Below are positions 1 through 64,000 of a stretch of 64,000 nt of DNA, piece by piece. Each line of letters starts with the position of its first letter. Within the stretch, counting starts at the first letter, position 1. Below the pieces are notes generated by a model. It had not been told where the DNA came from. It did not search any database and was given only the letters and a program-made list of their open reading frames with translations. Source of the DNA: Spinacia oleracea (Eukaryota; Streptophyta; Magnoliopsida; Caryophyllales; Amaranthaceae); the NCBI RefSeq assembly GCF_020520425.1, contig NC_079492.1, positions 114,177,157-114,241,156 on the forward strand, written 5' to 3'. A program made the position numbers and the translations under genes.

Positions 1-495
1 TTCCGGCCCGCACGGCCAACGCGATGGTGGGGGTGATCCACCGGTTGAAGTCCGCATTGGTTCGGGCCCGATCTGCACTTTCTTGCAGGAGCCCCCACTC
101 CACTCGGGTAATGTGCCGTTTTTCCTTTTGATATGTACCTTTTATTTGGCTTTCCGTCACTCACTTTCCTTTTTTTGTCTCTGCAGACGGGGACCGGACG
201 AGCCGGGGCCGACGACGCAGGACCATCGGGTGGGGGACGCGGTCCTGGGGAGAGGGAGAGGGCACGGCACTCGCCCCTACGGCATCGCCGTTCTGATGTG
301 GGGGCGAGTCCTTCAGGGGAGAGGTCCGAGCCGGAGCGTAGGCGACGTTCCGTGTCGGTGGCTCGAGAGCCTAGCCCCGAGTTGCAGCCACAGCCTCATT
401 TTTGGGGCGATTCTGGCTGGGGGTCCTCATACTACGGGGAGTGGAGCGGATGGACCGGCGAGGCTTGGAGACATGAAGCCGATGACGAGTCTTAG
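1..495 (+). CDS. Antisense spliced ORF in the 3' region of the Tat element (5'-partial)
   Basis: An open frame from the window edge (codon phase starting at base 3) ends at a canonical GT donor after base 107. A 79-bp T-rich intron ends at AG/187, and the frame continues in phase 0 to a TAG at 493-495. The second exon encodes about 100 residues rich in Arg, Ser, Gly and Pro, followed by a Trp/Gly/Tyr-rich C-terminus; the first exon looks helical. Base composition is far richer in GC than the flanks. The orientation is opposite to pol. Antisense ORFs downstream of pol are known from several Tat-lineage elements (Grande, Retand). That this is the 3' end of such a gene is inference; I cannot assign a domain to the visible part. 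Confidence 0.5.
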
Positions 496-1365
496 GCTTG
501 CCTCCTCTTTTGTATTTATTCATTCTTGTATTTTGCGTGTATATATATTTTATTTAGTTTTGCGAATTCATGGTGCAAGAATGTTTTGAGCCTTCCATGG
601 GCTTTGCTATGAGGCCTCGACATATTATAGCAGTACTAGCTTTCTAAACCAACGACGAATTTTGAAAAAAAAGGAAAGAATTCCATATATAAAAATGAGT
701 TCATACAAGAGTGCACACATGTTTTTAGACTAGCCGACTACTTGGGGTATTACATATGCATGTTTTCCTTATGTCTGTATTTGGGATTTTCGTTTTTTGC
801 CGACTCGTGCCATACTCCTTTGTTGGGCTTGCTCCTGAAAACTCTTGTGGCTCCGTTTTCGTTCTATTTGGCCTTGCCCGTGCATGGGTTAGGGTATAGT
901 TCCCTTTATAATATCCTTTCCTCTTGATGTGTTCCATGACTTTATTATTATTTAATTTTTTTATTGGACCAAATCCGTAAGGATTGCCTACGTATCTTGT
1001 CAGAATCAGGTCGCGCGTAGTTCTAGCTATATGTTTTTTTTTGAAAGGGGTGTTCATTACACATCTGCTACCCCCCCAAGTGTTCATGGTTCTTTTGATG
1101 ATCCATCAAAGGAGTACGAACACTTGTATAAGCGGGAGAGTTGGTGGCAAGAGGGAATGACGCCCAAGCATGGGCGTTGGAAATTTAGGCGCCTAGGCCT
1201 GGGCGTGGAAAATAACAGCGCCCAGACCAGGGCGTTGAAACTGCGGTCTTCTCCCTTTCTACTTTAGCAAGTTTTATGCCGTTTTGTTTAGAGTAATGCG
1301 CATAATGCTTGCTTATGAGTTTTTAATGTGTATTATTAGATGCCTTAACTCCGGACTGAATTTTA
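496..1365. other. Non-coding 3' region of the Tat element
   Basis: No convincing coding frame on either strand. At about 1147-1240 there are GC-rich inverted motifs built on GCGCCCAG and CTGGGCG, which recur in the leader and in the LTR of the same element. The rest is AT-rich and may include the region leading to the 3' LTR. Confidence 0.5.
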
Positions 1366-2334
1366 TTAAATATAGTACTTTTTCAATTGGTCTAAATTCG
1401 TGAGGTTAGCGAATTCCGCTCCATCTATGTCGGCTAGTTGGACCGCTCCGCCAGGTAGGATGGTCTTTACAAAATATGGTCCGGTCCAATTAGGCCGAAA
1501 TTTTCCTCGAGGGTCCGTAGTAGGTGCGCGGACTTCTTTTAACACAAATTCGCCTTCTTTGATATTTCGAGGTTTGACTCTTTTGTTGAATTGCCTTGCG
1601 ATGCGTTTTTGATACACTTGCACGTGATGTAAAGCTCTCAACCTCCGTTCGTCTAAAAGGACGAGCTCGTCGTACCTAGCTTGAACCCAATCGGCCTCGG
1701 GCAGCTTGCTTTCTAGGACGATTCGGAGGGAGGGAATTTCCAACTCGATCGGTTGAACTGCTTCCATTCCATATACCAAGGAGTAGGGTGTTACTCCAAT
1801 GGAGGTGCGGATTGAGGTTCGGTAACCCCATAATGCAAAGTGTAATTTGTTAGGCCAATCCTTATAATTCTCGGCCATTTTTTCGATTATAACTTTAATG
1901 TTTTTGTTGGCCGCCTCTACCGCGCCGTTCATTTGCGGCCTGTAGGGAGAGGATTTATGATGTTTGACATGATATTTTTCGAGCAGGTCTTGGACTTCGA
2001 CCCTAAAGTGGGAACCTTGGTCGCTTATGATTTCATGTGGAACCCCGTATCGACAGAATATGTTCTTTTCTAGGAATCGAGCGACATGTTTGGCCGTTAA
2101 TTTTGCATAGGAGACTGCCTCTACCCATTTAGTGAAGTAGTCAATTGCGACTAAGACGTACTCGTGTCCCCCTACGCATGTGGGTGTTACTTTGCCGATT
2201 ATATCTATACCCCAGGTAGAAAAGGGCCATGGGGAAGTGAAGGTGTATAGTTTTGAGGGAGGTAAGTGGTTAAGGTTACTGAAGATTTGGCATTTTGGGC
2301 AAGTTTTCACAAAGTGATGGCAATCGGTTTCCAT
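1366..2334 (-). pseudogene. Tat-element integrase, C-terminal part of broken pol
   Basis: About 320 codons cover the end of the HHCC zinc finger (the CPKC pair near the start), the DDE integrase core and the C-terminal domain. The catalytic acidic residues are visible: Asp in WGID, Asp in ISDQGSHF and Glu in GAVEAANK. It would insert retrotransposon cDNA into the host genome. The frame is continuous with the upstream RNase H frame but separated from it by an amber codon at 2341-2343, where family members normally have Trp (GYYW). The Met at 2334 is therefore not a true start. The histidines of the zinc finger lie upstream of the stop. Confidence 0.85.
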
Positions 2335-2340
2335 GGTGGT

Positions 2341-3480
2341 CTAATAATACCCGGAGCGGGATATTTTCCGGGATAGCATTTTACCATTCATATGAGGTCC
2401 ACACACGCCGTTATGGTATTCTTCCATTAGTCTTTGGGCTTGGTTTTGGTGAACAAAAAGTAATTTGATTTTATTCGGCGTGTATTTGTACAACTCCCCC
2501 AGGATTATGCTATATTGTGAAGCGAGGAGACGTAGGGCCTTTTGTGCTCGCGGGGAGGTGCTTGGGGGGAATTCCCCACTTGTTTTGTAACGAAGGATGT
2601 CCGTATACCATGGTTCTTCTTCGGTGTTTTCAGGTTCGGAGTCTATGGCACAGCAATAAGCCGGCTCTTTTCTTCGTTCGACCCGGAGGGTCATTCCGTC
2701 CCATTCATTCGGGATGTTGAGCATTGAAGCTAGCTTTGCTAGTGCATCCGTGAATTGGTTGTCGTCTCTTGGTAAGTACGTATACTCGATTTTTTCGAAT
2801 TGCTCGACTATTTGGTCTAAGTGGGCTTGATATTTTGAGAGACTAGTGCTTCGGACCTTCCATCTTTTGGATATATGGTTGATTATTAGGGAAGAATCTC
2901 CGAAGACTTGTAGATGCTTGACTCCGAGGCTAACTGCGGCCTCTAGCCCAACTATGCAGGCTTCATATTCGGCGGCGTTGTTTGTGGCCTCGAAGTCAAG
3001 TTTGACGGAAATTGGTATATGGGCCCCTTCGGGACTGACTAGGAGAACTCCGACACCGCATCCCTTCTGATTGGACGCGCCATCGAAGTATAGTTTCCAA
3101 TAGTCGTCTCGTATCATCAGAAGTTCCTCGTCAGGGAGGAGGTAAGCTTCAGTGGTTTCCTCATTCGTAGCATGCTCGACCAGGAACTCGGCTACCGCCC
3201 TTCCTTTGATTGTTTTTTCTGGCATGAATTTTTGGTCGAACTCTGAGAGCATGACTAGCCACCTGGACAGGAGACCATTTAGGGCGGGCTTTTCGAACAT
3301 ATATTTTAAGGGGTCTAGTTGTGACACTATATGAACAGTGTGGGCCAATAGGTAATGTCTAAGTTTTTTAGATGCCCAGACGAGGGCGAGGCAGGTTTTC
3401 TCAAGCTCTGTATATCTCGTCTCGTACTGTATGAACTTCTTGCTCAAGTAGTAAATGGCTCGCTCGGATCCATGTACACA
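2341..3480 (-). pseudogene. Tat-element RNase H plus second (additional) RNase H
   Basis: This segment holds the C-terminal RNase H that follows the gypsy reverse transcriptase (motif TRYTELEKTCLALVWA) and then a second RNase H with YFDGAS, AAEYEA, FGDSSL and TDALAKLA, supplying the expected D-E-D-D residues. The extra domain is diagnostic for the Tat lineage. RNase H degrades the RNA strand of the RNA-DNA hybrid during reverse transcription. The frame is closed by amber codons on both sides, at 3481-3483 (upstream) and 2341-2343 (downstream), yet the reading frame is otherwise open from 4056 to 1366, 897 codons. Two point mutations to TAG explain the breaks most simply. Confidence 0.85.
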
Positions 3481-4526
3481 CTATGAGAGCATAGCTCCCG
3501 CTGCAGTATCCGTGACGGTTAGGTATAGGCGTAAAGGGATTCCAGGCAAAGGCGGGGAAAGGACGGGTGGTTTGCTTAGATATTCTTTGATTTTATCGAA
3601 GGCAATTTGGCATTGTTCATCCCATTCGGCTTTTTCTTCTTTTCTTAATTTTTTGAATATTGGCTCGCAAGTCATAGTAAGCTTGGAAATGAACCTACTA
3701 ATGTATTGCAGCTTTCCTAGGAAACCCCTTATCTGTTTTTCAGTTTTTGGTGGGGGCATTTCAGTAATGGCTTTAATCTTGGATGGGTCAATCTCGATTC
3801 CCCGCGTACTAACAACATATCCTAGTAATTTTCCAGAGGTTACCCCGAACACACATTTTTGTGGATTTAGTCTCATGTTATATTTCAAGATTCGGGTGAA
3901 GAACTTTCTAAGTGCCGGGAGGTGACCGTGCCGGTCTTTAGATTTGACGTTCATGTCGTCTACATAGACCTCGATTTCTTTGTGTATCATGTCATGGAGT
4001 AACATAGTGGCTGTTCTTTGATAGGTGGCCCCCACATTTTTCAAACCAAAAGGCATTACAGTGTAGCAATATGTACCCCAAGGGGTAATGAAGGTTTTTT
4101 GTTCATGTCTTCTTCTGCCATAAGTATTTGGTTATATCCTGCGTACCCATCCATAAAGGAGAGAAGCGCGTGTTCTGCGGTGTTGTCTACCAATATGTCA
4201 ATGTGAGGTAGAGGGAAGTCATCTTTGGGACTGGCTTTGTTGAGGTCTCGAAAGTCTACGCACATTCGCACTCGTCCATCTTTTTTAGCTACGGGGACAA
4301 TATTGGCCACCCATTCTGGGTAGTTGGAGACTTTTATGAAGCCGGCGTCTAATTGTTTAGTGACTTCTTCTTTTATTTTCAAAGCTATCTCTGGTTTGAG
4401 CCGCCGTAGCTTTTGTTTTACTGGCGTCATTTTGGGATCTAGCGGGATTTTATGCTCAGCAATTTCTCGATCTATTCCTGGCATGTCTTTGTAGGACCAA
4501 GCAAAGACACCCTCGAATTCCCGCAA
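3481..4526 (-). pseudogene. Tat-element reverse transcriptase, frameshifted
   Basis: This is the reverse transcriptase core: the CVDFRDLNKASPKD motif region around 4270-4220, FMDGYAGYNQ around 4140, MPFGLKNVGATYQR at 4056 and the catalytic YVDD box at about 3965. The frame shifts within a six-base T-run on the plus strand (4095-4100, an A-run in the coding strand), between the AEEDMNK segment and the downstream frame. Restoring one base there would rejoin family-like sequence. The frame then meets a TAG at 3481-3483. The N-terminal side is continuous with an acidic linker reaching 4743. Confidence 0.85.
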
Positions 4527-5280
4527 AGTGGAGATTAGATCGGTTTTTTCAGTGGGAGTTAAGGTGAGGCCAATTTTAATGATTTTAGGATTTTCCTCTG
4601 TTCCGATATTTACTGATTCTGTGTCCTCAATTGTAGGAGTTTTGAGTTCTTGTTCATTTACAGCTTTTATTAATTCGGTATATTCCTCTTCTGGCTCTTT
4701 TTCGTGCTCATTAGTGGCGAGACATTCTGCATTATTACTCGGATTTTTTAAGCGGCATATACTCGAAAGTTTTGTTTATCTTATTAAAGTCTTGAAGCAT
4801 TACATCAAAAAGATCTCCTGGAGTAGATATTTCCGGGTCTAAACTATTTTTGGGAGGGGTTACCATTTTGCTAGGTTCGGATTCGGAGTCAGACTCGGAT
4901 TCAGACTCTAATTCTTCGTACATTGGACCCTCTCCCGCAGATATCTTGAACTTCATCCCACGAACATTAGTCCATTTGAAGGTCTTGCGCCACCCTCGTT
5001 GGATTTGGTCATCTTTTGAGGGTGATGGAGCGATCAATTTAGTAGGATCGAACAATTCATCTTGAAGGGCTAATGCCATAATTTCTGTTTCGTTCCTTGC
5101 TTTTTTCCTTTCTAACCCAAACAATAGCCCGAAAACATGTGAGTTGGGGAGCGTTTTTGGCATAGTGTGGTTCTTTGAGGCGAGTGGCCTTTGAGAACGT
5201 AGAGGGTCGTGTCCCAGAGCATGCATCTCTTGGGTTTGTGCGACCTCTAGGAATAGATGTTCGGGATATGCTTCTTCCAT
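4527..5280 (-). pseudogene. Tat-element pol N-terminal region (acidic linker, no protease seen)
   Basis: About 180 codons from a Met at 5280 encode a charged, partly acidic stretch with a run of Glu-Ser-Asp repeats (about residues 125-135), and continue toward the reverse transcriptase after a frameshift in an A-run of the coding strand (plus-strand T-run at 4744-4749). After the shift the frame is open through 4527 into the reverse transcriptase. No aspartic protease motif and no CCHC zinc knuckle are visible. I interpret it as the variable linker upstream of the reverse transcriptase in Tat elements; a gag remnant cannot be excluded. Confidence 0.55.
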
Positions 5281-6518
5281 TACGATCCTTGATGGCTATC
5301 ACGGGTAGGTATTCGGGGGCCCTGCATTTTTGTTGTGGAGTAGGAGACACATTAGTTTATTTCATGAGTCGGTTTTTAGACATTTTATGACTACCCTTAA
5401 GTCGGACTAGTATATTTGGACTACTATGTGTGCACTTTGAACTCTTATATTTTCGAAAATCTTTGCCCATGTGACATTCATAATTATTAGCATGCCCGGT
5501 TTTGATGCCGAGCATTGTCGTCGTAGGAGGCCTAACAACGACACAAAGAGTTATTTATATATTTTTTCAGCCGCTTTAAGAATCGAGTGCTTTTCATACG
5601 CCCTTGCAGCAATTTTTACAAATGGTTTTTTTTTTGCTACATATTTTTTGCGCGGGCACCGAGGCTGCTGCGCCTGACCAAAAGGCCAGGCAGCAACTTC
5701 AGTGCCCAACGTAGGGCGTGGGAAATTTTGGCGCTCAGCCAGGGGCGTTGAAAATGCGTCCCTGGCTGGTTCTCGTTTTCAATTTTCGTCTACTTTTGTT
5801 TTTGCGACTTTAATTTTGCGTGCTTGCCTTATAACGTCCTTTACGCGTTGTGCAGCGTTTGTGGGATTCGTTACAGGCCATCCCGAGCGTCGCTTATTTT
5901 TGTGGCGATCGTTCGGGTTTGCGGAACACGTACTTTGGTATAACTCTTTGGCCAATTGGTTTATGAATGTTTGGGAAATTTTTAAGGTCGTTGGTTTTCT
6001 AACATTGTTTGTCACACACAATCATACATTTCGCTACACATAACTAACATTACATCATGAGGCAATAATAATATGTCATGTAGTTTATGATAGGCTTCTA
6101 TGGGTAGTATTTGCGCCTGGCTTGGTACCGCTTCTATCGCAGATCCAACACATGCCCCGGTCGAGGTAGTGCCTTCAACAGACGAATTTCGTCCAAGAGG
6201 CCAATCACGATGTAAGCCAAGGGGGCATGCACCAATGAGAGGGACCTAATGGGCGAGCGATTGGGTTTGGGACGGGTGTACTACTAGCGAAAGTGCCGAG
6301 TGGACAACATTCGAAGCGTATGCACCCCCCGGTTGGCGATGGGTATCCTTACTCCTAACTCCCTGAGGGAGCCAAGATTCGTTGTGCGGTTCTGCCCGTT
6401 CACATTAATATGCTGATTTTCAGGTCGTCCCAACTTGATGGGGAAATAAACGCGGGGTAGGATCGTTTCACCCTTCGGCTATTTTGATTACCTACAAGCA
6501 CGAGTATTTCCTTCACTA
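5281..6518 (-). other. Leader region of the Tat element, gag missing
   Basis: The roughly 1.2 kb between the primer binding site and the first pol-like Met has only short open frames on the minus strand and nothing that resembles gag. It includes another GCGCCCAG-type inverted motif at about 5700-5755. The position is where gag is expected, so a deletion is likely. Confidence 0.5.
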
Positions 6519-6536
6519 TCCCCAGTGGAGTCGCCA
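6519..6536 (-). promoter_or_regulatory. Primer binding site of the Tat element
   Basis: On the minus strand the sequence TGGCGACTCCACTGGGGA lies one base inside the LTR end. It starts with TGG, as expected for pairing to a tRNA CCA end, and resembles the primer binding sites of Tat/Ogre elements, usually assigned to tRNA-Arg. I assign the tRNA from memory of the family, not by alignment. Confidence 0.75.
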
Positions 6537-6537
6537 C

Positions 6538-7994
6538 TGTGAGGGGGTCGAAAAAGCACGAGGCTAATGCGTGACCTCGTCCCTCGTGGGTGTGACGCTT
6601 CTTTTTTGTCAAATCAAGTGTAATTGGATTTCCTGTGAGTTTACACCCAATTGACTAGTAATATAGGAGTCGCCATTCAGTTTTTAACGACAATGAGAAA
6701 AACTGACAAAACCCGGTTATCGTGACATAAAGGGAGTGCAATTATGTTTGACCACGACGGCCGTAGGTTCCCTTGTGATCCCTGGTGTGGGGATCTCTCA
6801 ACATACACCCGCAAGGTAGAGATTGAGGGTTCGGGGGACTGTAACTACCGAGAGGAGTACTCGCTCTTCGATAACTCTAGAGGCAGGATATCCTTACTAG
6901 CTCAGCATAAATAATTGAAGGGACATGCGTTAACTATTAAACTAATCTGAGTTGATTTTAACAATATGCAACATATAATACTAGATCGAGCGCGATTATC
7001 TGATTTAGATTGTATTAAGGGACCTAGCATGATAATCCAATTTCCCAAAAATGTTATCTTTATTAGGCGTGATAGAACAATCAAATTTAATTAGTTTAAC
7101 AGTTCGTAAAAGGGCGAGGAAAGCAATTAAACCATGGAAAAGGGACACATTACGACGCACCGTTGAGAGGTGCGTCACGGTTCTCAGAAAACTAACCACT
7201 TTGACTTTGCTATTTCTCCTTTTTATTTAACGAATCTCAAATTACGGGACAGGATACGTTCTGTTCGATTTTTGGATCGATTGCGACAGAACGCGTGATC
7301 AATTTCGTAGCGTGAGGCTTAGGCTTAGGGGTTTAGAGTCAATACTCAGAATATGAATTGTGTGTTGTGTTCCTTTCACGTCGAACTTGGGGCCATATTT
7401 ATAGAAAAGATTTCGTGGAAAGATAGAATTGTAGAACTCTAATCCACGAGAAATTAGGAAAGAACACGTCCCAGGTAATTTCAGCGCCCAGGGCTGGGCG
7501 CCGAAGATTTCGGCGCCCAAAGCCAGGCGTTGAAAATAGAGTCTAGGCCGTTTCTTTGTCAGATTCGGACTCTTAGAATCCGGAGTGTATGAGACTTAAT
7601 CGAGTCTTTTAGTGCGTATTAATTTTATGACGGAATGCGTCTGGGCCCGTTACGAACTCTAGGCTCGTTAGGATTTTAATTAATACGTAACTCTTATTTT
7701 CGAATCGTATTAGGAATAGGATTCTCTCGCAATTTCTATCTCATTTAGGATTTATGTTGGAGTGCAACACCTAATTATGACAGGTTTCTATCTTTTATGA
7801 CTTGCCACTTTTAACAACTACCCATTACGGCAGTTACTACTTTTAGCAGGTTTCCATAAATAGCAGGTTTCGGGTGAAATGAAAAGGGTGATTGAGATTC
7901 GTTATTTTATAGGAGATGCGTTGTCAAGTGGAGATTTATGTTCTCATCATCGAACCTTCCCTTTCGGGAATGGGGACAAAACTAGGTGTCTACA
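6538..7994 (-). repeat. 5' long terminal repeat of the Tat element
   Basis: The minus strand begins TGTAGACACC at 7994 and ends CCCTCACA at 6538, giving TG...CA termini and a length of about 1,457 bp. The end directly abuts the primer binding site. The LTR contains a GCGCCCAG...CTGGGCG inverted motif near 7480-7535, also present in the leader and the 3' region. The other LTR is outside the window, so divergence cannot be used to date the insertion. Confidence 0.8.
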
Positions 7995-8682
7995 CATAGG
8001 GACATAGAAAAACACAAAAAATTGAAGTACTACCAATAACAGTGAGGCAAGAAGCATAAAAGAGAAAGGTAACCAAGTAAGCAAATATGTCAATACTCAC
8101 GCTATATTGCACCATAGAGCACGAATTTTTTAACATTTGGCTTGTTAAGTATAACCCTAAATTGGAAGATTGAATCGAATGAACTCCATTCAAGGAAACT
8201 ACTAATTTCACGGAATCAATTGAATTCCAATACATAAACCTAATTCCACAAAATCAATAGAAAACCCCAAATTCGAGCAAAATCAACTTGAAATATTGAA
8301 TCAAATGCATAAATTTCAATCGAAAATTTAATTGAAGCATATATACAAAACTAAACGAGTAGATTTAACTTACCAGAACACTGGTTTGTGATAACGATGA
8401 ACAGATTGGATCTTCAAAGATTGCACGAGGGGTGTAGAAGAACGACAAGAGGGAGAGAATGGCGAGATTCCGCAAGAGGAGAGAGAAAGTTGAAAGAAGA
8501 GAGAGAAAGAAATTCTGAAAATTGAGGGAGTGAGAGGAGGTCATTCAAGGCGGTTAAAATTACTAATTTACCCTTAAAATTTTCGTTTGTTCGGGCAGAT
8601 CTTCGGCCGTTGGATTGAGTTGGTCAAGGGCTGAGATTGGTTCTCAGTTCTCATCTTAAGGGGTGGTTCTCACCGGATCCCG

Positions 8683-9086
<404 letters not shown>

Positions 9087-9204
9087 CACTAGTGGAAAAA
9101 CAGTCATTTGCGTCGCTCATTTAAGCACATTTGCGTCGCACATTGGTGCGACGCAACTGGCTGCGACGCAAATGAAAAAAGTCATTTGTGTCGCACATTT
9201 GGGC
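9087..9204. mobile_element. Truncated CACTA-like left terminus
   Basis: Begins CACTAGTGGAAAAA and continues with GTCATTTGCGTCGC-type subterminal repeats, identical to the left end of the element at 28,589. The match stops at 9204, after which unrelated sequence follows, so only the terminus is retained. Confidence 0.8.
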
Positions 9205-9660
9205 CTAAAAACGGAAAGTAAATGCGCGAAAAGATGCTGGAGGTTGGCGTCGCCCGATCGGGCGTCGCTTCGCCCGATCGGGCGATCCACTCGATAGTCG
9301 GCCCGATCGGGCCAAAATCCGCCCGATCGGGCGGTTTGTGAACTCCGCCCGATCCGGATTGGGCGAGCTGCGGCCGATCGGGCGCGCGGTGATGAATCCA
9401 AATTGCCTAAATTCCGCCCGATGGTTGCATTTCGCCCTCAGCTTCCACGGCGATTTGCAATCTTCAATGTAGCTCGCCCATATCATTAAGTCTAACTCTC
9501 GGGGCTCAACCATAAGCATCCAAGGCTCCCGAAAGTCGACGATGGAGGTCCCGAACTTCCTCGGGCTCATATAGTGGCCTAGATCAACATGAAACGGGTC
9601 TAAAAAGACCAATTTCTCATAATCAAACCTGAAACTCAAGGCACACTCAATAACACACAT
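9205..9660. other. GC-rich palindrome cluster, unassigned
   Basis: Between about 9245 and 9415 the palindrome CGCCCGATCGGGCG or close variants occurs about six times in a sharply GC-rich island. A minus-strand open frame (to 9660) covers it, but its C-terminal half is just translated repeat. The upstream half has no recognisable domain. This may be a subterminal repeat block of another DNA transposon. Confidence 0.5.
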
Positions 9661-9779
9661 TAGTACTAGAAACGGCTCCTAAGAGCACGTTTGACACGTA
9701 AAAGTACTAAGGGACGGGGGTAAAAATACTATATAAAACATGCATATCACTTGACCAAAGTAGGCGAGAAAGAGTATTT

Positions 9780-9904
9780 GAAATGTTAAAATAAGTCAAA
9801 TGTTTATGTAAAGGGTTTACAATCTTTATTTAAGTTCATTAGTTGAAAGTTGGGAGCGAAATAACTCATTTCAGTCGAAATGTGACCTATAACAATCAAA
9901 CAAG
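9780..9904 (+). repeat. Degenerate copy of the CACTA 161-bp repeat unit
   Basis: Contains diverged versions of motifs of the 161-bp arrays (AGTTGGGAGCGAAA, then CATTT, then GACCTATAAC and AACAAGCC) in the same order. It lies outside the CACTA termini and is interrupted at 9905 by the LINE tail, so it is probably a relic of another related CACTA copy. Confidence 0.55.
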
Positions 9905-12128
9905 CCCTTTTTTTGGCAAATAAAGATTATTATTAACCAAAAGGGAGGAACAACCAAACAACACAGCAACAAAACCAGCGTAGGACAACCCCTAAGCTTT
10001 ACAAAAGCTCAACACCTATCCTGCCTACAAGCAGTTCTAAAAAGGATTCGATTAACTACATTACTACAAGAATCTAACTTGTTACTGAACACCTTAGAGT
10101 TCCTTTGAATCCAGATTGCATAGACTGACTCAACAAACAAAATGCTCTTTTAAGTATCAGCTGACTTAGTGCTTCTCTTCTTCTTAGCCATCCACTCAAC
10201 CAACTCAGGCCAGTTCTGAGTCCACCTTTGATCACTACAAGACTGCATCACATTGCTCCAGATTGCAGCAGAATATTCACACTGAAAGAAGAGGTGAGGC
10301 ACTGTCTCTGGACTCTTCTGACAAAGCACACATTGACCATCAATAGTCAGGTTCCAGCTCAGTAATCTATCCTTTGTAGCTAGCCTATTTTAAAGATCAA
10401 GCGAAATAATGAAGGTACTTTTTGGACTAGCCCTACTGTTGCAAATGATCCTTTTCCAGCTCACTAAGGTAGCTTCAGGTTTAAGGAATTGGTAGGCTTT
10501 GTAAATTCTAAATTTTCCACCATGCACAAAACTATGAACACCTCTAGCCTGAGCAAACATTTCCCTCTGGTGCCATATCTTCCTCATAGACCAAGTTAGC
10601 CCATTAGGAACATCCATAGACCAGAAATCCTTGTTTTTTATATAGTACTCATGCATCCACTTCACCCACATTTTGTCTTGCTTCATAGCCAAAGCCCAGC
10701 AATGATTTAGAACAACTGCTTTATACGGTGAGATCTTTTAGGTTCCAACCACCACAGCTTTTTGGGAGGCAAACATGATCCCAAGCAACAGGAGCTTTCC
10801 TAGAGCCATTATCAGAACCAGCCTAAAGAAAACACCTACACAATCTCTTAATTTCCTTCATCACCTTTTTTGGCATAACAAAAATTGGGCACCAGTACAG
10901 CTGAATCCCACACAAAACAGACTTGATAAGCTGAAGCCTGCCTGCATAGGATAGAAGTTTAGCTGACCAACTTTGAATTCTTGCTACAGTTTTCCCAATT
11001 AAGGGTTTACATTCTGCATAGCTCAACTTCCTTTTGGTGAGAGGAACACCCAAATATTTGAAGGGAAAAGACCCCCTCAAAATACCTAGTTTAGTAGAGA
11101 GTATCTCAGCAAAGGAATCTGATACTCCTGCAACATAAACTTCACTTTTATGCAAATTTGCCATCAGACCAGAAGCTTCTGAGAATTTTGTGAAGGCATT
11201 AAACATAGCCGTAACATAGGGGTTATCAGCTCTGGAAAACATCAGAAGGTCATCTGCAAACATCATGTGTGTGATCCCTAGTCTCTTACACTTAGGTTGG
11301 TGTTTAAAGACAGGGCCAAGGGTATAAAGACATCTTGAAAGGTACTCCATTCCAATGGAAAAAAAGAAAGGGTGACATGGGGTCTCCTTGCCTGAGCCCC
11401 TTCTTAGCTTGAATAGGGGTAGAAGGAGAGCCATTAACCAGGATAGAGTAAGACACAGTATTTAAACATTGCATTATCCACTTCACAAATTTATCAGGAA
11501 AACCCAATTCAGACATCATACTCTAAAGAAAAGGCCATTCAATTGAGTCCTAAGCCTTCTTAAGATCCACTTTAATCATACACCTTGGAGAGATGTGCTT
11601 CCTAGAGTAACATTTTATAAGTTCAGAGGCCAGCAAAATGTTATCTGAAATGTTCCTGCCGGGTATAAAACCAGATTGAGCTGAATCCAACTTCACCAAT
11701 GACTGAGTGCATCCTATCAGTAAGAATCTTTGAAATGAGCTTGTACACAACTGAGCAACATGCTATAGGCCTGAAGTCTTTAACACTGGATGCATTAGGC
11801 ACTTTAGGAATGAGAGTGACAGCAGTGTTATTCACCTATTTTAACAGAGTTCCAGTCTCAAAGAATTCCTGGATTGCTGTATACACATCTTCTTTCAGAA
11901 TCCCCCATGCTTTCTTAAAAAAGAAGCTATTCAGTCCATCTAAACCAGGTGCTTTGTTCACATCTATTCCTTTCAAAGCCTTATCTATCTCTTCAGGTGT
12001 CACTGGTCTAACCAAGCTTTCAGCAGCAGCAGGTGAAATTTGGTTCCCCCTCCTAACCACCTCAACATCAATACCAACAACAGTTGGGGCTGCAGTACCA
12101 ATCAAGGTTGTATAAAAACTCATGATTT
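9905..12128 (-). mobile_element. Decayed L1-type LINE, 5' end cut by the CACTA
   Basis: On the minus strand, fragments of a plant L1-type reverse transcriptase occur in order. 12123-11836 holds the segment before fingers/palm ([16 protein letters not shown]). 11835-11550 holds the LIPK and QSGFIPGRNISDN motifs. 11519-11304 holds LRQGDPMSPFLF. 11434-10823 holds the catalytic FADD box and thumb. Further fragments reach a zinc-binding CVLCQ...H region near 10,330-10,260. A short A-tail (T-run in the plus strand at about 9909-9917) marks the 3' end. Many frameshifts and stops make it a pseudogene. It has lost its endonuclease half where the CACTA starts at 12129. Confidence 0.85.
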
Positions 12129-12420
12129 CACTAGTAGAAAAAACCCCTGTTGCAGCCCCCTTGTTGCAGCGTACAAGTATAAATACGCTTCAACAACCAG
12201 TCGGTCAACGCGGGTCAAACCCTTTAAAGGGTTATCGCAGCGTACATTTTAGTTGTTCGCAACAAATGCGTTTGTTGCAGCGTACAAAATAAAAGCCCGC
12301 AGCAACCAACCGTAGTTATTGCAGCGTACATGTTAATGCCCGCTGCAACAAGTCCGCGTTTCAAATTAAAATTTTTACTTTCCTAGTTGCAACGTACAAA
12401 CCGCGCTCAATCATATCTCT
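12129..12420. repeat. Left terminal inverted repeat and subterminal repeats of the CACTA
   Basis: After the terminal CACTAGTAGAA come about five to six copies of GTTGCAGCGTACA or its variants in both orientations. In En/Spm-type elements such subterminal motifs are bound by the TNPA-type protein. The same motif is dense at the right end. Confidence 0.85.
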
Positions 12421-13848
12421 GTTCCTTCTCTGCTATAGCTCCAAGCTTATCCAAGGTCGCCGTCGAACTCAGCTCGCGTCGCCGTCGAACCCAAGAGTTG
12501 CTCAGCCCTGCGTCGCTGTCTTGGTTCCGTTGGTTGCTCATCTCCCCGTCGCGTCGTGGTTCAGCCCTGCGTCGCTGTCTTGATTCCGTGGTTCCGTGGT
12601 TCAGCCCTGCGTCGCTGTCTTGGTTCCGTGGTTCAGCATCTCCCCGTCGCGTCGTGGTTCCGGTGGTTGCTCGGCGTCGTGGTTCCGGTGGTATGGTGTG
12701 TTCAATTTTTATTTTCGTTTTTTATTTTCGTTTTCAGATTAGGGTTCAATTTTAGTTTTTGATTTTCGTTTTGATTATTGTTTTTGATTTTCGTTTTTGA
12801 TTTTCGTTTTGATTTTCGTTTTGATTTTCGTTTTTGAAACTTAACGACCCAACGAAGTAAATGGGGATTGCTATGTTTCCGAGTATAGATCTATTTCTTT
12901 AAAAAGCACACAGCCACTATGTTTCCAAGTAATGGGGAATGGCCTAAGGCTGTTGCTGACTGCTACTCACCCCTTCAGACTGTTGTTTGGATGTTATTTT
13001 GCTGATTTCCAAGAGGCTTTTGGATTACCTTTTTTTTTTTTAATTTTTTTAATTTCCAAGTATGCTCAAAGTGTTGAATACATCACTTAGATCAGTAGTA
13101 TCAGGCCCTTAGTTCCCTTCTTCCTTCCCCGAGGTTACAGGATTTTATTCTGGCATTACCCTTCTTCCTTCCCCGAGGTTACGTAAGCACTTAGTTCCGC
13201 ACTTGAATGCTGCGTTAATGCCAATAACTTGAATATTGTGATTGCTACGTGGTGATGTGGTAGATAGTTAATTTCCTGTTACATGCATTCTATGAGAAAT
13301 ATCTGAATTTGGCCCTCGAACTATTTTCGTTTGATTTTCGTTTTGATTTTCGTTTTGATTTTCGTTTTGATTTTCGTTTTGATTTTCGTTTTTATTTTGA
13401 TTTTTTTGGCTGTTTTTCAATTATTTCTTTTATTTGCAGTTAATTGTGAAGATGGGTAGATACGCATATGGTTGAAGAGAGGGGCGATGATCGTACTGCC
13501 AGCATAATCTATCATCGTGCTTGTTCGAATTTCAACAATTGCATAAGGTATTGATATATCTAATTATCTTCATAAAATTTCTCTTTTCCTCTTTTGAAAG
13601 TTGAAATCAATAGTACAGTAAGTGCATATCATTTTTACGATAAATAAAATTTGGATAAGTATAGTAAGTGTAATAATAAAACGTGTACATTAGTATTCTA
13701 TGCTTAAGTATCCATTCCGTTTTACTTATTAGGACTGTTTTTGGACTTCTAATATCACTTCAGTGAAGCATTGATAAACTTAAATGATGTAACCAAAGAT
13801 TTGCGGAACTTCTTAATGATTTTGTGACTTCTTAATATATGTGTTTAT
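12421..13848 (+). other. CACTA 5' region with two kinds of minisatellite
   Basis: About 12,455-12,690 is a GC-rich stretch with repeats of CTGCGTCGCTGTCTTG and TGGTTCCG. About 12,712-12,840 and 13,318-13,410 are tandem GATTTTCGTTTT repeats. Open frames across these are repeat translations, not genes. The region presumably contains the transposase promoter and non-coding exons; no core element is clear. Confidence 0.5.
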
Positions 13849-13878
13849 GTGTGGAACCTTTTGTTGTTGTTATTAGTA

Positions 13879-16800
13879 ATGAGTCGTCGTTGGATGTATG
13901 GTGACCATACTACGGCAGAATACTTGAGTGGGGTCGCAGAGTTCATTAGATGTGCTTTAGCACACCAACGGAGTACAAAAGCCGAAAAAATCTATTGTCC
14001 CTGCCGTGATTGTAACAATATCAAGCGGTTAGGTGACATTGATGAAATTGAGGATCATTTATTTCGCCGTGGGTTTAAGCAAGATTACCATGTTTGGTTT
14101 TGGCATGGTGAAACAATACCTGATCGTCCAAGTTCTAGTGTCCATGAATTTGATGTTCAGAGTAATGAGAGTGATGATGATATTTATGAGAATAATGAGA
14201 CGGATGATGATGAGGAAGAAGATGATGAAATAAATGAGATGATGGATGGGCTGAAAGATCACTTGGACGAACGACCTCAGATGTTCGAACAAGTATCAAA
14301 GGCTGCTGAAACTCCATTGTATCCCGGTTGTACAAAATTCAGCAAGTTGGAATGTGTGTCAATACTTTACAACCTCAAATGTAAAGGTGGTTGGAGAGAT
14401 GAACACTTTGACACCTTATTGGAGTGGGTAGGTGAATTTTTGCCGGAAGGGAATGATATCCCCACCTCTACCTATTATGCCAGGAAATTGATGTGTCCCT
14501 TAGGCTTAGAGGTCGACAAGATAGATGCTTGCCCAAATGATTGTATCCTTTACAGAAAAGAGCATGAACATTTGGATGAGTGTCCAACATGCGGCGCATC
14601 TCGTTACAAACGCAAAGGGGCAAATTCAGCTAAGAGGGGCCCGCCTGCTAAGTCTTTGTGGTATCTTCCAATCATACCTAGGTTTGAGCGTATGTTTTCA
14701 TTGAAGAAACAAGCAAAAAACTTAAGGTGGCATGCGGAAGTGAGGAAGAAAGATGGACTCCTTCGACATCTTGCAGATTCTGTTCAATGGAGAAATATTG
14801 ATAAGAAATATCCTGAATTTGGTAAGGAGGTTAGAAATCTAAGGCTTGCTTTATGTGCAGATGGTGTGAATCCATATGGAACTCTAAGCAGTCAACATAG
14901 CACATGGCCGGTTCTTCTAGCAATTTATAATCTTCCTCCATGGCTGTGTATGAAGCGGAAGCATATCATGTTATCACTCCTCATCTCGGGGCCTAAGCAA
15001 CCTGGAAATGACATAGATGTGTACCTGGCTCCACTCATAGATGATTTGAAATTATTGTGGAATGAAGGTGTTTCAATGTTCGATGCACACACCAATTCAA
15101 GCTTTACATTGCGAGCTATGGTTTTTTGTACCATAAATGATTTTCCGGCATATGGAAACTTGTCTGGATACAAAACCAAAGGAGAACAAGCATGCCCTAT
15201 ATGTGAAGAGGACATGAAGCCCACATGGTTGCATAATTTCAAGAAAAATGTTTACCCAGATTTCAGGAAGCACCTCAGTCGATATCACCCTTATCGTAAG
15301 AAGAAGAAAGAATTCAATGGGTTCACCGAGGAAAGAGTAGCTCGTACGCCTTTGACAGGATCACAGGTTTATGAACGAATAAAAAATGTTGAAACCAAAT
15401 ACGGCAAGTGCTACAAGTCCAAGTCTAAAAAGGGTGTTTTGTGGAAGAAAGTATCTCCATTATGGGATCTTCCCTACTGGAGAGATTTGTCGGTTAGGCA
15501 TTGTCTCGATGTAATGCACATTGAGAAAAATGTGTGCGATGCTATCATTGGGACTTTGCTAAACATGCCTGGAAAGACTAAGGACAATGAGAATGTGCGG
15601 AAAGATATGAAAAAGAGGAATATTCGACCAGATTTGTGGCCTGTTGAAAAATCTGGTGCGGGTGGTACTAAGACTTATCTGCCTCCAGCGTGTTACACAA
15701 TGTCAAGAAAGGAGAAGAAGCAGTTTTGTGAGTGCTTACATGGAATTAAGGTTCCCTCGGGATATTCGTCGAATGTAAAGCGCCTAGTATCTCTCTCGGA
15801 CCTTAGGTTGGTTGGTATGAAGTCTCATGATTGCCATGTAATGATTAATGTGTTTTTGCCAATTGCACTTCGTGGGATATTGCCGAAACACGTGAGACAT
15901 GTTATAACAAAACTTTGTGTGTTTTTCAATTCTATATGTGCTAAAGTGATTGATCCGGAGAAATTAGATTCTTTGCACAATGATATTGTTGAAACTTTGT
16001 GTCGATTTGAAATGTACTTTCCACCATCTTTCTTTGATATTATGGTGCACTTAATTGTCCATTTAGTTCGAGAAATCAAGTTATGTGGTCCGGTGTTCTT
16101 AAGATGGATGTATCCTTTTGAGAGATTTTTTGGGCATTTAAAGGACAAAACAAAGAATCGGGCAAGGCCGGAGGGTAGTATCATTCGGGGAGTCCTTGAG
16201 GAAGAGATATCTCAATATGTAGCTGAATTCTTAACAAGGCTTGAGCAAATAGGTCTTCCAAAATCTCGTCATGCAGGGAGGCTTGAAGGGCATGGGGTAA
16301 TTGGTAAAAATGTGATCTCGCCTCCATCTGAAAGGAAGAATAAGGCACATCTTTGTGTGTTGCAGCATCTTACCGAGGTCAATCCTTACATAGATAAGCA
16401 TTTGCTAGAATTGCAACAAAAGAATCCTAAGTTGAAGGAAAGAGCGTTGATGCAAGAACATAATCGCACATTTGTTGATTGGTTTAAGAAGGAAGTAGCC
16501 GAGGAAATGAAAAAAAATCTAGATGTTTCTGAAATGGTCCAGTGGTTAGCTCGAGGTCCTCGACTATGTGTTCTGTCTTATGAAGGGTATGATATCAATG
16601 GGTTCACATTCTACACTAGAAGACAAGATGAAAAGAGTGTGGTGCAGAATAGTGGAGTGAAGCATGTTGCAGCATCTAGGGTCTATGCAAGCGCCAAGGA
16701 TAGAAGACCGGTTGATGCGACACAATCATATTATGGTGTTATCGAAGAAATATGGGAGCTTGATTACAACAAATTTACGATCCCTGTATTCCGGTGCAAG

Positions 16801-17151
16801 TGGGCCAACAACCATAATGGGGTGAAACAAGATGAAATTTTTCCTGGTTTAACATTGGTTAACTTTGATCGATTAAGTGATAGTGACGAGCCATTCATTC
16901 TAGCATCACAAGCTAAGCAAATTTTCTATGTGGTAGACAATGTTGATCCTATATGGCGTGCAGTTGCCCAAGGCAAGAGAAATATTCTGGGTATTGATGA
17001 TGTTGTGGATGAAGATGAGTATGACAAGTACGATGAAACACCCCTGTTACCAACGGCTGTTCAACCGTTACCGGAGGAGGAAGATGCAAATAATACTAAT
17101 CATATGCGCACAGATCATAGGGAAGGAATTTGGGTTGTAAACCGTAAATGA
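13879..17151 (+). CDS. TNP2-like CACTA transposase, intact
   Basis: An uninterrupted frame of 1,090 codons from the Met at 13879 (MSRRWMYG, the usual start of this family) to TGA at 17149-17151; the Met ten codons earlier gives an atypical Leu-rich prefix. Domain order by family knowledge: an N-terminal Transpos_assoc segment (about residues 1-80, CPCRDC cysteines); an acidic patch (about 95-120); the Transposase_21 catalytic region (about 250-560) with the conserved ADGVNPYG (about 325) and NDFPAYGN (about 420) motifs; the DUF4218-type region (about 635-760); and the DUF4216-type region near the C-terminus (about 950-1030). It would bind and cut the element ends in the nucleus. No stops or frameshifts are present, so it could be active. 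More 3' non-coding exons may follow. Confidence 0.92.
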   Translation: MSRRWMYGDHTTAEYLSGVAEFIRCALAHQRSTKAEKIYCPCRDCNNIKRLGDIDEIEDHLFRRGFKQDYHVWFWHGETIPDRPSSSVHEFDVQSNESDDDIYENNETDDDEEEDDEINEMMDGLKDHLDERPQMFEQVSKAAETPLYPGCTKFSKLECVSILYNLKCKGGWRDEHFDTLLEWVGEFLPEGNDIPTSTYYARKLMCPLGLEVDKIDACPNDCILYRKEHEHLDECPTCGASRYKRKGANSAKRGPPAKSLWYLPIIPRFERMFSLKKQAKNLRWHAEVRKKDGLLRHLADSVQWRNIDKKYPEFGKEVRNLRLALCADGVNPYGTLSSQHSTWPVLLAIYNLPPWLCMKRKHIMLSLLISGPKQPGNDIDVYLAPLIDDLKLLWNEGVSMFDAHTNSSFTLRAMVFCTINDFPAYGNLSGYKTKGEQACPICEEDMKPTWLHNFKKNVYPDFRKHLSRYHPYRKKKKEFNGFTEERVARTPLTGSQVYERIKNVETKYGKCYKSKSKKGVLWKKVSPLWDLPYWRDLSVRHCLDVMHIEKNVCDAIIGTLLNMPGKTKDNENVRKDMKKRNIRPDLWPVEKSGAGGTKTYLPPACYTMSRKEKKQFCECLHGIKVPSGYSSNVKRLVSLSDLRLVGMKSHDCHVMINVFLPIALRGILPKHVRHVITKLCVFFNSICAKVIDPEKLDSLHNDIVETLCRFEMYFPPSFFDIMVHLIVHLVREIKLCGPVFLRWMYPFERFFGHLKDKTKNRARPEGSIIRGVLEEEISQYVAEFLTRLEQIGLPKSRHAGRLEGHGVIGKNVISPPSERKNKAHLCVLQHLTEVNPYIDKHLLELQQKNPKLKERALMQEHNRTFVDWFKKEVAEEMKKNLDVSEMVQWLARGPRLCVLSYEGYDINGFTFYTRRQDEKSVVQNSGVKHVAASRVYASAKDRRPVDATQSYYGVIEEIWELDYNKFTIPVFRCKWANNHNGVKQDEIFPGLTLVNFDRLSDSDEPFILASQAKQIFYVVDNVDPIWRAVAQGKRNILGIDDVVDEDEYDKYDETPLLPTAVQPLPEEEDANNTNHMRTDHREGIWVVNRK

Positions 17152-17540
17152 ATAAGATGAGTTGGCTTCTGGGAATAGGTAATTCTAGCTAACTGAATAT
17201 CAGATTAAATGTATCTTTTCTAGCATTTAGGAAGGTGTAGTTTGTACTTCCACATCTTTAATTCTTATTTTATACTTCCATTGTGTTCATGATTATACTT
17301 TTCTAGCTTTCTTTAATTCTTACTGTACTTCCACATCTTACTTTTGTTCCTGACCAAAGTTTTCTAACTTTCTGTGCAGATGACTTGAGATCCCCGAGTC
17401 AGAAATTTTCAGAAGCTTTCGGTGATTTGTGTCTTTTCAGAAGTTCTCAGAATCGGAAAATAAAGCACGTATTTACTTTTGGTGAGTTGTGCGTTTTCTC
17501 CTAGTGTTGCGCTAATTAACATGTCTCCTAATCTTGAGCT
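17152..17540 (+). other. 3' region of the transposase gene
   Basis: AT-rich sequence with a GTGCAG acceptor-like site near 17,380, compatible with a 3'UTR intron. No further coding sequence recognised. Confidence 0.35.
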
Positions 17541-17549
17541 AGAATGACC

Positions 17550-19790
17550 TAAATCAAAACGAGCGGGCTTAAATTGACCTTAGTTGAATAAATTGACCTA
17601 AATTGACCTTAGTTGACTAAATTAGCATAAATATGAACCATAACTACCAAACAAGTCTCAAATGGCATAAATTGATTGAATTGAGTCTAGGTAAGTTAAA
17701 ACTAATCATATTAATCATTTAAAAGGATTAAAATGAGTGTTTAGGTTCTTTAGTTCAAAGTTGGGAGCGGAAATGTCATTTTAGCTCTATATATGACATA
17801 TAACGACCCAACGAGCCATAAATGTGCATGAATAGGTTCGAATGAGTTTTAGAAACTTAAAACTATGCATATTAGTCATGTAATAAGAATAAAATGAGTC
17901 ATTAGGTTCTTTAGTTCAAAGTTGGGAGCGAAAATGTCATTTTAGCTCTATATATGACCTATAACGACCCAACGAGCCATAAATGTGCATAAATAGGTTG
18001 GAATGAGTTTTAGAAACTTAAAACTATGCATATTAGTCATGTAATAGGATTAAAATGAGTGTTTAGGTTCTTTAGTTCAAAGTTGGGAGCGAAAATGTCA
18101 TTTTAGCTCTATATATGACCTTTAACGACCCAACGAGCCTTAAATGTGCATAAATAGGTTGGAATGAGTTTTAGAAACTTAAAACTATGCATATTAGTCA
18201 TGTAATAGGATTAAAATGAGTGTTTAGGTTCTTTAGTTCAAAGTTGGGAGCGGAAATGTCATTTTAGCTCTATATATGACCTTTAACGACCCAACGAGCC
18301 TTAAATGTGCATAAATAGGTTGGAATGAGTTTTAGAAACTTAAAACTATGCATATTAGTCATGTAATAGGATTAAAATGAGTGTTTAGGTTCTTTAGTTC
18401 AAAGTTGGGAGCGGAAATGTCATTTTAGCTCTATATATGACCTTTAACGACCCAACGAGCCTTAAATGTGCATAAATAGGTTGGAATGAGTTTTAGAAAC
18501 TTAAAACTATGCATATTAGTCATGTAATAGGATTAAAATGAGTGTTTAGGTTCTTTAGTTCAAAGTTGGGAGCGGAAATGTCATTTTAGCTCTATATATG
18601 ACCTATAACGACCCAACGAGCCTTAAATGTGCATAAATAGGTTGGAATGAGTTTTAGAAACTTAAAACTATGCATATTAGTCATGTAATAGGATTAAAAT
18701 GAGTGTTTAGGTTCTTTAGTTCAAAGTTGGGAGCGAAAATGTCATTTTAGCTCTATATATGACCTTTAACGACCCAACGAGCCTTAAATGTGCATAAATA
18801 GGTTGGAATGAGTTTTAGAAACTTAAAACTATGCATATTAGTCATGTAATAGGATTAAAATGAGTGTTTAGGTTCTTTAGTTCAAAGTTGGGAGCGGAAA
18901 TGTCATTTTAGCTCTATATATGACCTATAACGACCCAACGAGCCTTAAATGTGCATAAATAGGTTGGAATGAGTTTTAGAAACTTAAAACTATGCATATT
19001 AGTCATGTAATAGGATTAAAATGAGTGTTTAGGTTCTTTAGTTCAAAGTTGGGAGCGAAAATGTCATTTTAGCTCTATATATGACCTTTAACGACCCAAC
19101 GAGCCTTAAATGTGCATAAATAGGTTGGAATGAGTTTTAGAAACTTAAAACTATGCATATTAGTCATGTAATAGGATTAAAATGAGTGTTTAGGTTCTTT
19201 AGTTCAAAGTTGGGAGCGGAAATGTCATTTTAGCTCTATATATGACCTATAACGACCCAACGAGCCTTAAATGTGCATAAATAGGTTGGAATGAGTTTTA
19301 GAAACTTAAAACTATGCATATTAGTCATGTAATAGGATTAAAATGAGTGTTTAGGTTTGTTAGTTCAAAGTTGGGAGCGAAAATGTCTTATTTTAGCATA
19401 AATATGAACCATAACGACCAAACAAGTCTGAAATGGCATAAATTGATTGGATTGAGTCTAGGAAAGTTAAAACTAATCATATTAATCATTTAAAAGGATT
19501 AAAATGAGTGTTTAGGTTTGTTAGTTCAAAGTTGGGAGCGAAAGTGTCATATTAGCCTAAAAATGAGTTCTTAGGTTCTTTAGTTCATAGTTGGGAGCAA
19601 AAATGCCTCATTTTATCATAAATATGAACCACAACGACCAAACAAGTCTCTAATGTGAATAAATAGATCGGATCGAGTCTTGGAAAGTTAAAATTAATCA
19701 TATTAATCATTTAAAAGGTTAAAATGAGTCCTTATGTTCGTTAGTTCATAGCTTGGAGCGAAAATGCCTCATTTTAGCATAAGTGGTGTT
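17550..19790 (+). repeat. 161-bp tandem repeat array 1 (forward)
   Basis: The landmark GGTTCTTTAGTTCAAAGTTG recurs at exactly 161-bp spacing (17744, 17905, 18066 ... 19354), giving eleven well-conserved units, with degenerate units on both sides (to about 19,790). Units contain GTTGGGAGCG, CTCTATATATGACC and CGACCCAACGAGCC. Central units are nearly identical, implying recent homogenisation. The array lies between the two CACTA genes and is inverted relative to array 2. Confidence 0.95.
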
Positions 19791-20043
19791 TTCTAGACTT
19801 ATCTCATATGAGTATATGATTTCATGATATAAGAGAAGTGAGATTGTCAGATTTCCTCATTAAGTTTCTTAATCATTGTTGCTTGAGTTTAAGTGAAACT
19901 CAATTACATAATTTCATTTTACGATCTAACTTACATACTACTCCGTACTATACTAGATTAATAGAACTTGTTTATAGAATGAGTTAGCTGCCCTGCATTC
20001 TCATATTGCCTCAACAAACACACCAAGAATGACAAAGAACATT

Positions 20044-20354
20044 GCAGATCAGATCAGCACAGATCAATGCAGATCAGATGAGGGTAGCACTGATCTGTGT
20101 TGATCTGTTCTGCACTGATCTGTGCTGATCTGATCTGCACAGATCAGTGCAGATCAGATCAGCACTGATCTGTGCTGATCTGTTCTGCAGATCTGATCAG
20201 TGCAGAACAGATCAGCACAGATCAGTGCTGATCTGATCTGCACTGATTTGTGCAGATCAGATCAGCACAGATCAGTGCAGAACAGATCAGCACAGATCAG
20301 TGCTGATCTGATCAGCACTGATCTATGCTGATCAGATCTGCACAGATCAGTGCA
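20044..20354. repeat. GATC-rich palindromic minisatellite A
   Basis: About 310 bp made almost entirely of GATCTGTGCT, GATCAGTGCA and related 10-11-mers alternating in orientation, so the block is full of short palindromes and can fold back on itself. It starts with ACATTGCAGATCAG, as does the second block at 21,183. Confidence 0.9.
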
Positions 20355-21182
20355 TTCCACATATATAATTTTTCATGCTTTTTGGCTTGTTGCTGCTATA
20401 GAGTTCAAATTCTTTGATATGATTTGATTCTTTGAAGGCCGGAGCATGTGTCAACTTAGTATTCTATCAATTGTTCAATTACATTGTAAAGCGATGTTTT
20501 GGTCCCTAACAAAAAGCGGAGAGGAATAAAAAGAGGGAAAAGGGGTGAAATGGATCAAGGAAGGGATGTGAAGGTTGGTTTTTCTGGTGATGTATCCATG
20601 GTGGGTGGAAGTGAGAGTTGCTTTAGTGGTGACTAGTGAGGTGACGGTGATAGTGGTGGTGAGGTGATGGTGGGGTGGGGTGGATTGATTTGGGATGATG
20701 GTGGTGACCATTGAGTCATTGACCAATGAGAGACTGATAGAAATTTGGGGGAATCCAAGTCCAGGGGGAAGTCTGGGGAACCAAACAGCCCCTAAATTTC
20801 TTTCTCTCTATGCTGTTCTTATTGATTTTCCATTATGTTGAGCTTTGACATATTTACACTTAAATTTCTCGTTCATTCTTCAATTAGTGCCATCTCTTTT
20901 GCATGATCCCCTTTGCACAAACTAGAGACTTAAAATTGGTGGGGAGTGGTACTGTTAGTTGCTGTTGTTTCAAAATTGACCTTGATTTATCTCTTCTGAC
21001 TGCCATAAAACTAGCATCTGCAAATCCTTGATGAAATTTTATTAACCAAATATTTGGTTAAAATAGTGTCAATTGTTCCTCTATGGTTTCACTTTAAAAA
21101 AATGGACTTACCTGACTACCTGTCTCAAGCTGCAGATGCAACAGTCATATTGTTATAATTCGAACAAAATCAACAAGGGGGG
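20355..21182. other. Spacer between the two GATC minisatellites
   Basis: No gene recognised. A GGTGGTGA-type low-complexity stretch lies at 20,580-20,720, and a CCAAACAGCCCC motif near 20,793 resembles a MITE end, but I could not pair it convincingly with a left end. Confidence 0.3.
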
Positions 21183-21622
21183 AACATTGCAGATCAGGTC
21201 AGCACAGATCAGTGCAGATCAGATCAGCACTGATCTGTGCTGATCTGTTCTGCACTGATCTGTGCTGATCTGTTCTGCACTGATCTGTGCAGATCAGATC
21301 AGCACTGATCTGTGCTGATCTGTTCTGCACTGATCTGTGCTGATCTGTTCTGCACTGATCTGTGCTGATCTGATGAGCACTGATCTGTGTTGATCTGATC
21401 TGCACTGATCAGTGCAGATCAGATCAGCACAGATCAGTGCTGATCAGATCAGTGCAGAACAGAGAAGTGCAGATATCACAGATCAGATCAGCACTGATCA
21501 GTGCAGATCTGATCAGCACTGATCTGTGCTGATCTGTGCTGATCTGATCAGTGCAGATCAGTGCTGATCTGATCTGCACTGATCAGTGCTGATCTGATCT
21601 GTGATATCTGCACTGATCTGAT
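21183..21622. repeat. GATC-rich palindromic minisatellite B
   Basis: About 440 bp of the same 10-11-bp GATC units as block A, ending roughly 100 bp upstream of the start codon of the second CACTA gene. It is therefore in promoter/5'UTR position for that gene. Open frames over it are repeat translations. Confidence 0.9.
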
Positions 21623-21719
21623 ATCCTTCTGTATGCTAGAGCACTGATTTGCTGCTGCGCGCACATTTTGTAACCACTCTTCTGTATGTTTTACTTGATG
21701 CAGGAACAACATAGGTACG

Positions 21720-24700
21720 ATGAATGAAAACCAAATTGTTGTTAGGCATGAATCAGAAGGTGGCAAGACTCCCACAACGCGTGACGAATCACAAGATGTT
21801 AGTACGATTACAAAGACCATTAAAGGCCGTGGTCCGTCAAAAGGTGTTAAAGTCGCTAAGCCTATGTTCCTTGAGTATAATGTATATAATGTCCCCGATG
21901 GACAATGGTCTCATGAATACGGGAAGCAAGTTGGGAGTTGTGCTACTAGAATTAATATTAACGTCCCATTATATCCAAAGGTAGATGAGCAAATCAAGAA
22001 GGGGTTTTGGGAGGAGACTAAGGTAAGCATTGGATATTAACTTGATTTGTATATTTTAGGGATTATTTAATTTGATTTAAATACTATTTTTATAATCTAA
22101 CTTTTTTTAATTATTAACAGCTTATGTTCCACATTACTGATGATTCTAATCATTCGAGGGAGAAATATTTTCATTCTTGTGTGGCGAAACGATTTAGTTG
22201 TTTCAAGAGCAAGTTGGTGCGCCGATGGATAACTATGAAGGAAAAGAAGCCAAAAAATCAAACAAACAAGATGCCTTGGGATGTCTACAACCATATCACA
22301 GAGGATGATTGGAAGACTTTTGTTAAACATTATTTCCTGCCAGAGTCATTGGTAATGATAATATTTCTTTAACTTGTCCTTAAAGAGTTTTTCATGTAGC
22401 AAACTGACATTGGTTCTAGGACAAAAAGTTATCAGAAAAAACATTTATTTCCATCTTTTTATGTTGTCTTTGACAGCTTCGTAGTGAAAAGGCGAGGAAA
22501 AGTGCATCATGCAACAAGAACCCACATCGCACCGGCCAAAAGGGTTATAATAGAAAGCGACTAGATTGGATAAAGGATGGACGACTTCCACCAGATGCAG
22601 CTTTACCTATCTCGAGTAGCTCCTCGGTGAACTCATCAGTGACCTCAAATGTTAATAGAGTTAGAAAATACAGATCAAAGGAGTGGATTTTGGCCCATCA
22701 AGTACAAAATAAAGAGGGAAAGTGGGAAATTGACCCGAACGATTCAGAAGTTGTTGAAATCGCAACAAAAGCTGTAAGTAGCGATAATTAATTAATATTT
22801 ACTTGCTTTGATTAGAGAATATAAAGTAATTTTACTTTCCTAATTGGCAGTTAGAGTACATCGCAGAAGAGGAAAAAGGAAATCTTTCTTTCGAACAGGG
22901 TGAGGATGCCCTCACTAAAGCTATAGGGAAAAAAGATCATCGTGGGCGTGTCAAGGGAACAGGTGGCATGGTTGGTATCAAAAAGGCTTTCGGTCCGTGT
23001 ATTCGACATAGTAGAAGTGACCATGGTCATCAGAAAATTACGAATCAATCAGAGCTTCTGTGAAAAAGGAGTTTGAAGGTGAATTAGAGAAAAGGGTAGA
23101 GAAGAGGGTGGCAGAGGCCCTCCAAAAGCAACTAAGCACCTTGTTAAAAACAGGACAACTAAACTCCATTTCTACCCCGATACCTGATGACCTCCACTTA
23201 AATGATTCTGCCAGAGTTGACCTTGATGTTAGTGCTACAAGAACCACTCGTCACATCTTAGTGCCGCAACCACGCGAGCTAAAGGTACGACGTAGTCACT
23301 CTTTTTTAACATAGTTGCTTGATCCTTTTATGTTTTTAGTTGACATTTACTTAATAATCTGTATCACTTACAAAGTTGCATTGAAACCTTTGTTTATGAA
23401 GGAAAGGACTCCATGTCGTCTTGCCCTTGAGGAGAAAGTTTCAGGCAACAACATTGTCGTGGCGGATGGTATGGTACAACCCTCAGATGGTGCATTGCCC
23501 CAACATTTTACATCGATGAAGCCTGGTCACTATAAAGTCCAAGTTGATTTTGTTTACGAAGGACATGTTGATGATATTCTTCCGGTACCTACGGGAGATG
23601 GTTTCACTAACTTAGGCGGTACTCTGGGTAGTTTTGTGCAATGGCCCATACACTTAGTGATTTTCGAAGACGGCGAGGTATATATGTTTTATTGTTTAGA
23701 ATGTATATGTTCACGCAAGCACATTCGACATCTTACCTACTCTTGTTTTTGTTGAATTTTAAAGGATTGTATTTCACCTCCTAAAAAGAAGTCCAAGTCT
23801 AATGTTTCTAAAGAGAGGGATGGTAGCTCCAAGAAAAAGACAACGGTGTTAGCGGCCCAAAAGAAGACAACAGACTTACCATCCAAGGTAAACCCTCTAA
23901 AACTCATTCGAACCTAAAATGACATTTTCGCTCCCAACTTTGAACTAAAGAACCTAAGGACTCATTTGATTCTTATTACACGACTAATATGCATAGTTTT
24001 AAGTTTCTAAAACTCATTCGAACCTATTTATGCACATTTAAGGCTCGTTGGGTCGTTAAAGGTCATATATAGAGCTAAAATGACATTTTCGCTCCCAACT
24101 TTGAACTAAAGAACCTAAACACTCATTTTAATCCTATTACATGACTAATATGCATAGTTTTAAGTTTCTAAAACTCATTCGAACCTATTTATGCACATTT
24201 AAGGCTCGTTGGGTCGTTAAAGGTCATATATAGAGCTAAAATGACATTTTCGCTCCCAACTTTGAACTAAAGAACCTAAACACTCATTTTAATCCTATTA
24301 CATGACTAATATGCATAGTTTTAAGTTTCTAAAACTCATTCCAACCTATTTATGCACATTTAAGGCTCGTTGGGTCGTTAAAGGTCATATATAGAGCTAA
24401 AATGACATTTTCGCTCCCAACTTTGAACTAAAGAACCTAAACACTCATTTTAATCCTATTACATGACTAATATGCATAGTTTTAAGTTTCTAAAACTCAT
24501 TCCAACCTATTTATGCACATTTATGGCTCGTTGGGTCGTTATAGGTCATATATAGAGCTAAAATGACATTTTCGCTCCCAACTTTGAACTAAAGAACCTA
24601 ATGACTCATTTTATTCTTATTACATGACTAATATGCATAGTTTTAAGTTTCTAAAACTCATTCGAACCTATTCATGCACATTTAAGGCTCGTTGGGTCGT

Positions 24701-27045
24701 TATATGTCATATATAGAGCTAAAATGACATTTTCGCTCCCAACTTTGAACTAAAGAACCTAAGGACTCATTTGATTCTTATTACACGACTAATATGCATA
24801 GTTTTAAGTTTCTAAAACTCATTCGAACCTAATTATGCACATTTAAGGCTCGTTGGGTCGTTATAGGTCATATATTAACCTAAAATGACATTTTCGCTCC
24901 CAACTTTAAACTAAAGAACCTAAGGACTCATTTGATTCTTATTACATGACTAATATGCATAGTTTTAAGTTTCTAAAACTCATTCGAACCTATGTATGCA
25001 CATTTAAGGCTCGTTGGGTCGTTATAGGTCATATATTGAGCTAAAATGACATTTTCGCTCCCAAATTTGAACTAAAGAACCTAATGACTCATTTTATTCT
25101 TATTACATGACTAATATGCATAGTTTTAAGTTTCTAAAACTCATTCGAACCTATTCATGCACATTTATGGCTCGTTGGGTCGTTATATGTCATATATAGA
25201 GCTAAAATGACATTTCCGCTCCCAACTTTGAACTAAAGAACCTAAACACTCATTTTAATCCTATTACATGACTAATATGCATAGTTTTAAGTTTCTAAAA
25301 CTCATTCGAACCTAATTATGCACATTTATGGCTCGTTGGGTCGTTATAGGTCATATATAGACCTAAAATGACATTTTCGCTCCCAACTTTGAACTAAAGA
25401 ACCTAAGGACTCATTTGATTCTTATTACACGACTAATATGCATAGTTTTAAGTTTCTAAAACTCATTCGAACCTATTTATGCACATTTATGGCTCGTTGG
25501 GTCGTTATAGGTCATATATTGAGCTAAAATGACATTTTCGCTCCCAAATTTGAACTAAAGAACCTAATGACTCATTTGATTCTTATTATATGACTAATGT
25601 TAATTGACTATTGTTATAGGAATTTTCGCATCCAAAGAAGTCGAATTCTAAGCCTAAGTCCAACTTAGAGGTCGTGGGTAGTTGTGATCGTAAAACACAA
25701 GAATCAACCACCAAAAGCAAGAAAGCGGGACTTGTACACGATGCAATTCAAGGTCTTGGCCCGTCATGCAAATACTTGCAGTTTATCATGACTTCGGCGC
25801 CTGATGATATATATGATAATACTACCATCCCATTGGCGGCCTCAGTTTGGCACTCGGATTTTGATCAAGAAACATACATAACTGCGTCTGATATAGGAGA
25901 GTTCCTTCGCGGGGCGTGCTTAAACATTTCAGCGATCCAAGTCTACATATTGTAATTAAATGTTTTATTGTTGTTAATAAAACTATTATTTCTTTGAAGT
26001 TTTTTCTCTTTATCGATCTTAATAGTGTAATCTTGTTTATTTTGTAGGTGTTTATTGCACGATCATGCCAAATCATTTGAAATGTCTCGGATTTCGTTCA
26101 TTTGTCCCGAGATTATGTCAAGCACTAGAATCAAGGCCGACCCTGGAGCGCCAACAATGTATTTGAAAAACATTTTCCAAGCTGAAATTGAAAAGGAGAA
26201 GATGGGTAATCCTAACCTAACTAATTGGTTTTTAATCCCATATAATCAAGAGTAAGTGTGTTATATTATATAAGTTTCATATAAAATATTAATTATTATT
26301 GTTATTAAATATTTAATATATCATTTATAAATTATACAGAAATCATTGGAATTTATACGTGATGGACCTACGTAGAGGTTATGTATATATTTTCGATTCT
26401 GCTAGAGATCCACGTCGAACAGATTATGCATGGGGAATCTTGAGTTTGTAAGTTCTTTTGCTTACAAATTACATTAGTCTTTAAGAAACCTAAGCCAAAA
26501 TCATATTCATGAGTACCCATGTTTCGTTAATTTTCTAGGGCATACCAAGTGTACAAGTGCAATGGTGGGCATTGTCCGAATAAAACGAGTTTTAAGTCGT
26601 GTAAACCCATTCATATAGAGGTATAACATGTTTCTTAATTAGCTTTTTGCTTTGTTTTTATTAATTATTGGCCTTGCAAGATAAAGTATTATGTTTCTTA
26701 ATCAGTGTGCTCAACAAATCGGCGGAACTGAGTGTGGCTATTACGTTATGAAGTTCATGTTAGAGATAGTCACGTTACAACATGACTATGAAGGCCGGCT
26801 AGATGAGGTAATTAAGTAACTAATTGATTCGTATTCTAGACTATTAATACATTGTCATTAGTTGCTTGAATGTTAAAATGTGACATTTCATTTGCATTTA
26901 ATCGATCTAATATATGCTCCATCAATTTTTTTGTTTTTGTAAGGTCTATACTCCGAGGACTGCGCCTTATGCTAGTGAGGAAATTGATGTGGTTCGTGAG
27001 CAATGGGCGAAGTTTTTTACCACCAAGTATTTATTATTGACCTGA
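21720..27045 (+). CDS. CACTA second gene: Ptta/En/Spm-type domain fused to Ulp1-like (C48) protease
   Basis: Thirteen exons fit GT-AG introns: 21720-22022, 22121-22351, 22477-22773, 22851-23284, 23402-23677, 23765-23887, 25620-25951, 26048-26251, 26340-26447, 26539-26620, 26706-26807, 26944-27045 (22851-23284 read as one exon or two). The N-terminal third has the Transposase_24-like pattern (RWITMKEKKPK, W..F; LTKAIGKKDHRGRVKG); a segment after 23402 resembles the family's middle domain. The C-terminus is a Ulp1 cysteine protease: His in NHWNLYVMDL, Asp in IFDSARD, Gln in CAQQ and Cys in GGTECGYYV. All exon lengths keep frame except 22851-23284 (434 nt, one short), so the frame breaks near 23,030-23,045 at an A4 tract. 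Such fusions occur in plant CACTAs; the protease's role is unknown. About 864 residues if the base is restored. Confidence 0.75.
23900..25605 (-). repeat. 161-bp tandem repeat array 2 (inverted), in an intron
   Basis: The reverse complement of the array 1 unit occurs at 161-bp spacing from about 23,939 to 25,549 (landmark TTTGAACTAAAGAACC), eleven occurrences. It fills the 1.73-kb intron 23,888-25,619 of the second gene. Units are more diverged than in array 1. A transcript of this intron would be complementary to plus-strand transcripts of array 1. Confidence 0.95.
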
Positions 27046-27299
27046 TGGCGCTTGATCGTGTTGGTTTAGATGTTATAGAACAATCTTTTATGTTAAAATG
27101 TATGCGTACTTTGAAATTGGAACGTAAATGTATTTAAATGTATCGGTATGTGCACTTTTGGTTTTGGGATATATACAAAACTCCAGTTGTTGTTTTTATA
27201 TTTGTTATACAGGTTGCGTTATTCTATTATTGTTTTGACAGGTTTCTATATTTGGTGCAAGGCACTCTAGGTATCCCTAAACAAAATTAGAATTTTCCC

Positions 27300-27701
27300 G
27301 CCAAAAGTGCTTTTTGCAGCGTACATATATGTTGTACGCTGCAACAAGGGAAAAAAATTTCGCAAAAATTCAGACTTGTTGCAGCGTACAAATAAATGTA
27401 CGCTGCAAAAAATTGAGTAATTCAGACTTGTTGCAGCGTACAAATAAATGTACGCTGCAAAAAGTTGGGTCTGTTGCAGCGGGCTTTTATATGTACGCTG
27501 CAACAAGTCCAAAATTTTGCCAATTTTTTGGCACTTGTTGCAGCATACATCTAAAAGCCCGCTGCAACAAATCACTTTTTGCAGCGAACATGTACGCTGC
27601 AACAAGTTCAGACTTGTTGCAGGCCCCCCAGTTGCAGCATACGATGTACGCTGCAACAGGGGTCTAAAAGCCCGCTGCAATAAGGGTTTTTTCTACTAGT
27701 G
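27300..27701. repeat. Right subterminal repeats and terminal inverted repeat of the CACTA
   Basis: About a dozen TTGCAGCGTACA motifs in alternating orientation, many forming hairpins with 20-30-bp arms, end in ...TTTTTTCTACTAGTG at 27701. The arrangement mirrors the left end but is denser. Confidence 0.9.
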
Positions 27702-28332
27702 AAGCAGAAAAGAGAAAGGTAACCAAGTAAGCAAATATGTCAATACTCACGCTATATTGCACCATAGAGCACGAATTTTTTAACATTTGGCTTGTTAAGT
27801 ATAACCCTAAATTGGAAGATTGAATCGAATGAACTCCATTCAAGGAAACTACTAATTTCACGGAATCAATTGAATTCCAATACATAAACCTAATTCCACA
27901 AAATCAATAGAAAACCCCAAATTCGAGCAAAATCAACTTGAAATATTGAATCAAATGCATAAATTTCAATCGAAAATTTAATTGAAGCATATATACAAAA
28001 CTAAACGAGTAGATTTAACTTACCAGAACACTGGTTTGTGATAACGATGAACAGATTGGATCTTCAAAGATTGCACGAGGGGTGTAGAAGAACGACAAGA
28101 GGGAGAGAATGGCGAGATTCCGCAAGAGGAGAGAGAAAGTTGAAAGAAGAGAGAGAAAGAAATTCTGAAAATTGAGGGAGTGAGAGGAGGTCATTCAAGG
28201 CGGTTAAAATTACTAATTTACCCTTAAAATTTTCGTTTGTTCGGGCAGATCTTCGGCCGTTGGATTGAGTTGGTCAAGGGCTGAGATTGGTTCTCAGTTC
28301 TCATCTTAAGGGGTGGTTCTCACCGGATCCCG

Positions 28333-28371
<39 letters not shown>

Positions 28372-28706
28372 GGCGTGTCGACGGTAGCTTTTGAGGTAGC
28401 GGGTAGCGTTTTGACCTATTCAAGACGCTACTTGTAAAATTTGTGAGTGTTTGACAAGGTAACGGTTTAGGTAGCGGTTAGCAGTAGAGGTATTGGTTAG
28501 GTAGCTTTTGTCAAACATTAAAATTAGTAGCTCTTAAGGTAGCAGGTAGCGTTTAACAAATTAGCGCGTCTCTTGTGTGACCAACCACCACTAGTGGAAA
28601 AACAGTCATTTGCGTCGCTCATTTAAGCACATTTGGGTCGCACATTGGTGCGACGCAACTGGCTGCGACGCAAATGAAAAAAGTCATTTGTGTCGCACAT
28701 TTGGGC
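27702..28706. repeat. Right copy of the near-identical direct duplication
   Basis: Collinear with 8,052-9,204 apart from the TA run length. It begins at the exact base after the CACTA right terminus. At its right edge it continues into the complete CACTA-like element (28,589-34,722), whereas the left copy breaks off there. Confidence 0.9.
28337..28368. repeat. (TA)16 microsatellite
   Basis: Counterpart of the 180-bp TA run at 8,687-8,866 in the duplicated segment; 148 bp shorter. Confidence 0.95.
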
Positions 28707-29190
28707 GACGCAAATAAGAGTCATTTGCGTCGCAGATTAGCTAATCTGCGACGCAAATGACTTTTATTTTAACATGCCGAAAAGTCATTTGCGTCGCGGT
28801 TTAACTAAACTGCGACGCAAATGACTTTTCAATATGTTAAAATAAAAGTCATTTGCGTCGCAGATTAGCTAAAGTGCGACACAAATGACTTTTCATCATG
28901 ATAAAAAAAAAAGTCATTTGCGTCGCAGTTGTAGCTAATCTGCGACGCAAAATGACTTTTGGATATTCTAAAAAAAAGGAGCTGCTGATTTTATTTAATC
29001 CATAGATTAAATAAAATAAGCAGCTTTCAATACTAGTATATTCAGAGCATAAAAATAAAAGTAAACTAGGTGAAAATTTCGGCAATGTTTCCTTTGTAAT
29101 TTGACCCTCCCCGATACCGGAAATGTTATAATACAAAATGTGAAAGTCTTAGTTTTATTTCCTCTAGCTCACACTAACAATATACAAATT

Positions 29191-29341
29191 AACATTCAAT
29201 TTCAACAATAAGTCCACTATGAAAAAGTCCACTACGAATGCATGGAGAAGCCAATATTTCTCCATCTACTACCTCACTTCTTGATGCCCTTAAAGGTTTC
29301 ACACGAGGCTCTGCCTCGAAATATGAATAGATGTCTTCATC
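29191..29341 (-). pseudogene. Terminal exon with poly(A) signal inside the CACTA-like element
   Basis: On the minus strand a CAG acceptor (at 29342) precedes about 49 codons (starting DEDIYSYFEAEP) ending in TAA near 29191, followed some 20-30 bases later by an AATAAA near 29,165. This looks like the last exon and 3'UTR of a gene. I do not recognise the peptide. It may belong to the same captured gene as the upstream VHS exons or to a different one. Confidence 0.45.
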
Positions 29342-29455
29342 CTGATAAAACATTAAAACAATGGAAAATTATGAAAATTATGGACTTTCACCTGTAATTA
29401 ACACACAAACCACCTTGGAAAGTAAAGCAATTATCACTTTATACTGAAATATTAA

Positions 29456-30258
29456 GGATTTTTTGCCAAAAAGGACCTTTTATAAACGGTTTTTTGCGAG
29501 AAAGGACCTTTTATGACGAAATTGGTGAAATGGGACCTAAAACATAAAATTTTTTGTTGATTGGGACCTTTTACCGGTTTTTTGGAGTTGACCCAAGATT
29601 CAGGCAACGACTTTGACACGTGGCAACCGGAGAGTGCCACGAGTCCATTTAATGATTAAAAAAAAATTTGCCCAAAAAAAAAAAGCCTAAAAAAAAAAAT
29701 TCGATATTTTTTTTTTTGTGGCCCCAAATCGAATTTCTTTTTTTATGCCCCAATTTTGCGAAGAACCCTAATTTTTTCGACGCAAAATTAGAACAATTGA
29801 GGGGGGAAACTAGCAAACCTCATTCGTGTGGCTATGAATAACAATTCGTGGTAGACAATTTCAGTGACGAACTTTAAGGCAATTGGGATTTTGGAGGGAG
29901 AATTGGAGCAAAAAAAATCGATTTGGGGCAAAAAAAAAATATCGATTTGGGGCAAAAAAATCAATTTCGATTTGGGGTAAAAAAAAAATCGATTTGGGGC
30001 AAAAAAAAAAAAAAAAATCGATAATTTTTTTTTTTGGGGGGGATTTTTTTTTTTTTAATCATTAAATGGACACGTGGCCTTCTCCGGTTGCCACGTGTCA
30101 AAGTCGTTGCCGGAATCTTGGGTCAACTCCAAGAAACCGGTAAAAAGTCCAAATCAACAAAAAAAATTATGTATTAGGTCCCATTTCACCAATTTCGTCA
30201 TAAAAGGTCCTTTCTCACAAAAAAACGTTTATAAAAGGTCCTTTTTGGCAAAAAAACC
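29456..30258. mobile_element. MULE-type MITE with long inverted repeats
   Basis: Inverted repeats of about 200 bp start GGATTTTTTGCCAAAAAGG at 29456 and end with the complementary sequence at 30258, flanked by the perfect 9-bp direct repeat AAATATTAA (29447-29455 and 30259-30267). A 9-bp duplication is characteristic of Mutator-like elements. The core (about 29,880-30,050) is a low-complexity run alternating A-tracts with ATCGATTTGGGG. It sits in a presumed intron of the captured gene. No transposase. Confidence 0.9.
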
Positions 30259-30473
30259 AAATATTAAACTAAAATATATTATCACTAAAAGCTAACGTGT
30301 ATCTAATAAATCTGAAACGTAGCATCGCCGAGCAGGTTATGCATATACTCAATTAAGTACATTAATCTAACACGAGTCTTGTCTGTAAAGGGACATCTAA
30401 TGATCCAACAGTTAAGCTAAGATCATATCACTTAATTCTAGACAAGAGTAACTGATATATTAAGTTTGGATAC

Positions 30474-31429
30474 CTGCAGCACATCTTGTTCGGGAGAAGA
30501 AGATAGAACGGTTGAAAGAAAGCTCAATGCAATTCCGTGCGACATTAAATGCTTCTTTTGTGTCTTCTTCTGAGAAGCTTTGTACTGGAATATCAGGCTG
30601 TGCAAGAGGTGCATTCACATCTGCTTCAAGGACAGAGCAAGGAGGGGTAAAAACAGGTGCCAAACTCTCATCATCACGTCCTGGGAATCGGATTCCTCTC
30701 GATCTCAAGCTCTATTAAGTTAAAGAATTAAAGAATAACACGTTAGAAAGATGAAAAAAGGATACCAAAATATCTGCTCATTCCAAATAACATTTACTTG
30801 ATAAATTACCAGTAAGCAAAAGATGGAAATATACGAGTACAAAAAATTATCATTCTGGTCATCTCAAAAAAAGAAGGAAGATGAATATGCATCTTATAAA
30901 ATAGACATACCTTATATGTTTCTTCAAATACAGGCAAGTATCTGAGTTCGTTTGAAGATTCCCCCCGGGATTCAATTAACATAAGTGCCTTGTTCCTGTT
31001 CATAATCACAGTTTGAGGGTCATCAATCAACTTCACCATCTCATCAAGAACCCTCTCAGACGCCACCTTAGAGAAGTCTTTTTCGCAGTTCTTAACAACA
31101 GTTTCGAGCAACACCATAGACAAATACTGAACCCTATGGGTCTTTAACATAATCCGCTTCTTTTTCCCTCGAATCAAGTCAATACTATTGACTCTCTCTT
31201 GATTAACCATGTCACATATCTCCAGATTCGTGGCCCAATCTGGCTCCTCGAGGGTCTCTACAGTGGCCTCCTCAACAATCTTATCCGTCTGATTCAGCCC
31301 TTGGAATAATTCCTTCATCTTGTCACCCATCGATCTCACACCAGCACTCATTTTCTTACCAACCTCAATCCCACCGATCTTTAGGCGCTCACCCAATGAG
31401 GTGACTTTATCCATCAAGTTATCACTCAT
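30474..31429 (-). pseudogene. Captured TOM1-like (TOL) gene fragment, VHS domain and start of GAT region
   Basis: Two exons on the minus strand, 31429-30911 and 30711-30474, joined in phase 0 by a GT-AG intron. The first encodes MSDNLMDKV..., then a VHS domain (about residues 45-170: TLEEPDWATNLEICDMVN, GKKKRIMLKTHRVQYLSMVLLETVVKNCEK). The second encodes SLRSRGIRFPGRD, a hinge typical of plant TOL proteins, and the start of the GAT region. Intact TOL proteins bind ubiquitinated cargo at endosomes for ESCRT sorting. An extra base in an A-run at about 30,519-30,521 shifts the frame just as the GAT domain starts, and the rest of GAT is missing. It is a 5' gene fragment retained with its intron, so it was captured as genomic DNA. 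Confidence 0.82.
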
Positions 31430-32479
31430 CTTCACAAACCCCTCTAGTTCAAAATTATAACCCAAAACACACCACTGGTTATTCTACAAGCAGCGACGAC
31501 AGACCTAAATTGTGCAAAACAAACCAGCAAATTTGAAACAAACTTATTTCAGATTTTCAGTTGAATTCAAAGCACAACAATCACACAATCCAATAGAAAA
31601 TTTAAAAGAAGCTTATAACTCGTCAAACACGTTAGAATCTTGAATCAGTCTAAAATACAAGGGTTGATTATACCCTAAAAAACATAAATGACAACAAAGG
31701 ACCAAACTACATTCTTCAAGATACATATGGATCACTGATATAACTTCATGATAGTTCTGATTATACTCTACTCAAGCCTCTTGTCATTCACAGTTAGTGT
31801 GAGATATATAGACATACGCATGGGAAAACACAATACAAGAATTTACAGCAGCACAAAAATATGCTAATGAAATGGAGATGTTTCCCATCCAAACAGCTAA
31901 CCCAAACAAAAATGCATATACAAGGCAATAGAATAACTAGTACTACGTATATAAAAAGAGCAGTTCAAAGTTATTTAACAAACAACTCGGAATAAAATTA
32001 ATTCCCCCTCATGCGGGTACAGGTGAATTGCAGGTGAAACAGGTTACGTAATATTGGCAAGGTGACTAAATTCGGATCATAAACAAGTATTACTTATGTT
32101 TTTCTACGCTCTACTTTCGGGCTTCATATGTGTTTATAAGTTATACTAGCTAGGAAATGGAGAAATATGAATCTGCTTTCTTTTCAATATGAAAATATTT
32201 TCCATTTAAGAGAAAGTTATTTTTCTTCTTATTCAACCTCTACTCAACAAAACTCTCACAAGGAATCACAAGATTCACAACCATAGTTTTTCCACATTCC
32301 TCAATATTCACAGATCAGAACCACAATATCATATCAGAAACTTAATATTGATTCCACAAAAGGCATGACAAAATTAAGGCTAATAATAACTACAAGTAGG
32401 AAACAATATCATATGGAGACCTAACTATGAGGAATTCAGGGGAAATGAAGCTAGAAGGGAGAAAGTAAGATAGAGTTAC

Positions 32480-32786
32480 CTGTATGACACTATGAGCAGA
32501 AAACCTTGACCTACTGCTGTGGAAACTGACATCAACCTTCTCCCACGGAACCCAAGATAAACCTGTCACCAGTTCCTCTACAAGTAACCAGCCCAAAGTA
32601 AAAGATGAACAAAACAAGTACTATCAAACAACAAAATACATTTGGTTCATGAACGTACCTTCTATTTTGTCACATCTACTATCTTCTTCTGATGCAACCT
32701 CATTTGGTTCCCGTGCTTCACGAAGCTCCTCGTAGACTATATGAGGGTATTTCTTCATTTGGGTTCGCACGACCAAAATTGTTCTC
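32480..32786 (-). pseudogene. Captured exon pair of an unrecognised gene
   Basis: Two minus-strand exons, 32786-32659 and 32577-32480, have good acceptor and donor sites. Their phases agree (phase 1), giving about 75 residues through KKYPHIVYEELREARE and TGLSWVPWEKVDVSFH. The spliced frame does not run into the VHS exons, because their 5' leader has a stop in that phase. I do not recognise the family. It is probably a second captured fragment, or the N-terminal part of a chimera. Confidence 0.45.
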
Positions 32787-34085
32787 CTAAAAAATGGATG
32801 CAATATATAAATTGAATGGTTAGAAGCAGGCTGACATAACTGCTTTCAACAGAGCAGTGTAGGAGAAACCCAAAAAATATATGAAAATTAATTTGCAAAA
32901 TTAAAGGAGAAGCATGACATTTTCTAAAAATTCACGTAGCATCAACCAGATAGTACAAAAGACAATTAGTCAAGCGAAAAAATTCCAAAATGTTTACAAC
33001 ATTTGATAACTAACATAATATATGAATGTTCTAATGGTAGGATAACAGCTCAACTCCACTCGACCACTCAAACATAACAACGTATAGCATCATCCTCAAA
33101 CATAACAACGTGTACGTCGCATAAACATACTTTATTAGCTACCCAGGGAAATATATATGTAGTGCTGATGTTGGATAGAAGGATAGTTCAAATATTTATT
33201 AAGTGAATATTTGTAATTAAATATAGAAGGATGCCATATTATCAGGCAATCAAGAAATCAAATTACATTCATCATTCTCGAATAGAAAATGAAGATGACT
33301 AGAGAGGAAATTTAAAACATAAAAGAAATGGATAAGATACCCTGTGAAAAAACACAATATGTGGAGTCCCAAACTGTCAATAAATTAGATTAAGCCATAT
33401 TGACCCCAATTCCCAACACTATACAACCAATATAGTGAATCAAGAAGCTCAAGGGATTCTTTCAAATTCTAACAGAAACAATTTGATGAGAATGTGTTAA
33501 TCTCTTCAAAGGCGCAGACAAACCACAAATATGGTACCACATGGCATACAATAGAAACACCAGGCTAACGGTCTTTGAAATCCCACCCACAAAACAATGT
33601 CTCAGTAGAATTAGTATCAAAGGCACAACACAATGACCATTAGCAACTTAGATCCACCACAGAAACTCAGAAATCTCAATATCACAACAAAAAATCACAG
33701 AGAAAACATAATCATATACCACAATACATCGACACGAACATTTCAGATCAAGAATAACGATTTCCGTCCAAAACATTAGCATTTCAATAATATAAATCGA
33801 CACAAACTATAAAAAACCCCAAATTGTTAACAACATTTGATAACTAACATAACCCTAAATTTATAAGAACCAGGACCTCAAATTAAGCAAAGTCGTCTTC
33901 TCCAGCTAGATTTAGTTTTACACGCAATTTACTCAAAACCCCAAATATCAAAACCCTAATTCGTTCCATCTAATAATTGGAAAAATTAGCCTAAATTTCC
34001 TGCACAATAAACTTACTAGGCTCAACTAATTAAAGGAAATTCAATTTAATGAACAATCAAAACAGGAGAATTAAAGTAAACCAAC

Positions 34086-34256
34086 CTTGAGAAAGAAAAG
34101 AGGAGTAACAGAAGATTTGGTCGGCCAGAAGGGAGGACGACAACCGCAGTACCTATGGTAGAGGCGAGTAGGTGGTAGCGGCGGCGAGAAGCGGGATCTA
34201 CCGGCGAGCAGAGTAGTGCGGTGGATGGTATGGTGAGAGGAGGCTTTGAACTGCAC
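34086..34256 (-). pseudogene. Possible captured first exon, Ser/Arg/Pro-rich
   Basis: A minus-strand open segment rich in Ser, Arg, Pro and Thr with few acidic residues, ending at CTCAAG/GT (34086/34085). It would suit an organelle-targeting first exon, but no ATG is in the same frame; an ATG about 20 bases upstream is in another frame. It may equally be a 5'UTR exon. Confidence 0.3.
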
Positions 34257-34722
34257 AGAACCCTTTCATACTTGCGTCACGGAGCTGAGCCTTTTCCCGA
34301 CCTTGACCACGAGCACTAAGATGGAGGAGGAGGGTGAACGCGGCAGGGTGGAGGAAGAACATACGACAGTGAGAAGAGGAGGAGGGTGAACGACGGTGAG
34401 AGCTGAGGGTGAGCGATGGAGGAGTTTTGTTTTAGGGTTTTATCTCGATTTAGGGTGAACGCCGCAGTAATGAGAGTTTTAGGAGTTGAGTCATTGCGTC
34501 GCACATTTCTAAATCTGCGACCCAAATTTAAATTCATTGCGTCGCAGGTTTGTAAATCTGCGACGCAGATGACTGTATAATGCTTGGAACAGTCATTTGC
34601 GTCGCAGATTTATAGAACTGTGACGCAATGACAATTTTTTAGACTAAAATTTTTCAATTGTGTCACGAATTTATAAGTGCGACGCAAATTCAGTGATGCA
34701 AATAAACATTTTTCCACTAGTG

Positions 34723-35260
34723 CACACCATGAACTTGATGGTGTGACGCGCGCGCTCAACTTCTCGCTCGCAACTACTATGCAGAAGGTTATTAAGTGGT
34801 GTTACTTGACTTTCTATGCTGGTGTTACTTATACATTGTATTCGTCTTTACTTTTATTGTTTTATTGCAATTTCTTGAATTTTGTGTTAGAGGTTCCTAG
34901 TATAGTCACGTGTTACTTGACTTTCTATGTTGGTGTTACGTAAACATTGCATTCGTTGTTACTTCCCTTGTTCCATTACAGGTTCTTCAATTTAATGTTA
35001 GAAGTTCCTTGTATAGACCGGTGTTACTTATTTTCTATGTTGATGTTACTTTTAGGTTCTGTTGACCAACACGCTTGACTTATTTATAAGTGTGAACATA
35101 TTACAACATCAACACAGTTCACACTTGCCACACCATCAAGTTGATGGTGTGGCTTGTCACATATAAGACTTTATGTGACCAATTTTATAGTAAAGTTTTA
35201 AATAATATTCTAGCTTTTATTTTATTTTATAATATCAACCGATATTTTTATTAAACACTC
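34723..35260. repeat. Paired palindromes and a 111-bp tandem repeat
   Basis: CACACCAT...ATGGTGTG palindromes occur at 34723-34745 and 35131-35153. Between them, at about 34,798-35,055, is roughly 2.5 copies of a 111-bp unit starting GTGTTACTTGACTTTCTATG. The block looks like the remains of the element that hosted the CACTA-like insertion. Confidence 0.6.
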
Positions 35261-35600
35261 ATATTAGTTACCCGCTACGTTGACAACTAACCGTTATCCG
35301 CTACTTTTCACCGCTACTATTCACCACTACCCACTCTCTAACCGCTATCAGCTACCCGCTACCCAACCATTAACATTATACCACTAATTTTGCGGACATG
35401 GACTAGATAACATCCTACAAGGTCCTAAGTTCTTATAAGTTCACATAAGTTCACATAAATTAAGTTTAAATAAATGAGTACGCAACTACGCAATTAAGTA
35501 GTTTGACATGGACTATAACCCGCGGAAAGGTGAGAGATTATGCGAGCATAATAAGAAGTGTATAATTCCTGGACTGTATCCTATTTGTTCGGTTTAGTAG
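35261..35600. other. GCTACCCGCTACC-type repeats and short intergenic spacer upstream of SLP1
   Basis: Several CCGCTAC/GCTACCC motifs at 35,265-35,385 are the reverse complement of those at 8,880-9,060 and 28,380-28,560. From about 35,400 to the SLP1 start there are short AAGTTCACATAAG-like repeats and no clear TATA box. Confidence 0.45.
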
Positions 35601-35642
35601 AAGCAGTGATATGTGGAGGAAAGTGAAGAACACCAAACTTCA

Positions 35643-35976
35643 ATGGCTCCTCTCTCTCTTTGTTTGAAGCCATTGACATCTTCCCCCCTCAATTTCTCAC
35701 TCTCTCCAAACCTCAAAATCCCAGAAAATTACAGTAATAATAGTAACAGTATTAATGTCAGAGGCGGAGAATTAAAGCCCATAATTATCACCGGCAACCC
35801 TCCTACTTTCGTCTCCGCTCCTGATCGCCGTATTATCGCTGGTTTGATTCTTTTTTATATTTTTATTCAGCTACTTCTTCGGTTAATTATGGTTCAATTT
35901 ATGAGAAAATTCTTTGCTTTTTATGTGTGATTACTGATTAGAAGTACTATGTTATGTTCATGGGAGCAAGTGGGTT

Positions 35977-36007
<31 letters not shown>

Positions 36008-39000
36008 TTGAGTTGCAATTTATGGGAAAATTTTGAGCTTTTAAGATGAATACATGTGATTATTTAATTATAAAAATTGTGATGAAAATTGAAATTAGAC
36101 TATGATCAAATTGAGGGAAAAATTGGAAGAAGGATTTGCTATTTTGCATTTGGGTTTGCAATTAGCATTCTCAAGAATGATTTTCATATTTTGCATTGGT
36201 TACTATATTTGCTCATGTTGAAAGCTGCTCAATTCATCACCGTGATAAACTAATTTGCATATCGTTATTCATTCAATTGGATATATATGTTCAACAACTT
36301 TGGTTGTGTATTTAATTGTATTTGTATCATCAATTTTTGAACTGAGGGGCGACTAAATTTGGATTGTGTATTCAAAATTATGATGTGCTTGTTTTGTTTG
36401 TCTTGATGATTAATTCAATTGTATCGTTGTATGACTGACTATAATGGCTTCATACTAATGATGTGATATGATTTTGCTGAAATATTCCATATAGTTAGGG
36501 TATACCAATAATAACATCCTCTCCCCACCGTTCAACTTAAAATAAGCACATCTCAAAACATCTAATAATACGTTATCACAAGTTTTAAGTCCTTTTGTGA
36601 TTATTATTTCTAGTGGGAGTGGTAAGTTTCAAGTTCTAATAATAAATCTTGTGAGATGTGTAGTGGGCGATTTGCATGGAGATTTGTCTAAGGCAAGATG
36701 GGCGCTCAACATGGCAGGAGTCTTGAGTTCAGATGGTCGAGACATTTGGACTGGTGGCGAGACGGTATGTCCTGTCCTGTCCTGTCCTTATAAGAGATAT
36801 TTTCATGGTAGATGGATAATCTTGATGAGCTGAAATATGGGGATATCAACCTGTTATACAGTATTTTTCTAGATGCTTATTGTACAATAAACACTTTGTA
36901 CCTGTGTTCTAGTTGCAAGGATATTATCACTCTCTAGTCTGTAGTCTCTATGGCTAATTTATGTTGTTTCCAGCATTGTGATCAAGACTAGTCCTAGGAC
37001 CTATGTTTTTAAGATTCAGCTGTCAGCGTTTAGTCTTGACACATCTGTCTTGTAGTTACACTCTAAGTCGAGCATTATTTTATAAAATTCTCCATCTTTT
37101 TGGCACAAAATGATGTGATAAGTATCCATACCTATGTTAGAGTACGTATTAAGTACTTGACATAGGTGCAAGAGGTGAAATGAAAGTAACATTGCTTCGG
37201 ACATCATATATATATGCTATTGCCTATGGTTGTAGAATAGACTTGTTGATTATTGTCAGAGGAAGCCAATTAGCATTTGTGGTGGTAGAGAAATGCCTTA
37301 CCAAATCTGACCCAAATGAAGGTGTAGACAACTAGACATGAGCTTTGTGCTCCAAATTGATATTCTTTTATGATATGAATTTTTATGGTCTGAGAAATTG
37401 ATTTTTTTTCTCTAAATGGATCACTTATACTAGCTTTCTTGGTCATGCATAGGTGTTGGTACAACTTGGAGACATACTTGATCGTGGGGAGGATGAAATA
37501 GCAATCTTTTCATTGTTGCGGTCACTGGATATCCAGGCAAGAGTAGAAGGGGGAGCTGTCTTCCAGGTTTGCTGTGAATCATATTTAATAAGACATGGTG
37601 ATATTCTGGTATTCTGTGAGAATTGAGATCATGAGAAGTCCTATCATCTGTTTAAACCAACCTTTGATGACCTCATACACCTCTTATTGTTCTTGGTCAT
37701 CTTTTTACAAAAGTTTAGATGATTTCCCAGCTTCCTTCTTTTTCCTGCTCTGGAGTTGCCTTGTTAAAGGTTTAAATTGTGCATAAATTATTTTCTTCCA
37801 TACTTTTTTTTATTGAAACCCTTTTCTTTCCCCTGAAATAGGTTAATGGAAATCATGAAACCATGAACGTAGAAGGTGATTATAGATATGTTGATTCAGG
37901 GGGATTTGACGAGTGCACAGATTTCCTGGATTACCTGAACGAGTGTAATCACAACTGGGAAAAAGCTTTCATTGAATGGATTGCTGTCTCAGAGAGGTGG
38001 AAAGATCGTAGAAAATCCCAAAATTATTTTGATCCTTGGAATCTGGTGAAGGTATTTTGACTAACTTTTCTGCCTGATATTCTAGATCTGCGCTGCCTTT
38101 GTTATTCTGTCTCGGGCTTGTGATCTTTGCCGAGTCTGGAATTCTGATGAAGTTTAACCAGGCAGTCCCGCTCTGATTCTGCTGAAATGAGGAAACTTAT
38201 GTAGATACTTGAGTGTCCTAATACAATGCTAAATGCAGGCTATTGTTGATGCTATGTTTTTGACGATACTCTTGTAATACATGTATTAGGACAGAGGCAG
38301 AGGGGAGTTCTTGCCCGGTCAGTCCTCCTTCAACCAGGAGGTCGACTTGCTCGTGAATTAGCACGGCATCCAATTGTACTTAAAGTTAATGATTGGATCT
38401 TTTGTCATGGCGGACTTCTTCCTCATCACGGTACTATGAACATTGTGTAAAATGCTTTTCTTTAGGCTAGTTTAATTATGAAAATTTCTGAATTTGGCCC
38501 TCAGTCATCTTATAAGAATTTTGATATTTCCATAGTTGGTTACGGCATAGAGAGGATGAACAAAGATGTTTCCCGTTGGATGAATGGTGAACATGGCGAT
38601 GACACTGCACCTCTTCTCCCTTTCATTGCCACCAGGGGATATGATAGTGTTGTTTGGAACCGCTTATACTCGAGAGATACTTCAGATTTGCCGGACTATC
38701 AGATTGACCAGGCAAGCATTTTCTTGATTTACTTTTGTGATGAAAACCTGCTTTTTGTGTCAAGAAAAATGTGGATGCACTCTGGTGAATGCTCCATTCT
38801 AATTAACTTGGTTTTGGTTATAAGATACACGGACTTCTCGAGGAAACATTACAAGCTGTAGATGCTAAGGCTATGGTGGTGGGTCATACCCCTCAAACTT
38901 CTGGGGTGAATTGGTATGTGCTTAAATTGATAGCTTACAGGCATTACAGGCATACAGCATTCCTTGCATGACTTGTTACTAATAAACTGCGTGGTTAAGA

Positions 39001-39536
39001 TATCTTTCTGAACTCACTTTAAAAAATCTGTAATCTTTTTGGACTTGCAGTGAATACAATTGTAGCATATGGCGCATTGACGTAGGGATGTCTAGTGGAG
39101 TTCATGATTCAAGGCCAGAGGTAAATCTTTATCAGGCTTTGCTCCTTTCACCACGAAAAATAAGTGCCAGGACAAATCAATAAGCTTAGATAAGTTAGGC
39201 GTTGTTTCTTTTACCATGATTGATTGACAACTAAAGCTTTAAAACTCAATCAAAAGGAGAATTAGTAAACACCGATAATTATGACATTTCAATCCTTTTC
39301 TTTATCCCCTTCTTGATTGAATCTTGGGTTGTGGTCAACTTCACCTATAGGTTAAGGTTTATATTTCTTGGTTTGATTTGGTTTGTAAACCATGTTTGTA
39401 CGTGTTGTTGAATCTTCATGCTATAGATTGTTAATGCTTCTCTTGCCAGGTTTTAGAAATAGACGGCGGCAAAGCAAGAGCAATTAGGAGCCAAGGCGAT
39501 GCGTCCAATGAATTACAGGTCCTCAGTTACATATAG
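35643..39536 (+). CDS. SLP1: Shewanella-like protein phosphatase 1, chloroplastic
   Basis: Nine exons: 35643-35841, 36664-36764, 37453-37566, 37842-38051, 38295-38430, 38536-38711, 38825-38913, 39051-39120, 39450-39536. They sum to 1,182 nt, 393 residues, close to plant SLP1 (about 390). The first exon is a Ser/Pro/Asn-rich transit peptide. The rest is a PPP-type metallophosphoesterase with VGDLHGD, LGDILDRG, NGNHET, CHGG and VGHTPQ, which supply the two-metal active site. Plant SLP1 is a chloroplast Ser/Thr phosphatase of bacterial ancestry, linked in the literature to light-grown tissue. The intron after exon 6 begins GC rather than GT (CAG/GCAAGC). The start is the ATG at 35643; an upstream ATG at 35611 is in another frame. 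All motifs are intact. Confidence 0.93.
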
Positions 39537-39796
39537 AACAGAAAAAGGCATGCAGGAAAGCAAGGAGTGATAATTATCCAAGTAATATGTACATGTTGCT
39601 AGTTGTGCAACAATGTCGGGACTCGGGATTAGTTTGATTAATTTGGCCAATCTCGTCAAGTCTAAGCCATTGTGTGTGTATATATGTGTCTCTTCTTTAA
39701 TACTTCACTTATTACATGAAATTGCATTGTCTATTGAGAATAATTGCTTCGGTCCTGTGGAAGATCAGAATATTGTTGTTCATCCGGTGAATTCAG

Positions 39797-41130
39797 ATTA
39801 TTTTTTTTTTTTTTTGGCATAGGTCTTTATAGATCATTACACACACTGCAGAACAAACAAAATACATAAACTTAAAAGCCAAGAGGATAGTAGGATCTTT
39901 TCGTGGCGTTCCTTGATTGTTGAAGTCTTGTTTGTACCACCAAGAAGGTGTTTTCGTGCCAAGACCACTTGTGGCTTTGATTTCTTCGCAAGGCAGAGAT
40001 TCCTAATTAACATGTAGAACTTGGGAGACAAAGAAAGAAGTGGAAGAAAAGCAATATCACGGGCAATTGGTGAAACCTTCGTTAAAATAATGAATTTTGA
40101 AAGCGTCAACCATTGATGTTGACGCTAACCTAAAAGGAGGATTAACACAAGCTAACCTCCAACAACAAACCACAACCAAAATCCCAACGCATTGACCCTC
40201 CAAGAAACCAACTACTCCTTCCCTCATCCAAGCAATTAAAACCCAAACTCCAAGCCACCCATGGAGATGAAGTCTTCCTCCACTACCCACACTACTCCTC
40301 CAACAGATGAACCCCGTGCTTCAGAGGAGAGGAGGAATTCAACATTTAGAACCTCCCAATACCAACAAACCAACCTTAGAACTACTCTAGTCCTCCAAAA
40401 CAAACATCCCCACATCAACATAACATAAAACCACAATTTATTACCACTCTTTACAACAATTAGAATTGAACTTTTACCAACAAAATCGAGAAGAAAAAAC
40501 CTCACAACTACTCCCATCAACTTATACAACCACACCCAAAACATTAAATCAACCAAACAAGCTAACATGATCAGAAGCAACAAGGCTACGAAACCTAGAG
40601 GAACGAAAATGGCTAAAACTCCAAAACCTAAACCCTTAACTAACATTTACCTTTACCGTCAAGATTGGGGTGAATCCGACACTACGAGAAGGCGACGATT
40701 AGCAACCCTTAACTAACCTTTACCTTTATCGTCAAGATCGGGGTGAATCCGACACTACGAGACGACGACGATTAGCAAAACTTTGGAATTACAGAGCCAA
40801 AAACCCCCCTAACCATTGGAACACAACCAAAACAACAATTCTAACCCGAAATTGAAAACTCAACCCTAAACTTAACCTTTACCTTCAAATTAAGGCGGCA
40901 GCGCTTTACATTTACCGACAATTAATGGAGGCGACGATTAGGGGAGAGTCAGAATAGTCGAAGTTGCAAACCTAGGGCCGACAACCTCCAAATACAAACG
41001 AACAAAATCAGACTCTTGCTTGGTTGAACAGACTAAACTAAGGAACCCTTAGATCCGGTGATTTTCGGTAGAAGAGCGGCGCACTAAGGGGAGGGTGAAG
41101 CTTCCTCGAAGAGCTTGATTCCTTCTTCCT
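39797..41130 (-). mobile_element. A-tailed retroposon-like sequence
   Basis: Read on the minus strand, this ends ACCTATGCC followed by a run of about 15 A (T-run at 39,799-39,815 in the plus strand), similar to the TTTGCC-A(n) end of the LINE at 9,905. No long intact frame. An 83-bp direct duplication (GGTGAATCCGACACTACGAG) lies at about 40,640-40,780. No target duplication found, so the family is uncertain. Confidence 0.35.
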
Positions 41131-41215
41131 CTTAGGTGGTAAAATACAATTTTTAGTTTTTCAGGTGGTAAAAGACATTTTTTGTTTTTTATAGGTGGTA
41201 AAAAAAAATTATCCT
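41130..41215. repeat. GGTGGTAAAA terminal-repeat fragment
   Basis: Three GGTGGTAAAA motifs spaced by about 33-37 bp, matching the right end of the inverted-repeat element at 57,352-57,886. No matching left end nearby. Confidence 0.5.
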
Positions 41216-41514
41216 TATAACAATAGTCATATTTGACTTTGTTGTCCAAAATATATGAACTTTAACGGTATTTTGTCCAAAATTATATTGACTTACAAAA
41301 TTATGATGCAAAGATTAATGGTCAAAGATATAATTTGATCATGAAAGTCAAATACTACCAATACTTTTTTTTTTTAATAAGGAGTAAATCTTAAGACAAT
41401 CCAACATAAGTATACTTGTCACACAAATCTCAATAAATAAAATATGTGGGCAGGAGAGAAAAACAATTGAGAGTTTGATGTGGATAAATGTTTATTTAGA
41501 AATAACATTAAGGG

Positions 41515-41652
41515 TGTGTTCTATTCACCTTTAAAAAATAAGTTTCAGGTCCAATAAGTTCAGATAATTCAAATAAGTTCCAATAGGTTCAGATAAGTTC
41601 AGATACGTTCCAATAAGTTTCAAATAAATTTAGATAAGTTCCAATAAGTTTC

Positions 41653-41706
<54 letters not shown>

Positions 41707-41940
41707 TATATTAATTTTTTTTATTATTACTATTATTTATTTTTATTTTTATTAATAATAATTTGTTATTATAATATTATTGTTATTATTTACTTTTTAT
41801 TAATTGTTTTCTATTTATTATATATTACGGAGTATTTATTATTTATTACAGAGTATTTATTATTTATTATTTATTATTTATTATTGTTATTATTATTATT
41901 ATTTATTATTATATTGGTACTATTGTTATTATTATTATTA

Positions 41941-41987
<47 letters not shown>

Positions 41988-42060
41988 GCTTAATAATAAA
42001 TTCCAATAAATTCATATAAATTCAGGTCAAATAAGTTGAATATAAAGCATTTTAAAAATA
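41515..42060. repeat. ATT/AAT microsatellite in TTCAGATAAG-type repeats
   Basis: Short tandem AAGTTCCAATAAGTTCAGAT-like repeats (41,545-41,655) lead into about 340 bp of (AAT)n then (ATT)n with interruptions (41,657-41,998). It could be a MITE that has acquired a microsatellite. Any frame here is artefactual. Confidence 0.8.
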
Positions 42061-42337
42061 CTACTCATTCTTGAGATCAAATGAGTTTGAGGAAGTAAAT
42101 TCGGCATGTTGGAAGTAAATCGTAATGGTACTCCGTTTAACGAAATGATACGTTTTTTTAATGAATGGTACACAAAATGCCCCTGTGATATATTTTGAAA
42201 TACATTGCAGCATGCCGAAATTCCGCTCGCAATGAGTTTATAATGTTGTTGGCGGTGGTTGTTTGGAAATCAACCAAAATTTCAACTAAATATTTCAACT
42301 GTTTTACCACTGCATCAACCTTGAAAACTCCGCACCA

Positions 42338-42344
42338 TATAAAT
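42338..42344 (+). promoter_or_regulatory. TATA box of MCAT
   Basis: TATAAAT in the sequence CACCATATAAATCTC. Transcription would start roughly 30 bp downstream, around 42,370, which is at or past the ATG at 42366 and so favours the ATG at 42477 as the start of translation. Confidence 0.6.
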
Positions 42345-42476
42345 CTCTAAACAGACACGACCTTAATGCGCACTCAATTCTCTCTCTTCCGACGCATCCC
42401 CACTTTAAAGTCGAACATCCAACAACACCACCACCACCCCCATCACTCTCGCCACCACCATCACTCTCTCTCCACC

Positions 42477-45400
42477 ATGACTTCTTCCCTAATTCTCCCT
42501 TCAGTCACCCTGAAAAAAACTCCATTAAACTGCTCTCAGTCACTTAAAACCCATAATTTTTCAAGCTTTGTTGGGTTTAAAAATGGCGGCATTCTACAAA
42601 TTAAGCCCCGAAATGATGGAGCTAGAGTTTTTATGAGCGTTTCTGCTAGATCCCCTTCTCAAACTGCTGTTAATGACGCTTTGTTCTCTGATTATAAGCC
42701 TTCTTCCGCTTTTCTCTTTCCCGGACAGGTAAACAATTCACCTTTTTTTTTTTTTTTTTTAATCTTTGATTTCGTAATTAATTATGATTTTATTGTTTTC
42801 CGTTGGAAATTCACAAATTTGGAATATAAGTAGGTTAAGCTGGAGAAATTTTGAGACTATTGATCCACATTGTTGAATTATGATTGGTTAATTGTTTGTA
42901 GTAGTATACAATTAATAGAAGAATTCATGAATGATGATTAGTTTCTTTCGGTTTGTGTTAATATTGGGGGTTGACATTGTTTTCAGGGAGCTCAAGCAGT
43001 AGGAATGGGAGCAGAGGCACAGAATGTGCCTGCAGCTGCTGCCTTGTTTAAGAAAGCTAATGACATTCTAGGGTATGCTTAATTCTGATGCTTTTAGCTG
43101 CATTTTTTCCCGGGGGGCAGGGGCCGAGTGTAGATTCGCAGTTGTGTTTATCTTTTATTGAAGTTGAAATCAGAGTCTTTGTGTGTATGGTTTGTTTGCT
43201 TTATTTCTGGCTTGAACTTGTGTAGCTTTGATCTCTTGGAGATTTGCACCAATGGACCAAAGGAAAAGCTTAATTCAACTGTCCTAAGTCAGGTAATATT
43301 ATCGTCGTATTCATGATCATTGCTTTTATAGCTACATTGAGCTAAATCTTTACACTTTTACCTAGTGGTAAAATTTGTCTATTGTAAACACAGCCAATTA
43401 TCTGTAAATATACTTCTGTTAATTAAAAAAATGGTTTTATATTGGTCTCAAGGTAGCACTAATGGTTCAATGGAAAAGTGGTAATAGATCTTAGTTTCCT
43501 ACTAATTACGAAGTGGTAAACAGCTAATTTTCCTAACTTGCATTATTCTTATACCTAGAAAACATATTTCATGCATTCTGATTTCACTTTAAGGCTCCGT
43601 TTGGTAAGGCGTAAAATGTTTTCATTGTAAAATGATTTTCCATGGAAAACATTTTTCAAGGGAAAACACAATTCCAAACTAGTTTTCCTTTGTTTGGTAC
43701 CTTAACGGAAAATGGGAGAAGATGGTGAAGATAGAGGGGAAGAAAGGAGAGAGAGGTAAGGAGGAAAGAAGGAAAAGTGGTTTCCCTCCATTTCAAATGG
43801 AAAAGTGTTTTCCACTTTTGAGGGAGTCATGAAAAATTGTTTTCCACCCCTTACCTAACCACACAACGTAAAATGATTGAAAAGGGGAAAATCGTTTTCC
43901 ATGAAAACGTTTTACGCCCTACCAAACGGAGCCTAACTCTTAAGTTTCTGTCCGTCTGGAGGTGTTCTTGAGATAACATGTACTCCGTGTTACAGTTGCT
44001 CATTGCAATAAGGTGACATGATTCATTACATTATTTCATCTATGCAGCCAGCTATTTATGTTACGAGTTTAGCTGCTGTTGAGATATTGCGCGCTCGTGA
44101 GGGAGGCCAACAGATAATTGATTCTGTGGATGTGACATGTGGTTTAAGTTTAGGAGAATACACAGCTCTCGCGTTTGCTGGAGCTTTCAGGTGTGTCGAG
44201 TTACTTCATGAGATTATTTTTTGTTCTTGCATATCTCTTTCTTATCAGCTTTTGATATTGAGTAATGTTAGCAGTTCATTTTTCTTATACTTCATGCATA
44301 GCCCCCCTATTCTAGAGTTAAATATTCCACGCAATATTTCATGCCAATTGATGGATTGTGTTGCCTGTAGTTGCTATGGTTTCAATATTATGACATCAAT
44401 TTCATTCTACCTGTGGGTTAATGGAAGACCACATGCACAGTTTTGGTAGTTGAATATTATTTTCCCCCTCGTCTGAAGATATATAGAATGGTGAGATTAA
44501 AAAATATTGATGGATCTCATCCTTCAAATGTAATCCTCCATACCCCAGTATCAAGGAAACTGTGGTTGAAATTAGTTCCCATATGGGGCCCAACAGTCTC
44601 CAAATTGAAGTTTTATCCTGAATTGCCTAGTTACACTAGACTCTTTGAAACTGCAACTATATTTCTTCCCCCCTTCCAACAGACTAATTTGCATGTCTAG
44701 ATTTCAGGAATCTTAGATATTTGTGAGTTACTTAATGACATTTCTCTATGAAAGAGAAGATGCTACTTGGATATGCAACTCTAATTGATCAAATCCAATG
44801 TATTGAAGCTCTAATCAGCACCAGACTACGTTTTATTTGGTCTATGAGACTATGACTCCATCGATTTCCTAGTCTAATGCCCCTCTTCCCCCCTTGGTTT
44901 GACAATGTAATCCCTACTCCTAGTCATCAATTGTTAAGGTTGATCAAATCCTAGTTCCCTAAACACCTAAAATGATTGACAACATTTTTCACTAGCTATT
45001 TTATGAACAAAATGCTTGGAAAACGTGAAGCTAAAGAGATGATGATGTGTTAGTCGAGTAAGAAACTCAGAACTCCACAAGAGCGGGAAGGCGGGGGGGG
45101 GGGGGGGGATTGTATTTGGAACTTTAAGTTAATTTTTTTTTGCGGAAATTAAACGATAAAGGCAAAGGAACTAAAATAATGCACCATAGAATTGACGAGG
45201 AATCTTCTTGAGCTCAATCAAGAAGGAAAAACCTCTACCTCTTCACTATAGGGCAACAACTTTGTTACAACTTATACTATAAAGTATAAACTCAAGTTTC
45301 GCACCGTTTTAAATCACAGTGCTGCTCACTCTCTATCTCTCTCAATACAACAACTTAACACTAAGTCTCTTAGAAGTTCACTCAAACCTGTAACCCAAAT

Positions 45401-48400
45401 TTACAACTCAATAAATTTAAAATCTAGTGTTTTATAAAGCTTTAACAATTGTAGAAACAAGGAACTTACTTAGCTATCTGACTCTTTTCAGAAAACTGTT
45501 TTCTCTTTCCAAATAAACGCTTTTTTTTGTTGTATTTTACCAAATAAAATCAGCCACTGCCTCGCCATGTTCCTTTAGTTGGAGATAATCGTGGAAGACT
45601 AATTCATCATACCATTCAGTAAAATCTGTTTAAAGGGAAATCATGAGTAAAATAAGGACAGTGGAAAATTAATCCTTGGGGACCAAGCTTTTTTGTAAAA
45701 ACAAACTCAAGGCAGTATTTTACAAAACATAAAATCGATTTATTTTCTTTCACAAAAGTATCTAAAGTATTTTACAAAACCTAAAATCGATTTATTTTCT
45801 TCACAATAATAACTAAATTTATTTTTACTGACATCTCCTTTCAAAACATGCTAAGACTCATCTTATTCCATTAGTTCCAAACAATTACTTAAACCTTAAA
45901 CACTTGAAACAAATCCTAAAAATAAAACTCTTATCTTTAGTATTTATGTTAACACCTCCCCTCAACAACAACAACAACACAACAACAAAACCTTAGTCCC
46001 AAAATGATTTGGGGTCGGCTAACATGAATCGTCGTAGGAGATCGTCATTGTCACCAATCAAACCAGAAAGGAGCAGGAAGTATAAAGAAAAACACAAGGA
46101 AGAGAATGTGAAATTAAGGAAAGTAGGATAAAAGAAAAAATGTATATATATATATATATATTATAGAAGAAATATTGTAAGAGATAATAAAAAATAAGTA
46201 AAATTTAAAATAAATGAATAAGTACAATAAGTACATTTCAAAATAGCATATGAAATTATAAAAATTTGAAAGAATTTTAAAAATAAAATAAAAGTAAAAA
46301 TAAAAATAAAAATAAAAATAAAGAGAATCAGAAACATTGAAATTGTATTAGTCAAATGAAGTCATCAATGTATATTCTCTCCCTCCACTCTGTCCTATCC
46401 AACGCCATATTTTCCTCAATCCCAAGAAAGCTCATATCGTGCTAAATCACCTTCCTCCAAGTTTTCTTAGGTCTTCCCTTACCCCTTGCAATTCTATCCC
46501 TTTGCCACCCTTCTATCCTCCTAACTGGGGCATCATTTGATCTTCTGCTTACATGTCCAAACCATCTTAAACGATTTTCCATCATCTTAAATTCAATCGG
46601 TGCAACCCCTACTTTCTTACTAATAATCTCATTCCTCAAACGATCATTTCATTTATGCCCACACATCCAACGTAACATGCGCATCTCCGCCACATTCATC
46701 TTGTGCACGTGACAATGTTTCACTGCCCAGCATTCCGTGCCGTATAACAAAGCCGGTCGAATTGTCGTGCGGTAAAATTTTCCCTTCAATCTTTGGGGCA
46801 TGCCTGAATCACATAGGAACCCCGTGGCACCTTTCCACTTCAACCAACCTGTTTGATTCTATGGGCCACATCGCCATCCAATTCTCCATCCTTTTGGATA
46901 ATAGTTCTTAAATAACAGAACATTTCAGAGCCTTGGACAATTTTCTCATCTAAGGTAATCGCCCCTGTCTCTCTATCTTGACTCCACTAAACTTACACTC
47001 CATATATTCCGTCTTGTTTCTACTCAGCCTAAAACCCCGAGATTCCAAAATTTGTCTCCATAACTCCAACTTACTTTCCACTCCTTTTGTTTCATCAATC
47101 AACACAATATCATCTGCAAACATCATGCACCGGGGTATACCATCTTGGATTGACCTCGTCAATTCGTCCATGACTATAGCAAAAAGAAACGGGCTAAGTG
47201 CGGAACCTTGATGCATTCTAATCGTAATGGGGAATTCTTCGGTCTTACCTACACTAGTTCTCACACTCGTGCTAACTCCTTCATACATGTCCTTGATGAT
47301 ATCAATATATATACTTCCTCGGAATTCCTTTCCTACTTAATGCCCACCAAAGAATTTCTCTTGGTACCTTATCATACGCCTTCTCCAAATCAATGAAAAC
47401 CATATGTAAATCCTTCTTCTTATCCCGATAATTCTCCATTAGTTGCCTTATAAGATGAATGGCCTCCATAGTCGATCTCCCGGGCATAAAACCAAACTGG
47501 TTCTCCGAAATTTTCACAATTCTCCTCAATCTTTGCTCAATAATCCGCTCCCAAAGTTTCATAGTATGACTCATTAGTTTGATTCCTCGGTAGTTGGCAC
47601 AATCCTGGACATCACCCTTATTCTTGTATAAGGGGATGATAGTACTTTTCCCCCACTCTAATGGCATCCTATTACTTCCCCAAATCTTGTTGAAAAGAGT
47701 TGTTAACCATACAACCCCTCTCTCTCCCAGGCATCTCCAGACTTCGATAGGTATACCATCGGGCCCCACTGCCCTCTTGCGTCCCATCTTTTTCAGTGCC
47801 ATTTCGACTTCTCTCTTTTGAATTCTTCGCATAAAGTCTAGGTTAACCATATCTCGAGGGATATTTGTATCCCCAATATCGCGTCCTTGATCCCCGTTGA
47901 ACAAGTTATCAAAGTAGAACCTCCATCTATCCTTGATTTCCTTATCTCCCACCAAAACTTTTTGATCAACATCTTTCACACATTTAATCCTCCCGATATC
48001 TCGCGTCTTTCTCTCTCTCATTCGAGCAAGCCTATAGATGTCTTTCTCCCCTTCTTTTGTATCCAATCTTGCGTAAAGATCTTGATTCACCTTTGCTCTA
48101 GCCTCTCTTACGGCCTTCTTTGCTTCCTTTTTAGCCTCCTTGGACTTCTCGTAGTTCTCAGCACTTCCACATTTTCCCAACTCTTTATAGCACTCTCGTT
48201 TGCGCTTTATAGCTTGTTGCACAACTTCGTTCCACCAAGATGTGTCCTTACTTGGTGGCATGATTCCTTTAGATTCCCCTAGGACCTCTTTCGCCACTCC
48301 CTTTATGGTGTGCTCCATTCTTGTCCATAATGAGTCTATATCCAAATCCATATCCCCGGCCCAAATACCTTCACTTGCCACCTTTTCCACGAATTTTAGT

Positions 48401-51400
48401 TGTTGCTCCCCTTGAAGTTTCCACCACTTGATCCTAGGCTCCACTAGTGGTCTTCTCCTCATATAACTTCTACCTCGAAAATCAAGGACCACAAGTTCAT
48501 GTTGGGTTGCTGTACCCTCACCCGGAATCACCTTACAATTGGTGTAGCACTGTCTCAAAGCATTCCTTACTAAAAAAAAGTCAATCTGACTCGTATTATC
48601 TCCACTCCTATAGGTTACTAGATGAGAGTCTATTTTCTCAAACCAAGTGTTCATTATTCCCAAGTCATATGCCAATGCAAAATCCAAAATAGCATTTCCT
48701 GCTTCATTCCGCTCCCCATACCCAAAACCACCATGAATGCTTTCAAATCCATCGCGACTCGAGCCTACATGTCCGTTGAGATCCCCGCCAATGATCAGTT
48801 TCTCACTTCTAGGGACACGTTGCACCACTTCTTCTAAATCCTCCCAAAATTCTTGTCTAGTTGAAGCATCTATTCCTGCTTGTGGTGCATAGGCACTCAC
48901 AATAGTTACAACTTCATCCCCTATCACAAGCTTAATACTCATAATTCGATCACTCTTTCGGGACACATCCACTACATCATCAATATATTCTCGGTCAATA
49001 AGGATACCTACCCCATTCCTACCCCTAGTTTTTCCCGAATACCCAAGCTTATAACCCCATGGAGCTATTTCTCCTGCAAACATAATATGTTAATTCTCCT
49101 CCTTCTCATAACCTCTACTACTTCGACTAATCTCCCTGTCAAAGAACCAATGTTCCAAGTCCCAAAACGCATCCTACTACCCTTACCCTTACCCCTGCCC
49201 TCAAAAAAAAAAAGTTAACTCCTTGTGAACCTTCCCTAAAAAAAAAAATGTTAACTCCTTGTGAACCTTCAACTCTATAACGCTTCATAGCAAGTTCCAT
49301 CACTGGATTTTTGTTTATGTTTGGGGTAGTGGTCCTACTAGATGCGACAGTTGAGAAAACAGTGGGGTAGTGGAGAAACTTGGTTGTTGTTCCATAGTAT
49401 AGAGGTAGAGGTTTTCCCTTCTTGATTGGGCTCAAGAAGTTTCCTAACTGCATATCTTCTGTCTCACAATCCTTTGGAAATAAAGGTTATTACCCCCCTG
49501 AATCTGAAATACAGTTAATTGAGCACTAAGGTGATATTGGTGAGCGAGGCATTCTTTTTGTGCCATATGTTCAACTCTCTCAAGTGTATTTCCCGTTTAG
49601 AGAAATTAAGCTTGTTAAGTTGAAAAGTCTAAAAGGTAAAAAATTCCAAGGGCTTCTTCATGTTTGGGATGCTGATATTTTTTTTGTCACTCTCACAAGT
49701 TTAGGCTTTGAGATAATTTGTCTTCCTTATTCCTCATTGGTATTCAGGGCCAGCTATTATCTTTTCAACTCTTAGGTGTTTTTCTTTAATCAAGTATGTC
49801 TTAATGGAGCTGGGCGAACATAATTCTATCTTTAGGACCTAATGGACTTAATCAGTCTCAAGTTAGTCACCTATTCGTATATGTTGTGAAGTAGAACTCC
49901 TCTCTACGCTTCACGTGTTCCTTCATGGGTCTGGTTGGTAAAGCGTATTGACATATTGTGTGGTATAGTCTTTTTCCCTTAACTTATGTCGGCTTCCTCA
50001 TAGTTAAATTTGTGCTGCTGAGGTGATCCTCCTGGACTCCTAGTCTTTGGTCTAAGTTACAATTTGAACATCTCTAAGAAGTTTGAATGATAAAATTATC
50101 GATATCTACTTCATTTCTAGCAACTTCATTCCATTTCTGGCAAATTATCGATGCCAAGTGAGGATCGTCTCAGGTTGAATTGCTGCGGCAAGTTCATCTG
50201 TTGAAAAATGTACCATTTTGAAAAGCATGTATGAAAAGGTGTAATTGGCAGTTCACTGCAAAAGCAATCCAAGCTTAGTTAACATTCTTTTAAATGTTAG
50301 TGTTACCATGGCCCTGTTTGGCGAGGAGCTTTTAGTTGTTTGTATTAGATGATTTGACTAGCTGTTAGCTACTTATATTAGCTGGTTTGACTAGTGGGTT
50401 GAGTTAGTTGTTTGAGTAAAAGTGTTTGGTAAATTAGTTGTTAGCTGTTTAATATGTAAAATAACCATTAAAGATATTGATATACTTTATTGTTGGATAC
50501 TTTATTTATTAATAATATTAGACAAACAGTTTATTACGTTGATTATTTTCTCTTTATTTTTTGAATAAATATATTAACAAAATTTATTTATTTTAAAAAT
50601 TATTCTTAATTTAAAAATTTAAATACAAAACTTGCAATTAGAAAAATATTACAAATGAAGCATGATTGCAATAGTTTTCAAGTGATTCGAAGTACTAATA
50701 TAAAATTTATTACAACAAGAAACGAGTTTAGTAAATAGGGTGAAAGGAAGGAGGCATCAGTAATGTTTTTAAGAGGAAAATAATGTAGCGTGCCAAGGTT
50801 GACAAGGGTTATAATTTTAGGCAATATTAGGACAAAGTAGTTATTTTACATTCACTTTCTTAAACCTCTAATTGCCAAAAACTCATGAGCTTTTTTAGAA
50901 TTAGCTTTTTAACCCCAAAACTCTCTTCTAAGCCTCTCCTAACCAAACACTTCAAATTAGTTTTTCCTAAAGGTCAAACCTCTAATTCACCTCAAAAATA
51001 TCTTTTTCCCTCAAACCTCTCCTAACCAAACGCCCCCTATATATGAATAATTTGTTTAATTATTCCCCTCATATATTTTTAGGAATTACATGTTGACCGG
51101 CACAAGTATTAAGGGATCTTAGTTGAATTTGATATAATAACGATGCAAGTGGGGGTAGTTGACAATGAAACAATAGAAAAAATAGAAGAAAAAAAAGAAG
51201 CAAGTGGGGTGTAAAAGTTACCAAAAACATATTCCTCCATCCCAAAATTATAGTCATGTTTGACTAAAAACACAGGTTTTAAGAAAAGTGGAATATAGTG
51301 TATGGAAAAGTGGAATATAGTGTATGGGAAAGTGGGAAAATGGAATATAGTGTATGAGAAAGTGGGAAAGTTGAATATGTGTATGGAAAAGTGTAAAAAG

Positions 51401-53218
51401 AGGAATATAGTGTATGGGAAAGTGGGAAAGTGGGAAAGTGAAATATAGTGTATGGGAAAGTGAGAAAGTAATGTCCAAATAAGGAAACAAATACTATAAA
51501 TTTGGGACTTCCGAAAATAGAAAAGAGGATTATAATTTGGGACTGAGGGAGTAATTATTTATGATTTAAGTGGGCATGAAGTAGTAAATAATAAATAATT
51601 GGGGAGTGAGTGTAAAAGGTACCAAAAATGGAATTGTAACTCCTACAAAAATACTGTCGGAAGTAGTAATTGTAACTCCTAAAAAAAATACGGAGGGAGT
51701 ATTAATTTTAGTCTCCACTTCAAACTGCTTTATATTTTAGTACGAGTTTGTAATATGCCTTTTCTTTCTTGAACTTGTTTTCTTTCTGAGTTGCTGGTCT
51801 TTAGGAAGTAGTCTTTCCAAAATTACAGCTTTTTACATCATTGGAGCCTCAGGGGTCGCTTTTGTTATTTCTTTAACATTGAAGAGTAGGCTCCTGAAAC
51901 AAGTGTATGAGGTGTTTGTATCAGTTGTATGCCGTCTTAGGAACTTAGTCTTGTAGAAATGCAGAAGGTATGTGTTTTGGCAATGTGATCTGTGTTAGAA
52001 ACAATTTTTTTAAGGAGTGGAAAGTTAATTTTACGGTGAAGTATGAGTATTGAACTCACTATTTTATTTGTGTTTGCCTTGTAATTGTTGAAGCTTCGAG
52101 GACGGGCTTAAGCTGGTTAAGCTAAGGGGTGAAGCTATGCAGGTAAAAATTGCATAATTAGCTGATATATGTGGCAGTGATTATGAAAGAATGAATTAAG
52201 TGGTGATTTTACCAGCTTTCTGTTTATAGGCAGCCTCTGATGCTGCACAAAGTGCAATGGTTAGTGTCATTGGCCTGGATGCTGAGAAGGTTCAAAGCCT
52301 TTGTGATGCTGCAAACGAAGAAGTTTCAGAAGACGAGAGGGTTCAGATTGCAAATTTTCTTTGCCCGGTAAACATCTCCAAGACCCATGTTTTGTGCCTA
52401 CTCAATTGATTCCCTTGAATGTAAAATATAAAAAGTGAGTCTTACTTGGGCAGGGAAACTATGCAGTATCTGGAGGTGTAAAAGGAATTGAGGCAGTAGA
52501 AGCCAAGGCAAAATCCTTCAAGGCTCGGATGACGGTATTCTTCTTTTGAGAAATGACAGTTTTATAATGTGCAGTTGTGTGTGTTGTTTTTGCCTACCTA
52601 AAACACCTGTAAGAACATGATAGATGGATAATTTGATATTAATCTACAACCTTCATTCAGGTGCGATTGGCAGTGGCTGGTGCTTTCCACACCAGATTCA
52701 TGGAACCAGCAGTTTCTAGATTAGAAGCTGCACTTGCAACTACACAGATCAGGACACCACGGATTCCTGTCATATCAAATGTCGATGTGCAGGCTCATGC
52801 AGACCCTGATACGATTAAGAAGATATTGGCACAACAGGTAAACTAGTCGATACCATATCTTAATCCATTCTCAGAAATATCCAATTGTTGTATACTTGTT
52901 CAAAAACAGTTACCAAAAAACACTTTTTTTTTAAAAAAAAACATAGATTTACTGACACCAGACTTAATATGCAATAGGTGACATCTCCTGTTCAATGGGA
53001 AACAACATTGAAAACTCTTCTAGACAAAGGCTTGAATAAGAGCTACGAATTGGGACCTGGAAAGGTAAGCCGGCACCTAAAGCCATATAGATGAAAGTTT
53101 TATTTTTCTTATTTTGATACGTTCAACTCACATGTTTTCATTTTCATTAAATCAGGTCATTGCAGGCATCATGAAGAGAATCAACAAAGCTGCCGAGATT
53201 GAGAACATCAGTGCATGA
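42477..53218 (+). CDS. MCAT: Malonyl-CoA:ACP transacylase (FabD-type), organellar
   Basis: Ten exons: 42477-42728, 42987-43072, 43226-43292, 44048-44190, 52094-52142, 52230-52367, 52454-52534, 52661-52837, 52978-53064, 53156-53218. Total 1,143 nt, 380 residues, near the usual plant length. It transfers malonyl groups from CoA to acyl carrier protein for plastid and mitochondrial fatty-acid synthesis. Visible signatures: FPGQGAQ, the nucleophile Ser in [10 protein letters not shown], the catalytic His in AGAFHTRFM, and [10 protein letters not shown]. The N-terminus is Ser/Thr-rich, suiting a transit peptide. An in-frame ATG at 42366 would add a His-rich 37-residue prefix, but the TATA position argues against it. 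The fourth intron is 7.9 kb and hosts an RTE LINE and several MITEs; all splice junctions remain consistent, so the gene looks functional. Confidence 0.93.
43593..43933. mobile_element. PIF/Harbinger (Tourist)-like MITE in an MCAT intron
   Basis: Terminal inverted repeats begin GGCTCCGTTTGGTA and end with its complement, flanked by TAA on both sides (43590-43592, 43934-43936), the standard 3-bp target duplication of this superfamily. 341 bp, no coding capacity. Confidence 0.85.
44191..45960. other. MCAT fourth intron, left part
   Basis: No coding sequence recognised. It has a 19-base G-run near 45,090 and, at 45,204-45,260, one arm of a 55-bp inverted repeat whose partner is at 49,381-49,439. 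Probably decayed transposon DNA. Confidence 0.4.
45963..49215 (-). mobile_element. RTE-clade LINE in the MCAT intron
   Basis: Minus strand: an endonuclease (start about 49172, [20 protein letters not shown]; a short deletion with frame break near 49,085 removes the LCLQET region), then reverse transcriptase ([46 protein letters not shown] at about 47,120) and the C-terminal LRWFGHV and RGRPKKTW-like motifs. Stops or shifts occur near 47,302, 46,950 and 46,640, and coding similarity ends with a TGA near 46,357. The 3' end is the typical RTE tail: a CCCAAATCATTTTGGG motif near 46,005 followed by (TTG)n at 45,963-45,990, rather than a poly(A). The copy is inactive but fairly young, with long open stretches. 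Confidence 0.88.
49381..50300. other. MCAT fourth intron, middle part
   Basis: Begins with the right arm of the 55-bp inverted repeat (49,381-49,439). No coding sequence or element boundary otherwise recognised. Confidence 0.35.
50311..51036. mobile_element. Probable MITE (hAT- or PIF-like) in the MCAT intron
   Basis: The left end GGCCCTGTTTGGCGAGGAG and right end CTCTCCTAACCAAACGCCCC are imperfect inverted repeats. The interior is AT-rich with AGTTGTTAGCT-like repeats on the left half. No target duplication I can defend. Confidence 0.5.
51231..51551. mobile_element. Stowaway-like MITE in the MCAT intron
   Basis: Left end CCTCCATCCCAAAATTATAG and right end TATAATTTGGGACTGAGGGAG are inverted, next to TA on the right, the pattern of mariner-type Stowaway elements. 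The interior is a 20-25-bp minisatellite around GGAATATAGTGTATGGGAAAG. Confidence 0.75.
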
Positions 53219-53498
53219 AAGAAATGAAGCATCACGTAAAATACTTTGTACCAGTCTTAGGCTTAGACACATTTGCGAGAGTAGATTGCTATTTTTTTTT
53301 TGAGCCAATTAAGATTTAGTTTTAACCTGTTGTAAACTTGTAATAAACAATTATTCGTGTTTGGAATGCAATAATAATATATGGGAGAGTTAAAATTAGC
53401 CTCAGATAAATAAAGGGAACACCCAAATTCAGATGATCAAATTACAAACCCAACCAAACTTCAAGCATGCAAATATGCAATACATCACTGCGCGCACA
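53219..53498. other. Convergent 3' regions of MCAT and the MEA1-like gene
   Basis: Only about 280 bp separate the two stop codons. AT-rich with AATAAT/AATAAA-like stretches near 53,340-53,412; no other feature. Confidence 0.5.
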
Positions 53499-54147
53499 TC
53501 AAGCAGTAGAATTGGGTGGACGGCGGAGACGTTGGAGCTGATGACTCCAGCGATCCTCTGGAAAGTCGCGAACCCAATCAGGTGGCATTCCAGAGAAGGA
53601 AACACCACGCATTGCTTCCATCACTCTCACCGCGTTGTCAGACGACAATGGCGCGTTTCTCCGGCTCTCATCTTCCTCGAATGCTCTCGTCATTGCACTA
53701 ACCATATCCACTCCCCTCCTCTCTTCATCCTCTTCTTCACTTTCTCTATCCTCCTCATTTTCACTCAGATTCAGTGACATCACCCCATTCTCAGCTGCAC
53801 CAAAGTGATCATGACCGTTGATTAGGGTGCTGCTGTGCTGAATTACTTCATCAGACTGATCATGATATCCGTTGATATTCAAATTATTCGTATCGCCATC
53901 TTCGTTGCCGTCTACCGAAGAGATCGGCTGGTAGTAATCGGCAATATCATCGGAGTTTGTGTCGGAATCACTGTCTTCGGCGTTGTCTGCAAACGACGTC
54001 GTTAGGTTAACATTATAAGATCTGGTACGATGTTAATCCATGTAACTAATCAAAAAAGGGAAAATTTAGGAGAGAGAAAGTTGAAAGAGGAATTGGTAAT
54101 CACCTACCTGTAATCGAATCGATCCTGGAAATGGATGCAGCATTCAT
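53499..54147 (-). CDS. MEA1-like small acidic protein
   Basis: Two exons on the minus strand, 54147-54108 and 53986-53499, with CAG/GTAG and TGCAG splice sites; 528 nt, 175 residues. The first exon encodes MNAASISRIDSIT. The second has an Asp/Ser-rich acidic stretch, a YYQPI motif, a Glu-rich block (ENEEDRESEEEDEERR) and a conserved C-terminus (VRVMEAMRGVSFSGMPPDW ... DRW). YQP- plus the MxGVS-PxW C-terminal pattern resembles the male-enhanced antigen 1 (MEA1) family, of unknown molecular function. The gene is convergent with MCAT. Assignment is from motif memory. Confidence 0.75.
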
Positions 54148-54302
54148 CGTTGTTTATTTTTCAGATGTTGAAGAAAGAGGAAATGTAAGAAGTTCAAAGG
54201 CTGAAAGCTAGTGAAGAAAAATGATAGCCTGTGGGAGTTGTTGATGGAGAAAAAGGGGGAAAAAAGCCGCAAAGGCCAACACAATTAATTGGCAAAAAAG
54301 TA

Positions 54303-54373
54303 TGCACCAGCCGGGAATCGAACCCGGGTCTGTACCGTGGCAGGGTACTATTCTACCACTAGACCACTGGTGC
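54303..54373 (-). tRNA. tRNA-Gly (GCC)
   Basis: On the minus strand the 71-nt sequence starts GCACCAGTGGTCTAGTGG and ends GGTTCGATTCCCGGCTGGTGCA, with intact A box, B box and paired acceptor stem. The anticodon GCC corresponds to plus-strand 54339-54341. No intron. Confidence 0.97.
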
Positions 54374-54379
54374 TTCGTA

Positions 54380-55055
54380 ATAATATGATCAGTTATTATT
54401 AAAATGTATACCTTTGTTCATATTTTTTTTTTTATGAAGGAAAAGTTAACAACGTTAAAAGTCCCTAGCTTGACTGCTTGAAACTATTGTGTCTAGTTAC
54501 TCCGTAATAGATAACAGAAATGAAGAGCCGACCACGAGGTTGGCAGAGCATGACTACCAAAACGAGGATGAGGGAACATCCCCAGTCCCCAATCCCCAAG
54601 AACATTTATACTATGAGTTTATGATCATTATCGAACAAGAAATCGTTCCACTTGTTAGAAAGTTTATCGTGTATATAATGATTTTTGCTGATCTCTTAGA
54701 AATCTTTCCACCCTAACACTGCACGAAATTACCTATGACACAAGGGCTTTATTTAACAATTGATGTGCTCAAATCACATTTATCTAATTTATTTTCCAGG
54801 TACGTCATTGTTGGTTTAATGTTGATAAGGGCGTAACTCAAAGAATTATACTCCAAGTGCACAAATGTTTTGCTTAAGTAAGATTTCAGCTGCGTTCGAT
54901 CATAAACCAACTACACATAGACATTGATCGAGACGTATGCTTAGTACACATAAACTAGTTATATTCATCCATTGCACAATTTACATTAAAGAACATCAAC
55001 AACTTGGATAGGTTATACAATTTCCCAATCTTCCCTAAAAGTTCTAAGAGGCACT
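54380..55055. other. Intergenic region between tRNA-Gly and LHCB1
   Basis: No gene supported. A 75-codon plus-strand frame at 54,489-54,716 lacks an ATG start and family resemblance. The right end contains the LHCB1 3'UTR. Confidence 0.4.
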
Positions 55056-55859
55056 TCACTTGCCAGGAACAAAGTTAGTGGCAAAAGACCAAGCGTTGTT
55101 GTTAACTGGGTCGGCAAGATGGTCGGCTAGGTTCTCTAATGGGCCCTTACCTGTAACAATAGCTTGAACAAAGAATCCGAACATTGAAAACATTGCCAAT
55201 CTACCATTCTTGATCTCCTTGACCTTCAACTCAGCGAAAGCTTCAGGGTCATCAGCCAAGCCCAATGGGTCAAAGCTACCTCCGGGGTAAAGTGGGTCCA
55301 CCACCTCACCGAGAGGTCCACCGGCAATACGATAACCCTCAACGGCACCCATCAAGATAACTTGGCAAGCCCATATAGCAAGGATACTTTGAGCATGGAC
55401 CAAACTTGGGTTACCCAAGTAGTCAAGCCCGCCCTCGCTAAAGATTTGTGAACCGGCCTTGAACCATACAGCCTCACCGAACTTAACACCGTTACGGGCC
55501 AAGAGTTCTGGGAAAACACAACCCAAAGCACCCAACATGGCCCATCGGCAGTGGATCACCTCAAGCTCACGGTTCTTAGAAAAAGTCTCAGGGTCAGCGG
55601 AAAGACCAGCAGTGTCCCAACCATAGTCACCGGGGAATTCACCAGTGAGGTAAGATGGGGCTTCACCAGAGAATGGACCCAAGTATTTAACACGGTCTGG
55701 GCCGTACCATGGGCTGCCTGATGAAACATTCTTGGGCTTTCCGGCAGTCTTCCTCATGGTGACCCTTCCCTCACTGAGGATTTCGGAGGCGGTTGGGCCG
55801 AGCTTTATGGCCTTTCCAGCAAGGGAGGGAGAAGAGAGAGCCATTGAGGTGGAGGCCAT
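55056..55859 (-). CDS. LHCB1: LHCII type I chlorophyll a/b-binding protein, copy 1
   Basis: A single exon of 267 codons. The transit peptide [17 protein letters not shown]... is followed by the mature RKTAGKPK N-terminus, the WYGPDR trimerisation motif (about residues 51-56), helix B with the [16 protein letters not shown] chlorophyll-ligand region, helix C ([17 protein letters not shown]), and helix A with [16 protein letters not shown]. The C-terminus is [11 protein letters not shown]. Length and lack of introns are typical of LHCB1. The product binds chlorophylls a and b and xanthophylls in trimeric LHCII of the thylakoid membrane. A second, near-identical gene lies 7.5 kb to the right on the same strand. 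All expected residues are present. Confidence 0.97.
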
Positions 55860-55942
55860 TTTGTAAGTGATTAAGAGTAATGTAATAGTGGATTATTGGT
55901 TATGGTTGAGGTGATGAAGGAAAGCTAACATGTTTGGGTGAT

Positions 55943-55950
55943 CTAATATA
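55943..55950 (-). promoter_or_regulatory. TATA box of LHCB1 copy 1
   Basis: TATATTAG on the minus strand, about 85 bp upstream of the ATG. About 50-65 bp further upstream (55,992-56,010) is AGATAAAGATATTCC, which resembles the GATA/I-box light-response element of LHC promoters. Position fits; function inferred. Confidence 0.55.
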
Positions 55951-56019
55951 GGAGCAAAATGGGGTATCTTACTATCTTATTTTGATCTATGGAATATCTT
56001 TATCTGCTTTCTTATTAGC

Positions 56020-57350
56020 TTAGACAGATTTTTAGTGTTGCCATGTCTAGTTGGCAGTCTGCTAGCCATGAAACTAGAAGATTTCTTAAGGGTTGGGTTG
56101 CTGATGAATTTGGAGAGGGACATGTGGATGTAGAGGTTTTGTGGATTGCATTAATCTAGCTAGTTGAAATCTCTTCATGTAATCTTGCCAACGAAGCCGT
56201 GTTGTCGTGTTGCAAAGCACACTAGCTATCACAGTGTAATATTACCAGTCATACCACTGCATTATGACAAAGGCTCCGACAAGTGGATCAATGCCTACTC
56301 GATCAATTGGTGTAGGGAAGCTAGCTTTTTTTGGTTGCACATACACTTATACACTTATATGCTTACATTGAAATCCTTATCTATGTTCATTGGACACAAA
56401 TGTTGCAGGTTCAACGGGCCAGTTACACATATGAGCATTGTGCAGGTGTGCACCTTGGTGTATAATCTATATTGCTTTTTAATTGTTATGATAAAATAAA
56501 CAACATTAGTCATGGTGCATTTTCGATCGTTTGGGATGGGTTGGTTCGTATTAGGTCTGTTGCTCGAGTCAAAACAATCAATTGTAATCTTAGGAAGTAT
56601 TATAGTAAAAAAAATCAAGTGTAGATGTCAACTAGCTTAGTTGGTAAAATCTTGAAAAAATGGTACACAAAACCTGTAATCGTATCCCGTCTACCCCAGT
56701 TGTCGCCATACACTTAGTGTCTCTTCCTACACCAAAAAATAGTCAAAGATCCAGTAACAAACAACTCTTACCGATGTAGGAATAGTTGTGAATGCTTTCG
56801 ACATGGATAACCGCAAGAATTTTTGTATGTTATTTTGACCTATTAAACACGTAAAATTATGAATGAGGATAATAATTAACACCAATTGGAAATCAAATTT
56901 AAATAATATTTTCTCTGTTGTATATTAGTTAATACACTTACATTTGCACAAAGTTTTAAGTGATAAGTGGTTGTTTAGTTATCAATTGTTATTTTATTGA
57001 AAAAGTAGATGTGATAGGAGTTAGTCGGATATTTTTTTTTAATTGAATGGTAGATGGTGTGGGGACAAAAAAATTAGTGAGAAGAGAGAGACAATATAAT
57101 AATTGTGGAGTCATTCTTAATTTAAAAGTGTAACAATTAATTTAGGATAAACGAAAAAGAAAGTGTAACAACTAATCTGGGACAGAGAGAGTTTTTTTTT
57201 TTTTTTTTTGTCAATTATTACATTCGTTTCATTATTTTCATAATGATCTTTTACATTTACTATTTGCTCAATATATATTAACACAAATGAGATAAAGTGT
57301 GTGAAAAGATGAGTGGGTATAATTAAATATGGATAAAGCAAAGGATAAAT
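56020..57350. other. LHCB1 upstream region with old repeats
   Basis: No gene supported. At about 56,625-56,700, CTAGCTTAGTTGGTAAA resembles a tRNA-type A box with a degenerate B box downstream (SINE-like). The stretch 56,900-57,190 has GTGTAACAA-type repeats as in decayed Stowaway-like MITEs. Confidence 0.35.
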
Positions 57351-57351
57351 A

Positions 57352-57886
57352 GTTTTTTACCACCTAAAAAAATCAAAAAATAGTTTTTTACCACCTGGAA
57401 AATGGAAAAACAGATAAAAATGTTATGTGGCGGACATAATAACGGTAAATTTTATGATATGTTCTCTTCTTCCACAATTTCATGTATTAACTCTCTTTTC
57501 TTCCCTAGCTTCCTTATCTTCCATGAATTAACATAATTTTTCACCACCATTAATTCACAAAATTGACAAAATTTAATGAAAGTAAAGATAGAAGGGTGAA
57601 ATAGTTAAAGAAAATCACACAAAGAGTGAAAAAATTGAGAGGTGATAAATCCAAAAAAAAAATTATTTCGTCCAAGGAAATTCACACTTTTTCAAAGTTG
57701 ATTTCCTTGGAAGAAGTGAATTCTTCCTTGGATTTATCATTTCCCGAAAAAATTGGAGGTAAATTGAATTGGGTAGCCACACATGAAGCTATTTTTTCGT
57801 TTTCAGGTGGTAAAAACAAGTTTATACTCCGTATATTTTAGGTGGTAAAATACAAGTTTTAGTTTTTTAGATGGTAAAAAATAATT
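57352..57886. mobile_element. Inverted-repeat element with TTTTTTACCACCT ends
   Basis: The left end has two TTTTTTACCACCT motifs about 37 bp apart, and the right end has the complementary GGTGGTAAAA motifs at similar spacing. Near-identical flanks AAAGCAAAGGAT and AAAGCAAAAGAT could be a diverged target duplication of 9 or more bp, as in MULEs. No coding capacity. Confidence 0.6.
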
Positions 57887-57889
57887 TGT

Positions 57890-58490
57890 CTTAAAGCAAA
57901 AGATATAGTGTAAAATTGTGGGTAGGTGTAAAAAAATATAACAAAGTAAGAGAAAGTGTAAGAAAATATGTAAATTTTGTGGGATAAAGGCGTAAGATGA
58001 TACATTTCATGTCCAAAAATAATATAGAACATAATGTAAAGAATATTGTGAAACGGATTTAAACGAAAAATATAAATATCATTTTGAAACAAAGATAGCG
58101 CTATATAAGTTAAAGTCATTTTCAATTACTACCTAGATTTTATTTTTTATCAATTACTGCCTAAAAACCTTCATATGATCATTATTGCTACACAAGTCAA
58201 AGTTGCGTTCAAATTGGCCGGAATATAATATCATAATTCATAATCATGCACATTGGCGATAATTTACTCCATGTTCGTCAACTGAGAGAATTATGGATGA
58301 TTGTGTTATAAATAAATGGGTTTTTGTAACTTTATTTTGTGTTTTAAAAAATCAACTTAGTTAATTTTATGGCATCATATTTTCCGTTAATTTGGCCGGA
58401 ACGATGACTTACGTAGCAATAACAATCCTAATAGAAGGCGTTCTATGTGGTAATTGATAATTTTTTTCTATCTAGGTAATCAATGACAAA
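57890..58490. other. AT-rich spacer
   Basis: No genes or clear element ends; GTAAGAAAATATG-like low-complexity sequence. Confidence 0.35.
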
Positions 58491-61400
58491 TCTATATATT
58501 ATACTAAAAGAGAGAAAATCAATGTGGTGATGGCAAATGTCACTCATTGATTGGCCTCTCTTATAGTATAAAAAAAATTAAATAAAAAAATTATTTTGTT
58601 AACTTTCACCTTATAAAGTATATATTTGATTACAGTTTCCTAAAAAAAAGATATCATTATATACATGGGGAATATTTTGTAAAATATTTTCTATATTTTG
58701 TTAACAAATATAAACAATATGATTATCTTTTTATAAATATTTAGTCCATTATACGAAGTATGTAGTAGGATATTTATGTACATAAATTTTTACAGTAATC
58801 TACCGATTTGTACTTACATAATACGGAGTATATTAGATTACAAATAAATTAGGAAATCAATACAATATGAATAAGATTGTATAAAAAAAAAAAGTTATTG
58901 CAATACTCTATAATATTTTAACAACTAAATTCGATAATTATAGCCGCCAATTATTGTACTATTTTATATTTTAGACGTATTATATTTAGCAAATAAATTC
59001 GATAATTATCACCGCCATTGATAGAATAGTAATATTTAACTACTTTAAAAAAAGTATGTAACTTCCTTAAACATGCATGAGCAAAACTTGCGTAATCTAA
59101 TCTATCTACTACGTAATTCCTCAATTTTTTAGATGCAACTCTTTAATTGTTACATTATATTTTATGTTCACACATCACTCTACTTTATTTTTTTTTTATT
59201 TTTATGATTATTAATATTGTATGATGAACATAGTTACGTATTCCGTAGCCTTTTTTTGAGTTTGTTTAAATATTTACATAATACTACCAAGTTATCTATT
59301 AATCTATATACTATAGTAAAAGAGAGGAAATCAATGTGGAGCTGACAAATGCCGCTCTTTAATTTGCCTCTCTTATAGATATACAAAAATATTGGATAAA
59401 AAAAAGTATTTGATTCTATAATTATTTTGTTAATTTGAACCTCATAAAATATTTGATTCTATTTTCCTCAAAAAAAAAAGTCATTCTTCATATGGGAATT
59501 ATTTTGTAACTTATATTTTCTATAATTTTGTAACAAATATGACAAATATAAGATTATCTTTTTAAAAAAAATTAATCATTATACGGAATACATAGTAGGA
59601 TATTTATAAAAATTTAAATGTCGTCTACTGATATTGGATAATTAGAATACAAATAAATTTGAAAATCAATCAAGTATATGTGATTAAGAGTGTATAAAAA
59701 AATTATAATATTTTAACAACTAAGTTCGATAATTATAGCCCCCATTGGTAGTATGATTTTATACGTAATATATGTAGCAACTACATTCGATATTATCACC
59801 GCCATTGATAGTAATATTTTACTTTTTTTTAAAAAAAAAAAATATGTAACTTCCTTAAACATATATGAACAAAACTTGCGTAATCTAATGTATCTACTAC
59901 AAAACTTGCGTAATCTAATGTATCTACTTATTTCCTCAATTTTTTAGATGCAACTCTTTGATTTTTGTACTATCTATTATATTCACTTATCCCTCTACTT
60001 TTTCTGTTTTTTTGGTGATTATTAATACTATATGATGAACAAAGTCATGTACGGAGTACCCCGTAACTTTTTTTGGATTAGTATAATTTGCACAATATTG
60101 TCATTTTTTAAAAATAATTTTTACTTATTTGATAGTTTAAGATTTTAACAGTTGTTACTTTTAACAACCGTGGAAATAAAATTGGCTAATCCAAAAACAT
60201 GGAAGAAGTAGAAAAACAAGAAAATCAATGTGCAACTAACATATGGTCCTCTCTACTTAAAAAAGCTCCACCAATATTTTAGGTTAAACAATTGAATTAT
60301 ATTTTAGTCAATTTTTAACAATATCTGCATACGTAGTACTATACTAAAATAGAGGCAAATCGATGTAGAGCTGACAAAATGATATTCTCTGATGTGCCTC
60401 TCTTATAATATAAATAACTATCTTATGATAAAATAATTATTATATTTCGTTTTTATTTTACCTACAACGTACCTTCTAATTACTTATGGTAATAATCGAT
60501 TATACTACAAGTTACTTATTTACTAATGACCAATAAATTTATGGAGATGTTTAAGTATTAGATGATTACTCATATGCTTAAGAATGAGTCAAAACAACCG
60601 ATTATACTACTAATCACTTATTTACTTATTCTACCTACAAATGTGTATACTCTGTACTATAGTTTGTGGAGATGACAAACTATATATGTATTTATATCTA
60701 TATGTTCCGTACTATACCAAAAGAAAGTCAAATCGATGTGGGGATGATAAAATGTCGCTATATGATTTGTCTCTCTATCTTATAACATAAATAATGACTA
60801 ATTCTAAACTACTAGATGCAGTATCAATTTTTGTTTGTATATATATACTGGATGCGGATATGTATAACGAATGTTTACCTTAGATCATTTATGATTTGTA
60901 ATCCAATGAATCTTTGCATGCATTTTCTGATAACCGATATAGAAAATCTTATAATAATTGAACATATACTATCAATTATATTATTATAATACTAACATCT
61001 TTCTAAGAATTAGTGTCATATAATGAGTACGGATATGAATAACAAACTTGAACTCTTAATTTTTATATTTTACAAGGTTGTCTCGAACATTTTATATGCC
61101 CAATTTTAATTAACAAAATGAGACCCATAGCAATATTATTTTTTATAACGGGCCCTAGCCTATACTTAATCTTAAATATCAAAAATAAATTTTGCCACAT
61201 TCTCATTATCGTAATATTTTTTCCATAATATTTAAAAGTTAGTTGAAAAGAAAAGTGGGTTATTTATCCAATACATTGATGTCAATATTGCCAATGGGGC
61301 AGGTTTTTCGGGAAACCCCGTGCATCCGCCCCCAAATGGATTATTTGTCGAAAGTAGTGACTGGAACGAGGATAAATTTTAGATTGGACATGCACACGTT

Positions 61401-62330
61401 GCTAATCCTTCATCTAATTGATTATGAATATATAAAAAAAGTTACTACTAACTTACACATTATAATGTTTTATGTATTTACTCAATTACTCTAATCAGAT
61501 AAATGGATTGTCAAAAACTCTAAAATAAGTTTTAAAATTCAAATTACCAAAAAAAAAAAAAAAAACTGAGTAAAAGGGGTGGGGTATTTTAGGCTGGGGT
61601 ACTGGATGCACTGGAGGGGAGTCATGAAGCATGGATAAATTTTACTTTGTACCTCTCGAGACGGGAATTGAGAGTCGTGGGTATCGTTCCTATCATGGAT
61701 GGAGGGGATGGAGATGAGAATTATAGGCGGGTATGAGTATGCAGGCCTCGCCTCGCCTCAAATTCATCTCTAACCGAATAAAATAAATGGTGTAGTTAGG
61801 TGTTAAGTGGTCGGGTAATGAAGTTAATGGGGCGACTGTGCAAGTTTTCACTGTGTATTACTGTCGAAGTGAAGGGTGGATGAGATAATTAAGTTTATTC
61901 TTGACACAAGAGGTGAATGAAAGAGAAAATAAATTTATTTATTACCCTTATTTGTTTTAACTGTTTTAATAAATATGACACCGAATGCGAAATAACAAAA
62001 CCAACCATCATTAATTATTGTCTACTGTATTTCATACTTCCTCCATATTTTGTAATTACACCATCTTAGATTTCACGTTTGTCAATGCAATATTTTAACC
62101 ATTAATATCTCTCTTATACATTTGAAAAGATTATAAAAATTTGATAATTTGAAAATGTATTTCGAGAAGAATCTAACAAGATTCCACATTTACATATAAA
62201 TCACAAAAAATAACTACATAAGAATATGAGAATAGTCCTAAAACCTAAGATGGTGCAATTAAAAAAAATGGAGGAAGTATAAATTTATGTTTAGATTATA
62301 AATCGTGCATCGCACGGGTATTACACTAGT
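58491..62330 (+). mobile_element. Non-autonomous Helitron-like cluster between the LHCB1 genes
   Basis: Starts TCTATATATTATACTAAAAG after an A, and ends with a CGTGC-ATC-GCACG hairpin (62,304-62,316), nine bases, then CTAGT (62,326-62,330) followed by T. TC at the 5' end, hairpin plus CTAG at the 3' end, and insertion between A and T are Helitron signatures. Related 5'-type starts recur at 59,303, about 60,340 and about 60,705, and the first two head roughly 800-1,000-bp diverged direct repeats. No Rep/helicase sequence seen. A Stowaway MITE is nested near the 3' end. Confidence 0.75.
62037..62277. mobile_element. Stowaway MITE nested in the Helitron
   Basis: Inverted repeats of about 36 bp begin CTTCCTCCATATTTTGTAAT and end TGGAGGAAG, with TA on both sides (62035-62036 and 62278-62279). 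241 bp. Confidence 0.88.
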
Positions 62331-63375
62331 TGACTACTAACCTAAATAGTAATTGATCCACAAATTTTCCTAATTAATAATAAGTACTGGTTATTTAAGA
62401 AGTGTATATATACTAAATTCAGATGTATACATACTTAACAATACTATCTACACATGACTCACTAATTTTCGTTATTTTTTTAACAACAAAGTATTCGAGT
62501 TTCAAACATACTACCACAAAGAATCGCTTCGAATCATAATTTAAACACCTAATATGGATGTCAAGTTGTCAACTATCTTAATTGTTAAAGGATTGAGGAT
62601 TAGTACCTAACTCCTTATCGAGGAACTATGTCTCTCATTTTTTTGTCTTTTAATTATTTATTAATCATGCATTCAAAACTTCAAACATATATATTTACCG
62701 CATTTGGTCGATCTGAATAAGCCACAAATAAAGTCGGGCATCGTAAGTTATAAAAGGGGGTAGGAAATTCGTACCTATGGGGCTATGACCTACTCCCTCC
62801 GTACTTTAATACTCGCACCGATTTGACCGATGCGAAGTTTAATACACTTGAATTGAGTTATTAATTTAATGTGTGATAGTTGATAATGAGGTATTTTTTT
62901 TAATATAGTTAGTGGAAAATATGTAAAGAGGTAGTTGGGGTGTGAATTTTTAAATGATTATTAATAAGTAAGTGTGAGAAATAATATAATATTGGTAAAA
63001 CATTTCTCATTTATAGAAGCGGTACAAGTATTAAGAGACGACCCAAAAATAAAAACGGTGCAACAAACCTTTAGTAATTTCTAGTAGGCCAATACTTGAT
63101 TACTGGTTTATACAATCAAGAAGTACATGTGCAAAAGATGAGTTGAGGTTATTAACTTATTATGCATGAAGATCTATCATGGAATTCAGGCTTATTATGG
63201 TCGATCAAGATTTATGGATTTCTTGGAGTAAGCGTCGCTGATCATACGCTAATCATAAAAAATCAAATATATAATATAGATCAAATATATAATATAGATC
63301 AAATAAGGAGTACAATAATTTACATTGATATATCATATATATGCTCAGATCTTTCCTAAAATCCTAAAGGATACT
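62331..63375. other. Downstream region of LHCB1 copy 2
   Basis: No gene. About 62,790-63,060 is a decayed Stowaway-like element starting CTCCCTCCGTACTTTAATAC, with a partly complementary right end. At 62,560-62,640 there is a sequence related to the SINE-like stretch at 56,625. A short AAATATATAATATAGATC direct repeat lies at 63,264-63,302. Confidence 0.4.

Positions 63376-64000
<625 letters not shown>

Follow-up and report, generated by a model that had tools for sequence, protein, structure and literature searches.

We found that positions 28589-34722 of the window, i.e. the whole 64,000-nucleotide stretch of Spinacia oleracea DNA analysed here, very probably represent a complete, non-autonomous CACTA transposon of the Pack-CACTA type that carries captured fragments of host genes (Table 1). 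The features that define the CACTA superfamily were all detected: CACTA-type terminal inverted repeats, a 3-bp target duplication and subterminal repeats. The latter, of the CATTTGCGTCGC type, occurred 21 times in the whole window (0.12 expected), with 16 of the 21 within the element and 5 in a duplicate at 9087. That duplicate supplied a third exact terminus, with CAC just before it, and formed part of a recent direct duplication comprising the left flank and the first 118 bp of the element; since a second genomic copy shows the same unit, we took 28589-34722 as the unit rather than the 9087 end. As in Pack-CACTA elements, host gene DNA with identifiable donors was present, and the captured DNA was found at more than one site. 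A terminus search found no inner CACTA termini within the element. A tnp2-type transposase was also absent: the sole open reading frame of at least 110 aa inside the element was an exon of a TOM1-like (TOL) gene, so the transposase must be supplied from elsewhere. Such a status is compatible with CACTA membership, tnp2 being required of autonomous members only. We considered the tnp2 element at 12129 as the source of the ends and rejected it, as its terminus differs (CACTAGTAGAAAA); the right end of that tnp2 element, sought at an equal offset in a second copy, gave no match, and no autonomous partner was located. Finally, 282 of the 6134 bp of the element had no match at any other locus compared.

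Table 1. Features of the CACTA element and its target site (window coordinates; C, contig).
Feature	Position	Strand	Details
Target site duplication, left copy	28586..28588		CAC
Left terminal inverted repeat	28589..28601	+	CACTAGTGGAAAA; 13 bp, exact
Left-end module of CACTA family, subterminal repeats	28589..29335		common to C2:33.20, C2:8.03 and C6:81.36 Mb, 90-94%
DUF676 intron piece preceding the next DUF676 exon	29380..29440	-	84% to C3:0.278 Mb
9-bp target duplication, left copy	29447..29455		AAATATTAA
Nested MITE, 803 bp	29456..30258		211-bp inverted arms, 94% complementary
9-bp target duplication, right copy	30259..30267		AAATATTAA
Captured TOM1-like (TOL) VHS gene fragment	30320..31665	-	donor C3:9011567-9012911, 95.7%
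Dispersed repeat	31677..32044		87-91% to C5:64.175 Mb; elsewhere mostly 76-81% or short pieces
Stretch without DUF676-donor match	32181..32448		also in the relative at C2:8.03 Mb (32181-32759, 84%)
Captured DUF676 esterase: exon fragment, intron, exon 32577-32480	32449..32759	-	90% to C3:277327-277652
Captured SNF1/SnRK1-like kinase intron and first 34 nt of exon	32753..32987	-	88% to C4:10320644-10320877
111-bp segment	32959..33069		at least 7 other places at 94-96%, contig 2 copy excluded
PDAT/LCAT-like intron segment	33085..33606	-	95% to C2:8621932-8622453
Right-end module of CACTA family, Ser/Arg-rich region and subterminal repeats	33603..34722		
Right terminal inverted repeat	34710..34722	-	CACTAGTGGAAAA; identical 13 bp, exact
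Target site duplication, right copy	34723..34725		CAC

Donors and copies were searched in the genome (894 Mb, six large contigs). Judged from these matches, the element probably sampled four genes, three of them well supported and the fourth, PDAT/LCAT-like, the least certain. The TOL fragment comprised a 5' region, an AG acceptor adjoining 31504, an ATG at 31429, an exon end at 30911, an intron, an exon at 30711-30474 with a 1-nt insertion, and part of the following intron. The fragment encoded a VHS domain (PF00790, E 3.7e-20 in Pfam), and GT/AG splice signals were found at the borders of the TOL exons, of the exon pair 32786-32480 and of the exon at 29341. The donor gene at C3:9.01 Mb has the same exons open and one more exon downstream. 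We rejected the captured fragment as a working TOL gene, given its truncation and the exon 2 frameshift (the 1-nt insertion) that both copies share; it had no match in the plasmid collection, as expected. Pfam assigned no family (E up to 1) to this exon pair, to the terminal exon or to the right-end peptide, and the PDB gave no match for the pair, which was then identified through its donor loci: the kinase piece is joined to DUF676 inside the exon. In its donor the PDAT-like match has an LCAT-domain exon on one side and a first exon of PDAT type on the other; 241 bp of the segment (33216-33456) were also found in another repeat, which makes the direction of transfer less certain.

The first-pass annotation, made from the letters alone, had delimited this same CACTA element and proposed that it captured, at the DNA level, parts of one or, more probably, two or more cellular genes. 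The exact termini, CAC duplication, subterminal repeats and second copy bear out the element; the donors at C3:9.01, C3:0.277, C4:10.32 and C2:8.62 Mb bear out the genes; and the donor loci elsewhere, the second mosaic copy with its own duplication and the matching related sites bear out a capture that included introns. Its spliced TOM1-like VHS exons (31429-30474) and the minus-strand position of all parts were likewise recovered, and the donor search it had suggested traced the exons at 32,480-32,786 to DUF676 and kinase donors. Other exons needed revision. The pair 32786-32480 has its splice signals but is not one gene, being a kinase intron/exon edge fused to DUF676 exons. The proposed terminal exon kept its splice signal at 29341 and an AATAAA on the minus strand (about 29154-29159), but nearly all of it, from 29341 downwards, falls inside the left-end family module, which has three other copies. 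The supposed Ser/Arg-rich first exon belongs to the right-end family module, found at 14 of the 40 scored places including the window.

Both end modules were widespread. The first 545-547 bp of the left one were found at 15 or more further places (40 scored of 1897 candidates), and the last 643 bp of the right one were matched fully or nearly so, at 90-100%, at no fewer than 14 places including the window (40 scored of 418); all such copy numbers are lower bounds, as 40 candidates were scored of 1897, 168 and 418 in the three genome searches. Both CACTA ends were present in 3 of the 7 other loci scanned (L056, L060 and L061), with matching 3-bp duplications in all three, while the remaining four (L053, L057, L058 and L059) did not show both. 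The relative at C2:8.03 Mb had the left end and DUF676 pieces, without TOL, the kinase piece or the right end within the 9 kb read. Besides these modules, the stretch 32181-32448 is possibly a second part of the same inserted repeat as 31677-32044, and the first 29 bp of the 111-bp segment also occur within the kinase donor intron. The nested MITE, unmentioned in the earlier annotation, is presumably of Mutator type, judging by its 9-bp duplication; its first part was matched at 93-98% in at least 21 places (40 scored of 1897 candidates).

A sister copy of the mosaic was located at an unlinked site (C2:33185472-33202580; 94-99% by segment), with its own target duplication (CTT), an unfilled site in place of the MITE and an 11.8-kb insertion splitting TOL exon 1. 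The finished mosaic thus stands at two unlinked sites, each marked by its own target duplication (CAC in one, CTT in the other), which implies that it was mobilised after capture. The check for empty sites was also positive within the same genome: among the best 40 of 120 matches, 30 had joined flanks matched across the insertion point at 83-90%, these related sites being judged by coordinates and covering only 15-38 bp (CAC included) of the left flank.

These data leave next to no probability that a native, collinear TOL locus sits here between two unrelated solo CACTA ends, which the first-pass annotation had named as its own refutation. The two TOL exons do keep their native order and splice signals, but an open TOL gene with a further exon lies at C3:9.01 Mb, homology to it is confined to 30320-31665, related sites have matches that run through the insertion point and, decisively, contig 2 carries the mosaic again, within the same ends and beside a duplication of its own. 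A selected role for the element, either as a chimeric gene that is expressed or as a source of small RNA that regulates TOL or DUF676, is also highly unlikely. All four captured fragments share one sense, splice signals are present, and captured fragments are spliced as exons in the soybean element Tgm-Express1, as far as described in PMC1947982; yet four of four in one sense has a chance of 1/8, and the predicted exon chain meets stops just past the point where DUF676 joins TOL and again where TOL joins the terminal exon, so no continuous fusion protein runs through it. The shared frameshift and the interrupted TOL exon 1 of the sister also argue against such a role. Comparison of the TOL donor with changes common to both copies gave a dN/dS of 0.35 (dN 0.021, dS 0.061), so constraint operated over part of that interval; as the changes are unpolarised, the donor's own branch may explain this signal. 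Between the two copies we counted 11 nonsynonymous and 2 synonymous differences (unconstrained expectation, 10.2 of 13 nonsynonymous), and with these 13 changes, of low power, the TOL piece appears free of protein constraint after the copies separated. The common sense of the fragments relative to the right end and their kept splice signals are the starting point of another, highly improbable idea: that the family samples genes under an orientation rule. The right-end module would then drive readthrough transcripts in which the fragments serve as cassette exons or as camouflage against silencing, and transcribed donors in one orientation would be favoured for capture.

Returning to Pack-CACTA capture, the pieces were taken up as DNA: the parts of three genes retain intron sequence, and one further segment matches intron sequence of a fourth gene. 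A stepwise capture is supported, because the C2:8.03 Mb relative carries a subset of the pieces and the window TOL is flanked by two DUF676-derived stretches. The fragments may have been inserted as filler DNA during break repair, where short stretches in common would have guided template switching or end joining; the TOL part would now be in decay. This mechanism draws on the anatomy of the junctions: neighbouring matches overlap by 4, 7 and 29 bp at three of them, and two others have gaps of 11 and 15 bp instead. In the co-mobilisation model of Catoni et al., proposed for Arabidopsis Pack-CACTA and described in PMC13317346, CACTA neighbours flanking host DNA fuse after complementary terminal deletions, without filler repair. 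Such fusions leave no inner termini, as terminal-deletion models also predict, and none were found within the element. The model nevertheless has to accommodate short fragments from four loci on three contigs, TOL with a piece of another captured gene on either side, and the short overlaps at three junctions. With these features filler insertion is the simpler fit, and we regard co-mobilisation as a tentative alternative with a minor share of the probability.

The spinach element is a further example of well-documented CACTA gene capture and not a new element type. Our literature search retrieved no paper joining CACTA, TOM1-like and gene fragments. The hosts of Pack-CACTA and Pack-TYPE elements named in the consulted text of PMC8903248 are Arabidopsis, rice and maize, and Spinacia does not appear in that text. 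Among related plants, the Jozin CACTA of Chenopodium has captured gene fragments and termini very similar to those found here (CACTAGTGGAAAA... in C. sosnowskyi), but, according to the part of PMC8978399 consulted, it is a coding CACTA with captures outside its coding sequence, whereas the spinach element has no transposase ORF. The closest precedent in the sources as consulted is Tgm-Express1 of the soybean wp allele, a 5.7-kb CACTA with five gene fragments (PMC1947982), which resembles the 6.1-kb spinach element in size and in its intronic and exonic fragments of unrelated genes (five versus four). It differs in host and genes, in its place within an F3H intron and in having fragments shown spliced into transcripts, while the spinach element is known here from DNA. 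Unlike Tgm-Express1 as described there, the spinach element can be compared within one genome with its likely donors, with a second copy of the final mosaic, with relatives that have some of the pieces and with related sites that are empty, so that the order of capture and the junctions are open to reconstruction, which helps to choose between the repair-filler and co-mobilisation models of CACTA gene capture.

The genome searched comprised 894,210,420 bases in 242 contigs, with six large contigs (C1-C6) of 115 to 189 Mb each that jointly made up 98.3% of the total; the window corresponds to C6:114177157-114241156. We found exact termini with CAC on both sides, which bears out the inverted termini and CAC target duplication by which the first-pass annotation had delimited the element. 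The stretch 28589-34722 is the transposing unit, since a copy on contig 2 shows the same unit. The subterminal repeats had 21 matches in the window versus 0.12 expected, and 16 of the 21 were inside the element. The search of the parental genome that the annotation had suggested, for the TOM1-like VHS gene (TOL) and for the donor of the exons at 32,480-32,786, located the TOL donor on C3 and the exon donors on C3 and C4.

Coordinates of the element, its contig 2 copy, donor loci and related elements (plain numbers are window positions; C2 to C4 are contigs)
Feature	Window	Locus	Identity or length	Remark
Element termini CACTAGTGGAAAA	28589 and 34722			exact at both ends
Contig 2 copy, left part	28589-29455	C2:33185472-33202580	94.4%	
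Contig 2 copy, middle part	30259-31104	C2:33185472-33202580	98.5%	
Contig 2 copy, right part	31093-34723	C2:33185472-33202580	98.6%	
TOL donor	30320-31665	C3:9011567-9012911	96%	20 of 20 candidates scored
DUF676 donor	32449-32759	C3:277327-277652	90%	
Kinase donor	32753-32987	C4:10320644-10320877	88%	
LCAT/PDAT-like donor	33085-33606	C2:8621932-8622453	95%	
Related element L056			1.49 kb	both ends, matching 3-bp duplications
Related element L060			5.09 kb	both ends, matching 3-bp duplications
Related element L061		C4:91.3 Mb	4.32 kb	both ends, matching 3-bp duplications

Both exons corresponding to the captured piece are open in the TOL donor, whose locus also holds a downstream exon (DDLTTTLVQQCRQ...) that we take to be GAT-like. 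The DUF676 donor locus contained PF05057 stretches upstream (E 3.5e-22 and 1.4e-6); the captured exons themselves had no match in the Pfam search and presumably represent the C-terminal end of the donor gene. The exon neighbouring the kinase donor match had Snf1/AMPK as its best structure match (E 1e-14) and matched Pkinase in the Pfam search, though under its cut-off; we assume that the gene is SnRK1. The LCAT/PDAT-like donor segment was flanked on one side by an ORF with PF02450 (E 2.6e-15) and on the other by a first-exon-like ORF, without a Pfam match, which we presume to be PDAT-like. All or most of 33216-33456, 241 bp of this segment, was also present at at least six other places (95-96%), and at the four where flanks were compared (L045-L048) these were common to all four, unlike the window's.

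The fragments were captured at the DNA level, as the first-pass annotation had held, and were mobilised later as well. The contig 2 copy is bounded by a different target duplication, CTT, and lacks the nested MITE, with a single AAATATTAA there versus two in the window. This MITE (29456-30258) has long inverted arms and a 9-bp duplication, and its first part was matched at at least 21 places (21 of the 40 scored; 93-98%). The TOL exon 1 of the contig 2 copy carries an 11.8-kb insertion, probably an LTR retrotransposon, because it ends in TG...CA with CAGTT on either side. The left end and the pieces from DUF676 are also present in a relative at C2:8.03 Mb, and the 9 kb read there contained no TOL, kinase piece or right end. 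Four other loci scanned for both element ends did not show them. L060 and L061 hold further stretches of the PDAT-like intron represented in the window, with a 15-bp overlap with the window's part. At 5900-7300, L061 also has DNA common to four other places (99-100%). This DNA is similar to a family of sequences that cluster at C5:2.82-2.87 Mb (best match, 96% for 3-308 and 85% for 324-1195); its ORF had no match in the Pfam search. The wider family thus seems to have taken up DNA more than once.

A stepwise history of capture is supported. The stretch 32786-32480, previously read as an unrelated in-phase exon pair, proved to be a fusion in which the acceptor and first 34 nt match the kinase exon and the rest matches DUF676. 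The two matches overlap at 32753-32759, and the DUF676 frame runs on across both exons while the kinase frame is lost. The sense of the captured fragments was the window minus strand in all four (chance 1/8). At three junctions the neighbouring matches overlapped, by 4, 7 and 29 bp; two others had gaps of 11 and 15 bp without overlap. Filler DNA repair at breaks may have brought in the fragments, given their shortness, the junction overlaps and the position of the TOL piece, flanked on both sides by parts of another capture. The published Arabidopsis capture model, as outlined in PMC13317346, has neighbouring elements fused via terminal deletions, and we consider it a possible but less likely route here. 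The 111-bp segment 32959-33069 shares its first 29 bp exactly with the intron of the kinase donor. The segment was found in L061 with no further kinase match, and at at least six more places beyond L061 and the contig 2 copy. Either the kinase piece was formerly present in the L061 branch, or its capture made use of the 29 bp as homology.

Exon 2 of TOL has a 1-nt insertion relative to the donor, common to both copies. Donor divergence was dN 0.030 and dS 0.067 for the window, dN 0.033 and dS 0.064 for the contig 2 copy, and dN 0.021 and dS 0.061 for changes common to both; the last ratio, 0.35, is unpolarised and mixes the donor branch with the element branch before the copies separated. Between copies we counted 11 nonsynonymous and 2 synonymous changes (dN 0.019, dS 0.012), 11 of 13 being nonsynonymous versus 10.2 of 13 expected without constraint. 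Non-coding divergence from the donor (28/587 and 31/586 sites) corresponds to 1.9 to 4.2 million years if 6.5e-9 to 1.3e-8 substitutions per site per year are assumed. The predicted spliced chain in the DUF676 frame reaches a stop six codons past the TOL junction, and that from the TOL ATG stops at the terminal-exon junction, giving 253 aa including the VHS region.

For the empty site, the query was the joined flanks with one CAC omitted, and 40 of 1606 candidates were scored (120 rows in total). In the best 40 rows, 30 spanned the junction at 83-90% identity, covering only 15-38 bp of the left flank (CAC included) as judged from coordinates and not letters; three came from the window's own region as halves, and the remaining seven matched positions 1-125 only. 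These 30 rows indicate that the element sits within, or at the edge of, a dispersed repeat.

A third exact terminus in the window, at 9087 and also preceded by CAC, is part of 8835-9204, a 99.7% duplicate of 28337-28706. The whole direct duplication is 8051-9204 / 27701-28706 (99.7-99.9%). Its second copy starts at, or a few bases from, a CACTA-type end (27701), and its first ends 118 bp into the left end of the element's sequence (9087-9204); these bounds point to a rearrangement abutting a CACTA end and later than the insertion, and aberrant transposition is one guess. A second CACTA element has its left end at 12129 (terminus CACTAGTAGAAAA), confirmed by comparison with one other copy; the flanks of 12129 and 27701, compared as paired ends, did not match (TTT/AAG). 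Its open tnp2 ORF (13828-17151, 1107 aa) encodes a PF02992 transposase (E 7.5e-87) with 99-100% protein identity at all 42 scored places, window included, of 2418 candidates, and no internal stop in 30 of the 42; this family therefore looks very young. Satellite-like arrays of period ~161 bp lie in opposite orientation at 17622-19566 and 23914-25598.

We found no paper on CACTA elements with TOM1-like gene fragments, and we make no claim of first description for Pack-CACTA elements in spinach. Pack-CACTA elements with DNA of several loci are already reported in PMC8903248, and soybean Tgm-Express1 is described in PMC1947982 as a 5.7-kb CACTA element whose five gene fragments are spliced into transcripts as exons. 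The Chenopodium CACTA elements presented in PMC8978399 carry gene fragments and have termini similar to those of the spinach element. The spinach element itself is new and belongs with the gene-fragment-carrying CACTA elements, a kind already described.
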